Shown here: one piece after another, positions 1 to 64,000 of the stretch | How the letters are laid out: each line of letters begins with the position of its first letter | Position numbering within the stretch: the stretch's first letter is position 1 | NCBI GenBank assembly: GCA_950295325.1 | Contig: OX485806.1 | Span: forward strand, 46,991,169 to 47,055,168 | Direction of reading: 5' to 3' | Source: Polytrichum commune | Lineage: Eukaryota; Streptophyta; Polytrichopsida; Polytrichales; Polytrichaceae | Length of the DNA stretch: 64,000 bases | Made by a program: the position numbers and the translations under genes | The notes under the pieces: model-generated | What the model saw: only the letters and a program-made list of their open reading frames with translations | Told to the model about the DNA's origin: nothing | Databases searched by the model: none

Positions 1-1
1 G

Positions 2-3000
2 CCACAAGGAGTACCGGCCAATGAACTTAGGCCACCTAACTTATACTATGACCATAGTAATGCTAGGCAAACTTTTCATCCACCGGCGGGCTTGCAAACT
101 ACAACCGGTTACATTCCAATACAAAATAGACAAGGAGTTCCACCTAATGGTAGTAATGGGAGACAAGCGCCTCCAACGGATCCGGGACCATCTAACTCCC
201 AAGATGTTAGGTTCATGGATGGAGTGTTGGAGGCCACATGTGATGACATGCTTCCTCTCCCAACGAGAATTGGAGAGGAGCAAAGTCAATGGCCTCCTCA
301 CACCAATGCTATTACATATGAGTTAGTGAAGGGTAAGGGTGTGGTTGAAGAAGCACCTGCACTAGCGGTAACTACTAGGGCTAGGAGAGGGGATGCCCCG
401 TTGGAGGTAGGAATAGGAGAGCAAGGAAATTACTCTTCGGATGAAGAGATTAATCTCTCCGAGTTGGATAGGGTAGCTAGAAGAGCTACTAAGGATGTGG
501 AGAGGGAAAATATAATTTTACAAGATAGGGAGAGGACTAATGCGGTACATGACTTGGATAATAGCGATGTGGGTGAATGGGAAGGACCGGGGGTTCCCGT
601 AGACGAATTCGACGTAGTGGGTAATTCTAAGGTGGAAAGATCTACCGGGTACGACTTGTGGGCGGACCTTAGTACACTCAAGGCGGATATTACTTTCGGC
701 CAACTATTGGAAATTTCACCCACGGCAAGGAAAACATTAAAGGAGGGAATGCCGGTACACAAGAGGATGAGGAAGGTGAAAGCTAAAATAGCCGCTAGGA
801 TCCAATCACAAGGTGGAAGAGACGTGAAAGCTATAGAAATAGAAGTTGTTATAGTAGATAAGGTGGTTCCTAATGTGCTAGTCGACGGAGGGAGTAGTCT
901 AAATATACTACCGGAGGATACTATGAAAAAATTGGGACTTGGACTCACGGGGCCTTCACCTTTGGTCATAAATATGGCAAATCAAAGTTCGACTACGCCT
1001 TTGGGGATGATCAAGGATTGTAGAATGACTACGGGAGGTGAGGAGTACTTGGTCACCTTCCATGTCATTAAAATGCACTCCAACAAGGACACCTTCCCCA
1101 TTTTGCTAGGTAGGCCTTGGTTGCGGATGGCGAATGCTATGGTCAATTGGGGTCGACCTAAACCATCCATCACTTATGGTCCGGAGGGTAATAGGGTCAT
1201 AGTGTCCATTGGTTCATTAGAAGGATGGATGAAGAAGGAGATGTATTTGCCATTGGAGAAGGAAATTGATGACTTAAACGAGAATGAGATTGGCAAGGCA
1301 TTGGTGGGAGTCGTCCATCCCGAAGGTCAAAGGGTTGTTATAGATTCGGGCTCGGGAAGTCTAGGTCCTAATTTTTACAATTATGGGGATAATGGGGATT
1401 ATGCCCAATGGCTAAGGGAGTACCCCGAGTCCGAGGTTGATGTAATGGTTACATTTCACCAAGTAGGCTTAGGGAGTGAATTTCCTAGTGTTAGTTTAGG
1501 AGAGGGCTCATTGTTGGAGCCATGTGAGGTGCTCACCGAGGAAGAGTGGATTAGCGGTGGGTTAACACCTTGGGTAGATGACGTGGAAGAGGGTGAGGTT
1601 AGTTTAATTCATGTAGATGGGACTCAAGAGGAGGATGTGATTATTGAGTCATCGAAATTGGAGGAGCCTTTACATTTCAAGACCACGTCTACGGGGATAG
1701 TTGTAGGTCAAGATGTGAAAGATTACCCCAATGTGCCTTCCGATTGGTATCGGAACAAAGAGGAACAAGCACATGTGTCGGAAGCGGATTGGCGGTACGT
1801 GGATGTGAAATTAAAGAATGGAAAAACCCGACAAATGAAGATGGGCTCCAAATTGGGGGAGAAAGAGGTTAGGGAGTATAGCAATTTGGTGGATGAGTTT
1901 AGTGATACTTTTGCATGGTCCTACGATGAGCTTAAGGGAATTCCTAGGGAAATGGTAGAGCACCGGATTCCTTTAATTCCGGGGGCGAGGCCAATTAGAC
2001 AAAAGGAGAGGAGGATGAATCCTCAATTGCAATTGTTGGTGAAAGCGGAATTGGAAAGGTTATTGAAGGCCGGGTTTATCAAGCCGGTGGAAATCACGGA
2101 TTGGGTTTCTCCTATGGTCTTAGTAAAGAAAAAAAATGGGAAATTAAGGGTTTGTGTCGACTATAGGAAATTGAATTCGTGCACACAAAAGGATCACTTC
2201 CCCTTACCTTTTATCACCTTGTTGCTTGAGGAGGTTGGAGGTCATTCACGATATACCTTTATGGATGGGTATGCGGGTTATAATCAAATTTCCATAGCCC
2301 TCCAAGATATCCATAAAACGGCTTTTACTACACCTTGGGGTACTTTTGTGTGGGTAGTGATGCCATTTGGGTTATGTAATGCCCCGGCTACTTTCCAACG
2401 ATTAGTAATGTATATCTTCACCGACTTGTTGTTCAAATCCATGACCGTCTTTGTGGACGATTTTAGCACACAAAGTAATGTGGATGATCACCTACATTGT
2501 GTTAGGGAGGCATTGGTTAGGTGTAGGAAGATGAGGTTAGCATTGAACCCGGATAAGACATTTTTGGGAGTGAATAAGGGAGTGTTGTTGGGTTATGTTG
2601 TTAGTGAGAAAGGTAGAGAACCCGATCCGGATAAGATTGCGGCCATAAGCGACTTGGCAACTCCAACCAATTCCAAGGGGATCTCTAAGTTGTTAGGACA
2701 TGTGGGATGGTACCGGGAACTTATTCCTAATTTTTCAAAGATAGCGGTGCCCATTACCCATTTGCTCAAAAAGGATGTCAAATTCGAGTGGACGGATGCT
2801 TGTCAAAAAGCCTTTGAGGAATTGCGGGATAGGTTGAGCACCTATCCGGTGTTGATACCACCCAATTGGGGTAAACCTTTTCACGTCTATTGTGATGCTA
2901 GTAATGTGGCAATAGGGAGTGCGCTTTGTCAAGCAACGGGAGAAAAAGAGAAGGATCAACCTATAGCTTATGCGAGTAAGCAATTGACCCCCGCCGAAAG

Positions 3001-4570
3001 AAACTACTCTACAACGGAGAGGGAGTGCCTAGCCATGGTGTTTTCCGTTAAAAAGTTTAGGCATTACCTCATGTGCAACCCGGTTGTATTTTTTGTTGAC
3101 CACATGGCTATCAAGTATCTAATTAACAAGGCGGAGTTAAGTGGTAGGTTAGCTAGGTGGGTTTTGTTATTAGAAGAATTCGACTACACGGTGGAATATA
3201 AACCGGGTCGTATGCATTTACAAGCGGACCACTTGTCTAGGTTGTCGGAGGAGATAGGAAAAAATCCGGTAAATGATATGTTAGTAGATGATAGCCTCTT
3301 TGTGGTCACTTCTACACCGGAGTGGTATGTGGGCATAGTGGAATTTCTAACAACCCACAAGTTGCCCAAAGAGTGGACAAAAGAAGAGAGAAGGAAGGTG
3401 AGGGTAAATAGTAGGCAATTTGTTGTAGTGGGCCATAGGTTGTTTAGAAGGGGGTCCGATGGTATTTTACGACGATGCGTGTCAAAAACGGAGGTTGAAG
3501 CGATCTTAATCGCTTGCCACGATAGCGCTTGCGGCGGTCACTTCTCGGGTCAACTCACCGGGCAAAAAATACTTAGAGCGGGCTACTTTTGGCCTACACT
3601 ATTTAAGGACGCCCATGACTATGTAAGGAAATGCGACGCTTGCCAACGGTATGCCCGAAACGACCTTAGAATGGAGATGCCTTTACATGTATCATTACCC
3701 TTAATTCCTTTCGAAAAATGGGGCATCGACTATGTGGGTGAGGTCCATCCCCAATCTTCAAAAGGAATGAAATATATTGTGGTGGCAACCGAGTACCTCA
3801 CCAAGTGGGCGGAAGCCAAAGCGGTGAAGACCGACACGGCGGAACACGCGGCAACATTTATGTACGAAAACATAATTTCGCGGTTCGGGGTGCCGAAGAT
3901 CCTAGTAAGCGATAGGGGTACTCACTTTTTGAATGACTTGATTCGAGAGATGACAGAGAAATTTAAAATTGATCACCGGAAGACTACTCCCTACCACCCA
4001 CAAACCAATGGACAAACGGAAAGGGTTAACGGAATTTTGGTGAGTATACTACGCAAGACGGTTATAGACTCGAAGCGGGATTGGGATACGAAACTAACGG
4101 CGGCACTTTGGGCATACCGTACAACCTATAAGGTAACTACGCGTGCTACACCATTTTCCTTAGTCTATGGTCTTGAAGCGACACTACCAATCGAATATGA
4201 AGTCGAGTCACTTAGGGTGGCCGTGAGTACGAGACTTACCGAAAGTCAATCCTTACGAAATCGACTAACCGATTTGGAAGCACTTGACGAAGGGAGGAGA
4301 ATGGCGGCTCAACATATTGAGGCAATCCAAAGAAGGAGAAAGATTACTTTCGACAAACGACATAAGAGAAGGGCCCTAACACCGGGAATGATGGTCATGA
4401 TTCAAGACGCACGAAAGCTTGAATTTCCGGCGAAATTCAATGCGGTATGGTTAGGACCTTACCTTGTCTATGAGGTCTTTCCTAATAATTCAATTCAATT
4501 GGAAACGTTGAATGGTGAGCTCTTTCCTACCCGTACATCGGGAAGTAGATGTAAGGAGTACCGAGCTTGA
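2..4570 (+). CDS. Ty3/Gypsy gag-pol polyprotein, Athila/Tat-like, 5'-truncated by window edge
   Basis: The frame is open from base 2, so this is the 3' part of a longer polyprotein; a TTG-initiated reading would start at 92 and give 1492 codons, but nothing supports an internal start. Domains in order, numbered from 92: aspartic protease with V-D-G-G-S-S near residue 264 (D-G-G-S in place of D-T/S-G); reverse transcriptase with L-R-V-C-V-D-Y-R, M-P-F-G-L-C-N-A-P and catalytic F-V-D-D-F-S near 786; RNase H with Y-C-D-A-S near 932 and the T-E-R-E-C-L-A motif; integrase with an H-H-C-C zinc module (C-D-A-C-Q-R) and D-D-35-E residues in G-I-D-Y, S-D-R-G and T-E-R-V-N. The F-V-D-D-F-S and D-G-Y-A-G-Y-N-Q motifs resemble the Athila/Tat (non-chromovirus) lineage; no chromodomain is visible. 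There is no internal stop in 4.5 kb, so the insertion is fairly young. The 3' LTR follows 61 bp after the stop. Confidence 0.93.
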   Translation, partial: PQGVPANELRPPNLYYDHSNARQTFHPPAGLQTTTGYIPIQNRQGVPPNGSNGRQAPPTDPGPSNSQDVRFMDGVLEATCDDMLPLPTRIGEEQSQWPPHTNAITYELVKGKGVVEEAPALAVTTRARRGDAPLEVGIGEQGNYSSDEEINLSELDRVARRATKDVERENIILQDRERTNAVHDLDNSDVGEWEGPGVPVDEFDVVGNSKVERSTGYDLWADLSTLKADITFGQLLEISPTARKTLKEGMPVHKRMRKVKAKIAARIQSQGGRDVKAIEIEVVIVDKVVPNVLVDGGSSLNILPEDTMKKLGLGLTGPSPLVINMANQSSTTPLGMIKDCRMTTGGEEYLVTFHVIKMHSNKDTFPILLGRPWLRMANAMVNWGRPKPSITYGPEGNRVIVSIGSLEGWMKKEMYLPLEKEIDDLNENEIGKALVGVVHPEGQRVVIDSGSGSLGPNFYNYGDNGDYAQWLREYPESEVDVMVTFHQVGLGSEFPSVSLGEGSLLEPCEVLTEEEWISGGLTPWVDDVEEGEVSLIHVDGTQEEDVIIESSKLEEPLHFKTTSTGIVVGQDVKDYPNVPSDWYRNKEEQAHVSEADWRYVDVKLKNGKTRQMKMGSKLGEKEVREYSNLVDEFSDTFAWSYDELKGIPREMVEHRIPLIPGARPIRQKERRMNPQLQLLVKAELERLLKAGFIKPVEITDWVSPMVLVKKKNGKLRVCVDYRKLNSCTQKDHFPLPFITLLLEEVGGHSRYTFMDGYAGYNQISIALQDIHKTAFTTPWGTFVWVVMPFGLCNAPATFQRLVMYIFTDLLFKSMTVFVDDFSTQSNVDDHLHCVREALVRCRKMRLALNPDKTFLGVNKGVLLGYVVSEKGREPDPDKIAAISDLATPTNSKGISKLLGHVGWYRELIPNFSKIAVPITHLLKKDVKFEWTDACQKAFEELRDRLSTYPVLIPPNWGKPFHVYCDASNVAIGSALCQATGEKEKDQPIAYASKQLTPAERNYSTTERECLAMVFSVKKFRHYLMCNPVVFFVDHMAIKYLINKAELSGRLARWVLLLEEFDYTVEYKPGRMHLQADHLSRLSEEIGKNPVNDMLVDDSLFVVTSTPEWYVGIVEFLTTHKLPKEWTKEERRKVRVNSRQFVVVGHRLFRRGSDGILRRCVSKTEVEAILIACHDSACGGHFSGQLTGQKILRAGYFWPTLFKDAHDYVRKCDACQRYARNDLRMEMPLHVSLPLIPFEKWGIDYVGEVHPQSSKGMKYIVVATEYLTKWAEAKAVKTDTAEHAATFMYENIISRFGVPKILVSDRGTHFLNDLIREMTEKFKIDHRKTTPYHPQTNGQTERVNGILVSILRKTVIDSKRDWDTKLTAALWAYRTTYKVTTRATPFSLVYGLEATLPIEYEVESLRVAVSTRLTESQSLRNRLTDLEALDEGRRMAAQHIEAIQRRRKITFDKRHKRRALTPGMMVMIQDARKLEFPAKFNAVWLGPYLVYEVFPNNSIQLETLNGELFPTRTSGSRCKEYRA

Positions 4571-5330
4571 CTAGGCAACTTACCCTTGGAGCAAGAGATG
4601 TTTGGATTCATCCCCCGATGGTCGCCAATTATGTGAGCCCAAAAGGGTGCCCACATTTAGTCTTAGACCCTTGAAACGTTAGTTGATGCACTTTGAAGTA
4701 GCATGTTACTTCACAAAAATATAAAAAGAGTGAAATGTTAGTCTTAGAAGTACCATGTTGTAAGAGGCTAGGATGTGAGTTGTTATTGTGTTTTTACCTT
4801 CGGAAGGATTTGAGTGAATGAGGATAGGTAAGGAGAACTTGGATTGAGTAGTTAGTGAGTAGGCTAGTACAAATGGATGGAGACAACCAAAGTGACTCAA
4901 GAGGCAAGTGCATTCGAATTGGGATGAATGGAGGATCACATGGAGCGCACAAGTGGACCACCTCATCATGGCCACTTAATGGGGAAGGCCCAAGGAAGAA
5001 TGCAAGGTGGAGGATAAGCAAATTCTCAAAGCACCAATCAAATCACGAGTTAAGCATCGTGGTTTGAATTAAGTGGTGAGCGACGATTTGGGAAAGTAAG
5101 GGGAGAAAGTTATGGCGGCGGAAAGCGAAGGAGGCTAAGTTTGGGTTGAAGCATCCCAAGTTTGGTAAAGTGTGGTAGGTAGAAAGCCAAGGCTAGTTAA
5201 ATGTTCGAATTAGGATCCTTGTTGATCATTTGAGGGAGGAAGGCTTAGAAGATAGGATTGGCGCCTACTAAGTAGGAGGAAATCTCAAGGGCTTATCGTG
5301 AGCCTTGAGGGTGCTCACCCCCTCAAGCTT

Positions 5331-5340
5331 ACTATATAAT
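5331..5340 (+). promoter_or_regulatory. TATA-like box in the Gypsy 3' LTR
   Basis: ACTATATAAT lies about 700 bp into the LTR, just after a short hairpin-forming CTCAAGG/CCTTGAG pair and before a pyrimidine-rich stretch. That is where a U3 core promoter would be expected. It is called by motif and position only. Confidence 0.45.
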
Positions 5341-5849
5341 CCCTCATTCTTCCCTCACTCATCCTCTCTTTCCTTTGTGCTCCAAGGCACCCCACGAGTT
5401 ATAAGTGTGGGTGTGGGAAGCCATATTGGAGCACATGTGTGTGCTTAGTTTTTAGTTTGAGAGCCAAGGCTTGTTAGCCTTGAAGAGGGCTTGACCTCTT
5501 GGTAGAATTAGTGTTGACGTGAAGGATTTTAAAGTTAATTCATGATTCCAATTTGTGGTACTTAAAGTTCATGTTTTGAATACACGTGGTTGCAAGTTCC
5601 ATGTTTAAGAGTTGAGCACTTGATGTTGTGATGAGTGCAAAAATATACTTGTGTGGATTAGTTAGTCTTAGTGAAGTTAGGAAATTCTCTCTCCCCCTCT
5701 CCTCTCTAGGATTTTAGGATTTTAGGATTAGAGAAGAATTGTGTGATTAGAAAGGGGTTGTTAGTAGAATTAGGGAAATTAGGTAGGAAGATTAGTTAAG
5801 GGCTTGAATAATTAGTGAGGTAGTTGGGGATTACAACTACAAAGTTGTG

Positions 5850-5995
5850 GGTTCATGAAGGAGCTGGGTTTATGAAGGAGCTGGGTTTGTTTAGTTAGAA
5901 AGTAAAGAGCTGGGTTTGTTTAGTTAGAAGCTAAGGAGCTGGGTTTATGAGGGAGCTGGGTTTGTTTAGTTAGAAGCTAAGAAGCTGGGTGGACG
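5850..5995 (+). repeat. 29-bp tandem repeat inside the Gypsy LTR
   Basis: GAGCTGGGTTT is repeated about five times, alternating with TGTTTAGTTAGAAGCTAAG or the shorter TATGAAG/TATGAGG. The unit is about 29 bp where complete. It lies downstream of the TATA-like box, in a position fitting R/U5 or the leader. Confidence 0.75.
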
Positions 5996-6249
5996 TTAGA
6001 AGCAAACAAAGACAAAATAGCACCCGAGCATAAGGAGGTTAAATAGTTAACTTGTGCATTCTCCACATACGTATTGAAATCGTACATTGAGTTGTTAAAA
6101 GTGAAATTCCAGTTAAATCCAAGACCACTTGAAGGGTGAACCTTGCACTATGGACTCATCCAAGTCCAAATCCAATACCGCGGAGGAATGTGAGCCCAAA
6201 CCCACTACTCGGACTACGGACGCTTAAGGGTGGGGGGTTTGGCCTCACA

Positions 6250-6300
6250 CATTGGGCACCTAAATTTTCAACAAAATGCCTTCCGGCAATGCAATTTAAG
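6250..6300. other. Short spacer between two LTR insertions
   Basis: About 50 bp of unique-looking sequence separates the Gypsy LTR end from the family-B solo LTR. It starts with CATTG, the expected but unverifiable Gypsy target duplication. Confidence 0.4.
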
Positions 6301-7283
6301 TGTCGCAACCTTTGCTAGTTCCTTTAACTAACTTGATCCATTTTAAATTTAAGCAAACGTCATGAGCTCTAACCCTTTGCATTCCGCCATGCTAATGGTT
6401 AGCTCCCCATACTACATATTTTTTAGTCTATAGAAGGAGGACCAACCCTCCTACCTTCCATGCGCGACTCACCTCTTAATCGGTAACCAATGCTTAGTTG
6501 TGGACTTCCATCCATGGAAGTCCAATCTTTAGTTGATCATCGTGTTGTCGGAGCAACACTACAACAACCTGAACCATACTAAACAACTATGCCCCCATGT
6601 TGGGCCAATGTTCGTGGAGGCCGTGCCGTTCGGCCTCGGGTAGGTTCGGCGACCACACCACCTCACCCATATAAGTCATTAGGACTTTTGGCAGGACCCT
6701 TATCCCACCATCAAGAAAAATTTTGTCTCTCTACCAAGATTTGGGACCAAGTAAACATTTTCCTTTAGCCGTTAGGGCTAAAAATTCCCAACAGCTTCCA
6801 AATAGCATAAATTCCTAGTATAATCTTTGATGCTCACATGCATTCACTCCATTGACATCTATGTTTTACATAGATGCTCATGGAATCCTCATTTGCCCCA
6901 TTCAAGAAAGTTTTGAGGAAGTTATGCCTGTTCAAACCTTGGCAGTCCCGAGAGGCATTCCCATGCCATTGTTGTACCAAGGCATTGTCCCGGGATAGCG
7001 CCCCATTCAAATTGCCATATCTCCTAGCTCATACCTCCCATTACGGTATTCTTGAGCATTCTAGAATTTGCACGCCATAAGCTATGCATAGCATATAGCT
7101 TTATCCTTGTGACTCCTAGTCTCCATGGGTGGGAGGCGTTCCCAATGTCCGGGGCCCTCATCTACATCAGGATCACTTTGGCCCTCTCTCATGAATGGCG
7201 CCACAAGTCTTGTGTGTCACAACGGGTTCCCCCTTGTGCCCATGGTGTTTTGGGCATTCTTCATAGAGAGGTTGATCTTTTCA
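6301..7283 (+). mobile_element. Solo LTR, family B, copy 1
   Basis: This 983-bp segment begins TGTCGCAACC and ends in CA. Along its whole length it matches the reverse complement of 13817-13455 plus 11843-11241, the second copy with its own nested insert removed. Clear shared stretches include the run around GCCCCCATGTTGGGCCAATG and the GGGTGGGAGGCGTT run. The flanks are TTAAG on the left and TTAGA on the right, an imperfect 5-bp duplication. No internal region or partner LTR in the same orientation is present. The short ORFs across it are not credible genes. Confidence 0.75.
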
Positions 7284-7665
7284 TTAGAAAAAAAAATTAC
7301 ATGCATTTGCAACACACTCTAAAACCTCCTTATATACAAGTTTTTTTCGTGCAATAAAAAAATACACGTAAAATTTCAATGATTAATATACAAGTTAAGA
7401 TCTGTTTACATATGACATTACATCCATGAATAGTCATCAACATAAATATGCAAATATATTCTTGAATAATAATCAACCCGTATCATATGTAAATTGCAAA
7501 ACCCTTGCATTCATGATAAAATTATTGAGGATTATTTGATGTAAGTCTTAGTCGTCCAATTCAACAATATATGTCTTAGGAGTCAATGCAATCATTGTTT
7601 CAAAAGATTGGTAAGATTATATGGAAATTTTCATCAAATGATTGCTAAGATTGTAAGTCCGTTTG
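7284..7665. other. Unassigned AT-rich spacer
   Basis: This lies between the family-B solo LTR and the start of the Copia LTR-like repeat. No coding potential, RNA gene or repeat is recognised beyond A/T runs near 7288 and 7357. Confidence 0.4.
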
Positions 7666-7926
7666 TGTTGAAGGTGGAGCAATAGATTGCTCGTAGTCGT
7701 AAAATTGTGATATAACAAAGAATGAGATTGTAGTAAGCCTACAAGGTTAGTTCGTAATGGAAGAACAATTATCCCATATTGGTTGTAATGAACCAAGTTG
7801 AAAATCAGCAATAAAGGGCAAGGCAAGGGATGAAAAGACTATCTTATTCCAAGCATTGATCATATGCCTTTGTATATGTATATATGCTTGTACAATCTCA
7901 TCTATAGTCCTATTGAGTCCCAATAG
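7666..7926 (+). repeat. Copia 5' LTR (partial)
   Basis: The segment begins TGTTGAAGGTGGAGCAATAG and shares about 260 bp, in direct orientation, with 14416-14672. Landmarks are GCAATAGATTGCTC, AATAAAGGGCAAGGCAA and AGTCCTATTGA. Similarity stops after CCAATA, whereas the right copy continues about 90 bp to CCCAACA, so the 3' end of this copy seems lost or replaced. Confidence 0.65.
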
Positions 7927-7949
7927 GTAATGGGCCCATCCATACTAGT

Positions 7950-9360
7950 GAAGTGCTTTGACTTGATTACTTTGAGGTTGCAGAGTGGATTTTGAGGAGT
8001 TGGCGTTTTGGAACTTCAAAGCGTTGGAGGTATCTGAAGTCGCATTTGATTGTTATAAGTTTTTTGTGTTTTGCATTTGCTTGAATGTTTGTTTGATGCA
8101 AAAAATGTTGATTTTTGAGTCATGAATGTTGAGAGGCTTATTTGAGAGGTTTACAAATATTTAGACTTCCAAAGCATCTGACATGAATGATTTGAGTGTG
8201 GAAAAACTTATTTGAGAGGTTTGGAGGCGTCTAGACTTCAACGGCATTCGATATGAATGTTTTGAGTGTTGCAGGGTGTACTTAAGAGGTTTGAAGTTGC
8301 TTTAAATTCAAAAGCATCTACCTCGAGTGTTTTAAGTATTTAAGGGTGTACCTACAAGATTTTGAGGTGTTTAAAATTAAAAAGTATCTAACTTGAGAAT
8401 TTTAGATGTTTAATGGCTTATTTGTGAGGGTTAAGTGTTGAAAAATTGTTTGAAACCATTCAAAATGTTTTGAGTTGAAAGGAATGTCATTTAAATGCCT
8501 GGAGTGTGGAAAAGCTTATGTGAGTGCATTGAATGTGATTTTAGATCAAAAAGATATGACTTGAATGAGTAAATAATGAAAAAAACATATTTGAAAGAAA
8601 ATGCATTCCATTGAATGAAACAAAATCTAATGTGAGTGACGATAAGTCTTAACACTCATTTGAAAGCAAATGGTGTGAGAGATCTGACTTGAGTGATTAG
8701 AGTGTTTTTAGGCACTTTAGAGAGAAAGTGAATTCATTTGAGGTGAAAAAATCTAATTCGAGTGATTTGATAGTTCTAGGAAATGTTTGAGATCAAAAGC
8801 TTTTATTTGTTGTGAACTAGATCTCACTTAAGTGATTTGAAAGTTTAAATACCTATTTGACATCACAAGAGCATTTTTTAATCCAAATGGACCTTATTTG
8901 AATCGATTGGAGTGGAACCACAATGTTTAAAGGTAAAAGGGTTCACATGGAGTTTAGAATGATCTACTTTGGTTATTTGAGTATTGAAATGATGATTTGT
9001 AAGATAGGCTAGTCATTTGAGCTCAAGAGTAGCATAATTGATTTTTTTTGTGAATTGAGTGTTGGAAAACATAAGACACATTTGAGGTGAATTTTATTTT
9101 ACGTGAGCGATTTAATTTGTTTAGACTCTTCTTTAGGTATAGATGATATGATTATATGTATTTGAGAGTGTAGAACACATTTGAAGGGAGGTATATCTTA
9201 TTTGAATGATTTAAGTGTCTTAATTTTTTTTTAAAGTGGAGATGATTTGACTTAAGGTATTTGAGAGTATAAAGCATATTTGAGGTGAAATTGATTTTCT
9301 CTGAGTGATTTGAGCAGCCTAAAATTTTTTGAGGTGAAAAAATATAATTTGAAAGTTATG
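7950..9360 (+). repeat. Degenerate ~70-bp tandem repeats in the Copia leader
   Basis: Between the LTR and gag the sequence repeats a theme of the form CTTATTTGAGAGGTTTGAAG, then TTCAAAAGCATCTGACATG, then AATGTTTTGAGTG. It is clearest from 8130 to 8420 with a period near 70 bp, and continues more degenerate as TTTGAGTG/TTTGAGGTG motifs to about 9360. There is no coding potential in the + frame that continues into gag. It is read as an expanded leader region. Confidence 0.6.
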
Positions 9361-9423
9361 AACATACATACGCATTCTTTGAACGGAAGACAACATCGTT
9401 TGAGAGCAAACGGACTAGAGTCA

Positions 9424-10010
9424 TGGACAAATTCCATGGAGAGAAATTTAGCCTTTGGAAATTCAAATTCATGATGGTTTTGGCTTCCATGGCTATTTGG
9501 CACATTGTAAGCGAATTCGAAAAGGTTCCACCTTCTCATGTGGATACCAAAGTGTTGAAAGAACACTAAAAATGCACGAATAAAGCCATGTCTATCATCG
9601 GCCTCAACTTGATGGACAACCAACTTGCGCACATTAAGAGTTGCAAACCACTAGAAGGGCCGTGGAAAACCCTTTGCAATATTTACGGGACAAAGAATAT
9701 GTCTAACATCCTTTCATTTGCCACAAATTATTCACATGCAAGATGCAAGAAGGAAAGGATTTATTGGACCACATCAACAAAATTAAAATCTTGCAAATCA
9801 ACCTGCGTGTTTGGAAGTATGCGTGTGGGAGGAAAACATTGTCATGAGTTTGCTCAAGAATTTGTTGACGTCGTACAAATATTTGATCATCGCATTGGTG
9901 ATGATGCCCATGAAAGATTTTATGATGGAATACATGATGGAACATTTGATGCACAAGATGTTAAAGCGTAAGGAAAAAAATAAAAAACAAAGACACAACA
10001 ATGGTGTTTA
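9424..10010 (+). pseudogene. Copia gag remnant (UBN2-type) with degraded zinc knuckle just downstream
   Basis: Starting at ATG 9424 the reading contains F-H-G-E-K-F-S-L-W-K-F-K, the N-terminal signature of plant Copia Gag. After a stop near 9568 it continues with I-G-L-N-L-M-D-N-Q-L-A-H-I, W-K-T-L-C-N-I-Y and, after a frame change, I-V-M-S-L-L-K-N-L and E-Y-M-M-E-H-L-M-H. A degraded C-F-Y-C-S-K...C zinc knuckle follows at about 10024-10070. At least one stop and two frame shifts break it, so no functional product is expected. Confidence 0.8.
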
Positions 10011-10173
10011 AGGGCATAAAGACATGTTTCTATTGCAGCAAACCAAACCAGATCGTGCAATTTTGCTACAAAGCAAAGAACAATAAAAAGTAGACTAGCA
10101 AAAGTGCAAAGGACAAGGATAAATTGCACTTGCAACGCAATGTGAAGCACATTTAAGGAGCATTTGTAAATGG

Positions 10174-10431
10174 ATCATGAATTTGGGAGCCTCAATGTAT
10201 ATGATTGCACATAGGGTGCCTTTCGATACCTGCAAGGTAATTTCTCCACGCAACGTTTATTTGGGTGACGACAGTGAGGCCGAAGCCATTAGAATGGGGC
10301 CCATTGTCATTGAGGTTGAAATGAAATGCAAAAGGACAAGAATCCGAACCACAAATGTACTTCACGTGCTTAAGTTGCAAACCAAGTTACTCTTGGTGAG
10401 CAAACTTTTGTTGAATAAGTTGAAGGTGTAA
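10174..10431 (+). pseudogene. Copia aspartic protease remnant
   Basis: The reading W-I-M-N-L-G-A-S-M-Y-M at the start aligns by eye with the W-I-L-D-S-G-A-S-H-M protease active site of plant Copia elements. The catalytic Asp of D-S-G is replaced (N-L-G), so the enzyme would be dead. Downstream, L-L-V-S-K-L matches the end of the protease domain. It sits between gag and integrase, as expected for Copia. Confidence 0.75.
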
Positions 10432-11240
10432 TTTCATGTAAACAAATGCTTGTGGGAGGTGTGAATGGCAACGTGGTTGCAATAGCTCAAGGTGAAGCAA
10501 TTTTGTACCAGAGGACCTTCACAAATGCATGTGGTCAACTTTGTGAATTCACATGCGGTAGGCGATCCAACGGAGCTTTGGCACCATTAACTTGGACATT
10601 TAGATGTGAAGAGCATTTATGCACTCCAAAAAATGGTAAAGGACATGAACCTAGGCAAAACCTCTTATCCCACCTCTGCATTGACTTACAACACATGCAC
10701 GGAAGGTAACCCATAGGCGGTGAAGTAAAGAACCTATGCAGAGTGGCATACAACAAAACCCTTAAAGATTGTGCATTTGAGGGTTAGTGGCCCAATGAAG
10801 AACATGTTTGTAAGAGGGCAAAGTATTATGTTCATGTCTGTTGATTTAAAATAGGTATGGGTTTATATGATAAGAACCAAAGAAAAATGGTTTCATAAGC
10901 TAAAAATATTTTGCGCATTTGTAGAAACGCAATCGGACTACAAAATCAAGGCGATCTGGTGGATGAATGGAAAAAAATCACTTTTAAATGATTTTTTTTT
11001 AATTTATAAAACACGGCATTGAGAGCAAGCCTCAAGACATTAGACCAACAATATATCCAAAACAAATTGTTGTTGTAATGGAATAATATATGTTTGAATC
11101 ACAACAACTCGACAAATTGCTTTGGACTGAAGCAGTGACAAATGTGGTTTATACATTAAATTAATGTCCAACAAAGGCTTTACGCTTTGTTACACCCAAA
11201 TAAACACGGAGCAAGAGGAAACCTTGCAATGCACACATAT

Positions 11241-13817
11241 TGCCGCGCACCTCTCCATGAGTGTCTAAAACACCATGGGCACAAGGGGGACCCCGGTGTG
11301 GCACTCAGAAATAGTGGCATCATTGATGAAAGGGCCCAAGTGATTTTAGTGTGGGTGAGGGTCCCGGGCGTTGGAAACGCCTCCCACCCACAGAGACGAG
11401 GGTAAGGCCATAGGATATGAATAGCTTATAGCATGCAAAGTATAGAATGCTCAAAAACACCTCAATCAAAGGTGTCATCTAAGAGATATGGCAACTTGAA
11501 TGGGACACTGTCCAAAACAACGCCTTAGTACAACAGTGGCTTGGAAGTGGCTCCCAAACTACCAAAGTTTAAACATGCATAAATTCCTTAATATTTGCTT
11601 GAATGTGGCAAGTGAAAAGTTCATCGGCATGTAAGTGAAGCGTAGATGACAATCAAATGGATGTTTATTAGCATCAAACATCAAACAAATAATTTATAGT
11701 GTTTGGAAGCTGTTGGGGGCTTCCAACCCTATCAGCTAAGGGAAAATGCCTACTTGGCCCCAACTTTTGATAGAGAGGAAAAAAATTTCTTGACGGTGGG
11801 GTATGAGCTCTGCCAAAAATCTTAGAGCCTTATGTGGGTGAGGTGTCAGCCACAAACCCCCACCCTTAAGCGTCGTAATCAAGGTGAGAGCCCATGGCTC
11901 ACATGTACACCTTTAGCCTCCTTAACTCCAATATCCAGCTCACAATGCTCCACAATGTAAAACATATAACACCCAGTTTATTATGATGGCCTAAGTTCAC
12001 AAGTGTTTATGAACACTTGATTCCCTTGTCCTGGTGCTCACAATCATCCTACAACTATTACATTCCCCTACTCAACTCATTTAACTAACTCCACCATTTT
12101 AAGAATGGCCTTAGGCTCCTCAAATTCAACTTGGTACCTCCTGATTTACTAATTCTACCAGCTGCTGCCCTAGCCTAATTTCTCCTCTTACCCTACTTGA
12201 TTAAGTAACCCAACTCAGCACCCTAGCTAGTAAACAATAAGTCTTCATCCCAACCGGCAGTCGATGCCAATTCCAGGAAGGATTTTGGCAGCTCTTCGGT
12301 CAGCTGGTCTTACAGAAGTGTGGCCAGAGCTCCGGCACTCGCAAGCTTGTCCAACCTAGAGCCTTTACTTGCCTTACAGCTGAGAAGGTAATGCCGCAGC
12401 ATTGGTTCTTCTCTGTACCCGAATTCAGCTAAGGAAGTCTGCATTTTGATTGCCCCTTCTGTAACCTCTTTCCAACACTTGTATGGTCCCCTTCCAATCC
12501 CTGAATTCGACTGCAACTGTGATCAGCAGACTTCCCGACATCTGGGAATTGTTTGTTGCCCAAGCCCTCCTCACTCAAGGTTTTGGCCATACCAAGCTTC
12601 CATCCAACCTTCCGAGCTCACAGGTAGCAGCCAATTGTATAGCCACTGTTCTCCCGGGCACAGATAGCCCCCTCCGCACTATGTACTGCTTCCAGATTGT
12701 CCACGACATTCTTCAACACCGAGGTAGGTGTGAATGGTTTGGCCATGAATTCTTAGGCATTCTCTTCCTCCTAGTTCACGCTGGTGGGAAGGTTCGAGGT
12801 GGGCCACCTTATCCTCCTACCTTTGATGCCCTCATGTCGCCAATGCCTGCACTAACCCCTTGTTGCATCTCCAATGCCTCACACCTCCCTCAGTGCAGAT
12901 TCGGTTCAGTTGCTCCTCCGCTTGGCAAGCGGCACTTGGAAGCTTCAAGCCACTGTCGGCATTTTCTTCAGCGCCAAATCTCTACTGCCATTCCCCAATG
13001 GGGCCCCCTGCAATCCATGAATTTGGTTTTCTACCTAGCCGCGCCTGATCTCCATTCCGCATCCCCTGTTCTCTCCTCCCGCAACCTCTGTTTTCTGCTT
13101 CCCCGCCGCACTGTTCCCTGGCAACCGTTCCTTCCCTTCTACCGGAATTATCTAGGTTGCTAACCCTGCTATCCTAAAACGGACAGCAACAAGTCCCAAT
13201 ACCAACTAACATAAACCCAGCCACCTAATGTTTAATACCCAAGTCCCCCCACACTTACACTAATGCCCCTACTAACTACTTCCTCTCCTCCAACCACCAA
13301 ATGCCATCATGCTAGGCTAAAGTTTAAAACCGCAATTCAAATCAACTTTCAGTCTTTTTATGTTTTAGAATAATAAATGAAAATTCCAATGCCAAGTGTT
13401 AATCCTCCTAGGCCTAAGGATACATGTGGGCATCGAATTTAGGCTCACATGAGGCGGTGTGGCCAACCAAACTCACCCGAGGCCCAACAGCACGAACTCC
13501 ATGGACATTGGCCCAACATGGGGGCATAGTTGCTTAGTATGATTCAGGTTGTTGTAATGTTATTCCGGCAACGCGATGATCAACTAAAGATTGGACATGT
13601 ATGGATGGAAATCCACATCTAAGCATTGGTTACTGATTAAAAGGAGAATTTTGAATGTAAGAGTAAGAGGGTTGATCCCCTTCATATGGGCTAAGAGGTC
13701 GGCGGTATAGGGAGCTAACCATTCACATGGCAAAATGTGAAAAATTAGCATTTGTGATCCTTGCTAAAATTGGAAAATGACCAAGATTGTTAAGGGGTTC
13801 TAGCAAGGGTTGCGACA
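11241..13817 (-). mobile_element. Solo LTR, family B, copy 2, with a nested solo LTR
   Basis: On the + strand it begins TGCCGCGCACC and ends GGTTGCGACA, bounded by a perfect 5-bp duplication CATAT (11236-11240 and 13818-13822). Without the nested 1.6-kb insert it is about 970 bp and matches copy 1 (6301-7283) in inverted orientation. It interrupts the Copia integrase gene, whose reading resumes right after the second CATAT. No internal genes remain, as expected after LTR-LTR recombination. Confidence 0.88.
11844..13449 (-). mobile_element. Solo LTR related to the left Gypsy LTR, nested in the family-B LTR
   Basis: This 1606-bp segment begins TGTCAGCC and ends AGGCTCACA on the + strand. It is flanked by a perfect 5-bp duplication TGAGG (11839-11843 and 13450-13454). 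Copy 1 of family B carries the uninterrupted target (GGTGAGGTGGTGTGG on its reverse strand), which confirms the insertion point. Its reverse complement starts TGTGAGCC and ends with the CGCTTAAGGGTGGGGGTTT run, like the Gypsy LTR 4632-6249, but the middle differs and is GC-richer (12240-13200), so it is another subfamily. The 226-codon ORF at 12483-13163 runs antisense through this GC-rich stretch and has no recognisable domain. Confidence 0.88.
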
Positions 13818-14415
13818 CATATGTGTGTTTGAAAGCATTGCTCATGTAATGATTTTGGACAAAAAATAAAGAAAATTCAGTGCAAAAAAAATCAAATATG
13901 TGTTTCTCAACTATTACAAAGGTGTTAAGATGTAGAGGTTGTTGTGTTTATGGAAGAAAGTGGGAGCATTAGAAACATTTTGGAAATGCGTCCAAATGGG
14001 AGAAATGAAGGCCCTACGGTGCTGGTGGTGGAAGAATCTTCCAAATTGCCATATTTTTATGGTGGTGAACAGTTTGTGGATGACATCGAGGAAATGAAAG
14101 GTAATGGCATTGAAATTGAAGATGCATGTGAAAAACTAGCAAACAACATCATTATTGTTGAAGAATTTGGCAAAGAACAACAATTTCCCATGAGGAAGTG
14201 GTAACCACTTGAAGAATGGTAGAAGAACCATGTTTTGTCTCAAAGTGGTGAGGAATGGGCCAATGTGGCAAGGTGAGAAGTTGTTTTGAGTTGGAACGAA
14301 GCAATTAGATCTTATATTTAGATACTTATGGGAAACGATAAAATCTCATTCTATAAGGTTGGAAACCTAAGAAACTCAATAGTATTACAAGTCTTTGATC
14401 ACTCACAATTTGGGA

Positions 14416-14762
14416 GCGTTGAAAGTGGAGCAATAGATTGCTCATAGTTATAGAATTATAATATTAGAAGAAATAAGGTTGTAATAAGCCTACAAAGTTG
14501 GTTCATAGTGGAAAAATAGCTATTCCTTATTGGTTGTATGAACCAAATTCAAAACGAGCAATAAAGGGCAAGGCAAAGGGTGGAAGAAATTATTTCACTC
14601 CAAACATTGTTCCTATGTTTTTGTGTATGTGTATATGCTTGTGCAATATCATTTCTAGTCCTATTGAATTCCAATAATTTGTTGGTTCTTTTATACCAAT
14701 ATAAGCCAATGTCCATGTTTGATTGATGGTCCATCAAGACAATTGGATTGCTTCACCCAACA
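14416..14762 (+). repeat. Copia 3' LTR
   Basis: It starts near GCGTTGAAAGTGGAGCAATAG and is directly repeated relative to 7666-7926. It continues past the end of that similarity to CACCCAACA, which mirrors the TGTTG start of the 5' copy; the terminal TG here appears mutated to CG. The A/T-rich host-like sequence resumes afterwards. Confidence 0.65.
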
Positions 14763-17700
14763 ATTACCACATTTTATATGTCTTTTACAAACCCTCCCCA
14801 AAAAAACCAAACTTTAATGGGAGATAAATTTTTTGGTCTACCACATTTTGAGAATTCTAGCTTCATGTTTATTTTTGTATTCATTTTCTTTGCCTACATT
14901 TTTTGGTTCTAATTGCAATCAAATGCAAAGTATCTTAAACAAATAAAATTACCTTATCCATTTTATTCCACTTGTTAATTAGTCTTTAACATGCATGCTT
15001 GAATAATGCAATGGCTTAATTTGGAGGCAAGACAAACATTATCCTTTTTATTCAAAAACAAAAATTTAATTGATAGAACAATTTATTTACAAACACATGT
15101 GTTAAGACATTAAACTGCTAATGTGATGACCATCTAAAAGGAGGTAGAGGCGATCTAAAATACATGAAATGATTGAGGAAAATAAATTTTTTTAGCACCT
15201 TTCCAATTTCAACAAATGTTTTAATGGACTCTGTTACAAAACCTAACTTCCAAATCACCTAATGCATGAAATCACTACTTGGATTAAGCATCCGCATCCC
15301 CTTCAATTAGCCTCCACAAAGAAACATGCTCCAATTTTTTACAACCCTAAGCAAAAAGTGGTTTTGTTCTCAACTCAACAACCTCTTCCAAAACCTTAAC
15401 ATCGCCTTTTCTATACATGCATGGATGAAATGAGGAAATGAAGAACATTCTATTTTCATCCAATATTAAAAAAAAATCTTATAGAGTATAGTGACACTGC
15501 CATCAAAGTATACATGTTGTATATGTTGTGGAGGTCTTACATATATGTACATAACTATGAGCTACAATTTGTGTAATATATGTATACATAATATGGAAAA
15601 ATTCAAAATAATACCCCTTTTGTGCACACACATGCACTCATATGTGTTATGAAAGCTACACCCCCATGAACACATCCCGCCAAATATAAATGCTCATTGC
15701 AACCTTTGAAGAGGTTCAACTGTCCCAACAATACTCAAATGTACCATTCAATGACTGTAAAAAAAAATTGGCTCCATTGACCACTTATGCCTCCTCACCT
15801 TCATGGAAGATTTATGATACCCTTCTCGTGCAGCAATATTATAGGCAACATTTATACCATATTTTTTGCAAAAACCTAATTTGTCCTCATCTTCTTAAGG
15901 ACCAACCAAGTGGAATCACTTAGCCCCCACCGATTCAAAGACCTTTACTCCTATGGCATGAACATGACAACTAAAACTACCATGCATTAAACATCCAACG
16001 CACACACTGACTCCATTGCCTCTCTTGGCAACTGGAATAACACTGAGTCACCCAATTTCCCACCATTATATGCCAAAATTACACATTGTTAACACCATAA
16101 TCCACTTGGGTGCCAAATATTTTTTTTTCTCCACACTAAGCTCAATATTCACCATTAAAATATTGGACCAAGGTTTCATACAACTAGTCAAAAAACAAAA
16201 AAAAAATCTTCCAACTTCAACAGATTGTTTTGTAGCAAATGCCCACTCATTTCTACCCAAATACACCTGCAACTCATTTCCAAATCCATTAAAATGCTAA
16301 CACATTCCATTTATTGAGCATGATCTATACCATATATCTAGAATCCAAATAAACCCAATATTTGAATTGTTGAAGGCATTGCAAAAGAGATAAACCTAAG
16401 TATTTGGATGTAGATGGAATTGTATAAGAAAATTGCTTGTAGAAACCAATGTTTACTAATTACCGTAATTCAAATATTGTTACCCAAATCAATGTAATGG
16501 GCAAAAGTTTTTTGCATTATTAATGCAACTATAAAATATAGTTGCATGCATATGATTTGCCAAATCCTAGCTAGTGTAAGTCACGACACAATCATATCCA
16601 ACCCAATCAAACACATGGTAAATTATAATGCAAAGACCTCCTTCGACGTGTTGGTGTGAATGTCACAACTATAACCTTAGAAACTAACATTCACATACAA
16701 TAGAGGACACTATGGGCTAGAATGAGATATTGCTTCCTTCATTTTCATTGAGAATGGTTTAAATCAAATTTAACAAGACATGGTCTAACAAAGTATGAAA
16801 AAACACGGACACATATAGAATCCAAACAAATTATGCACTCAAACAAGATTTTTGAGCAACTATCCAAATTGATTTTTTGTCTTCAAAAGCTAGGTTCAAG
16901 GTGGACATGAACCTACAACAACATGAGTTATTGGTTCATCGCACAACATAGCCAATTTGAATATGACTATGACAAAATTAACTGAATCTGAATATGTTTT
17001 TTTTGAATGCCACTAGATGATGACCACTATGTTGGCACACATAACATATAGAACGGTCCATGTCTATTTTCAACGAGAATGCAATATAAAAGATTTTTAG
17101 ATGTTCATGCATAAATGTCAAGCACATTTTCTCTAGCTTTTGTCAACACCTTGCTTAAGTTTTACATGGCTCCAAGATTTTTTTCATGTCCACATTTTAT
17201 AGTACATTTCTCTGAATATAACCACACCCTCCACAAAACTTGGGTTAAACAATATATCCATACCCTCCACCTCTACCTCAGACAACTGAAATGTTTTGTT
17301 GAATTGAAAACATTGTTGTTACATAGAAAAACATACCATTAAACCCACTCAAGTAAAACCAAACAGATCTGCTTCTATGCAATATTGAATTATTGTAAGG
17401 GTAGTATCCACATGCAAACATAAAAGCAACTCATTGATACCAATCTTTGGAAAATTTGAACCCATATGATTTGACATCATTGTTAACCGTCAAGTGGAGA
17501 AAGTTGGAGATGGTTTCACCTCTCAAAAGTTGGCCAAGCAATCAAAACAAATGACAAATAGAAACTCAAACCAACTCCAAAGTCAAGTAACCTGATGTTG
17601 AGGTAAATTCCCATAATTTTTTGCTCAACTTTCATGTTCACTATAGTTTATTTGATGAAGATTCTTTGCTATTCCCAACATCTAGGCCACCTAATCCCAT

Positions 17701-20164
17701 CCTATTTCCAAGTTTGACAATAATTCGCTATGGAGTCTTGGGGGGAGCACATCAATTTGAGGTTCGCCCCCTTATTGATTCATGTGTGGAAACTTTGGTG
17801 TATTGTAGGGTGTGGGTGGTTGGGGTGTCAACCAACTCCTTTTCCAACTTTTTATGGGCATAGCAATTAGCCATATGCTTTTATCAATAGGTTTTGGGCC
17901 TTCAATGAACCCCCCAACGTTATATGGGCATATTAGTAGTGATATGCTTGTAAGATTGGGCCTAGAGTCATGACTGAAAATTCTCTAAGAAAAATCTAAA
18001 CTAAGAAAGTTGAATGGATCCCATGTAAAATAAAAGCCAAAAATGAAGGAACCAAATTTCACATTTCAAGCTATATGTAACATGGTCAAATAGATCATCT
18101 GCATGGTGATTATTTGGACTAGATTATTTTTGACCCTATGGGCAATGTTGCTAGTCGATTGGATGTTATGAATGAAATATAAGAATAAGCTATATGACAC
18201 GTTTGATAGTTGTTTCCTTCTATAAAATTTGTATGTTTTATGAATGGCACCTCACCATGTAATAGTGGGCAAAACAATTTGGACATCAAAAGTCAACGAT
18301 ATATCTCCACGTATTCCTTACACTAGACTAAGTCCTTCCCATTGATGTTACAAAATTGTGGCTTTGTGTCAACAGACTTTGTCATCACACCACCTTTCAA
18401 CTAAGAATGACCATTCGAAGGTAAATCATTCTAATGATCATCTATAGTTGTTCAGAACATTGATTACGTCCATAGTTTTAAATTCACAAATGATGAAATC
18501 AACCATGTTTGTACTGCATTAACAATTGCAAAATTCCAATGACCTTGATTTGTAGGATAAAATGTGTGCATTCAACCATTTAGTTCCTAAAACCCTCCAA
18601 GCTCAATTGAAGGACCTCCATGAAACACCCCAACCTAATCCAATGTTAGTCTTTCAAACAATGCAAAACATCTAGTTCCTTTAGCATCCAACCATTATGG
18701 AGCTATTTGCCACAATAACGACATATGTAGAATGGATCCCTCTGTTACTACAATCACCACCGTTGACACAATATCTATCATTACCCTCATTTCCTAAAGA
18801 TGCCACATAAATTAGAAACAACACACTAGCTTCATATGGACAAGGGCATTAACTATCAAATCATTCAATTGACATTCATCCTTGGATGCAAATTTGAGAC
18901 TTTATACATATGGCATGGAGGCAGTGTTTGAACAAGAATAACCATTCCATCTATGCTCTCCTAACATTGGTTTTAGTTGGTAATGACCTAATTTTGTCAC
19001 AGTTGTCAATCACATGGGAACCTCGGCCCATTCAAAAATTCATACAAGATCAAACAACAAGAAAAAAATATAAATTCAAGATTTAAGAAAACATAGTACA
19101 TAGCTTCATCCGAATTTGGATTGAAAATTAACTCATCATCTTCATACATTTGAAAAATGTGATACATGCTTATCACTTCAACCATCCAATGCTCATTAAT
19201 AAACAACATCTTTGAATGAAGCGAGAGAATTTCATAGATTAAATAACACATACTAACCTAGGAACACCAAACATTCATGAGACCTTGTTATGATTTTACA
19301 ATCCTAGGATAAATAAACCATTTTTATAAAAAATAACTTACAATTTCTAAGTAAAATGAACATATTTTATAAACTTGAAAAAAAAATAGTCATTTTGTAA
19401 TACAAGTATAGGATCACAAACAATATCCTACATTACTATCATTTTCATGTAGATTTTTCAACAAACAAATTCAAAGAGTTCCCATCAACCGAATCAAGCT
19501 CAAAGACATTCTTTTCTACATTAAATGACATAGTCATTGTGTAAATTATGCTCTCTTCATCAATCCAAATAGAATATGAGTGGTCGTATTTGATTTTAAA
19601 GTGTCCATGGACTTTTCTAAAATAATTAAGATAGACCATAAAACCAAATCTAGCAATACTTGTTTTTTTACCTTTGTTCACCTCTTGATTAAGAAGGTCA
19701 ATAGGATGTTTGCAACTTCCCCACCTTATACCTACCTTTCGTCTTATGTTTTGAACTTATCCTATACACCACGTGCCTTGGTCAACTTTATTGAGGACAC
19801 ATGTAGGTTGCAAAATTTTGGAAGGTCTTCCCATAATCCTCCTAAGAGCTAATTTAATAGTAGATGAAGAAGTCGTCGTATTTTTTTGTATCAAATACAC
19901 TTCTCAATTTATCCCAAGACCCAAAAACATTCATTCCGCAAAAGATGAAGCATTGATGTAATTATCAACATTATTAAAATAATTATAATTTCTCACTTTA
20001 GTTAGTCTATCCTTAGACAAAATAACTACTAACATTCAACTGGGATATTATAGTGCATTTATAAATATTATGACCATCATATTCAAAAAAAACATTACTT
20101 TATTTGTGAGAAGTGTAATGCTGACTTAAAACTCCTCCAAGTTCAACATCTCTAACATTGCATC
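14763..20164. other. AT-rich intergenic DNA without recognisable genes
   Basis: Both strands carry only short ORFs rich in F, I, N and K with no family motif. Weak protein-like text on the minus strand at 15.7-16.3 kb and 19.0-19.7 kb could not be matched to any family. Poly-A/T runs are common (15466, 16120, 16200). It is probably very old repeat material. Confidence 0.4.
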
Positions 20165-20566
20165 TCATGTCTCAGATTCTACAACAAGAAAATTTGGGGC
20201 CCCATATTCAACAATGTCTACTTCTCCTTCAACACAAGGGTTGAAATTATTGTTCAAGCTACGATAATCTAGAGCATTTGCTTCAAGATTAATACGAAGA
20301 ACATCAACATCACCATCTTCCCCCCCCCTCGTTGGTGATTTGGCAAGAACATATGCAAAATTATGCGGGTCTGCTATTTCCACTAACAAAGGTGTTATAA
20401 ACCATACATTGTTTGCACAATGGACTAAAGGTGACATGTTCAAAACCCTAAGCATAGATTGGGTTTTTTTAAAACCTTGTAAGGCAACTATGACATCATC
20501 ATCAATGATAATTAACGTGTAATATGATAGATTGCAAGCAAGTTCTTCCTCAACTAGTTTGCCCAA
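20165..20566 (-). CDS. Unrecognised 133-codon ORF, possibly an exon or relic
   Basis: An ATG-initiated minus-strand ORF of 133 codons has a balanced amino-acid composition unlike the surrounding A/T-biased frames. It is acidic at the C-terminus (runs such as G-E-D-G-D-V-D and V-E-G-E-V-D-I-V-E). I see no signal peptide, membrane segment or known motif. Two other minus-strand ORFs downstream (19445-19681 and 19006-19251) have similar composition and could be further exons, but no joined gene model can be defended. It may be a decayed gene or chance. Confidence 0.2.
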   Translation of the reverse strand: MGKLVEEELACNLSYYTLIIIDDDVIVALQGFKKTQSMLRVLNMSPLVHCANNVWFITPLLVEIADPHNFAYVLAKSPTRGGEDGDVDVLRINLEANALDYRSLNNNFNPCVEGEVDIVEYGAPNFLVVESET

Positions 20567-20571
20567 TACTG

Positions 20572-20640
20572 CACTACTAATATCTCAATCAATGGAGAAT
20601 AAAACTTCGACCAACAAAGAGACCATCTAGTGATATGACC
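20572..20640 (+). repeat. Dispersed ~70-bp direct repeat, copy 1
   Basis: TATCTCAATCAATG, then GACCAACAAAGAGAC, then TGATATGACC occur in this order and spacing, and again at 21105-21172 in the same orientation. Function is unknown. Confidence 0.55.
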
Positions 20641-23600
20641 ATGTTATAGAGTCATTGGTTCAAGTAAAACTCAATCCCTTTAAATTTATGGCTAATTCAT
20701 CCCAACTTGAAACCCACTAGAGTAAATCACATCCGAAGCTCACCATGGGAGGAACAAGCTTGACAAATCAATGGCACCAGATGAACATCATAAGACATGT
20801 TGTTTTTGCAACACTAAACTTTGGATTCACTTTCATGACAAGCTGAAACAACCTCAAACTTACAATAGCAACACATTTCCCAATCCATCAAAATTCATGC
20901 TAAAAATCCTCAAACACACAACCAGACATAAAATAATCAAGGAAAAAAACAATAAAACTTCTAAAAGCTCTTCAAAACTACACAAACTTTCACTCCTCAT
21001 CTTAAAAACATTTAGAATTCACAAAATAAGAGAGAAGGACTTGGACAAAAATGATAAGCAAGTGGAAAATGGTAAGCAACCAACTTCTAGGTGTAGGTTC
21101 TTTCACTACCAGTATCTCAATCAATGCAGAACATATTTTTGACCAACAAAGAGACTAGTCAATGATATGACCTATTAACGCGGCTTTTGCTACTTGTGTG
21201 TGCGTTGGATCGTCAATCCGGTGCTTGAAGAGGGTGTCAAAAATCAATAGCATGTCATTGAAAAATGGGCAATGGAAGGGAAAAATCAAGGAGTTGGAGT
21301 TTGAAATTGACTCTTACCGCATGAGAGTGGAGCAAACTAAATTTTTGGTGTTTGTCAAACACCATGTGTGAATGCTATGGAGTAAAGAAGATAACTCCAA
21401 AAAATGTGTCCTACCTACCGCCTTTGCACCATGCTTCATCGCTTCATGCTTCATCAACACTAAACCTCCTACCCAAACGCTTCACTGCCTTTGTGCTATT
21501 GTGCTTGCCCAAACCTTAAACATGATGTGAGCTCAAAATTTACATTCACATGCTAATTAGATCCTAAAATTATGTTATTGGAAATTGGAGGCAAGTAAAG
21601 GAAATGATAATCACTAAATTTAAAAAAAAACAAAAAAAATAACCAAAAGCTAAGAAAATCTACAATGGGATAGGCCAAGGTGAAAGATGGAGTTTAAAAA
21701 CAATGAAGGACAAAGTGAAAGGGTCAAACCCGGTTTTTTTCCGAATGGCCCTCAAGATGTTGGGCAGAGCAACAAAAATGGGAGGAGCTCGGAGGGATCA
21801 TGAGGTGTGAAAGGAAACAATCTCATTAGAAGAAAAAACGGGGGGGGGGGGGGAGGAGGAAGAGTGAGACAGGGCGTGCGGAAACCCTGCCGCGACGGGA
21901 AGTGGCAGAAGTTACACTGTTGTTGTAGCAAAGGATAGGGGAATGGGAATGTAGTTTCCGCAAGAGAAGAAGCTGGAGATAGGGGGTGGAAGCTCTGCTC
22001 CGTGGAAATTTTTTAGCTTGCTTGTTGTCATGTTGTGAGAGATTGAAGGAACGGATATGGCTGATGGAATGTTTCGGGTGGACGAAAAAACATAGTGGTG
22101 ACACTCTAAAGATCTTCCATGCAATGAGACCTAGACGTTGTGTGCATGGAGGAGAGAGTCGAAACCACATGGAGAGTAAGCAATGTCGAAAAGCGTGCAA
22201 CTAGGAGAGTTGAAATGGAGTGAGGTTGCAACCACAACTATTGGGGGTTTGCTCGATTGTCATCTTGATGCACGGGTGGTGGACAATGCCTAGACCGTCC
22301 GTGCGGCATCTCTGTGGATGCTCGGAAGATTGAAAATAAAGGTAGCATGTTGCTTAGTCTTTCCCCCCAAGAGGCTTAATCATGTCACACGTGTCCGTCA
22401 TGTTCCTATTGAGCTAAGTTGCATTCCTATCTGGGACTCTTTGCTTGACATATTGTGAGGAGAAAGGTCAGTCGAGGTCCAACATTGAGGTGAGTTGAAT
22501 GGCGTGGTTGTCATTGCAGAGGCGAGTTGCACTCACCACATATCAAAGATGTGAGAATCAACAAGAGGGGAAAATGCATTCCCACAAGGCTGGGCAATCC
22601 CATCCCTAAGGAGATTGTTGAGTAGAGCTTGTTGGGTACCTTGTTTTGTTGCCTCTTGCATACTAACGACAATCTAACAGTAGTGAGGAAGGGGTAGGTA
22701 AGTTCTCTGAAGTTGGACTGAGTTGTGTTAGTAGTTCTTTACTTGAGAAAATGCCACTCTCTATGCGGCTCATTGCACAGTGAGATTGTTCTAACTTCTC
22801 ATGAGCCCCTCAAGTCCCATGAATGAGTCTGCGCAAGGAGGGCCACAAAGAGAGAGCCCCTTCTTCCGCTCCGAGTAAGGAGATGAGATCCAATTTTAGG
22901 GAGGGATGAGAACTTTCACTAAATAACATACCTATATTATTTACCTAGCTTAAACTTGCATTGCTCACTATTTGGTTATGTGCGGGAAGGGGACAATTCA
23001 GAACTTGCCTCATCAGCATCAATTTGAATGACATGTTGTGAGTGATGGTCATTGGATATTTGGTTTCGCGTGGAAGTTTAGAGGTGCTCCAGATAACAAC
23101 AATCTACACTAGCATGAGGAATAAGTTGCAGTATAATCTGAAGAAAAACATTTTTGCATCGTCATGAGGTCAAGGTTTATAACAGGGCCATAGTAAGATC
23201 TGAATGTCGTGAGCATGGACAATGTGAATGCTCTGTGGATTTAAGCTTGGAAAAGCGACTCATTCACTTATCCAGTTTTTAACTCAAGCATTAGCAATTA
23301 ATATTGACAACAGAATCCTTAATGAATTATTGATTGACATTTTTTGATGTACTCATGTGAACCCTTAGAGAGGTCCACCACTCTGCATAATCACTTTTAG
23401 TTAAGATGCTAACATTAAAATTTAAAATTAATAGGAAATTTAGGGAAAATAAGTTTATTTAGCATTTAGCCTAGAAGAAGGAAGGTAAATTACCAAGGAT
23501 TTCGGGCCTTCAACCGGAAAAGACAAAAATCTATTGAATGGTAATGTTGGCCAAAATGAAAAATAAGTAGTGCTTAAAAATAGCGAAATAGAAAAAACAT

Positions 23601-24429
23601 GCTAGCTAGTAAAAATAACTAGCTAAGATTTAAGTTAGTAGATGCTAGCTAACCAAATATTAGTTTATTAATTAATATGGGCCACACAAAACAATTGGAG
23701 GTGTTTGGCGCTAGAAGGTGAAATTGGCATATATACTTATATTTATTTATTTTAAAAAAAAACTACTTACCCACGTGCCCCTTTGCCAACTCGATGGCAA
23801 AAATTTAGAAATATTTCTAAAATCTCCCGTCGGAGCCATCTCGTTAAGAGGGTGGCAACACCAACCTGAAAAATCCCCGAGCCTAAATTTTAAAGAATGA
23901 TTCAAAAAATGAAGCCAATGGCGGAGGGATCCAACATTTTTTTGAGAGTGTTAAAAAAATTCCATCTTTTCAATTTGTACTATCTATCTTCTTTATAGTG
24001 CTTGGACGAAGCCCTTCTTCTAGGTAGTTAGAAAAAAACTTCTATCTTGCTTTCTTGATAGCTTAATAATAAAACTTAATAAATTCCTCTACTATCTATC
24101 ATAGTTAGAATGTGTGTTTGTTAACACACAAAAAATTCGTCATTTCTTTTGTAGAGGTAGGTTAGATTGTATGAATGCAAGTGGAGGCATTGTAGACCTC
24201 AGCCGCCGATGGCCTTAACGCTTAGTTCATGATTTAGAACAAAATAATTATGATTTTTTTTCTTATAGGTATTTTCTATAGCTATGTATAGCCGTTTTTA
24301 ATTTGTGAGCTGATTAAAGTAGCAATTAGTTATGAATTATCAAAGATGAAATAGAAAAAAAACAAGGTGTTCATTTGGATAGCGGTTGCTGGATCAGACC
24401 TGCTAGCCTAATAAAAAAATTAATTTTAA
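20641..24429. other. Intergenic DNA with a 14-G run
   Basis: No gene is recognised. Notable items are a homopolymer of 14 G at 21840-21853 at the edge of a somewhat GC-richer stretch (21.7-22.9 kb), and the second copy of the 70-bp repeat. The 124-codon minus-strand ORF beginning at 22200 reads through the G run as prolines and shows no domain. Confidence 0.4.
21105..21172 (+). repeat. Dispersed ~70-bp direct repeat, copy 2
   Basis: This is the direct-orientation counterpart of 20572-20640, about 530 bp downstream, with a handful of substitutions. Confidence 0.55.
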
Positions 24430-24880
24430 AAAATTATATTTTTTCCAAGTAGACATTTTGTCTAGCTTTCCAAGGTTGTTTGAAAAGTTTGATGTGAATA
24501 AGTTATAAATTAGATTTGAATTTTTGAAGGCGGAATACGTAGTTTGATACTTCCTGGTTGAATGTTGCATTACAGGGAGTTTGCTAGATTCATTTTGGCT
24601 TAACTTGCTAATTTCATATTTTTCCAAATTTACTTATAATGTTTGATTTCAATAATAAATGAATTAAATATAAATTTCGAAAGACGGGATACGTAATTTA
24701 AGACTTCCTGGTTGACTGTTGTATTACAAAGAGTTTGCTAGATTCATCTAGGCTTAACTTGCTGATATTATATATTTCTCAATTAGACCTTGTTGATAGT
24801 TTTCTAATGGTGTATGGAAAGCGCAGATCCAAGTGGTAATGAATTTAATATGAATTTTTGAAATTGGAAGTTGCATAGCT
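24430..24880 (+). repeat. Diverged tandem repeat, ~154-bp period, about 2.5 copies
   Basis: The anchor CTTCCTGGTTGA occurs at about 24550 and again at about 24704. It is preceded both times by GG(A/C)(A/G)TACGTA-like text and followed by GAGTTTGCTAGATTCAT and GGCTTAACTTGCT. A third, partial unit starts near 24770. Divergence is substantial, so it is an old satellite-like duplication. Confidence 0.65.
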
Positions 24881-27800
24881 ATAAGGAGAAAAACAAGGTC
24901 AACATCCGGGAAGTGGAACAAGGAAGGAGGTAGTAGCTCGGCCTACATCGAGCCCAAATAACCAAGGAGAATTGAGGTAAACCAACTAACCCTAGCCTTT
25001 CATTTAGGGTTGGAAGGAGCGCAACCAACGTATGCATCCCTAAATCCACTTACATATCTCGTAAGGTCAAGTGGCTTGACCACTTGACCGCCAAGGAGGT
25101 ACCCAGCTCCAATGTTCTCGGGGCCCTAAGTATATTTTATGGTAGTAACTTTATTTATTAGCAAGTTTCATATGTGGTAAGTCGGATCAATCACCGACAC
25201 AACCACTTTGAATGTTGTTGGTGGAAAGTGAGATTAATGACCCGCAAATTCATTATTGTGTTGTTGGCCCCGTGGATTGGGAATAATGGCCCCAATTTAT
25301 GAAGAATGAACAACAGGTTGAACCTACACGTTGTCTGTCACCCTAGTCCCATTAAATTGCATGTTTTAGTTTATATAGTGTAAACACAATAAACACACTT
25401 AAAAATTAAAAACATGCAAAACAAATCGTAAATCCTTGTTGGCAAGAGACCCAAATCGGAAACTTAATTCGGTAGAGTGACACCACCATTTGTACCGTTG
25501 AAGTCCGAAGGATTTGAGATGTCACTCGACCTTCAAAGGACCTCCACGAGGCCTTAGAAGGTTCCGAGCTAAGGGGTGTACGAACTAGGTAAGGGGTGAT
25601 GTCAAATATATGAATGTAATAAGGTATGATGTGTAAACAAAATTAACTAAATAAGAAGGAATTTGTGTAAAGGGTGGGACTTCAACCAAGTCTCCCCACT
25701 TAGAAAATTAAATATAACTAAGTAAAAAAATAGGAAAAAATTGAATGGTCCATCAAATCGTTGTTATTTCGTTCATTGGGCTAGGGGTGGTATAAATCAG
25801 ACACGGTTGGTGTGTATTATAGCCATCTCAATTCACAAGTTAGGATTGTCTTGGTTCCAAGGCTGGTGTGTTTGCGCTTAGAATAGGTTGTAGGTTTAGG
25901 TTAGAACTAGATATAAAATTGATTAGTGGAGTTTACAGCCACAATAGTAAAAAACTAAGGGCCAACCTTTGGAGGTACTACAACGCATATTTAATTCCCC
26001 TCCAAAAATCTAAGTACTCACGTTATACACCTATCATTTGGATTTGGCTTGGGCACCTACAAGTGCATGCCACCTTCACCGAAGGGCTTGTGTGATACTT
26101 TTAGGCTCCCTCGAAAAGGGGTGGCTCAAAAGCGCCACAGCTCATTAGACTCACATTTTTTGTAGGCATTGGAAAATAAACTGGCCATCTCTAGTTTCAT
26201 CCATTGCCTATAGACCTATGAGTGGTTTGGTAGCGTAGGGCGAAAGGATGAAGCCGCAGACCCTGCAGGTATTCGTGTGCGTCACACTGCCATAATTTTT
26301 GCAGTCATCCGAAGAAGTTCACATTTGTCAATGCCTACTACTATACGAACACCAAATAGTCTAGGAAGGTTGAGCATTGACAAATGGAAGTGATCATTTT
26401 TAGTGCACTATGCTAGCCATGAGAGTGGTGTTGGGAGTTTTTATGGGGGTGGATGTGACAAGTGGTGCAAGGGGGGAGCAGTGATGCTGGTTGGTTTAAG
26501 ACAGTTTCTGCGGGAGCAATGGGGAATTTTCCTTAGATGTTAATGAGAATGGTTCCCATCAAAAGTCAACCGAAGGAGGAACATGAGGGTTGTTTGCACC
26601 CTTCCTTGTAGGGAGGACATTAAAGATCATCCAATAGAAGTAAGTCAGTATGGTTGCAGGGAAATGTCCTATGAGGGTTCCACTCACTTCAATGCATATT
26701 TCACGGGGCGCGCAACTCAATAGATCGAGGTTGGCGAGCAAGGATCCAATGGTCTTAGCATTTTCACAGTTGCCTCTTGACATTAGCTAGTGGTACCTAG
26801 ACTGGTGCAAAGGGATTAGAATGACCAAGGAAAATCCTAAGATTATCTTGACATGGGTCTTAGGTTCCAATGATAGTGGAAAAAACTTAAGTGTTTGTAA
26901 ATGCTTGTTGTTTCAATAATAGGTGTCACGAACACCACTCCACTTACATTCAATTGGAATGAAGGTGCATGTGCAAGTGGTAGCCTAGTGTGTGTGAAGA
27001 ATTCCCCACCCGGACTAGGACGCATTCAAAGGGGGGAAGGATTCTTGCTCACACATGCTCAAGGGCCATTGAAAAATCACAACATTCCTTCCCCAAAAAA
27101 AATCCACAACATTTCCCTCCACACAAATGTGTTTCATTTCATTTTACATTTAATCATGTAGGGGACATATTTCCAATGTTATGGTAGATCTAACAAATTT
27201 ATAAATTCTAGCCTCAACGACTTAAATTGACCCTAATTTTTTTATCTCACGTGGTTTCTAAAATTCCAATAGTCACCTCCTCAAGATGGACTATAGCCGT
27301 GAATGCTAAAGTTGAGCAATCCACGCAATTGTGAGCCCAAATTCGGACCCACATGTGGTTTTAAGCTTGGAAGTTTATTAAAACCTAGACTTTGATTTTT
27401 TTATCTATGATTTTTAATATTGAGTGGATCCAAATATATATTTAATGATTTTTGACCCATTCTTTGTGGGGTTTGGTGTATAATGCTTTTGCTCCCCATC
27501 CAACAATATAGAGTTGTTGTCTTTGCCTTGATGCCACACAAATATGCCATCCTCCGGGGGCCAATTAGGTGATGTGTACAAAACCTTAAATTGCATGGCA
27601 GAGACATCATCATCTCGCAAATATAAGCGGGAATTTTGAGTTTTGTTATGTCCAAGTAGGTGGTCCATTATTCTTGAGCATGAAGAGCTTGATGAAGGCC
27701 TTAGAATATGGTATATTTTAAGTTTTGTGTGGATTTATTGGCACATTGTCCAAATCCATGTATGATTTCATGAGAAGTGGAATGGTAGGAGAAACCTCTT

Positions 27801-29136
27801 CATACAACTACACACTCCAAAGACCAAATGAAGACAATGTACATTTTTTTATTGAGTTTGTGGGTTTGAGGTATGTTTGCATGGAGTGGAAGGGTGAGGT
27901 AAACATGACAGTAGAATCATGCATTGAGGTTAGCAATTAAGGATGCTAAACAAGTAAGTGTGATCATTTATACATAGTGCCTAAATGAGGTATTCATGTA
28001 TTAACATTGCACATGGACTTGGAAATGTTCTCCACATGTCAATGGTTGGTAACACCCATTTAGGGTTATCAGTTGACATCGCACATGAGGGATTTGTCAA
28101 ATCAAAGATTCACGAACTATAAGAAATATTCTAAATTGAGAGGGTCATTTTACAACTCGACATATACAAATGGAGAAAACATAAATTTTGACCGTTCCAT
28201 TGGAGAGACAAGAAAATTTAATATATGCTTGATGCTATAATGACAAATTATATGTAGAGTGCAACTTGTTCATATATTGTTCCTTAGGTTGATTAATTTT
28301 TTGCCACTGTTTTTAAAGGTTATGGTGTTCATGAATATTTGGAATAATTTTGCAACACATGTCATCTCATGTTAATTCCATGAATCTTAATATTCCACAA
28401 CAAGTGAGTGCAAAAATATTTTAGGCAAGACATGTCTACCATGGGCTAGTTAGAAAATAAATCATTTTAACCAATGTTTCCCATCCCATCTTCTCCTTTT
28501 GCCTCCCATCATCCCCATCCCATCCACGTTCGCCAACATCCCCATCTCTATCCCATCACCATTTTGAAGTTGCCACGCCATCCATCCATCAACTCACGAT
28601 CCATCCATGCCCACCTCATTTATGGCTTGTGAGTTCTTGCTCTAAGGGTGGATTCTTCATACAATGTACAAACTAACCTTAGTCCAAAAAAGGGTATAAT
28701 TTGATGCATTACTATACATAGAATACACAAGGAGAGGCATTATTTTTCTATATTATGTACATTTAGAAAGGTTATTAACAATTTTGAGGTAAAGTTAAAT
28801 GTACAAAAAGAGCCTTAAGATTCAGATAAAAAGTTGACAATGAATATATCAATTTCATCTAATTAACATTTTCAATCATTGTTGTCATATGTTTTCAATA
28901 TTCTAAAACAATTATGGGAACCATGCCCCGCATGGTTCAAACAAGGACATGTGTACCATGATGTAGCATGTGAATGGCCACACCCGGAGAGTCCTCGCAA
29001 TGGCTTGGGAATACAACTTGTTGAGCATATTCTCATACAAATTTAAATATGAGCATGGAGTTTGGGGTTGTTGTGGAGTCAATTTTTTTGAATTTTAAAT
29101 TAAACAAGCAAAAAAAGAAGTGAAATGGTCTAGTTA
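24881..29136. other. Intergenic DNA, nothing recognised
   Basis: Only short ORFs without motifs are present, including two overlapping frames at 27401-27668 on the minus strand. A C-rich, CCATCC-repeating stretch lies at 28480-28620. No RNA genes or transposon ends could be defined. Confidence 0.35.
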
Positions 29137-29340
29137 CACTACTAGGAAGAGGGGTCTTTTCCACACCACAAGGACAATAAATCAACATTTTTCTGCAACC
29201 AACACAAATGTCATGAAGGTTGCAACCACCGTGGACATACTATCATCTTGGACCAATCTTATTATCTAACACAAATGGGATGTCAAAACCATGTCGTGGT
29301 TTTAGCAAGTAATTTTTACCGCGGTGGTAAATTATGATTA
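29137..29340 (+). mobile_element. Possible partial CACTA element terminus
   Basis: CACTACTAGGAAGAGG at 29137 resembles CACTA-superfamily termini. An imperfect inverted pair, GGTTGCAACCACCGTGGACAT (about 29219) against ATGTCGTGGTTTTAGCAA, lies inside. No matching terminus or 3-bp duplication was found on the other side. Confidence 0.3.
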
Positions 29341-29439
29341 TGGATAAATTTCAGAGGTAATTTAATGTAACTTAATATCAATATATATCTCATTAAAAGT
29401 TATATATTGTTGGTAGGTCCGCACCTTCTAAACCTCCTA

Positions 29440-29600
29440 GGTAGGTATAACCTTCAACCTACCACTCACCAACAGGGATAGGCTACTTACCACTCACCTA
29501 TGTGGCAAGGTCAAGGGTGGCGACCAAGGGATTCAAATCTTGCACCTTGTGGCATCCATGCATGTGCCTTAGCCACTAAGTCATCACATCACACATGACA
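29440..29600 (-). mobile_element. Probable tRNA-derived SINE
   Basis: On the minus strand TGGCTAAGGCACATG resembles a pol III A box. About 35 bp later AGATTTGAATCCC resembles a B box, which is tRNA-like spacing. No full tRNA fold is apparent, so it is more likely a SINE head than a tRNA gene. The 3' tail is not defined. Confidence 0.4.
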
Positions 29601-29629
29601 TATATGGAGTGTTTCAAACCTTTCTAGAC

Positions 29630-30000
29630 TAAGGCCACTATTTTCTCTCTACTACCTACTATTTATTGTATAGAATTTATTGTCTTCTTTTTATTATTTA
29701 CTATCTAATATTTATTGTTTATTGTTTATTGTTTGTTTCTCACTATTTATTTTATAATGACTATTATTTACTATTTATTGTATATTATTTAATTTTAAAA
29801 TAATATATCATTTAAATTTCACCGTATATTATTATTATTATTGTCTATTTATAGTGCATATATATTATTTATTATCTACCATTTATAGTACCTTATTTAT
29901 TATTTATGGTATGTTATTGTTGTTTAATTTTTATAATATATTATTTACTATTTACTATGAAATATATAGAGTTTATTATTTACAATGTACTATTACAATG
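29630..30000. repeat. Low-complexity TATTTATT-rich tract
   Basis: About 370 bp is built almost only of TATTTATTGTTTATT, TATTATTATT and ATTTACTATTT-like words. It is simple-sequence DNA with no coding potential. Confidence 0.8.
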
Positions 30001-33000
30001 CTTTAATGTCCGATGAATGAACATACACTTGTATGCGGTAATTGCTTCTCTCCTACCTTAGTAGTTAATGAAGAAGGTGACTCACATCTAGGTCTAGATC
30101 TAGCTAGAAGATCTATAAGACTAAATAAACATTCTTTCACGGACCTTTTGCATGACATTAAAGTGACACAACTCCCACACATGCAAGAAATATGTCGCAG
30201 AGCTCAAATTTCCAACATGAAAGTTTTTATATCATGGGCCACATGTCAAAGTAACCCTCCTCCCTTGTAGTGTTAGACCTAGGAAATTCAACTGACATGT
30301 GCCATTCGAATCTTTAGCGTAGGAGATCAAAATAGGAATTTTTTTAAAAGGACTGTTGTTTGATTGGAGAGGTCATAGCCTTCAAAATTGTTATGTAGAT
30401 ATAAAATCTATATTCTAAAAGTAAAGTTGATTAGATTGATGTAAGAATAAGGATTGATATTCTATAATTTGAACCTACCACAACTTGTGATTGCTAGTGG
30501 ATGTTGTGAGTATTGCAGGAGGAGTGAACCCTCTGACCATCGTATATGCATCAATCGGATTATAATTGTGACTATTGACTTGGAATGGACTTAGTAGTTT
30601 GGAACCATTTGTATATCTAGAGTCAGACATGTATATTGAGCAAGGAGTAAGTTATAATTGTTTTTATTAAGAAGTTTGATGTGTGCAAAGTTGTAGTTGT
30701 GTATAATGAGAGGGGATTATTTTGTTTGCAAGCTTAATTGATGATTGAAGGTGGAGTGAAGTTACGCTAGCCTTATATGTATGCATATATTTAGACTTAC
30801 ATAAAAATTGAATTGGAAAATTTTCAACAATATACTATCAATCCCACAAAACATTGTTATGGATCTAAGTAATGTTATGCCATGATGCTTGATTGTAAGT
30901 TTCTGGAACCAAGTCCTGATGTGGACCTAATTGCTCAACTTCCTTGTTTCAGACTATTGTCTATAAGATATGTTGTGAGAACCAAAAGAGATGAATTCAT
31001 AAGGATAGTTATCCAAGGTAATGGTCGCCAGTAGAATGATTGAGTGTTCAACAGCCTGAGTGATTGTACTGGTCTAACAATCTTCTCATCATTACTGTGA
31101 TTAATAGAGGATTGTTGAGGGATCTTAGACTGTATCTTACTTAAGGTTGTATCTTAGGCTGGACGGCACTCTTTGAGTGGAATGGGATGCCAAAATGCTA
31201 GAGATTGAATAAAGTAGGCATAATTGAGTAAGATTTGTGAGTGATTGAGTGAAGATTAAGACATCCTTCTTCTTGGGGAATAAAGAGCAAGGATTGTTTA
31301 ATAGTGTGCATAAACAATGGGCGGAATCTTGTGAAAGCTATTGTCTCTAAGTAATTAAGAGGAAGCCAACTCTAAAGATTTTGATTTGAGAAGAGAGGAT
31401 ATGTCGCTTTAATATATAGTGGATACCTTTTGAGTGCAAAGTTGGAGAATCTTGGGTGAACAAGGCTTCAAGAGTTAAAGAGACTATTGCATGTTTGGAG
31501 TAGGTATGCGCTGTGTGATTTCCGCAACTGTTGGCATGATTGGTAGTTGAAGGGGCATATAAATAACTCCATTGACTACCGAAAGACATAGAGGAAAGTT
31601 GATGAGTTCAAGCGATGGTAAATATTAAATCTTCCTTCAAATTAATATGTACATTTTTGCCCTACTACCTTTGAACGATGAATGTGAATTAAAGACCCAT
31701 ATGGGTTCAACCCAATAATCAATAGTCTTTGTCTTAGGATCCATAAAGTAAACACTTCAAAAATTAAGTAATTAGACCATAGAAAAAGCTAATAAAATTT
31801 GTCTAAGATTAACAAATATAGAATAAATAATCAATCCATGGTTTTTTTAATCTTAGTGGTGCATTGGATTTTAAGAAATATTTGGGGAATAGAGTTGGGT
31901 GTCATGGCTACAACTCAATAAAAAACTAGAGCCTGCCAATATATTTATAATAAATGGTTTAATCTAAGAACATTACTAACACTGAGTGGGATATTGTATT
32001 GTCATCTCAAGTTACATTAAAAATGATTAATTATCATGAAACAATTGATTACATCAAAGTTCTTTGGCTTTGGTAAGAGATACAAATATACTCTATACAA
32101 GATAGTTGTCGAAGGATGTGCTTATGCTTGCGCATCGCACAAGGTTCATATAAAATGAATTTATTGTCATATTGTTGATTGGGTAATCAAAGTGAAACAA
32201 GTGATTATCACAAATGCATATACTATGGTTGAGAATCTTCCAAACCTTTATCCTTGCATTAATGAATGAATTAACACGTCTAAATAATAAATATCTTGAA
32301 ATAAACACGTTTTTGTCATGATCAAACTTGTCTAAGACACCTAGATGATGAAAAATCACCTTTTAATTTTGTCTTGAGTGTTTCTCTGGCTATTCAAAAT
32401 ATAAAGTACATTTTGACTTCACTGCAATTGAAAGCTTCAATCAATCTAAGTCTAGGCAAGTGAGTCTTAAAGAGTTTACCTACTTTAATTTCAAATGTGT
32501 TGAGAGGAGATTTCAAGGTCTTTTGTATGTAGCATTTATGGAGTCTAGAAATTTTCTAGATTAGAATGTTGTAGTTGCAACCAAAGTTTAGTTGGTAGGC
32601 ATCTGTACTTCAACTTAGACTTCAGTGACACATGCAAGTAAATATGTGCATTGTGACAAAACATGTTAGTTGGCTGCCTCATGTGAGGAAGCTGGAATGT
32701 ATGTGGGATCTCATTTTGCGTGCATGTCATCATTGCAAAATTGGGGTTGAATGCTTCCATCACAATCAAAACAAATAAAATATTGATCGCGATATCAAAT
32801 ATCTTTACCATTACAGTTTCAATGGGTTGAATAAAAATGTACTGTTGTGTGGCTTGGTACTTGTTGGAATATACAACTTTAAATCAAAAAATCAAAGTGG
32901 GTGGTGCTCATGAGTATTGCCTATTTTTGTTTGCTATAGCAATGCCCACAAATCTTGTTATTTGATGCTCCAGAGCATATTCTGAAGTTTCTTGCATATC

Positions 33001-33085
33001 CCAAGTATGTTGCCTTGTTCAACATTGTTGGTGGTTGATATAGCAAACAAAAAGGCTTATCCAAGTGTTTTTGTTTCATACTTAT
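30001..33085. other. Intergenic DNA, nothing recognised
   Basis: There are short ORFs only (85 codons at 30013-30270 on +, 80-88 codons on - at 31347, 32093 and 32545), none with a family motif. Confidence 0.35.
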
Positions 33086-33088
33086 TGC

Positions 33089-33396
33089 CACTAGTAGAAA
33101 ACTATGCTCAAAAAAATCGCAACCAAAATTGGTTGTGGTTCTTTTGACAAGCTTGATTTGCGGTTGTTAAATGACTACTTTTATCTTATTTTTTGCGATT
33201 GGAATTTTAAATTTTATAAGGTCCGTAATATACCGTTGGAAAGATGTTGAAAGTACCGTTCCAATGGTATATTACACGCCTTCAAATTCCTACAAATTTA
33301 GTTGCTAAACTTTTAAAAAACAAAACTACATTCATTTAGCAACTGTAGATCATGCTAGTCAAAAGAACCACAACCAATTTTGGTTTACTACTAGTG
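33089..33396. mobile_element. CACTA-type fold-back MITE
   Basis: This 308-bp element begins CACTAGTAGAAAAC and ends GGTTTACTACTAGTG. It is flanked by a perfect 3-bp duplication TGC (33086-33088 and 33397-33399), as expected for CACTA transposons. The inverted similarity extends through the element: AACCAAAATTGGTTGTGG on the left mirrors CCACAACCAATTTTGGTT on the right, and GTAATATACCGTTGGAA mirrors TTCCAATGGTATATTAC at the centre. The transcript would form one long hairpin. There is no coding capacity. Confidence 0.88.
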
Positions 33397-34067
33397 TGCT
33401 AGATCCTTGGAGGATCCTACACATTTTCCAACCACTTTTAATTAAAGGAGGTTGAGTAACAAAATCCCATGCAATATGTAATTCATTGCAAGATACAAGT
33501 TTGATGGTTCACATTCTGAAATCTAGTTTCACATCGCCCTCATTGTCTAGTTGACATTTTATGTTGTCCATTGTCCAGGCGACAAGTTGTTGGAAAGATG
33601 CATGCTTGAAAGGGCTTTGATTCATACCATCGTCAAGTTGCATAATTGGCAGGCATGAAATTTGCCTAAATTTGAGATTGTGACTCTTTTAACAGTGTCA
33701 AACAGTTATTGGTTTTATTCACTTCACAAAAGTCTTCGAGCCATTTGAGCTTGGACTCATCCTGCAACCCAAATCCTGTCACTTGCAAAAGTCAGAAGGT
33801 TGTAATATCATCCTTACAAAGTCTTTGCATGTTGAAAGTGTAGAGCAATGATTGTTGTTGTATATTAAGTTCCAACCTAATTCTATATATTTTCTTCAAC
33901 TTGCATGTAGCTCGGAGGCAAATTCTGATTTGTTTTGCATATAGCAATCACTTGAATATGAAGAATTCACCATGCTCTAAATGATGTCACCACCACTACT
34001 ACAACTTGGTGTTTATCTTCTACACTGTGAGCCCCAACATGTCTAGATCCCTTTGTTTCCCATGCAC

Positions 34068-34449
34068 TACACTAAACATGATATTTATTATCATATGGTA
34101 TTTGATGTCACTTTGGTAACTTTTCGGATGAAACTTCTTATGATTAAGTGAACAAATATTGTCATGGATGATGGTAGAGTTCATCCATTGCTCAAAATAC
34201 TACACTCTCTTGTCAGCATCTGGTGATGAAATATTTTTGTGGATAATTGAAATTTGGATTTAAAAAAACCACTTGGTAAGTGGCGTAATTGCAACACTGT
34301 ATATCTACAATCCCCTTAGAAAATTACAAGGATTGACAAATAATGTTGGGTTGACATTCAGTGTTGGTGACACTACACCACGGATTATAATTAGTATTGA
34401 GCAAGACAATTAGAATTGGTGACACCAAATATCATATTTAGTTTACTTC
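34068..34449 (+). mobile_element. MITE-like repeat F, copy 1
   Basis: This ~380-bp repeat has imperfect inverted ends (CTACACTAAACATGATATTT against the reverse complement of AAATATCATATTTAGTTTA). A second copy in inverted orientation starts near 40404 and occupies 41472-41826, with shared landmarks ATCATATGGTATTT, AATAATGTTGGGTT and AGACAATTAGAATTGGTGACAC. No gene is present. The superfamily is not established. Confidence 0.65.
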
Positions 34450-34701
34450 TTGCAACTAAGTGTATGCCACTTTGGTCATTGTTCATCACCATTTGATGTG
34501 GAGTGTTTTGTAACTTTGTCTTGTCCCTAATTGGAATGATCTGACACGACGCTTGTGGGAGTGGACCTTGGGATGGTGCCAAGTTCCGCTAGGCAACTAG
34601 GTGATGGTCACCCTCATGGAGGGGTGGCTAAGAGCATTGGGGCCACACTATGCCTCGTGAAGGCTAAGTGTCAGAGTTGTCCTCACATTGCAACCTAGGG
34701 G

Positions 34702-35619
34702 CAGGGGTGTTTTTTCACAAGGTCCCTAACATGTCTAGGGACATGTTTATAAAAAAAAACATTTCCAGTGGACGGGTTCTTAGAAAATGAACCAGTTTTG
34801 GGACGTGTCAAATTCACTTTGGACGGGTTCTAAAAATAACATTTTTAAAATTAAAAAAATGGTACAAATATCAATTACGTTATGTCATATATGACATGTG
34901 AATATAAGCATAATGCAATCAAACCACTAATACTCAATCAAAATATCCATCTTGAAGTGCTTAATTCACCTGCATACATTAATTCATCAACCACAAAATT
35001 TAAAACCTTTTTAACATAATGTCAAAGATTACAATTGAAGGTAAACTTAGTAATTGAATAAGAATTAGTATATATAAACATGTTAAAAAGTTTAAAAATA
35101 AAGAGCTACTTACCGGTTGAGTTTGAGAAAACACCTGTTGAAGTTCAAGATTGCAGGAGGAGATTGTTCCAGCGACACTCTCCAACTTCTTGAATTCGAG
35201 TTAGTTTCAAATGAACCGGTTCAGTTTGAGTGACTGAGTCTAGTTCAGTTTCTCTGAACTAGTTTGTGGACAAACAGACAAAATGGGGCAGTGGCAGGCT
35301 GGCAAATTGGTAATTATAATAAAAAAAGCATAAATGAACGAACATAGTAAGATACTATTGTTTCCAAGTGGCAAGTGCACCAATCACATGCCGACATCTT
35401 TCGGGTTATCTTTATCGATTTGTTTTTTCCTTTAGCATTTTCATGGACGGGTTGGTTTAAAAATTACCGGTTTTGGGACGGGTTGTTTTTTCTTCAACCT
35501 TTCCATGGACGGGTTGGTTTTGAAATTACCGGTTTTGGGACGGGTTGCAATTTTTTTTGCCTTTCAATTCGAGGTTTTGGGACGTGGACGGGTAAAAACT
35601 TTGTGAAAAAACAGCCCTG
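34702..35619. mobile_element. Non-autonomous hAT-type element
   Basis: This 918-bp element is bounded by a perfect 8-bp duplication CCTAGGGG (34694-34701 and 35620-35627), diagnostic for hAT. Ends are CAGGGGTGTTTTTTCACAA and, reversed, CAGGGCTGTTTTTTCACAA. GGACGGGTT is repeated near both ends (34770, 34820, 35445, 35476, 35507, 35538 and a variant at 35586), partly as a ~62-bp tandem unit; such subterminal clusters are typical transposase-binding sites in hAT elements. No transposase is encoded; the 90-codon ORF at 35375-35647 is a by-product of the repeats. Confidence 0.9.
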
Positions 35620-35627
35620 CCTAGGGG

Positions 35628-38600
35628 TAACAACACACATTTTTTAATCTCTCAAAGTCAAGTTCTTATTTGGTTGTATTTACTAAGATTTTCCAATGGT
35701 GCAAAGAATGTCCCAATTATCCCGGGGATGCAACCTATAAGTTTTGTCAAAGTATGCGTGAGCGTTAATCCCATAAGTGGTTTGTTGGCCTCAATTGGGG
35801 GTGGACATTGTAGTCTTTCACCTTGAGGTGGGGGCCCAATATGGAGGACTAAAAGCTTATATAAGTGGGGAAGGGAAGTGAAATCATAGGGTGGTGACAC
35901 TGGACTTCCCCCACTCCCAGGACTAGTGTGGCTAGTCTAGATGGAGTTGGTTGGGCTCCTTACTACCCACACTAGTAAGGACATGTCCCAAAATCTTGAG
36001 AGAAAGAAAGTCTCAAGGCCATGGAATGGTAATGGTATTGTGGGGAGAGTTTAAGGCATGTCCCTAGAACTATGAGTCAAAATGACTCTCAATCCAAAAT
36101 TTTGCTAGCATCAGGGTCGGGCCCATGGGCATCTCAAAGTATGGCATATGCCATGTGCTTTGTAAATATGTTCACCGTAGGAATTAAAAATAATTTGTGA
36201 GTGGTTTTGATTGTGCAAAGTTGGTGGCATCACAAATCCATCGAGTCCCACTTGGCAACAATTGTCGTTACACTATGAGCCACCATTGAACCAAGTTTAG
36301 GTTTGGGTTGTGACAAACTTGACAAAATAGGCAAGTCATTGTGCCATCCTTAATCCTTTGTGCTACCTAACCAATGGTAATTTTTTGACGTTAGTGTTTG
36401 AAGCAACAAATGACTACCTGAATTCATTTTTAAAGCATCGTTGTATCATTTGTAAAGAACTTCTAAGCATAGTGCAACTCTCATTGTTTAACAAGTTATG
36501 TGCACACTTTTGAATGATAGCAATGATTGATGGCTTCATAGAAGTTCCATACAATGAGTTGTCAAGCAACTAGTTGTAACCTCAAAGCAAAAAAGGTATT
36601 TTCTCAAAGTTGTGGGTATTATGAATATTGTGGGAGTGTTGTGTTCTACCAATGGAGTAGGTTATCTTGGACCCATGTTGTCCTGACATGTTGCACACGT
36701 GCACATGAATGAATATGTTCAGCCACCCCACCCCCCTAAGCCCATGCAACCATATGCCCCAATGCTTATTCATACTTGCCATACGCATGTAAGGCCGAGG
36801 CATCCATAGTTGACCATGTCCATTTAACCACTCACGAGAGTTATGTAATGCCGACATGGATGAGATTTATAGTTTTTAGGTGAACACGGTTAAAGTTTAT
36901 GTGTTGGTGGCTTGTGATTTATTACCTTCATTGGAGTTTTGACAAATTTTCACAGCCAATAATTAGCATTAGATGAGCGGTTATGAATTGACCTATAGAT
37001 GGACTGCATGTTACCCTAAAATTTACCAATTCAAATTTGTAACAATTTCCATGATCATGAAAACAAACTTCTCCCTAGAACATGTTTCTCTTCACAAGAA
37101 AATTGATTCCCCACTGATATTCTTTTTAGACAAACGCAAAACTCTTTTATTTATCAATTTTAGATGCCTCAACCTTTTGTCCTGTACCCCCACCTTCCCC
37201 GTCGTGACTTGTCACCATGCCCACTATGGGCCCCTATCCATAACATGGCCACCACCTCCCCCAGTTTTCCATACCATACATACCTTTTGCACTCATGGTC
37301 CCCCCCCACCTCTCCAACTTCTTTTGGTCACATGTTTTTTTAGGAAAAAATGTTTGAGATGTGACCGTTTAATTTTGGAATTTGCTTCTCATTTTTAGCA
37401 AGAACAATGGGGAATGGAAAGGTGATGGCCATTGCCACCACCATCCACATCTTTTGTTGTGTCAAATAACTTAGACTTGTGTTGTCCCAACCTTTTGCAT
37501 TGGTGGTCCTCTAGGTGGTGCTTGGCTCATTGCATATATGCATGGTTGTTAACAATATTGATATTAACTTAATGTGATTCCCCACCTTTCCAAAATGTTG
37601 GACAATTGTGGAGCAATGATACAACTTGAACCCGCTACACATGTGCATATGAACAAAAGGTATGTGGGTGTTATTTGGTTTGTTTCCATGTTCTTTAATT
37701 TATACTAATTAGATTTACACAAAAAAAACTTATGTTGCATAAACAAAACTATAATCAAACATTAGCAATAATGGTATTGAAAATCAGACTTTCTTTGGGT
37801 TAGGTATGGTTATCACAAGTGTATAATTGTGGATTGCCTAACCAACTACATTGTTTACACCTATTACTAAGGTTTGCCATTTGGAGTTACATGTTGCTAT
37901 AAGGTCATACTAAGGATATCATTCTTTACTAAGTCATTCATACTATGTTCCTTGATGTGCACACTATATATATGGATAAGAAATGGTACTATTGGTATAT
38001 CGTTTAGCAATGAGTTACTCCAAATGGTAAACCGCAATAGTAGATGCAAACAATGTATACATGTCCTCCCAATTGTGTTCATTATTGAGTGTCACGTAGT
38101 TTATAAAAATTTGGAAACATGGTCCAATATCTTTTGAACATGTGACTTTATGATTTTTTTCTTCAACCCTCACCTAACCACTCATCGCTCAAATACATGT
38201 TTCTGATTAAGAAAAATACACCCACATACTTCAAACATACTTCAAAAATGTATTTGATTTTTTTCTTTTTTTTAAATTCCCTCCTATATTCATTATTTCC
38301 CTTAACTTATTCAATACCAAAGGCTCCACAATGCAAAAACTGGGACCAACCTAGTGGGGAAATATTATCTTCAAAAACCTGGTCTTAAATACACCCCCAA
38401 ACCCTTGTGGTGAACCCATATGACAACCTGCTCTCGTCCCCACCCTGATCATGTGCATCCCCACCCTAAGCCCATGCCCTTTGCCCTTTGGCACCCACCT
38501 CCCTACCCCCCATTTTTGTTGTTTGCGTTTCCCCTCACCCCCTCACCCCCCACCCCCCACCCCGCGGCCATTGTACCCTCTCCATGTGTCCATTTAAGTT

Positions 38601-40403
38601 TGGGTTTGTTTTCTTTTTGATTTTGGGATTTTTTTGGAATGGCAACTAATGGGATACAATGTTTTTTAAAATAAATTATTCACATTTTTTTTGCCAAACA
38701 TTGTTTTTTTCTTCACCACCACCTCGTCGGGCTCCATTGTATATATAGATTACATGGAGTGAACATGATACTTGTAATCTAATTTCAAAATACTTATATG
38801 AACAAACTATTTGTATAGAGGATTATTACAAATCTGGATAGGTGTTGTGGTTGTTTTAACCATTGTGTGGTTGATTTAAAAATCCCCTTCATATAAAAAC
38901 ATTCAAACAATTTGTCAAAAACATTTTAGTTTTCCCTTGACCTCGAATGTGCCACTCGCAAATAATACAATACTAATGTGAAGTTCTTGTGATGTTTGAC
39001 AACAAAAAAATGGGATCTCAAAGCCTTGGCTCAAGCGATTTGGTGTTATGCTCTTTAACCTTTGCCTTATTCGATATGGTATCTAGTGCCTCTACTCTTG
39101 GAGTGGCCAATACTATTTTCAATTATTTTTGAGGCTGACCAATGGGCCGCTTCATAACTTCTACTTCATCTCTTGTTTTTCCTTTGCATTACATCATTCC
39201 ATTGAGCATCCTAGGTGGGTAGGGTTGGGAATTTGTCAATTATTATTTCGAGATATCCCATGGTTATTCTCTCAACAAAGCAAATTTAGCATGATAAACT
39301 TGTGTGAAGAATTCTCATTGATATTATTACAATGGAACAATTGACAGTAGATGAATAGTGTTATGCGACTTGGCATTCAATGTCGCAAAATTGTGTTGTA
39401 AACAAATTTCCATCTCATCTTTGTTCGCCCCATAGTGGAGGGAAATAATATAATTAAAGTTGAAACAAGAAAACATTAAGTTATTGAGCATTCCCAATTA
39501 TACATAATGAGATGTTCCATGAAATACTTGAAGTTAGTCCTCTATTCTTTGTAATGTAGCAATGATTAATTAATGAACACTATTGGTAGTGTGGTCTCAC
39601 TTTCAACATAATATATATATAATAAAGATACTTCTAGAATGTTAGTTTAATTAATTTGTTGTAGATATGATTTGGCACAATCATCAAAGGGGAGAAAGAA
39701 TAATGGGCGTTCCACTAGAAAATGTAGTGCAATTAAAAATAGGGTCTCACTAAAAAGCTGAAAGTAAAATGATAGAATTAAAAAACGAGGGTATACTATA
39801 TACATATATTCCAATATTCATTTACATATGTAGAATATTCAATAAATATTCGAATTACTTTATAGCCTCTATGAAAATACCCCATCATTGCACGTGACCC
39901 GTTGAATCCCAAGGGAGTTACCCCCAAGGCTAGTGATGATCTTAAACTAAATTCATAGTGGCTAGTGTATCTCAACACTCTAAGAGTACAAATTTTATGT
40001 CTCAAATTGAAATATAATGTCATTTGATTCATGTCAACTATGTGTTATCATTTGGTTTGGGTGAAAATGTTTGTTGGTATTATGTCATTGTTGTGTGTTT
40101 AGTTTTCAAATTGCTTGTATAAGTTTGTTGATGGGGTCAAACTTGTTTTCCTAGTATTTATAAGTAGGGTGGCATGTTGGAAAAACAAGGACACCAGATT
40201 ATGAGGTATTAAAGGGTACCAAAATTTGGTCAAAATGTTGCCATTTATATTTCAAGGGTCTCAAGAAGTCTTTGAATCTAACACAAAAGCCCTTTATGAA
40301 GACCCAGTTAATGCACGTGTATAAAAAACATAAGGAAGGCCCCCCCCTACCCCCATGTGTTCATTGGCGAAAACAAAAAATATTGCGTGAATTCAAAGTT
40401 TAG
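35628..40403. other. Intergenic DNA with C-rich tracts
   Basis: No gene is recognised. C-rich, strand-asymmetric stretches lie at about 37190-37310 and 38420-38580 (CCCCCAC/CCCTCACCCC words). The 141-codon ORF at 36973-37398 runs into one of these and has no family motif. Confidence 0.4.
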
Positions 40404-40608
40404 GTGCTACACTTATTATGTTAGGGTTGTTTTACACTACGGTGGAGAAGTCCACCGGTCATGAAAAAAAGGGCGTTTCTCAATTGTGATTGGTCGAAAA
40501 TGCAACTCTTGACCAGTGGGTGTTTACACTAGGTGAAGAAAACAATGGCGGTGAACTTTTCTCATGGATGATAAAATGACATGGCCGCCTACATGGCGGC
40601 ACTTTTTG

Positions 40609-40692
40609 GAGTTGGGCTTGTCCGGAGGAGGAGTTTCTTGTCCGGCCTCAAGAGGCCGGACAAGAAACTCCTCCTCCGGAGAAACCCAACTC
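40609..40692. repeat. 84-bp near-perfect inverted repeat (hairpin)
   Basis: Two 41-bp arms around a 2-bp AA loop differ at about three positions. The left arm contains GTCCGGAGGAGGAGTTTCTT and ends GTCCGGCCTC; the right arm starts GAGGCCGGAC. A second small hairpin (GCCGCC...GGCGGC) lies just upstream at 40584-40600. It could be a fold-back insertion or a small-RNA precursor. Confidence 0.9.
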
Positions 40693-40775
40693 AATAAAAA
40701 ACAAATTTTCAAAAACAAATATGGACCGTAGATTTCCGATCTGGTTTTTTTCAAAACCTAAGGTGTTGGCAAGCT

Positions 40776-40807
40776 TCTCTCTCTCTCTCTCTCTTTCTCT
40801 CTCTTTG
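40776..40807 (+). repeat. CT microsatellite
   Basis: About 16 CT units with two TT interruptions, inside the Harbinger-derived element. Confidence 0.9.
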
Positions 40808-41826
40808 CTGTAGTAGCTCCTTAGCGATTTTTTTTGTGTAATTTTTTTTCACAATGGTTGGTAACTCACAATAGTTTGTATCGCCATAGTTGAAACGATA
40901 AAATACTTCAAAACCATAAAGATCATAAGAGAGCACAAAATCTCTCTTCTTCGATTATCCATGATTGAAGATCAAAGATAAGAAGAGAGAAATTGATGAG
41001 GACGATTAAGAGGAGAGCATGTCTTAAATAATACCAAAGAGTAGTGCTTTGTCCAATGTGTATGGGTTTTCCCCTCTTCATTCTTAAACACCCAAGGAAA
41101 CATTTATTTCCTACATGGACCAAACTTGACAATTGGCAATTTGGCAATTTTCATTATCTTGTGAATAAAATTGAACATTATATTACACAATTCTTGTTGA
41201 AATCTTTTGATACAACGTGAATGTAGAGAATTATGGTTTTTTATCACAAAAAATCTTCACCATTAGGTGAACTTCTCTTCACCGGTGGACTTCTCCGCTA
41301 AACTTCTCCTCTAGGTGTTTAGACTTCAACCGGTCAAGACTCCTTAAGAAATATTTTATTGCCTTTAATTCTTCTCCGGCACATCCACCATTTGCCTCAT
41401 ATAACCATGTATTGGCCAAGCATTCTTGACCGACCGGAGGCCTTCTCCACTGTAGTGTAAACCGGCCCTTAGTTAGTGTCACCAATTCTAATTGTCTTGC
41501 TAAATACTAATTGTAAACCACGGTGTAGTGTCACCAACACTAAATGTTAACCCAACATTATTTTTCATTCATTGTAATTTTTGGGGGGATTATAAATTTA
41601 CAACATTGCAATTACTATCACTTACAAAGTGTTTTTTAATTCAAATTTGAATCATCCATGACAATATTTCATCACAAGTTGCTGACAAAAGAAGGTAGGG
41701 TTCTAGCCAATGGATGAACTTATTCACTTATTTGTTCACTTATTTGTAAGATGTGTCATCCGAAAAAGTTATCATTGTGATAAAAAATACCATATGATAC
41801 TAAATAACATATTTAGTGTAGCATTG

Positions 41827-43336
41827 TTATTGATTGATATCAATATTTAGTTGTGTGACCATGTTAGGTGGGCTTGGAATATGTCATGTAAGGTGCTAGA
41901 ATTATATCTTACGGATGCTTGTTGATAAGTAGATTCAACCTGAAAAATGAGTGAGATTCAAGTGAAACATTGTCATCGAATATTATTAGAATGGAACGGT
42001 TGGTAGCAACCAAATAACATTACGATGTTGTTAAGTGCGACAAATATCTTTTTCTTCATATTATATATTAGAAACATCACACACAATTTCCATAATATTA
42101 TATGCAATCCATTATAAACGCCAATGCTGATGAGCGGTATCTGGAAAACTGCCACATGTGAATGTCTGCAATCTGGATGACAATGGTCCACGTGACCCTT
42201 TTGTGCTCTCACAACGTCCTTTAGGTGCTTCCAAAATTCCTCCACAAAATATGTTCATCTTGAAAGAGGTGTCCGAGACCTTTAAATGACACGTAATCAT
42301 CCCAGTACAGACGCACTAGGAGCTGTCTAGAATTGGGAACATTAGACAGCTCGATGGTCTTGCACCTCCCACACTGATGAACTGGCCTTGCAAACTTGTT
42401 CATCAATATAATTTTTGTGGCTTACACACTGGGGAGTGTAGGTATAAGTACGATGTTAGTCTTCGACCAGACACTAGACTCCTGTGCGTAAGAGCGAGGG
42501 GCAGGCTGCCCTGCAATCTCTTGTTGCTGAGGAGCTGATGTACCCCCTTACCTCTACTGAATTCATTTGGACTGGAGAAACCATGCCGTGTCTTTTGAGT
42601 ATCTGGCTTTAGACTGCGTTTCCACTATGCATTCTGGTCCTGCACTGAAAATTCATTTTCCTTACTTCCGAGCGGTGTCATTTGTCCTTCCTATCGCCGA
42701 ACATACAAAGATGGGCATCTCAAGCACGTGCGCGTCTGCAACCACAACACCACACGGTCCTTTATGTGCGCTAGCCGTTTTCCAACATTTATCCAATTTA
42801 GGTCTGTTAATCCGCTCTTACCTGGTGTCTGGACTCTTGGTCATCGTGGTCCTCCTCGCGGCCATTTCTTACTTGTTCCTCGGAAAATATTTCGATCGAG
42901 GTTCCGATGCACGTGTTTCCTAAAAACAGGGTACAATTTGGTTTTGTTCATCTTCCTTGGAAGCTTATCGCTGGAGCAACTACTGCACTTTCTGATAGAC
43001 TTAGTTTGACGGTTTTCCTGCTACAATCGATCTCACGATTTGAAGAATGGCGACTAGTAGACACGGTTTGCATCAGCCTGTAGATTCATTAGCATGTTGT
43101 CTAAGTTGTGCAGAATTTAGTCTATCCAGTCAGAAACGGAAGGGAATTTTTCATTATTTGGGGTCCTTTACCTATCTTGTATGTTACTTTCTTGATGTAA
43201 ATGGTCGCCCTCGGCCCTAATTGTTACTCTTCTGAAATGCGGGTAAGGGATATCAAAGAATCTGATCTCATGTTCTTTCTAATGCCTCGGTTTGTTGTTT
43301 TAGGAGAAACTAATGACAATCTATAATTTTTGAAGG
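41827..43336. other. Upstream flank and probable 5' UTR of the RWP-RK gene
   Basis: From about 42100 the base composition rises towards that of the downstream gene. ORFs on both strands (for example 42567-42923 + and 42221-42406 -) show no domain. Leader exons of the RWP-RK gene may lie here; a TAG acceptor-like TTGTTTTAG occurs at about 43302. No promoter element can be assigned with confidence. Confidence 0.4.
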
Positions 43337-46300
43337 ATGGGAATAAGTCGATATCTGCCTGGTTTAGTGCTTATAATTGGATCAGCCTCTAACATCTCAC
43401 ATCATTTTGCATCAGAACTTATCAAGAGTGTGCACTTGTACATGGGTGAGGGCCTCGTCACCGCTGTTCAGCAAGAGTTTCTTCTGTCGCCTGATGTCTA
43501 CACTCAGATCAGTGAGCCCACGCCATCGTACTTCAGCAAATTTGCTCACAATGGTGCCAAGCAGTTCATAAACACACTGAAGCAATTGAATGAGGCGGAC
43601 TTATGGCAATGCGTACTGGAGTATTATGTTCATACGCCCCAGGATACGTCCATAATCCCTTTGTTGAGTGTATCCAAGTATGTGTCATGTCGTGCACTTC
43701 TTCGGGATAATGACATGCTTTAGACAACATGTTTCCATACCTAAGCCGTGGATCTAAGTATCTGAACTGAGCGTTCTATTTGGTTTGTATATGTTCTTAA
43801 AGGAAATGAGTGTCCAAAACAGGGCTCAGGTTTGCAGACCAATCTAACCTGGAATTTGCATTTTATGCAGGAATCCATCTCTTTATTACATTCCATCTCT
43901 GGCTGAGGACCTAGTTGAGGTTGAAAGAGCTGTCCAGAATCTTGTGCAGGGGCAGCAGCAATGCATTCCTCTTCTGGGTCTGGCTGCTTTGAATGAACAG
44001 CAGCATTTTTCTGGCAGCAGCAGCCAGTCCTTCACAAAATGTGCACATTACTCTGGAAATTCTCCAAAGTGGAACTTCACTGGCTTATCAGGTTTGAATG
44101 TTGATTCAGCTGGTATGAGCGACTCTATGGTGGACGGAGTACCCAGTGAGACGAATTCACAGGTGGAAAACCTGCATGACTGGGGTTCAGATTTGGAACT
44201 GGCAAGTCCTCGGATGTTCGAGACATGTGTGTTAGGTTCCTCCTGGAGCACAAGCATCTCCAGTATGCCTTTAACAGGTTAGAACGTTAATTTATGGTAA
44301 ATGAAATCGACTTGTGAATCTTTATTTTCCTAGTTGGTCAGGACTTGGTCAGGGATGTTTAGTGCGGCTTAAGGTGAATTATAAGTTCACAATTTGTTTT
44401 GGTCATCTTAGGGGTTCTTCGTTAGTTCAGATTAATTCTGCTGTCTTGTATACTGCTGCACGTATGACATTCTTCTTGAATGGTAGGGCTGATATCAGCT
44501 TCAAGTCTGACATCGAGCATGGTCACCAACCACAAGTCCGACTACACCTCTTGGAGCCCTTCGTCGCTGGTTCTAGAATCACAGATGGCTGGAGCATATA
44601 CTTTTCATGACTCCTCATTATTGTCCGATGACAACAGTTTTGGTCAGGCTAAGCTGGTTACTGTCAGCGACGCATCACAATCAGGAGATCTCTGTCATTC
44701 CGGGTCTTACCTAGGTCCTGCCTGTGCAAGTGCCATGGTGTCTGACACAGTGAGTTCTCATGCGGTGAGGAGTATGGCTGAAAGGACAATCTCCTATTGC
44801 AGTGACGAAAGTGTTGGTGAACAGGCTGGGCCTGAGAGGTTGCCTTCAGGCTTTTCTTCTGTTGTGTTGCCCTTTGGATCTTTAAATTGCATATCTACAG
44901 AATGCAGGGAAGAGATCCTTCGACAGCAATTTTCTTCATTTGAGCCTACTCAACTAGGGAATGATGTTGGTCTCAGGGTAGAAAACTTTCCCATGAAGAT
45001 ATTGGGCGAAGAGGCTGAGCTTCCCAACCAGCGAGGGGCGACGGAGAGGATGACGGAGATTACATTGCATGAACTGTCTCATTATTTCCATATGCCTATT
45101 ACTCAAGCCTCCAAAGAGCTCAAGGTTGGCCTTACTGTTCTTAAGAAGAGGTGCCGGGAATTTGGAATTCCTAGGTGGCCGCATCGTAAGATGAAGAGCC
45201 TCAACAGTCTTATCCAAAACATCCAGGTAAATTGCTTGCCTTGTTTACATTGGGCTCAACTGAATATCAATCCTAAAGTGTACAAATTACTAGCTTGAAG
45301 ATCTTGATTCAGGAGATTGAATCCTCTCCTTGCACCTCTGGTACGTACATTTCAGAGCTATTGCATCATAGATGAGCCATCAGACCTTAAAGGAGTGTTA
45401 AATTAAGCCAGTTTCTTCCTAACTTCTACTGATTGGTAGAGCCCAGCGGGAATTTGAAAAGGAAGGTTTGGGTATCATCCTACTGACAAGTTATTCTTAC
45501 ACATTATCTTTCTTGACATTGTAAGTCTGGTTGAGTTCATTTGAATTCACTTAGAAAGAGGCACCTACTTTCCTATCTGAATGTTTATTTTCACTGGGCA
45601 TGCTGGTCATGTTGGGCACATTATTTCTGCACATGTTCATTCTCTTGCTGAGCGCTGCACTAACTGAGTAGTGCATTGAGCAGCCTGTAGCTCTCTTCCT
45701 TGAGTTGTAGATGTATTTTATGATTGTTTTTCTAAGTTTGGGGTGTAAAGTTGTGACTGTTGTGTTGTAAAAAGAGATAACTCGGTTGACCACTGTGCTT
45801 CAGTTCTAGACAAGAAGTTTGCTTTGAAAGCTGCTGGAATATAATGGACATAGATCTGAGTCTTCAGTTTAAGCAAAACTGGGCAGATTGACTGCAATGA
45901 AACTTGCGTCAAATACTTCAAGCATGGTACTCAGGGGATGTCTCAGAAGCGTTTGTGATAATGGCCACATTGTCTGCAGAAAGCATGAGCAGGCATGATT
46001 ATTTTATTCTTAGAGAATCCCTTAATGTTGTCTTCAGACAAGTACTTGGATCTGTCAGGAAGTGGGCAGTGTCTTAACACATTGAGAGGTGCTTTTCCTG
46101 GGCTATGCTACAGTTAGACACTCCATTTTAATCAGGTGTGCCTCCTGAGTTTGTAGCAAAGTTTATGGCTCGTGGTTTTTCAAGAAGTGTTGCAGGAGCT
46201 TGGTTTGTTGAGAATTTTTAAGTCAACAGACTTTCCTATGTATTATAGCTGAACCTTTATCGCTTGTCTGAAATTGATGAAGTCAATCAAGAGTTTCAGT

Positions 46301-47228
46301 GATGTATGCATGGTGGAGATAGTATCTTAAACATTGTGAGCAACAGTCACAAGGTTAGAAGCGCACCTGACCTTTTGTGACAGGGTTGGTTCTAAAGTGG
46401 ACCTCTGCAACTTTTCTAGTCGCAAAAAATTGCCACTGTGATTTTCTTTTTGTAATGTGGTATATGTTGCATTGGACCCATCATTCTTCCTCCATGCTGA
46501 TTGTTGTCCGTATTCAGTCTTGGGATACCAACAAATTTATCGTTCTGCCCAAGGCAACTTCATTGTTCTGCCCAAAGCAACTCCATTGTTCTGAACCCAA
46601 TAATTGTTGGTGTACTAGAAGATTGATGCTATAATATTTTGAATTTTATATCAGCTTTTCAGTTAGCAAAGTGTATGTGTGATGCAAGTCCTATTTCATT
46701 GTCTCTATGTCATCTGGCCCGTTGTGCATGTTCTACCTTGCCAAGATTTGAATAGGATTTGGGTCCTCATTTCCATTTTGACAGAGTTGATGATGTGTCC
46801 ATCAATTTTTTTAAGATAATCCATTTAAAACATTTCTGGCCAACTTTACTGTTGACTTTGGTCAAATCAGGTTTTCATGAATTTGCTGCTTACTCTGCTT
46901 TGCAGGCATATGTAAATTATTAACAATATCTCTTCACATGCTGAAAAATTTGAAACAGGAATTAGCACGAGGTCCAGAGGGTGGAACCTCAGCACCAGTG
47001 ATGTGTGCAGTGAAGGAGCTGGAGCATCAGAAGAGGCGAATGGAAGAACGCCCGGGCATTGAGCTGGCTGAGCGAACTAAGCGTTTACGACAAGCCTGTT
47101 TTAAAGCCAGCTACAAGAAACGTCGTCAGGCATTAACAAACCTTCTTCAGCAGGATGCAATAGATGATATTGTCAAAGATGAAGCTGTTGGTATGGCTGG
47201 CGAGCTCCCTTCTGTCCAAATACGGTGA
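43337..47228 (+). CDS. RWP-RK domain transcription factor, four coding exons
   Basis: Exon model: 43337-43677, 43871-44277, 44487-45226 and 46959-47228, all with GT...AG introns and phases that fit, giving 1758 bp (585 codons plus stop). The RWP-RK domain lies at about residues 441-500, with the hallmark R-W-P-H-R-K at 479-484, preceded by H-Y-F-H-M-P and K-R-C-R-E-F-G-I-P and followed by S-L-I-Q-N-I-Q; intron 3 splits the domain end. After it a basic, coiled-coil-prone tail follows (E-L-E-H-Q-K-R-R near 520 and K-K-R-R-Q-A-L). The N-terminal ~440 residues match no domain I know, and the PB1 domain of NIN-like proteins is absent, so RKD-like is the better guess. It is probably a nuclear DNA-binding protein. 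The first ATG of the exon is assumed: a TGA lies in frame at 43331, but an upstream exon could splice in. Intron 3 is 1732 bp. Confidence 0.85.
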
Positions 47229-48150
47229 CATTTAGCATCACCAAACTTTTTCCAGTATTAATAGACATGCGTAATTTTATTACAAATATTGATAAGAGTA
47301 TAGGTTGGTGCAGTTGTCAAATACCTCCTTTTGCCTTGAAGATATACCTGTGAAAAGGTGGGGCTTCTGGAAATTGGAGGGTGATTTCTTAGAAACTCTG
47401 ATTTGGGCGGCGTCCACAAAGTAGTGAACATCTTCAGAACTTTGTGTAGAGTATTGGCCGAATATCCTTTTGCAGATACTATTTCCAGGAAGGTACCCTT
47501 GTTTGTTATTTAACTTTTGATGTTGTGCTTGCTACCTATCTGCAGAACATTCTCTTGTATCTTAGTTGCTTAGTTCCCTTGAAATTTATGTACATACTGT
47601 TCTTCACACCACCACCAAGCAATTGTTGTTGTTGAATCCACATGAGTATACATGAGATTATTCTGCAAATAGGATGTTGTATTTACACTGGATGTGATAG
47701 TGATGGAATATTCAGTATAGCAACCTGAGCCCCCACACTTGGTGATACTATGGGAATTTCTGGAAACTTAAAACAAAGTCCCAATGTCCTTTTTCGTATT
47801 TGGTGTTTTTTAAAAGCCTGAGATAGTGTCTTAGATAGTGTGGACCTGTTTCTTTTCTCTAGCTGTTTGTAATCTGTGACACCAAATACGACCACCTAAT
47901 AGACAACACAGTTTCCTGAATCCTCTTGCTACTTCCAGAGTTGTGTAGCAGAACTTAAGGTTATGATCCACTATTGAGAATTGATGGAAGTCAGTGGTAG
48001 TTTTGTGGAAGGTGGTTTTTTTCATGTATGTTTTGGATAGCCTCTGGTGAAGGGATTTGCCACTCGATGACCATTACATGTGTTCTCGTTTGTTTTATTC
48101 ATTGTTTTGAGCTCTGTTGTGCCCCCCCCCCCCGGCCTATATACTGGACC
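47229..48150. other. 3' flank of the RWP-RK gene
   Basis: This probably contains the 3' UTR. No further ORF with a domain is seen. A run of 13 C lies at 48121-48133, just before the Harbinger terminus. Confidence 0.4.
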
Positions 48151-49800
48151 GCTTTACACTACGATGCACTGGTTGGTCAAGAATTTTATGCTGGAGAAGA
48201 GGAAAGGACAATAAAAAAATCTTTATGACGTCTTGATTGGCCGTAGTGTAACCACTTAGAGGAGTGTATTGGACAACTTCATCAAAAGAAGTAGTCCACG
48301 GTATGACTTCAGTCATAGTTGGCCATAGTAGAAACCTTACCCTTTAAAGGACCATTATATTGAGATTTAAAAAAATTGTATTGAAATGAAATAAGTTGTA
48401 TATAACAATGTTTTAGAATTTCTTTCATGACCTTGTAAAAAAGAGTCCAAAAATGTAATTGTATTTATTTTAACTGTCATAATCTGTTATGCCATGCGGT
48501 AAAAACAATCCAAAAAAATTCCATAGATCTGTTAAAAAATCCAAAACAAAATCCTACGGTTGGAAATTAAATGGCATGTGTTTTTTTCCCCGGTTTTGCT
48601 CTTTGTACTTGTAAGGCAAATTTTGAGGGATCATTGGAGAACATAGTTATAGTCTTTTAGGAGTGAAGAGGAAAAATTTCATATACATTGTAGGAAACAC
48701 TACTCTTCTTCAATATATAATACACAAATTACTCCAAATCATTTTCTTTAATTTCTCTCCATTCTACATTGATTTCAATCAAGGACAATCGAAGAGAGAT
48801 TGTTCTAGTTTCATTTGGGATATTTATGGTTATGAAGCATATTATTGTTTCAGTTATGGCGGTTTAGAAAACTGTCATCTAACAACATAATGTTGCAATT
48901 ATGATGATGAATTTATTTTTAAATTTGGAAGCAAAGAGAGAGTGGTGTGGAAATTTGATCGTCCAAATGGATATGTGTCACAAAATCTTTTTGGATCATA
49001 TAGTACAAGAATGCTTCAAGATTGTCTATGGGTGAGTAGACTTACATTCACATATTTATGTCATTTGCTTGGATCCATTTTAAACGAGAATGATACAAAA
49101 TTTAGATCTTGTATCCCAATAGATGTTAAAATTTAATTATATTGCATCGATTTGGTTTCGTTGATACTTTGCACATACTTGCAGATGTGTATGGTATATC
49201 AAGGCCAATTGCTTCAATCATTATTACAAATACTTGTGAGGGAATAAAAATTTGATGGGACTTTTCGTTTTCCAAATACCAACATTAAAAAAGATGAAGC
49301 AAATAATTGTAAAATTCGATAGTTTGTATGAAATTCCATACATCCTAGGGACAGTAGATGGTAGCCACATTCCAATTACTGCTCCAAGTATAGATCATGC
49401 TTCATATTATTGTAGAATAAAAAATTATTCACTTTTACTTCAAGGTGTAGTGGATTATTAATGCAAATTTTGGAATTACGATTCTGGGTGGGCAAAAAAT
49501 TTATATGACTGGTCCTTATTTCAAAAATAAAAAATGCAAAAAAAACTATGAATAAAGCATATAGACCATACAAACTAATTGAAGATGTTGCATAACCAAT
49601 ACGTCCATGGTTTTATTCGTTTTTTAACGCAAAAATAGGTTTTTCAAGAAAAAAAAACACTGGAATTTTATCCTATCAAACACTTGCATGACAATTCAAT
49701 GTGCATTTGAGATCTTGAGGGGGGATAAAAAAATATTATTGAAGAGAGTTGATATGATATTACGAATTATCCTAGATATTGTTATAACTTGTTCATGTTG

Positions 49801-49904
49801 TCGTGTAAATAACGATCGTGTGTCACTGCAGCTCGAGTACCAACCACCACTAACAAACAACACTAAAACATAGTAAAGTCACACATAAACAATACACCTC
49901 GACA
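49801..49904 (-). repeat. 104-bp direct repeat E, outer copy
   Basis: It starts TCGTGTAAATAACGATCG and ends CACCTCGACA. It is identical to 50243-50346 except for one base (AATAACG against AATAGCG). It forms the extreme 3' end of the retrotransposon next to the Harbinger target. Confidence 0.93.
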
Positions 49905-50238
49905 GAGAAGGAAGAGAGTAGAACACTTATAAGAGCTCTAAATCTCTCTTCAAATGCATACAACTAGTCAAGCTATCTCTCACTCCACCAAGGGAGAATC
50001 CAAGAGTGTAAGTAGGGGAAGAAGAACTCAAGATTTATTGCAAAATCATGCAATCTATACCTCAATCAAGCTGTCTCCACACACTAACTCACAAGATTTG
50101 ACTTGGCAAGAATGCCAAGCCAAGGAGGAGGCTCCTCACTTAGGAGCCTTCCTCTCCACATCTAGATTCATCCATCCAAATCTAGATGGATGAAACCCAA
50201 CGGATAAGGTGCGGCCGTCGACGCCACATACCGTGACA
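49905..50238 (-). repeat. LTR D fragment at the 3' end of the methyltransferase element
   Basis: These 334 bp, read on the minus strand from TGTCACGGTATG, match 61861-61730 plus 59458-59263 with about ten differences. They also match 63055 onward on the + strand more distantly. The fragment stops abruptly at CTTCCTTCTC, where the other copies continue, and repeat E follows. It is taken to be the U3-like start of the 3' LTR, truncated. Confidence 0.75.
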
Positions 50239-50242
50239 ACTA

Positions 50243-50346
50243 TCGTGTAAATAGCGATCGTGTGTCACTGCAGCTCGAGTACCAACCACCACTAACAAAC
50301 AACACTAAAACATAGTAAAGTCACACATAAACAATACACCTCGACA
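50243..50346 (-). repeat. 104-bp direct repeat E, inner copy
   Basis: This is the second copy of repeat E, separated from LTR fragment D by ACTA. On the minus strand it directly follows a purine-rich GCTGAGGGGGGG run and begins TGTCGAGG, so it also looks like an LTR start. Confidence 0.93.
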
Positions 50347-50360
50347 TGCCCCCCCTCAGC
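50347..50360 (-). promoter_or_regulatory. Polypurine-tract-like run
   Basis: On the minus strand the sequence reads GCTGAGGGGGGGCA immediately before the TGTCGAGG of repeat E. That is the position of a plus-strand primer in LTR retrotransposons. It is assigned by position and composition only. Confidence 0.5.
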
Positions 50361-50630
50361 TGATTATGAAGTCCCACCAAACAGCTAGGACCAATGCCAA
50401 TCTAAAGGGCATGGATAATGAAAGATTGCTCCGCAACTAACTAGTGTGGTAAACGTTGTTCCAAGGAACTGTAGGCTGCGTGCAAGGTGAGCCCCATCCT
50501 TAATCGCCTCTGATGTTTGGCCATCAGATCCCAAAGAATTAAATCCACCGCCTCATGTTGATTGCGTCTCTAGGTCGTAACTCCTCATATTCCATTTGGG
50601 CATGCACAAGATGATGAAAACCACACAGGA

Positions 50631-52307
50631 TCATTGAGTACGATTGGTGGAAGCACCAAGTACCGAAGATCCTCGACAGCGAGGACAACTCCACTGTCCA
50701 GATGGTAGAGAAGTCAAGGGTGGCCGCAAGCATGCCATGTGCCAACCGCGTTGACACTGATCACACAAGAGCATAGTAGCCGCTCCCTTCTTCTCTCCAC
50801 ACATAAAACATGGAAAACCCTCTGGCACGACGGCCAGTTCAGGATGAACTGTACCCTCAATAGGTAGGTGACATGGGGCACAGTTTTTGGAATGCTCGCG
50901 ACATTCCCTGGCATCCTTGCCTTCCAACAACAACAAACCACTCGGCAACACCTCCTTCACCCGAAGGATAGTGCGCCCCGCCCTGACATCCAATGTCGTA
51001 GGCGCCTCACGTTGGAGATAGACATAATCTCCCTGCCGGAATCTTCGCAACTGAGGTCGGTAAGCACCACTGCGAATGCGTGCATAACGCAATGTGTCAC
51101 GGTGCTGAGCAATGGACAAATTCTCCATGGCCATAGGCATGGCCCTCTGGAAGAATTGAGCCCGCTCCTGCAAACACTCTGCCCAAAGGTCTGGGTCATC
51201 CAAGTTCACAACAGGAGCTAGTTTTTCCCGAATAGAACTTGGGAGTATAGGCTCACGTCCATACAACAACTGATACGGGCTGTAGGATGCCAAAGAGGCC
51301 TGCCTACTAAATCGATAGCCCATAGCAATCCAAGGCAACATAAGGTCCCAATCCCGGTGGCTTCCCCGAAGTAATCCATACTTCCTCAAGCCACGCTTGG
51401 TTGTTTGAACAACTCGTTCAGCCAAGCCATCTGCCTCTGGATGATCCCGAGAGGTGGTACGGTGATCTATGAGCGCCTTAGTGCATAATTCCTCAAAAAC
51501 ACCAAGGAACTCCCTCCCTTGGTCCGTCAACACTTCAGCCGGTGCTCCAAAACGTGCTAACACACGATCCAAAAAGGCGGCCGCGGCCAACTCTGCAAAG
51601 TTTTGGGGTAGAGCAACAAGCTCAATCCACTTGCTAAAATGCTCCACCATCACTAAAACGTACTTTGCTCCACGTGGTGTAACCACCAACGGCCCTGCAA
51701 AGTCCAACGACCAACGGTAGCCCAATCCCATGATAGGTAAAGGCTGTAACTGAGGTGATAAGGTGTTAAAGCTAGACCTAACCCGGTCACAAACTTCACA
51801 CCTCCCGATATAGGCAGCTACCTGCTGATACATGCCAGTCCACCAATATTGGCCACGCAATATCGAATGTGTCCTGCGTATGCCAAAATGGCCAAGTTCC
51901 TCGTGCACTTGTCGCACCAAGGAGGCCCTCTGATCCGGCCTAGGAACAATACGCCTTGTCCCATCCGGCCACAATCGAAATAACAAACCGTTCTCCCAAC
52001 GGAACCTTGTTATTCGATGTCCAATCCTATCCCTTTCCATTGCCGAAATAGACAAAGGAAAGGTACCCTGTTGAAGCTTATGCAATACGGGAAAATCCTC
52101 CCATATATCCACAATAGCTTGAGGCCGATCAGACTCATCATCCGAACCCTGTATCGGAATCTCAACAGATGCACCAGAAAATAAAGTAAGGTAGGCAGCC
52201 GCGTGCCAACTTGGAATCGCCTCTCGATCACAATTTCCATGCCATCTGGCCCCGGTCAAGTCCTCATCTGAAGGACTTGGATTGCGTGAGAGTCTATCTA
52301 CATCCAT
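50631..52307 (-). CDS. Integrase with C-terminal PHD finger
   Basis: This 558-codon ORF contains an H-H-C-C zinc module (H135, H140, C170, C173), a DDE core (D202 in S-L-D-F, D262 in L-T-D-Q-G, E297 in L-A-E-R-V; 35 residues between the last two), then the G-D-Y-V-Y-L-type C-terminal barrel near 426. After a spacer with C-x-x-H residues, a canonical C4HC3 PHD finger follows: C500, C503, C515, C518, H523, C526, C541, C544, with the W-x-C-P-x-C ending. PHD fingers usually read histone H3 tails; here it stands where chromoviruses carry a chromodomain, so a targeting role is inferred. The ORF is uninterrupted. The upstream RNase H is in another frame, joined through a frameshift near 52310 where G-I-T-N-M-D-V-D-R-L-S-R should continue. 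Confidence 0.92.
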   Translation of the reverse strand: MDVDRLSRNPSPSDEDLTGARWHGNCDREAIPSWHAAAYLTLFSGASVEIPIQGSDDESDRPQAIVDIWEDFPVLHKLQQGTFPLSISAMERDRIGHRITRFRWENGLLFRLWPDGTRRIVPRPDQRASLVRQVHEELGHFGIRRTHSILRGQYWWTGMYQQVAAYIGRCEVCDRVRSSFNTLSPQLQPLPIMGLGYRWSLDFAGPLVVTPRGAKYVLVMVEHFSKWIELVALPQNFAELAAAAFLDRVLARFGAPAEVLTDQGREFLGVFEELCTKALIDHRTTSRDHPEADGLAERVVQTTKRGLRKYGLLRGSHRDWDLMLPWIAMGYRFSRQASLASYSPYQLLYGREPILPSSIREKLAPVVNLDDPDLWAECLQERAQFFQRAMPMAMENLSIAQHRDTLRYARIRSGAYRPQLRRFRQGDYVYLQREAPTTLDVRAGRTILRVKEVLPSGLLLLEGKDARECREHSKNCAPCHLPIEGTVHPELAVVPEGFPCFMCGEKKGAATMLLCDQCQRGWHMACLRPPLTSLPSGQWSCPRCRGSSVLGASTNRTQ

Positions 52308-52719
52308 GTTGGTAATCCCAGCTGTAAGTACGGTGTATCACCTCAAAGTCATACTCCTGGAGCAATAAAACCCACCTGGCAAGCTTGCCAGTAAGCTTAT
52401 CCGACTCCATGAGCCACCGTAACGGCTGATGGTCAGTCACTAAAGTAAAGTGTTGACCATAAAGATACGGCCGAAAATGGGCAATAGCCCATACCGCCAC
52501 CAATGCTTCTCCCTCGTAGGATGAATAATTAGCCTCCGCCGTGTTATTGCTTCGCGAAGCGTAAGCAACAACATACTCCCGACTAAAATCATCCTTCTGA
52601 GTGAAAACTGCTCCCAAACCCAATGAACTCCAATCTGTATGCAACTGGAAAGATTTGGAGACATCTGGACGTCGAAGCACTGGAGCCGTACCCAGTTTCT
52701 GCTTCAATGTCTCAAACGC
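52308..52719 (-). CDS. RNase H domain, broken at both ends
   Basis: After a TAG at 52720-52722 the reverse-transcriptase frame continues A-F-E-T-L-K-Q-K-L. It then runs into the Ty3/Gypsy RNase H with L-H-T-D-W-S-S-L-G-L-G-A-V, Y-E-G-E-A-L-V-A-V-W (the catalytic Glu region), D-H-Q-P-L-R-W-L and the R-W-V-L-L-L-Q-E-Y connection. A frameshift near 52310 separates it from integrase. The stop is consistent with a single-base change, since coding similarity flanks it directly. Confidence 0.88.
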
Positions 52720-53778
52720 CTATTGTTGCTCACGACCCCAAGTCCACGGTTGGTCCTTGCTCGTGAGAATGGTGAGAGGCTTGGCGATCAAGCTAAAGTT
52801 CTTGACGAATCGCCGATAGTAATTCGCCAAGCCCAAGAAAGCACGAAGTCTCGGCACATCAACTGGTGCCGGAATCTTCTGCAAGGCGTCCACCTTAGCT
52901 TGTTGTACCCCAAGACCTCTTGGAACAATCATATGCCCCAGATATGCCAGCCGGTCATGGAAAAACTTGCACTTGCCGTGGTGAAAGCGCAATCCCCACC
53001 GCTGCAACCGCTGCAACCGCTCAAAAACGGCTTGAAGATGCCTTACATGCTCCTGTGGTGTTATACTGAAAATGATAACGTCATCAATGTAACACCGAGC
53101 AAAGGGTAAGCAAGAGAGAACTTGGTCCATCACTCTCTGAAACTCCGCAGGTGCATTTTTCAGGCCAAACGGAAGAAACTTCCAATGGTATAGTTGATCC
53201 TTTCCATCTTGATCAACTCCCCAGAATGCGGTTTTCACTCGGTCTCCCACAAGTAATGGGAGTTGGTGATAGCCGGATCTCAAGTCCAACGTGCTAAAGA
53301 CTCGAGCAAATCCGAGGGCATCAAACAACTCCTCCGGGATTGGCATGGGATATCGATCCGACTTGGTCTTCCGATTAACTGGACAGTAATCCCCACACAT
53401 CCGCTTCTCCGTCCAATTGCCAAAGATATCCTTCTTCGTTGGCATAACCGTAGCACAAGCATACTCCCCGTTGGAAAGTTCGATTAGCCCTGCTGCCAAG
53501 AGCTCTCGGCAACGAGCTTGAACGCCAATCCGCTCGGAAACACTGAGCCTGTAAGGTCTCCGAAAAATGGGATGGTCGTCCTCCAACTGAATGTGGATGG
53601 GTTTTCCTTTATAACCTTCAAGATCCTGAAGGCTAAAAGCAAAACATCTACGGTACGAACAAATAAATGCTCGTACCTTCCGTGCCTCAGCACCCGTGAG
53701 ACGAGGGCCTAATTCAAGTGGCCAATCATCAAACTCTCTAGTCTCCCTCTCCACCAAAGAACCACTTGATGTTGGCAT
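52720..53778 (-). CDS. Ty3/Gypsy reverse transcriptase
   Basis: This 352-codon ORF contains the full RT fold order: F-R-R-P-Y-R near 72, K-R-M-C-G-D-Y near 125, L-D-L-R-S-G-Y-H-Q near 164 (first catalytic Asp), F-L-P-F-G-L-K-N-A-P near 201 and Y-I-D-D-V at 230-234. The thumb/connection start follows, with L-R-A-F-L-G-L-A-N-Y-Y-R-R-F. Catalytic residues are intact. Its ATG is probably not a natural start; it lies in a different frame from the upstream linker (ending at 53784), so a frame change interrupts the polyprotein there. It terminates at a TAG, beyond which RNase H continues in the same frame. Confidence 0.93.
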   Translation of the reverse strand: MPTSSGSLVERETREFDDWPLELGPRLTGAEARKVRAFICSYRRCFAFSLQDLEGYKGKPIHIQLEDDHPIFRRPYRLSVSERIGVQARCRELLAAGLIELSNGEYACATVMPTKKDIFGNWTEKRMCGDYCPVNRKTKSDRYPMPIPEELFDALGFARVFSTLDLRSGYHQLPLLVGDRVKTAFWGVDQDGKDQLYHWKFLPFGLKNAPAEFQRVMDQVLSCLPFARCYIDDVIIFSITPQEHVRHLQAVFERLQRLQRWGLRFHHGKCKFFHDRLAYLGHMIVPRGLGVQQAKVDALQKIPAPVDVPRLRAFLGLANYYRRFVKNFSLIAKPLTILTSKDQPWTWGREQQ

Positions 53779-53783
53779 AGACT

Positions 53784-54065
53784 CTAATTGCTAATGAGAG
53801 GAGGGGGCATTAACCATGCCCCAGTCTTGGTGCTAGTACTAGAGTCTGACATTTCTTCATCACCACCAATATGTGATGATGAAGCCACCACCGGAGGCGA
53901 AGAAACCGAAGCAGTGTAAAAATGTTGAGCTCGAAGCTCCTCCATCACATGCTGCTCGAATTGAAAAATTCGTTCGGCTTCTCCAACCATGGCGTGAATT
54001 CCCTCTTCCATGGGTGTGGACCGCTGTACCCCCTGACCATAGTCCTCTGCCCCCAGAAACAACCA
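53784..54065 (-). pseudogene. Linker between methyltransferase and reverse transcriptase
   Basis: This is in the same frame as the methyltransferase ORF but behind a TAG at 54066-54068. About 93 codons of acidic, Ser/Thr-rich sequence follow (E-E-L-R-A-Q, S-S-P-P-V-V-A-S-S-S, D-E-E-M-S-D-S-S-T-S-T). No domain is recognised. It is presumably the natural continuation of the polyprotein. Confidence 0.55.
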
Positions 54066-55727
54066 CTAGTCACCAGGATGCCTTTGCAATGAAAGGCATA
54101 AAGCAACAGTCCACACCATAGTATGAAGATCCATAGCTTGGCCCAACACGAAGCGTCGTTGGCCCTCAAAAAGGCCGGGAGCTGCGGTGGTGCCAGTGCG
54201 GAATCCCATGGCACACTCCCGTTCGTCAGCCAATGGTTCGGTGTGGGTTTTGGTGTGAACATCCCACACCATACCCGGCCCCTTATCGCGGAAAACGAAT
54301 GACTGTGGAAACGTCATAAATGTGGGAAAGGCCTGCCGTGGTGCCCCCATTTTGTTGACCAATGCCAACGGGGGTAAATCATCTCGAACAACCGACAAAG
54401 AGGTCCGGTTTGGATCCAAGATGTCATCCACCTTCTGATCCAAAGGTGGAGACAGTGCAGAAAATGCTGTAGCTAAAGTAGATGACGGTGCGAGGTTGGT
54501 CCAAATCCACCGAGGCCGGTGGGCATAAGAACCAATGCTCGCAGCATCCACAAAAATGGGATCTCCAAGGTGTTGACGAACATAATGACCGCCTTCCAAC
54601 ACCTTGTCCCGAGAGTCTCCCAACAAAGGTACATTCTCGAAGATATACCTTGGAGGGGAAGGTTGGTGGGTAAACCACCACTGCATAAGCCAGATGAGGT
54701 CCCAGAAAAGGCTGGACCTGGGATCCTCTAAACCTCGGCCTGCTCCAGCACGTGAGTGGCCTTGGCATGGCCAACCCGCAATCACCATATCCACCGGGCC
54801 CAAATGTCGTAAGTCGGCCTCACTGATGTGTGTAACATCACGAGGGAGACGTGAAAAACACCCATGAATGGCAGTTGGGTGTAACTCCTGGGGGTACAAT
54901 ACCATTAACTGGTGAAGATGGTGACGAGCCACACGGGTGGACACTGGAGAGTTGTCCACATAGACATACCGTCTGACCGTGAGGCCAGCCTCCAAGATGG
55001 CTGCTAAGCCCGTGCCGATGCCCCCAAACAGTTCCACCAAAATAATCCCCGCGTCTGGCGGCTGCCATAAAATGGGATGTGCCAATGCCGAGAGGACACC
55101 CGGTATGACCGGTGTCCTAGAAGTGAGAGAGTGAACAATATCCTCGCACCTCCGAAATAGCTCGGCGGAATCACGCCAAGGAGGAATGGGATCCTTGGGA
55201 TGGCGCACCAATGCACCCTTAGGTGCCATATCCTGTTGATCGTCTATACTCCCCATGAATGCCAATGATTCCTCCAACAATGCGGAACCATAAGGCAATG
55301 TGTCCACCATAGCACTACATCCAAAAACCATAGATAATGGTGCTATGGTCGCGGCCGCCGCGAAAGCCACGGGAATAAGTTCCCTGCGGCCATCCCTAGC
55401 CGACCAACCTGGTCGGATCCATGCTTCCTCAGTCCAGTTGTCCAAACCAAAACCAAGAGGGTAAAGTGATTGCTGACCAACTAAAATGTCATAGTTGGTC
55501 GCATCTGTCACCGCACACCTAAGAAGAAGAGGTGCGGGTGAATCTCCAGGCTTCACTCGATAGCTAAGCTGTAATGGCTCTCGAGTATAACCCATGGCCC
55601 GCTCCACGTGACCAATGGATGTGACAATGGTAAATGGACAAGGAACCAAGTCGTCGGCCATCAATCGCAATTCCTGCGCAAGCTTTTTGCCGATCATAAC
55701 AGGTTGTGCTCCTGAATCCATCATCAC
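54066..55727 (-). CDS. Aspartic protease fused to C5-cytosine DNA methyltransferase (DNMT3-like)
   Basis: An uninterrupted 553-codon ORF. The N-terminus is a retropepsin: D-S-G-A-Q-P at 4-9 and I-L-V-G near 81. After a spacer, a complete methyltransferase domain spans about 225-553: motif I V-E-L-F-G-G-I-G-T-G-L at 231-241 (SAM binding), Y-V-D-N-S at 256-260, motif IV G-W-P-C-Q-G-H-S with catalytic Cys321, motif VI F-E-N-V-P with Glu364, motif VIII R-P-R-W-I-W-T-N at 404-411, and motif X-like R-R-F-V-L-G-Q-A-M-D at 524-533. Motif order is canonical, not the rearranged order of DRM enzymes. G-I-G-T-G-L and the S-Y-A-H-R-P-R-W region resemble DNMT3 more than MET1/DNMT1. The likely reaction is 5-methylcytosine formation on DNA. 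All catalytic motifs are present, so this domain could still be active if expressed. Confidence 0.92.
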   Translation of the reverse strand: MMMDSGAQPVMIGKKLAQELRLMADDLVPCPFTIVTSIGHVERAMGYTREPLQLSYRVKPGDSPAPLLLRCAVTDATNYDILVGQQSLYPLGFGLDNWTEEAWIRPGWSARDGRRELIPVAFAAAATIAPLSMVFGCSAMVDTLPYGSALLEESLAFMGSIDDQQDMAPKGALVRHPKDPIPPWRDSAELFRRCEDIVHSLTSRTPVIPGVLSALAHPILWQPPDAGIILVELFGGIGTGLAAILEAGLTVRRYVYVDNSPVSTRVARHHLHQLMVLYPQELHPTAIHGCFSRLPRDVTHISEADLRHLGPVDMVIAGWPCQGHSRAGAGRGLEDPRSSLFWDLIWLMQWWFTHQPSPPRYIFENVPLLGDSRDKVLEGGHYVRQHLGDPIFVDAASIGSYAHRPRWIWTNLAPSSTLATAFSALSPPLDQKVDDILDPNRTSLSVVRDDLPPLALVNKMGAPRQAFPTFMTFPQSFVFRDKGPGMVWDVHTKTHTEPLADERECAMGFRTGTTAAPGLFEGQRRFVLGQAMDLHTMVWTVALCLSLQRHPGD

Positions 55728-55742
55728 ACACTGGGGAGCAAC

Positions 55743-56100
55743 TCAAATAGGGTTGCCCCCAGTCCGACTGACCATCAAAATGCCAGAATCATTCACCATC
55801 CGTACAACGCCAGGTCGAATGCCTCGACGCTCGCGAGCAGGTCGAGCAGCTACATCTGAAAGACAAGCGGCGCCTGCAGAGGCTGGTGAAGCAAAAGATG
55901 AGGTTGGCTCTTGGCCATCCAAGGTGTGTGCGTCAAAAGACGCAATGGCCTCAACCGCAAGCCTTGCTCGCCATTTGGCCGCTTCTTCCAAATTTTCCGT
56001 GGTAGGAAGGTCCACGGTGGCTTGAGCCACAGTCAAAGAAGGCGGGAATGCCTTGCCCTCCAAAATCCTACCTGCTAGGTGGAAAGCCTTAGCGGGTTGG
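55743..56100 (-). pseudogene. Pre-protease region of pol
   Basis: In frame with the protease-methyltransferase ORF, separated by a TGA at 55743-55745 just before V-A-P-Q-C-V-M-M-D-S-G. The upstream text (E-E-A-A-K-W-R-A-R-L-A-V-E-A and S-F-D-A-H-T-L-D-G) continues to about 56100, where the coding frame seems to shift to that of 56089-56412. TGA is one C-to-T step from CGA. Confidence 0.6.
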
Positions 56101-56468
56101 ACATAAAGATGATGACCACTCCATGGCCGTGAACAAAGGTGTGTGCAACACCTTGGATGCCAACGTGTGCGCCACATTGGTCGCTGAATGTGAAACCTCA
56201 TTGTGCGGATGACGACCACTGACAGATTGGACGGCATCGGCCAATCCAAAAGATAATGGTAGTCGTGCCTGACCAATTTGGTCGGCGGGCGCATTGTCCC
56301 GAGCTCGCGAACTTGCCACATATTCATTTGTGGTCAAAGGTATGGATTGTGACACGGCTTGAGCACGTGTCACGGCCGCGGAACTCACCACCTCGCCCGA
56401 GGCTCCGAACATATAGTAATCCGAAGTGGAAGAACTAGCCTGAGCTCAGGTCGGAAAAAGGACGTTTC

Positions 56469-57782
56469 TCAGGATGGAGAGCAAAGCAGTTCTCTACCCG
56501 CGTGATTGTTCCGCCCACAATGGGAACACTTCAACTGCTTGGGTAACTGATTACCCGTCGTCCCCTTCGCCGAGCCCTTAGCGGGAACAAATGGTTTCCG
56601 CTTCGGAGTAGTGACTGTCTGGGCTTGCCTTTGCTTCGAAGGACAGTCTTTCTTAGCGTGGCCGGCCTGCCCACAAGACCAACAATACATGGTCTTGTCT
56701 ACCTCGGCCTCCGCCAATCCCGCAGCCGCAACCGGAACTCTTCGGGATTTGCTAGAATCTACTAGCAGGGAGACCAAATCAGTGGCGTCGTGCTGACACA
56801 ATGCACGATCACACTGCTCCACAATGGCAAATGCCTCTGCGAGTGTCGCCCGACCACCATAATCCATGATGATCCTGGGTAGCGCCAAGTCAAGGAGGCG
56901 TTTGTCAATCTTGGACAAAAACACCTTCACCAATTGACTTTCCGCAAACACACCTCCAGATTCTCTAGCAAACCTCGCCAACCTCGTATACATGGTACGA
57001 GGTGTATCGTCCTTCTCCCGTCTAAAATCTTGTATCCGCTGCATCTGGTCCCGACGGAAACCTCCGTACTCCTCATGTAGATGTAGCTCAAATACCCGCA
57101 ACGGCTCAAAAACTGGCGGAGCCCCTAAAGAGGCTAAAGCCGCTTGGGTAGCCTGGGCATAACGGGAGAGTGGAAGAATGGGGCTCGACGTACTCGCCAC
57201 AGCGGGAGCAGATACCTTATCCTTGGGTTCACCAGGAGAAACTCCCTCCACGTCCACCACAAATACTCCCTCCGGTACCTCCGATTTAACCTCAGGGACG
57301 GCCATGAAACTAGAAGTTGCGCCTTCCTTCAATGCGGATACCAACTCAACCCGAGTCTCCCAGTACCGCTCCACCTGGCGCAACTCCATTCAATGAGCCT
57401 CCGTCCACTACTCATAAGTTTGGAGAGCTTCATGCTCTAAATGCTGAGGCAGAAGCTCGAACACATACCAATCGTTAAAATTGGTATTGCGTTGGCGTTT
57501 CTCTCGCATCCACGTACGAAACCGGATTTTCCAGTCTTGCTGAGAAATGGTCCCTGCTCGACCGGAAAACCGGTCCCGTATCCCTCCCCTAGTCTCCTCC
57601 TCCATATCGCCAAAGGTTCCCACCCACAGGACGTGAGACCGAGTGATAGTCCCCCACGCCGAAGTAGGCTGAAAAACCTCGTTGGGTGCGACCACTGGTT
57701 CAACGTCTGAGAGGTCCGAGGAATGACCTTCCGATGCTCCTGGAGACGGAGAACGATAGTGTTGAGTACGAGTTGTAACCAT
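56469..57782 (-). pseudogene. Gag with CCHC zinc knuckles, broken by two stops and frameshifts
   Basis: Reading from ATG 57782 (M-V-T-T-R-T-Q), a Gag N-terminus runs to a TAG at 57408-57410, then a TGA at 57390-57392, and continues in the same frame. It includes F-E-L-H-L-H-E-E-Y-G-G-F and M-Y-T-R-L-A-R-F-A-R-E-S (retrotransposon gag family) and a zinc knuckle C-W-S-C-G-Q-A-G-H-A-K-K-D-C. A second knuckle, C-S-H-C-G-R-N-N-H-A-G, is cut by a one-base frameshift near 56494; the other frame supplies C-F-A-L-H-P-E-K. Nucleocapsid function is thus known for the family but lost in this copy. Confidence 0.88.
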
Positions 57783-58315
57783 AAACCCACAATGGGATGG
57801 TCACCGAATCAACAACCCAAATGAATTAGTATCCACGTACAAAGAGAAAAAGGGTCAGAGGCAACCTGCACCTGCAACCACCACCAAAACTTATGGTCTG
57901 CTGGTCATTAACCCAGCCTCACCACAAGTGAAAACAAGCACCGCCCACTTGGTGCACAAACAAAGGTCCCGTCGGTCATTAATCCGACCTCACCTCCACA
58001 GTACCTTATCACAATCTAGGACTACACAAAATGGGGCAGTGCTAGAACACTCCAGCACTACAGCCCGCCACAGGGGAAAGTACCAAAACAAAATACAAGG
58101 AACAATGCAAGAACAACACTGGATCCTCTTCCCCAAAACAACATTCAAACAAAAATTGAAAACGACCGCAACCAACTGGCACCCGCTTGCAGTTGGTGGT
58201 CAAAATGAAGAGCCCCTGTTGCTTAAGAAAATGAAATGCTACCTATGCACATCTCTCATCTTCCCACTACAACCTAAGAATCCCTCCTCACAAGAATGCC
58301 GAGAATATGTGTTGA
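57783..58315 (-). other. Leader between LTR-like region and gag
   Basis: About 530 bp of non-coding minus-strand sequence upstream of the gag ATG. I could not find a primer-binding site matching initiator-Met or other common tRNA ends, so the exact 3' end of the 5' LTR is unresolved. AATGACC occurs twice (about 57906 and 57974, minus strand). Confidence 0.5.
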
Positions 58316-61300
58316 CAAACACAATTCGACCTTAATAATAATTTATTTTAGGCCGAACGAAAATTCCACATGCCACCCAATTCCCAATGACACTCCCCTC
58401 GGAAATTTCGTACAACACAACCCCTAAAAATGATCCCAAGTATTTTTAATATTTCACAAGAGCTTCGGTTTTCTTCCTTGTATCCTTGATTAATGAGCCC
58501 AAGAAATTAACCTCTTAGAGAGAAAAGAAAAATTAGAAGTTGAAAGGAAATTATAATAAATAATAAAAATGAAAATGAATGAAATTAATTATTTAATTAT
58601 TTAATTAAATGAATTAAATTAAGTCCGGTTTTTAATTCATTAACGCATTGATTAATTAAAAAAACAAAAACAAAAACAAAATAACAATACACAACCGGTT
58701 GGACTTACAAACACTAGGGTCTCAACCAGTTGGGCTTGCAAACACTAAGGTCTCAACCGATTATACCTACAATCTCCCCCTACTGCCAGCTAAGGTGGCT
58801 GGCATGCTAGCTAGCAGGCAGCCGCCGCCGCTGCCGCAGGCTGGCAGGCAGGCAGCTGCCAGCAGACAGGGACCAACAGCAAGGGAGGCAGGCCGCCTCC
58901 CTCTTGTTCCGTTTTTTTTTGTGTGTTCTCTTTGTTTTTGTCTATTTGATTCACAGATTTTGCACTTAGAATCACAAATTCGCTTCCAAAAACTCAATGT
59001 CACGAATTCAAGCTTGAATTCGAGCCAAATAACATGAAATTCCGTGGAAAATTGAAGAATTTGTCATCACAATTCACCTCATTGTGACATTCACAAACAA
59101 GCGTGTTTCTTCTTGTTGTTTCATGAATTGTTGGTGTTTTTCCTTCCACAACTCCGACACTTCGTCGCTCCTTGCCTTCACGCCCTTCCTAGCGTGTTAA
59201 ATCTCAAGAATGAAGAAGAAAACATAAAAAAATAAAGCATTCTTGCCAAGTGAGAAGGAAGAGAGTAGAACACTCATAAGAGCTCTAAATCTCTCTTCAA
59301 ATGCACACAACTAGTCAAGCTATCTCCCACTCCACCAAGGGAGAATCCAAGAGTGTAAGTAAGGGAAGAAGAACTCAAGATTTATTGCAAAATCATACAA
59401 TCTATACCTCAAACAAGTTCTCTCCACACACTAACTCACAAGACTTGACTTGGCAAGATGTTGAGTACCAACATTATGAGAGAGAAATAAGTCACAACAG
59501 AGCACCTAAGGGCATCAAACATCACCAAAAGGAAGAACATCATCACCAAAAGGAAGAACATCATCACCGAAATGAAGAAATGAAGAGAGGAACACGAAGA
59601 GAGCTCTCCGAAGCTCGGCCACGGAATTAGGCCCTCCTTCCACGGAGATACAAGACCGACGCGCGGTTATGGGGTCCCTTACCCACGGGTATAGGGCCAT
59701 CAGCGTTTTAGTGAAGGAGAACTTAGGAATTGAGTGGGAGGATATTATACTAGTATAGAGGAGTTAATATTGAGCATTAGGAGGCATAAAGAAATATAAG
59801 ATTTTGGGTTTAAAAGACTATTTTGAAAAGGCATTATGAAGCCTTTAGGAGATAGATAGAATATAGGATTTTGAGGATGAATGATTATCCGAATAGACAT
59901 GATTATGGAATATATAGAATGAAGAATTTGAGGAAGCATGATTATGAATTATGTAAGAATTTTAGATTCTTATGATACAAAAACATTATGAAGATGCATT
60001 ATGAGCAAGGATAGATTCTACTAGTATGTTTAATACAAATCATTGGAATCAAGCAAATGTGAAGACTTGATGGCATTCTCAAAAGGAATTACAATGTAGC
60101 CACGACAAAGATATAGTAGAATCTTAGAGATTTGAACATTCAAATGGTAAAACGGTTATAACCGTTTAGGTTAGATATCATCTACATATGATGGAGGAAT
60201 TTAGTTATCTAGGAAAGCGGAGATAACAACCACTCTTAGTATAGATTTTGGATAGGAAGAAAAGACTATATAAGGGAAGCATTTTAGGAGACCTACACCT
60301 CATTTTCTACACAACGAAGTTATCATAAATTTGAGTGTCAAGAATCACTTGAAGCTTTTGTAACTCTCCTCCCGGAGCACTTTTGCAATACATTATCTTT
60401 TCTACAAATGCGTGTGACCTTTCTACCTCTCTCTCAAATTGTCTTACAAAGTTTGTCAAGCGGTACTTGGAACTTGAGTGATTAAGCAACCGAGAGTAGA
60501 GTAGCTTGAGTAGACTCTTTTAAGAAAGAAGTCAATAGATAGTGCGAGGGTGAGAACAAAGCGCTCAAGACAAATTGGAGAATCAATGGAACTTTGAGAG
60601 AGATTGAATTAAGAAAACGATTGTCAAACTTGAGTGAAGGAAACAAGATTATCTCTCAAAGTGGAACTTATCATTGATCTCCTAAAAAAGGAATTATAAA
60701 TAAATATATGTGATTGAATTCTTGAAGAATTATAATGCATGAATGATTAAAGTAAAACCTCTTAACGAATACAAAGTCCTTTAAAAGAGGAAGAACTTAT
60801 TATTATAACTACATAATCGACTTATAAGTATTGCACATATTATACTACATATTGATTGTTGAACTTATGATTGACAAGAATGATGAAGACATTAATTCAC
60901 ATCAAAGTTTGAATACATATGAATGAAGTAATATTGATATAAGATAATCTACTTACTACAATTGTTATTGAACCTCTTTCTTTTAAGATAATTTGTGAGT
61001 TGTTGGATGTCATTATAAGTTGAAAGAGTTGTCTCTCTTGAACAAACACTCAAGAGAGTAATGTAAGAATGATGTTCAAATCTTCTCGTCATCAAGAAAC
61101 ACTTTGTAGTAAAAGTGCTTCTTCTTTTAAGATACTTTGTGAGTTGTTGGATGTCATTAACAATCGAAGAGTTCTTTCTCTTGAATAAACCTCACGAGAG
61201 TTATAATTATTCTTTTTATAAAAACACTTTGAAGTTAAACGTGACATTGCAAAACAATCAATGATGTGTTCATGAAATTATAACTACTATATGTATACAT

Positions 61301-61861
61301 GTCAAGTTACAATATTACAAGTAGTAACACTTGAGCTTAAAAAGGAAGACTCAAGAATATTAGATCTTCTTCATCATTATAAGATTACTTTCAATTGCGT
61401 GATTGATGTTTATGAACTACGAACCTTAAGGATTCATATTGAAAACTATATTATTATCGAGGATATTGTTACACCTCTTAAAGCTTTCTTTAAATCTAAT
61501 GGTTCTTATTATCAATGATGCCTTACATTGAGAGTAAGAATTAAGATAATGAGATTGTGTTCACTCCAATAATTATATTCATATCATAAGGAGAAGAGAA
61601 GGATTATTAATCCAAGACCAAACATATTAATGAGGCACGGTAGTTCTTAAGCGAATATAAATTTACGTGATGTTTCACCGTGAGTCTTCTTGAGCTAATT
61701 TGCAAGGGAACGACCCACGGGGTGCATCACAAGAATGCCAAGCCAAGGAGGAGGCTCCTCACTTAGGAGCCTTCCTCTCCACATCTAGATTCATCCATCC
61801 AAATCTAGATGGATGAAACCCAACGGATAAGGTGCGGCCGTCGACGCCGCATACCGTGACA
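58316..61861 (-). mobile_element. 5' LTR-like region D of the methyltransferase element, with nested solo LTR
   Basis: On the minus strand it starts TGTCACGGTATGCGGC at 61861. After removal of the insert 59459-61729 its first ~330 bp match the 3' fragment 49905-50238 at roughly 97% by eye. The following ~600 bp match the + strand copy at 63055 onward, including GAAGGGCGTGA and GGTGAATTGTG. A GC-rich GCAGGCAG/GCCGCC stretch lies at 58795-58895. A GGGGGAGATTG run lies at about 58770-58780 (minus strand). The end position 58316 (GTCAACA) is a guess. Confidence 0.6.
59459..61729 (+). mobile_element. 2.27-kb solo LTR nested in LTR D
   Basis: Begins TGTTGAGTACC and ends GGGTGCATCA, flanked by a perfect 5-bp duplication CAAGA (59454-59458 and 61730-61734). 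The uninterrupted target GGCAAGAATGCC is present in the LTR D copies at about 50105 and 63185 (the latter reversed). No gag or pol text lies inside; orientation is not established. It holds an 18-bp minisatellite CATCACCAAAAGGAAGAA (about 59520-59570) and two copies of a TTTTAAGATA.TTTGTGAGTTGTTGGATGTCATTA theme at 60980 and 61128. Confidence 0.85.
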
Positions 61862-62274
61862 ATGCCTCCACAACTTGTGCATCATACATGGTGATGAATT
61901 TGACTTAAATTGGACAAAGGGTGCAATAGAAATTATAAAGATGATATCATTGGAAATATTTGGTGATTTTAGAATTATAGATATATTTTATGTTCTAGAA
62001 GCAAGTATAGCTGAGATGAGGTATATATAAAATCAAGAGGTACAAATAAAAGTCAATGACCTTGTAGAGAATGATACAAACAAATTGGATATTGTACAAT
62101 TCAAAGAAAATGTTGTTGAAACAAAAGTAGACTATGAGAAAAATATCAAAAATATGTTAAAAGAAGCTACCCGAGTTTATTTGATGTAGGTAAAATCCAA
62201 TTACACGAAGTAGTTAGGAAAAAAAAAACAAAACTATCATTTCCAGCGGATATTATTATTGATATAGAAAAATA

Positions 62275-62730
62275 CTAGATCTTATCAATGAGCCGATCCA
62301 TTTGATAATCTACCTTCTGCAGCAATTCATTGGTCTTGGCAAAGTGGTCCAACATAGCGGTTCCATTGTCTATCATATTCTCAAAGCAAAATAAAACTTT
62401 GTCTTGAAATTTGTTTTTTTTAGTTAATGATGGTTCGGATTGAAATTTGCATTCTATTTGTATATCCTAATATATATCTTGATTTGAATAATTACAATTG
62501 TTTTGTATATCACCAGTTGTATTATCTATCGTAGTTGCACTCACATGCTTCATTACGGAGCCGGCTTGGTGCCACCACTGATCCAAAAAATCATAGAATT
62601 TACATTTATGCCCATTATTTCTGGAAACCGAATTAGCAAGTTTGTCCTCTTTGTACAACTTAAAAATAATATCAAACTTCTTTTGATATGCTTCAACCAT
62701 ACGAGAAAATCCAGGGAGTGCAACCAACAT
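62275..62730 (-). pseudogene. Myb/SANT-like gene of the Harbinger element
   Basis: Minus-strand reading with M-V-E-A-Y-Q-K-K-F-D-I-I-F-K-L-Y-K-E-D-K, then C-K-F-Y-D-F-L-D-Q-W-W-H-Q. After a stop at 62467-62469 it continues in frame with L-D-H-F-A-K-T-N-E-L-L and Q-M-D-R-L-I, ending at TAG 62275. The pattern is that of the second, DNA-binding protein of PIF/Harbinger elements. The N-terminal exon would lie to the right, where LTR D was inserted. It converges on the transposase gene with about 85 bp between stops. Confidence 0.65.
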
Positions 62731-63054
62731 TCATGCTCGAAGCCAAATCATATATAATTTTCTGTTCAAAATGAATTATAACATTAGAATACTATGCAAT
62801 ATGATATGTTGGAGAATGTTAAAATGCTTTAAAATAAAATTCAAATCTTAAAAAATGGCCTTGAAATATTTAGGGTAGTACATGCTTGGATAGTGTAGAA
62901 TGAATATAAAAACAATATATGGATCTTTTAGCATCAAGAAAAGAGAAAGGCTAAAATTTATTTGGTTGGTGAAGTGTAGAGATAAGGCTTTAAATCCATA
63001 AGGTCCATAGTTTGATGCTCGGTAACATTGTTTTGATTGAACCTCCATTTGATT

Positions 63055-64000
63055 TGTCACAGTATGCGGCGTTGGCGGCCGCACTTTATCCGTTGGGCTT
63101 CATCCATTTAGATTTGGATAAATGAATGTTAGATGTGGAGAGGAAGGCTCGTAAGTGAGGAGCCTCCTTTTTGGCTTGGCATTCTTGCCAAGTCAAGTCT
63201 TATGAATAAGTGTGTGGAGAGAGTTGGTGTGAGGTGAAGATTGCATATTTTTGCAATAAATCTTGAGTTCATCTCCTATTTCTTACACTTTTAGATTCTC
63301 TCGTGATGGAGTGAAAGATAGCTTGACTCATTGTCTGCATTTGAAGAGAAATTAAAGCTCTTTTAAGGGTTTGACTTTCTTCCTTCTCACTTGGCAAGAA
63401 TGCTTCATTTTTCTTTTTTTCTTCTTCATTATTGAGATATTATGTGCAAGGAAGGGCGTGAGGACAAAGAGTGACGAAGTTGTAAAATGTTGGAGCGAAG
63501 AACACCGCGGATTTGTGGGGCAACAAGAAAAAAATTGGTTGCTTGTGAATGCCACATCAAGGTGAATTGTGGTGATGGATTATTGAATTATCTATGGAAT
63601 TTCTTGTCATATATTCACTTACAAGCTTGAATTCACATCATTGAGCTTGTGAAGAGCATTTTGGATTTCGATTCAAGTTTAATTTCATTCAAAAAAAATT
63701 AAAAATTAAAATAAAATAGGAGAGGCGGAGGAGCTCCTCTGGGATCTCCTATTTCATCAAGGTAGCTAGTGGCCGTCTGAAGGCACGCGGCGTCAATCCG
63801 CTCCCCCCTCTCCCGTCCCCATTCCTCCCCCTCTATCCCAGCTAGCCCCCCCTAGCCTCCCCCTACCTAGCCCCCTAGCCTATCCCCTAGGCCAACGCAC
63901 CTAAGCCTCTCCCCCCTAGCTAGCCTAGGCCCCCCTAGGACCACCCCCTAGACCCCTACCCCCCCCCCCCCGTCTACGTTTCCCCTCCCCCCCACCGACA
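63055..64000 (+). mobile_element. LTR D copy in + orientation, cut by the window end
   Basis: Begins TGTCACAGTATGCGGC and follows the same order as 61861-61730 and 59458-58900 on the minus strand: CTTTATCCGTTGGGCTTCATCC, GGAGCCTCC, TTGGCAAGAATGC, GAAGGGCGTGAGG, GGTGAATTGTG. It is more diverged than the two copies inside the methyltransferase element. Whether a full element follows is not visible. Confidence 0.8.
63770..63998 (+). repeat. Pyrimidine/C-rich low-complexity tract in LTR D
   Basis: Strong strand bias with CCCCCTAG, CTAGCC and CCCCTCC words and a run of 13 C near 63959. The corresponding part of the other copy (58795-58895) is also GC-rich but of different sequence, so this segment of the LTR is hypervariable. 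Confidence 0.75.

Follow-up and report, generated by a model that had tools for sequence, protein, structure and literature searches.

A 64,000-nucleotide stretch of the Polytrichum commune genome, hereafter the window, contains a Ty3/gypsy retrotransposon that carries its own DNMT3-type C5-methyltransferase (MTase). The element lies on the minus strand and measures about 9.8 kb plus a foreign insert (Table 1). As judged by its Pol, MTase class, repeat layout and integrase-PHD, it belongs to the known KnitGypsy-Dnmt3 kind rather than representing a new capture. The best explanation of the data as a whole is an element of this kind that methylates its own cDNA before integration, and we rate its chances as about even. 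The window copy itself is old and dead; its family was recently active.

Identity of the element and its methyltransferase

An earlier note on the window had proposed a Gypsy element with a DNMT3-like MTase between protease and reverse transcriptase (RT). The rve integrase found by Pfam and the Ty3-type RT bear out the Gypsy backbone, and the domain order holds in the window copy and in other copies. The suggested HMM search agreed as well: the best profile match and the fold were DNMT3, and the best match was not DNMT2. Motif I precedes motifs IV, VI, VIII and X, which is the canonical, unrearranged order. An origin from DRM is ruled out, as the DRM order (VI-X before I-IV) is absent from the element; the host's own DRM exons do display the rearranged order. 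A count for motif VI (83/126) came from a crude pattern and was not relied on. A chance or misread domain is ruled out by Pfam, the DNMT3 profile match and the genome copies.

That the element recently took its MTase from a DNMT3 gene of its host is disfavoured. Two exons of a host DNMT3 gene, L084 and L086, match human DNMT3B with E values of 6e-12 and 1e-10, whereas their match to the element's MTase is weak (E 0.01 over 17 residues). A second DNMT3-like host locus (L085) gave 2e-11 and 0.2, respectively.

Table 1 Features of the element in the window
Feature	Position	Strand	Basis or remark
Whole element, including 2271-bp foreign insert	49799..61861	-	repeats; termini by comparison with other copies
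Element start TGTCAC.., element end ..ACACGACA	termini of 49799..61861	-	comparison with other copies
5' repeat A1, first piece	61730..61862	-	99% identity to 50107-50239
Insert within A1, 2271 bp	59459..61729	.	TG..CA ends, 5-bp duplication CAAGA
5' repeat A1, second piece	59252..59458	-	96% identity to 49905-50111
Presumed primer-binding site ACTTGGCAAGAATGC	59237..59251	-	complementary to stretch inside A (self-primer)
Gag part, broken	55740..57782	-	in-frame stops at 57410, 57392, 55745
Aspartic protease (DSGAQ)	55428..55727	-	weak Pfam match; relatives
DNMT3-type C5-methyltransferase domain, uninterrupted	54084..55055	-	profile matches, fold
Premature TAG immediately 3' of MTase	54066..54068	-	window copy only, 1/30 loci compared
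CAT-TAG-CAA-TTA leaky-stop context, out of frame in window copy	53785..53796	-	other copies
Reverse transcriptase frame	52720..53778	-	ends in stop where relatives read through
RNase H part, broken in window copy	52308..52719	-	no long frame; read against relatives
Integrase frame: H2C2 zinc-binding and rve core	50631..52307	-	ORFs, Pfam
PHD finger, integrase C-terminus	50676..50810	-	Pfam; comparison with solved PHDs
Polypurine tract CAGCTGAGGGGGGGCA, immediately 5' of B1	50347..50362	-
Repeat B1	50243..50346	-	repeat comparison
B-A junction; palindrome GACAGCTGTC of other copies is mutated in window copy	50231..50249	-
Repeat A2	49905..50239	-	repeat comparison
Repeat B2	49801..49904	-	repeat comparison
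Second, diverged copy, 5' end	63054..64000	+	starts with A too; no B seen ahead

Coding layout and a predicted leaky stop

Gag, protease and MTase form one frame, with the MTase at its end. RT, RNase H, integrase and PHD continue this frame beyond a UAG-CAR-UUA, which is present at 26 of 28 equal-length loci (UAG-CAA-UUA at 23 and UAG-CAG-UUA at three); in other copies, the CAT-TAG-CAA-TTA site divides Gag-protease-MTase from RT. We compared 30 loci, the best-scoring of at least 79, and in 22 of these RT opens in frame straight after the stop. By its letters, UAG-CAR-UUA is a TMV-type readthrough context. Gag-protease-MTase would then be predicted to outnumber the readthrough product, which would place the MTase inside the particle where the cDNA is made. 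In the window copy, read against the relative P0015, the Gag frame is lost near 56500 and is back by about 56130, and the Gag zinc knuckle falls slightly below the Pfam cut-off. The insert within A1 is probably the solo LTR of a different element.

Copies in the genome and selection

The genome search proposed in the earlier note returned at least 79 matches in Polytrichum commune, 11 of them in uninterrupted frames of at least 1340 codons, which counts against a chance insertion. Eight of the 30 loci are open through protease, MTase and RT (Gag was taken from five of these eight). Across them, dN/dS was 0.25 for the MTase (0.18-0.35), compared with 0.57 in the preceding spacer and 0.73 in the linker that follows; with 21 loci open across protease and MTase, the MTase value was 0.27. 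The MTase is under purifying selection. It is less constrained than RT (0.095), which counts against the best explanation, as do the four of the 30 loci that lack an exact motif IV. The A1 and A2 repeats differ at 0-3 of about 333 bases in all seven copies so measured, indicating recent activity of the family.

C-to-T changes between copies were no lower at CHG (0.048) than at CG (0.039) and were elevated at CHH (0.025), and a CG-specific scar of self-methylation, sought in the copies' mutation pattern, was not found. Such a pattern fits routine silencing by the host better than a self-mark restricted to CG, and also counts against the best explanation.

Split repeats and a proposed replication route

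We fetched 20 copies with their ends, chosen among the better-preserved ones, so that the shares of structures given here are not those of all copies. Both ends were visible in 16, of which 11 have the form A-body-B-A-B and five the form A-body-B; in the other four, one end lay outside the fetched stretch or was not found. A 4-bp target duplication was exact in 15 of the 16 copies and matched at three of four bases in the remaining one. Recombination between B1 and B2 explains the A-body-B form equally well, which weighs against the route proposed below.

The termini of copies fall on a palindrome within the repeat unit, which suggests that the integrase may open circular DNA there; CAGC stands between B and TGTCAC at the B-A junction in 11/11 copies. 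The self-primer is a perfect complement of 11-15 nt in 11/11 rows. First-strand synthesis would be self-primed and the second strand would start at the tract before B, giving a cDNA whose LTR is B+A. This cDNA would be circularised and cut by the integrase at the palindrome of the B-A boundary, so that A would become the left end and B the right. Before integration, the MTase would methylate the completed double-stranded cDNA or the circle; its most likely target is CG, in line with the dinoflagellate enzymes known to be active. We propose that the new copy would thereby arrive marked and be spared the cell's response to unmethylated foreign DNA. To our knowledge, activity has been demonstrated for no Gypsy MTase, which weighs against this explanation. 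So does the Klebsormidium MTase domain, which gave no methylation in yeast, a result that its authors regard as inconclusive (PMC5890265).

Relatives and trees

MTase-bearing relatives were found in Sphagnum, in Marchantia (a remnant) and in a chlorophyte (partial). Among the relatives, a second domain order occurs in which the MTase adjoins the integrase; the place of RT in this order is suggested by one RNase H-MTase protein (P0196). The scanned viral contigs yielded no relative beyond a phage Dcm (L001), kept as an outgroup only, and the matches in the plasmids searched were all distant, with identities no higher than 31%.

A phylogeny was built from 46 rows (model coverage of at least 270, 17 near-copies removed). 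The 42 retrotransposon MTases form one clade (96/97) beside, and apart from, cellular DNMT3 and DRM, of which few sequences were sampled; the other rows are one host DNMT3, one host DRM, human DNMT3B and the phage enzyme. Support for a clade of MTases adjoining the integrase was only 83/11 in this tree. Another MTase tree had 66 rows at a coverage of at least 255 (107 proteins reach at least 200), and a DNMT3C piece was excluded from all trees. MTase and integrase trees alike set the two position classes apart, and both clades persist in MTase trees with one outgroup omitted.

Relation to known elements

KnitGypsy-Dnmt3 is an element of Klebsormidium nitens, with its MTase in the Pol ORF and an MTase Ka/Ks below 0.2 (de Mendoza et al. 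2018, PMC5890265). The Polytrichum element shares its Ty3/gypsy Pol, unrearranged DNMT3-class MTase, A-coding-B-A-B repeats and purifying selection on the MTase; it differs in its host and in having the MTase at the end of the Gag-protease-MTase frame. Moreover, its integrase-PHD matches a Klebsormidium protein at 56% identity over 56% of the query. The earlier note had left undecided whether this was a known lineage or a new capture, and these likenesses, as far as they go, place the element in the same kind. Among the MTase matches listed, no row is named Klebsormidium, and the Klebsormidium matches are IN-type proteins only. The main text of PMC5890265 does not mention a protease, PHD or target site, nor does its section on KnitGypsy-Dnmt3 mention a leaky stop or primer.

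SymbioDIRS-Dnmt3 and SymbioLINE-Dnmt of Symbiodinium (PMC5890265) are likewise retrotransposons with their own DNMT, with two domain orders coexisting, but are built on tyrosine-recombinase DIRS or LINE backbones, whereas the Polytrichum element has 4-bp duplications and an integrase of the DDE type. DIRS/PAT-like elements share the split direct repeats A-body-B-A-B; in contrast to these, the Polytrichum element has target duplications and a Ty3-type RT, and Pfam found rve and no tyrosine recombinase in the window's five frames. The self-priming Ty3/gypsy elements Tf1/Sushi and Tcn1 (PMC6317226) resemble it in the predicted self-primer. They differ in carrying a chromodomain, the chromovirus trait, for which Pfam gave no match at E 0.1 in the window frames, with a PHD at the integrase C-terminus instead; here, moreover, the complement starts about 124 bases inside the repeat, and the repeats are split. 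Similarly, the foamy virus integrase cuts the palindromic LTR-LTR junction of 2-LTR circles (PMC1180852), resembling the proposed cut by a DDE integrase; there the palindrome forms at the LTR-LTR joint, whereas the Polytrichum palindrome is internal to the LTR and its cutting is a prediction.

We found no published description of a readthrough context after the MTase frame, of DIRS-like repeats with 4-bp duplications and palindrome termini, of MTase-bearing relatives in Sphagnum, Marchantia and a chlorophyte, or of the second domain order. The split repeats with integrase-type duplications point to a Gypsy integration route that we did not find described. The published case had been regarded as a capture within a single algal lineage; in Polytrichum the same kind of element is abundant in a plant genome, and other green lineages have MTase-bearing relatives. 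Why a retrotransposon keeps an enzyme for the very mark by which hosts silence transposons thus becomes a testable question; dozens of copies, a selected enzyme and green-plant and algal relatives open the role of the methyl tag to experiment.

Alternative explanations

The MTase could act once the element has integrated, on the host chromatin that flanks it or on sister copies, with the PHD-integrase picking the site and the MTase seeding methylation; the gain would be less harm to the host or residence in silent chromatin. Most integrase relatives that are long enough have a PHD behind the integrase, the solved PHDs nearest to the element's belong to chromatin readers (CHD4, KDM5 and UHRF1 among them), self-restraint is among the options raised in PMC5890265, and the copies look methylated by their mutation pattern. 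Nevertheless, we consider this reading unlikely: most MTase is predicted to lack the PHD, with both domains present together only in the less abundant readthrough product, and host silencing would yield the same pattern. Alternatively, the domain may bind or methylate a nucleic acid other than DNA, as an RNA methyltransferase or as a packaging or chaperone module with catalysis secondary. The Klebsormidium domain without detected DNA activity (PMC5890265), the fusion to Gag, seat of RNA-binding parts, the four of the best 30 loci (of at least 79) that lack an exact motif IV with the protease-MTase frame still open, and the PYQ of relatives P0155 and P0197 would fit. This is distinctly improbable given the DNMT3 rather than DNMT2 match and a catalytic Cys retained in at least 97 of 105 relatives spanning motif IV (GRPCQ and GFPCQ variants counted). 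The dead window copy would suit an accidental insertion beside pol or a functionless passenger domain, an idea whose probability is close to nil and which is refuted by genome-wide copies, same-order relatives elsewhere and purifying selection.

As for the repeats, A-body-B-A-B could arise without a circle, reverse transcription producing linear DNA with these ends, for example by B1-B2 strand transfer, and the integrase acting on ordinary linear ends. We regard this as quite plausible, somewhat short of an even chance. TG..CA ends and 4-bp duplications are nothing unusual for linear cDNA; however, an LTR of B+A is expected from the tract ahead of B1 and the self-primer site that follows A1, and the A-B joints coincide with the borders of primer-binding site and polypurine tract, with 0-2 mismatches of 48, in nine of ten testable copies. 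Extra bases at the joint of copy L013 count against the circle-based best explanation. Related DNMT3 genes might also have been captured twice, by streptophyte elements (between protease and RT) and by chlorophyte elements (before the integrase). The differing pol positions and the separation of the position classes in the MTase and integrase trees make this a credible reading, which we lean against; the single clade of all 42 MTases, relative to the four other rows of that tree, opposes it. We offer only tentatively the joint proposal of a single DNMT3 capture by a PHD-integrase Gypsy lineage before the chlorophyte/streptophyte split, in which the MTase would later have moved between two places in pol, self-primed cDNA circles would be opened by a DDE integrase at an LTR-internal palindrome, and a Gag-borne MTase would mark the circle.

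The element and its copies

Both the identity and the kinship of the element are firm. The open frames of the window copy comprise five long ones, encoding two Gag parts, protease (PR) with the methyltransferase (MTase), reverse transcriptase (RT), and integrase (IN) with a C-terminal PHD finger. The domain that the earlier note had read as a C5-methyltransferase was confirmed by a Pfam DNA_methylase match, and the closest solved structure to the RT is that of Ty3 (E 1.9e-48); the zinc knuckle and the protease score under the Pfam cut-offs. The window copy itself is dead, since Gag contains in-frame stops with the frame lost between them, a TAG stands immediately behind the MTase, and RNase H has one stop and a lost frame. 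The MTase domain is uninterrupted.

Features of the window and Pfam matches of the element
Feature	Position	Strand	Details
Open Gypsy frame, other family	92-4570	+	1492 codons; PR, RT, RNase H, IN; without MTase; CpG observed/expected 0.81, CHG 0.34
Exon with RWP-RK domain	44480-45298	+	Pfam E 7e-25
Ty3/gypsy element with MTase	49799-61861	-	
TAG behind MTase	54068		
Gag in-frame stops	57410, 57392, 55745		
LTR-like insert	59459-61729		2271 bp; TG..CA ends; 5-bp duplication CAAGA; within the element's 5' repeat
Second, diverged element copy	63054-64000	+	5' end
DNA_methylase	element frames		Pfam E 1.1e-10
RVT_1	element frames		Pfam E 3e-25
Integrase_H2C2	element frames		Pfam E 8e-17
rve	element frames		Pfam E 4e-13
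PHD	element frames		Pfam E 1e-10

Other copies of the MTase-bearing element, which the earlier note had set against a chance insertion next to pol, are present: a PR-MTase query gave at least 79 matches in the same assembly (407.8 Mb, nearly all in seven large contigs), and 11 of those listed have uninterrupted frames of at least 1340 codons. A DNMT3B query gave 149 matches, many at the same places, and three that were inspected individually are host genes. Locus L078 holds host DRM exons with a rearranged motif order, while L084 with L086, and L085, hold exons of two host DNMT3-like genes; a further match (G000:C5:18911305) aligns to the same DNMT3B stretch as the host DRM exon. The host is a plant, given the RWP-RK exon at 44480 and the DRM and DNMT3 exons, and probably a bryophyte.

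Selection and expression

Across the eight loci with PR, MTase and RT all open, dN/dS was 0.25 for the MTase (codon bootstrap 0.18-0.35), 0.28 for PR, 0.095 for RT, 0.57 for the spacer between PR and MTase and 0.73 for the linker behind the MTase. The Gag C-terminus, taken from five open loci, gave 0.28, and the 21 loci open over PR-MTase gave 0.27. Motif IV was exact in 26 of 30 loci. The C-to-T share between copies was 0.039 at CG, 0.048 at CHG and 0.025 at CHH, with T-to-C at 0.010; the copies look methylated, though beyond CG alone.

Among the PR-MTase matches, the first in-frame stop lay 276 bases past the MTase in 22 of 30 loci, and 22 of 30 had an open RT in the same frame right after the stop place, two sets that overlap but are not identical. 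The nine bases at the stop, compared over equal-length loci, read TAGCAATTA in 23 of 28, TAGCAGTTA in three and otherwise in two, one of these two being the window. Leaky stops of the tobacco mosaic virus type have the form UAG-CAR-YYA. With such a context behind it, the MTase would form the C-terminal part of the product made before the predicted readthrough. Three metagenome proteins are consistent with this: in P0020 and P0024 a single frame runs through Gag, PR and spacer, and P0012 spans the Gag end, PR and the initial portion of the MTase. Made together with Gag, the MTase would sit in the particle in which cDNA arises, and methylation of the element's own cDNA is thus its most likely role.

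Repeats and proposed route of integration

We retrieved the ends of 20 copies, picked from the better-preserved ones, and saw both ends in 16. The split direct repeats A and B flank the coding body as A-body-B-A-B in 11, the order of the window (A1, B1, A2, B2), and as A-body-B in five. A 4-bp target duplication was exact in 15 of the 16, with three of four bases matching in the other; that of the window element is GCAT/ACAT. The nine copies displayed start with TGTCAC, end with ACACGA-CA and have a polypurine tract immediately before B1. The insertions are recent, since A1 and A2 differ at 0-3 of about 333 bases (seven copies measured).

All 11 rows compared (the window row being joined across its insert) have ACTTGGCAAGAATGC or a near variant immediately behind A1, and 11-15 bases of it find a perfect complement within A. 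This stretch and the tract before B1 together predict a cDNA LTR of the form B+A. The B|A boundary reads ACACGA-CAGC-TGTCAC, the palindrome GACAGCTGTC, in 11 of 11 copies. Ten copies allowed a test of the A|B joint: nine show the sequence predicted for an end-to-end joint, with 0-2 mismatches per 48, and one carries additional bases. The integrated order matches what a two-LTR circle cut open at the B|A boundary would yield, and with this support we infer such a replication route. In foamy virus, the integrase cleaves the palindrome at the joint between two LTRs (PMC1180852); for the element this step is inferred. The A-body-B form would come from an opened one-LTR circle or from linear cDNA cut twice; later B x B recombination would account for it equally well.

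Relatives and origin of the methyltransferase

Our searches listed 254 different proteins (including the best 120 of 249 and the best 120 of 320), and 143 have an MTase domain. With our own profiles the orders were PR-MTase (14), MTase-IN(-PHD) (16), RNaseH-MTase (1) and PR-MTase-IN-PHD (1), the rest being fragments or lacking the MTase. Named MTase-bearing proteins were few among the matches listed: P0171 (Sphagnum), inside the PR-MTase clade; P0142 (Marchantia polymorpha Mp_7g09570), a remnant with the PR end, two MTase pieces, part of IN and PHD; and P0141 (Pleodorina), with a partial MTase match (E 4e-7) ahead of IN. Klebsormidium, Calypogeia, Riccia, Volvox and Chromochloris gave integrase-type proteins only among these matches. 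Mp_7g09570, annotated as a host gene, thus resembles a decayed element of the window's family. P0009, whose name assigns it to a 'Candidatus Obscuribacterales' assembly, belongs to the MTases of this family (69% identity) and is probably a contamination of the bacterial bin.

One branch (support 100) divides the 118-row integrase tree, built from the listed proteins, into 56 and 62 rows. Every one of the 13 MTase-IN rows falls among the former, as do the named chlorophytes (Volvox, Pleodorina and Chromochloris); the latter include the window, all 20 RNaseH-IN rows and the ten named streptophyte rows (Klebsormidium 4, Calypogeia 4, Riccia, Marchantia). The 66-row MTase tree unites all nine MTase-IN rows (three assigned to that order by their tails) in one clade (support 98) and five of six PR-MTase rows in another (support 98); the sixth, P0205, lies outside and rests on a weak RT match. 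When one host DNMT3, one host DRM, human DNMT3B and phage Dcm were added, 42 retro-MTases formed one clade (96/97) and cellular DNMT3/DRM a separate one (95/82), with the MTase-IN clade weak (83/11).

With cellular DNMT3/DRM thinly sampled, these trees favour one old capture of the MTase. PMC5890265 describes KnitGypsy-Dnmt3, a Klebsormidium element that we judge to be of the same kind, with DNMT3 in its Pol ORF and repeats laid out as in DIRS, and terms it an independent acquisition within that lineage. PHD and methyltransferase are absent from the main text of a plant LTR element survey (PMC6317226), and PMC6453930 deals with cellular plant DNMT3. Our searches of the open-licence literature listed no paper on Gypsy elements with an MTase from either bryophytes or chlorophytes, which is weak evidence of absence.

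Three chlorophyte-type IN-PHD proteins (P0144, P0081 and P0094) have a further domain C-terminal to PHD. P0081 gave no Pfam match to D12-class adenine methyltransferases; in P0144 (Chromochloris) the domain has DPFSGNGA and SPWF stretches and a weak match to that class (E 0.0027, below the Pfam cut-off), and a further DNA methyltransferase, in addition to the first, may be present in some chlorophyte-type elements.
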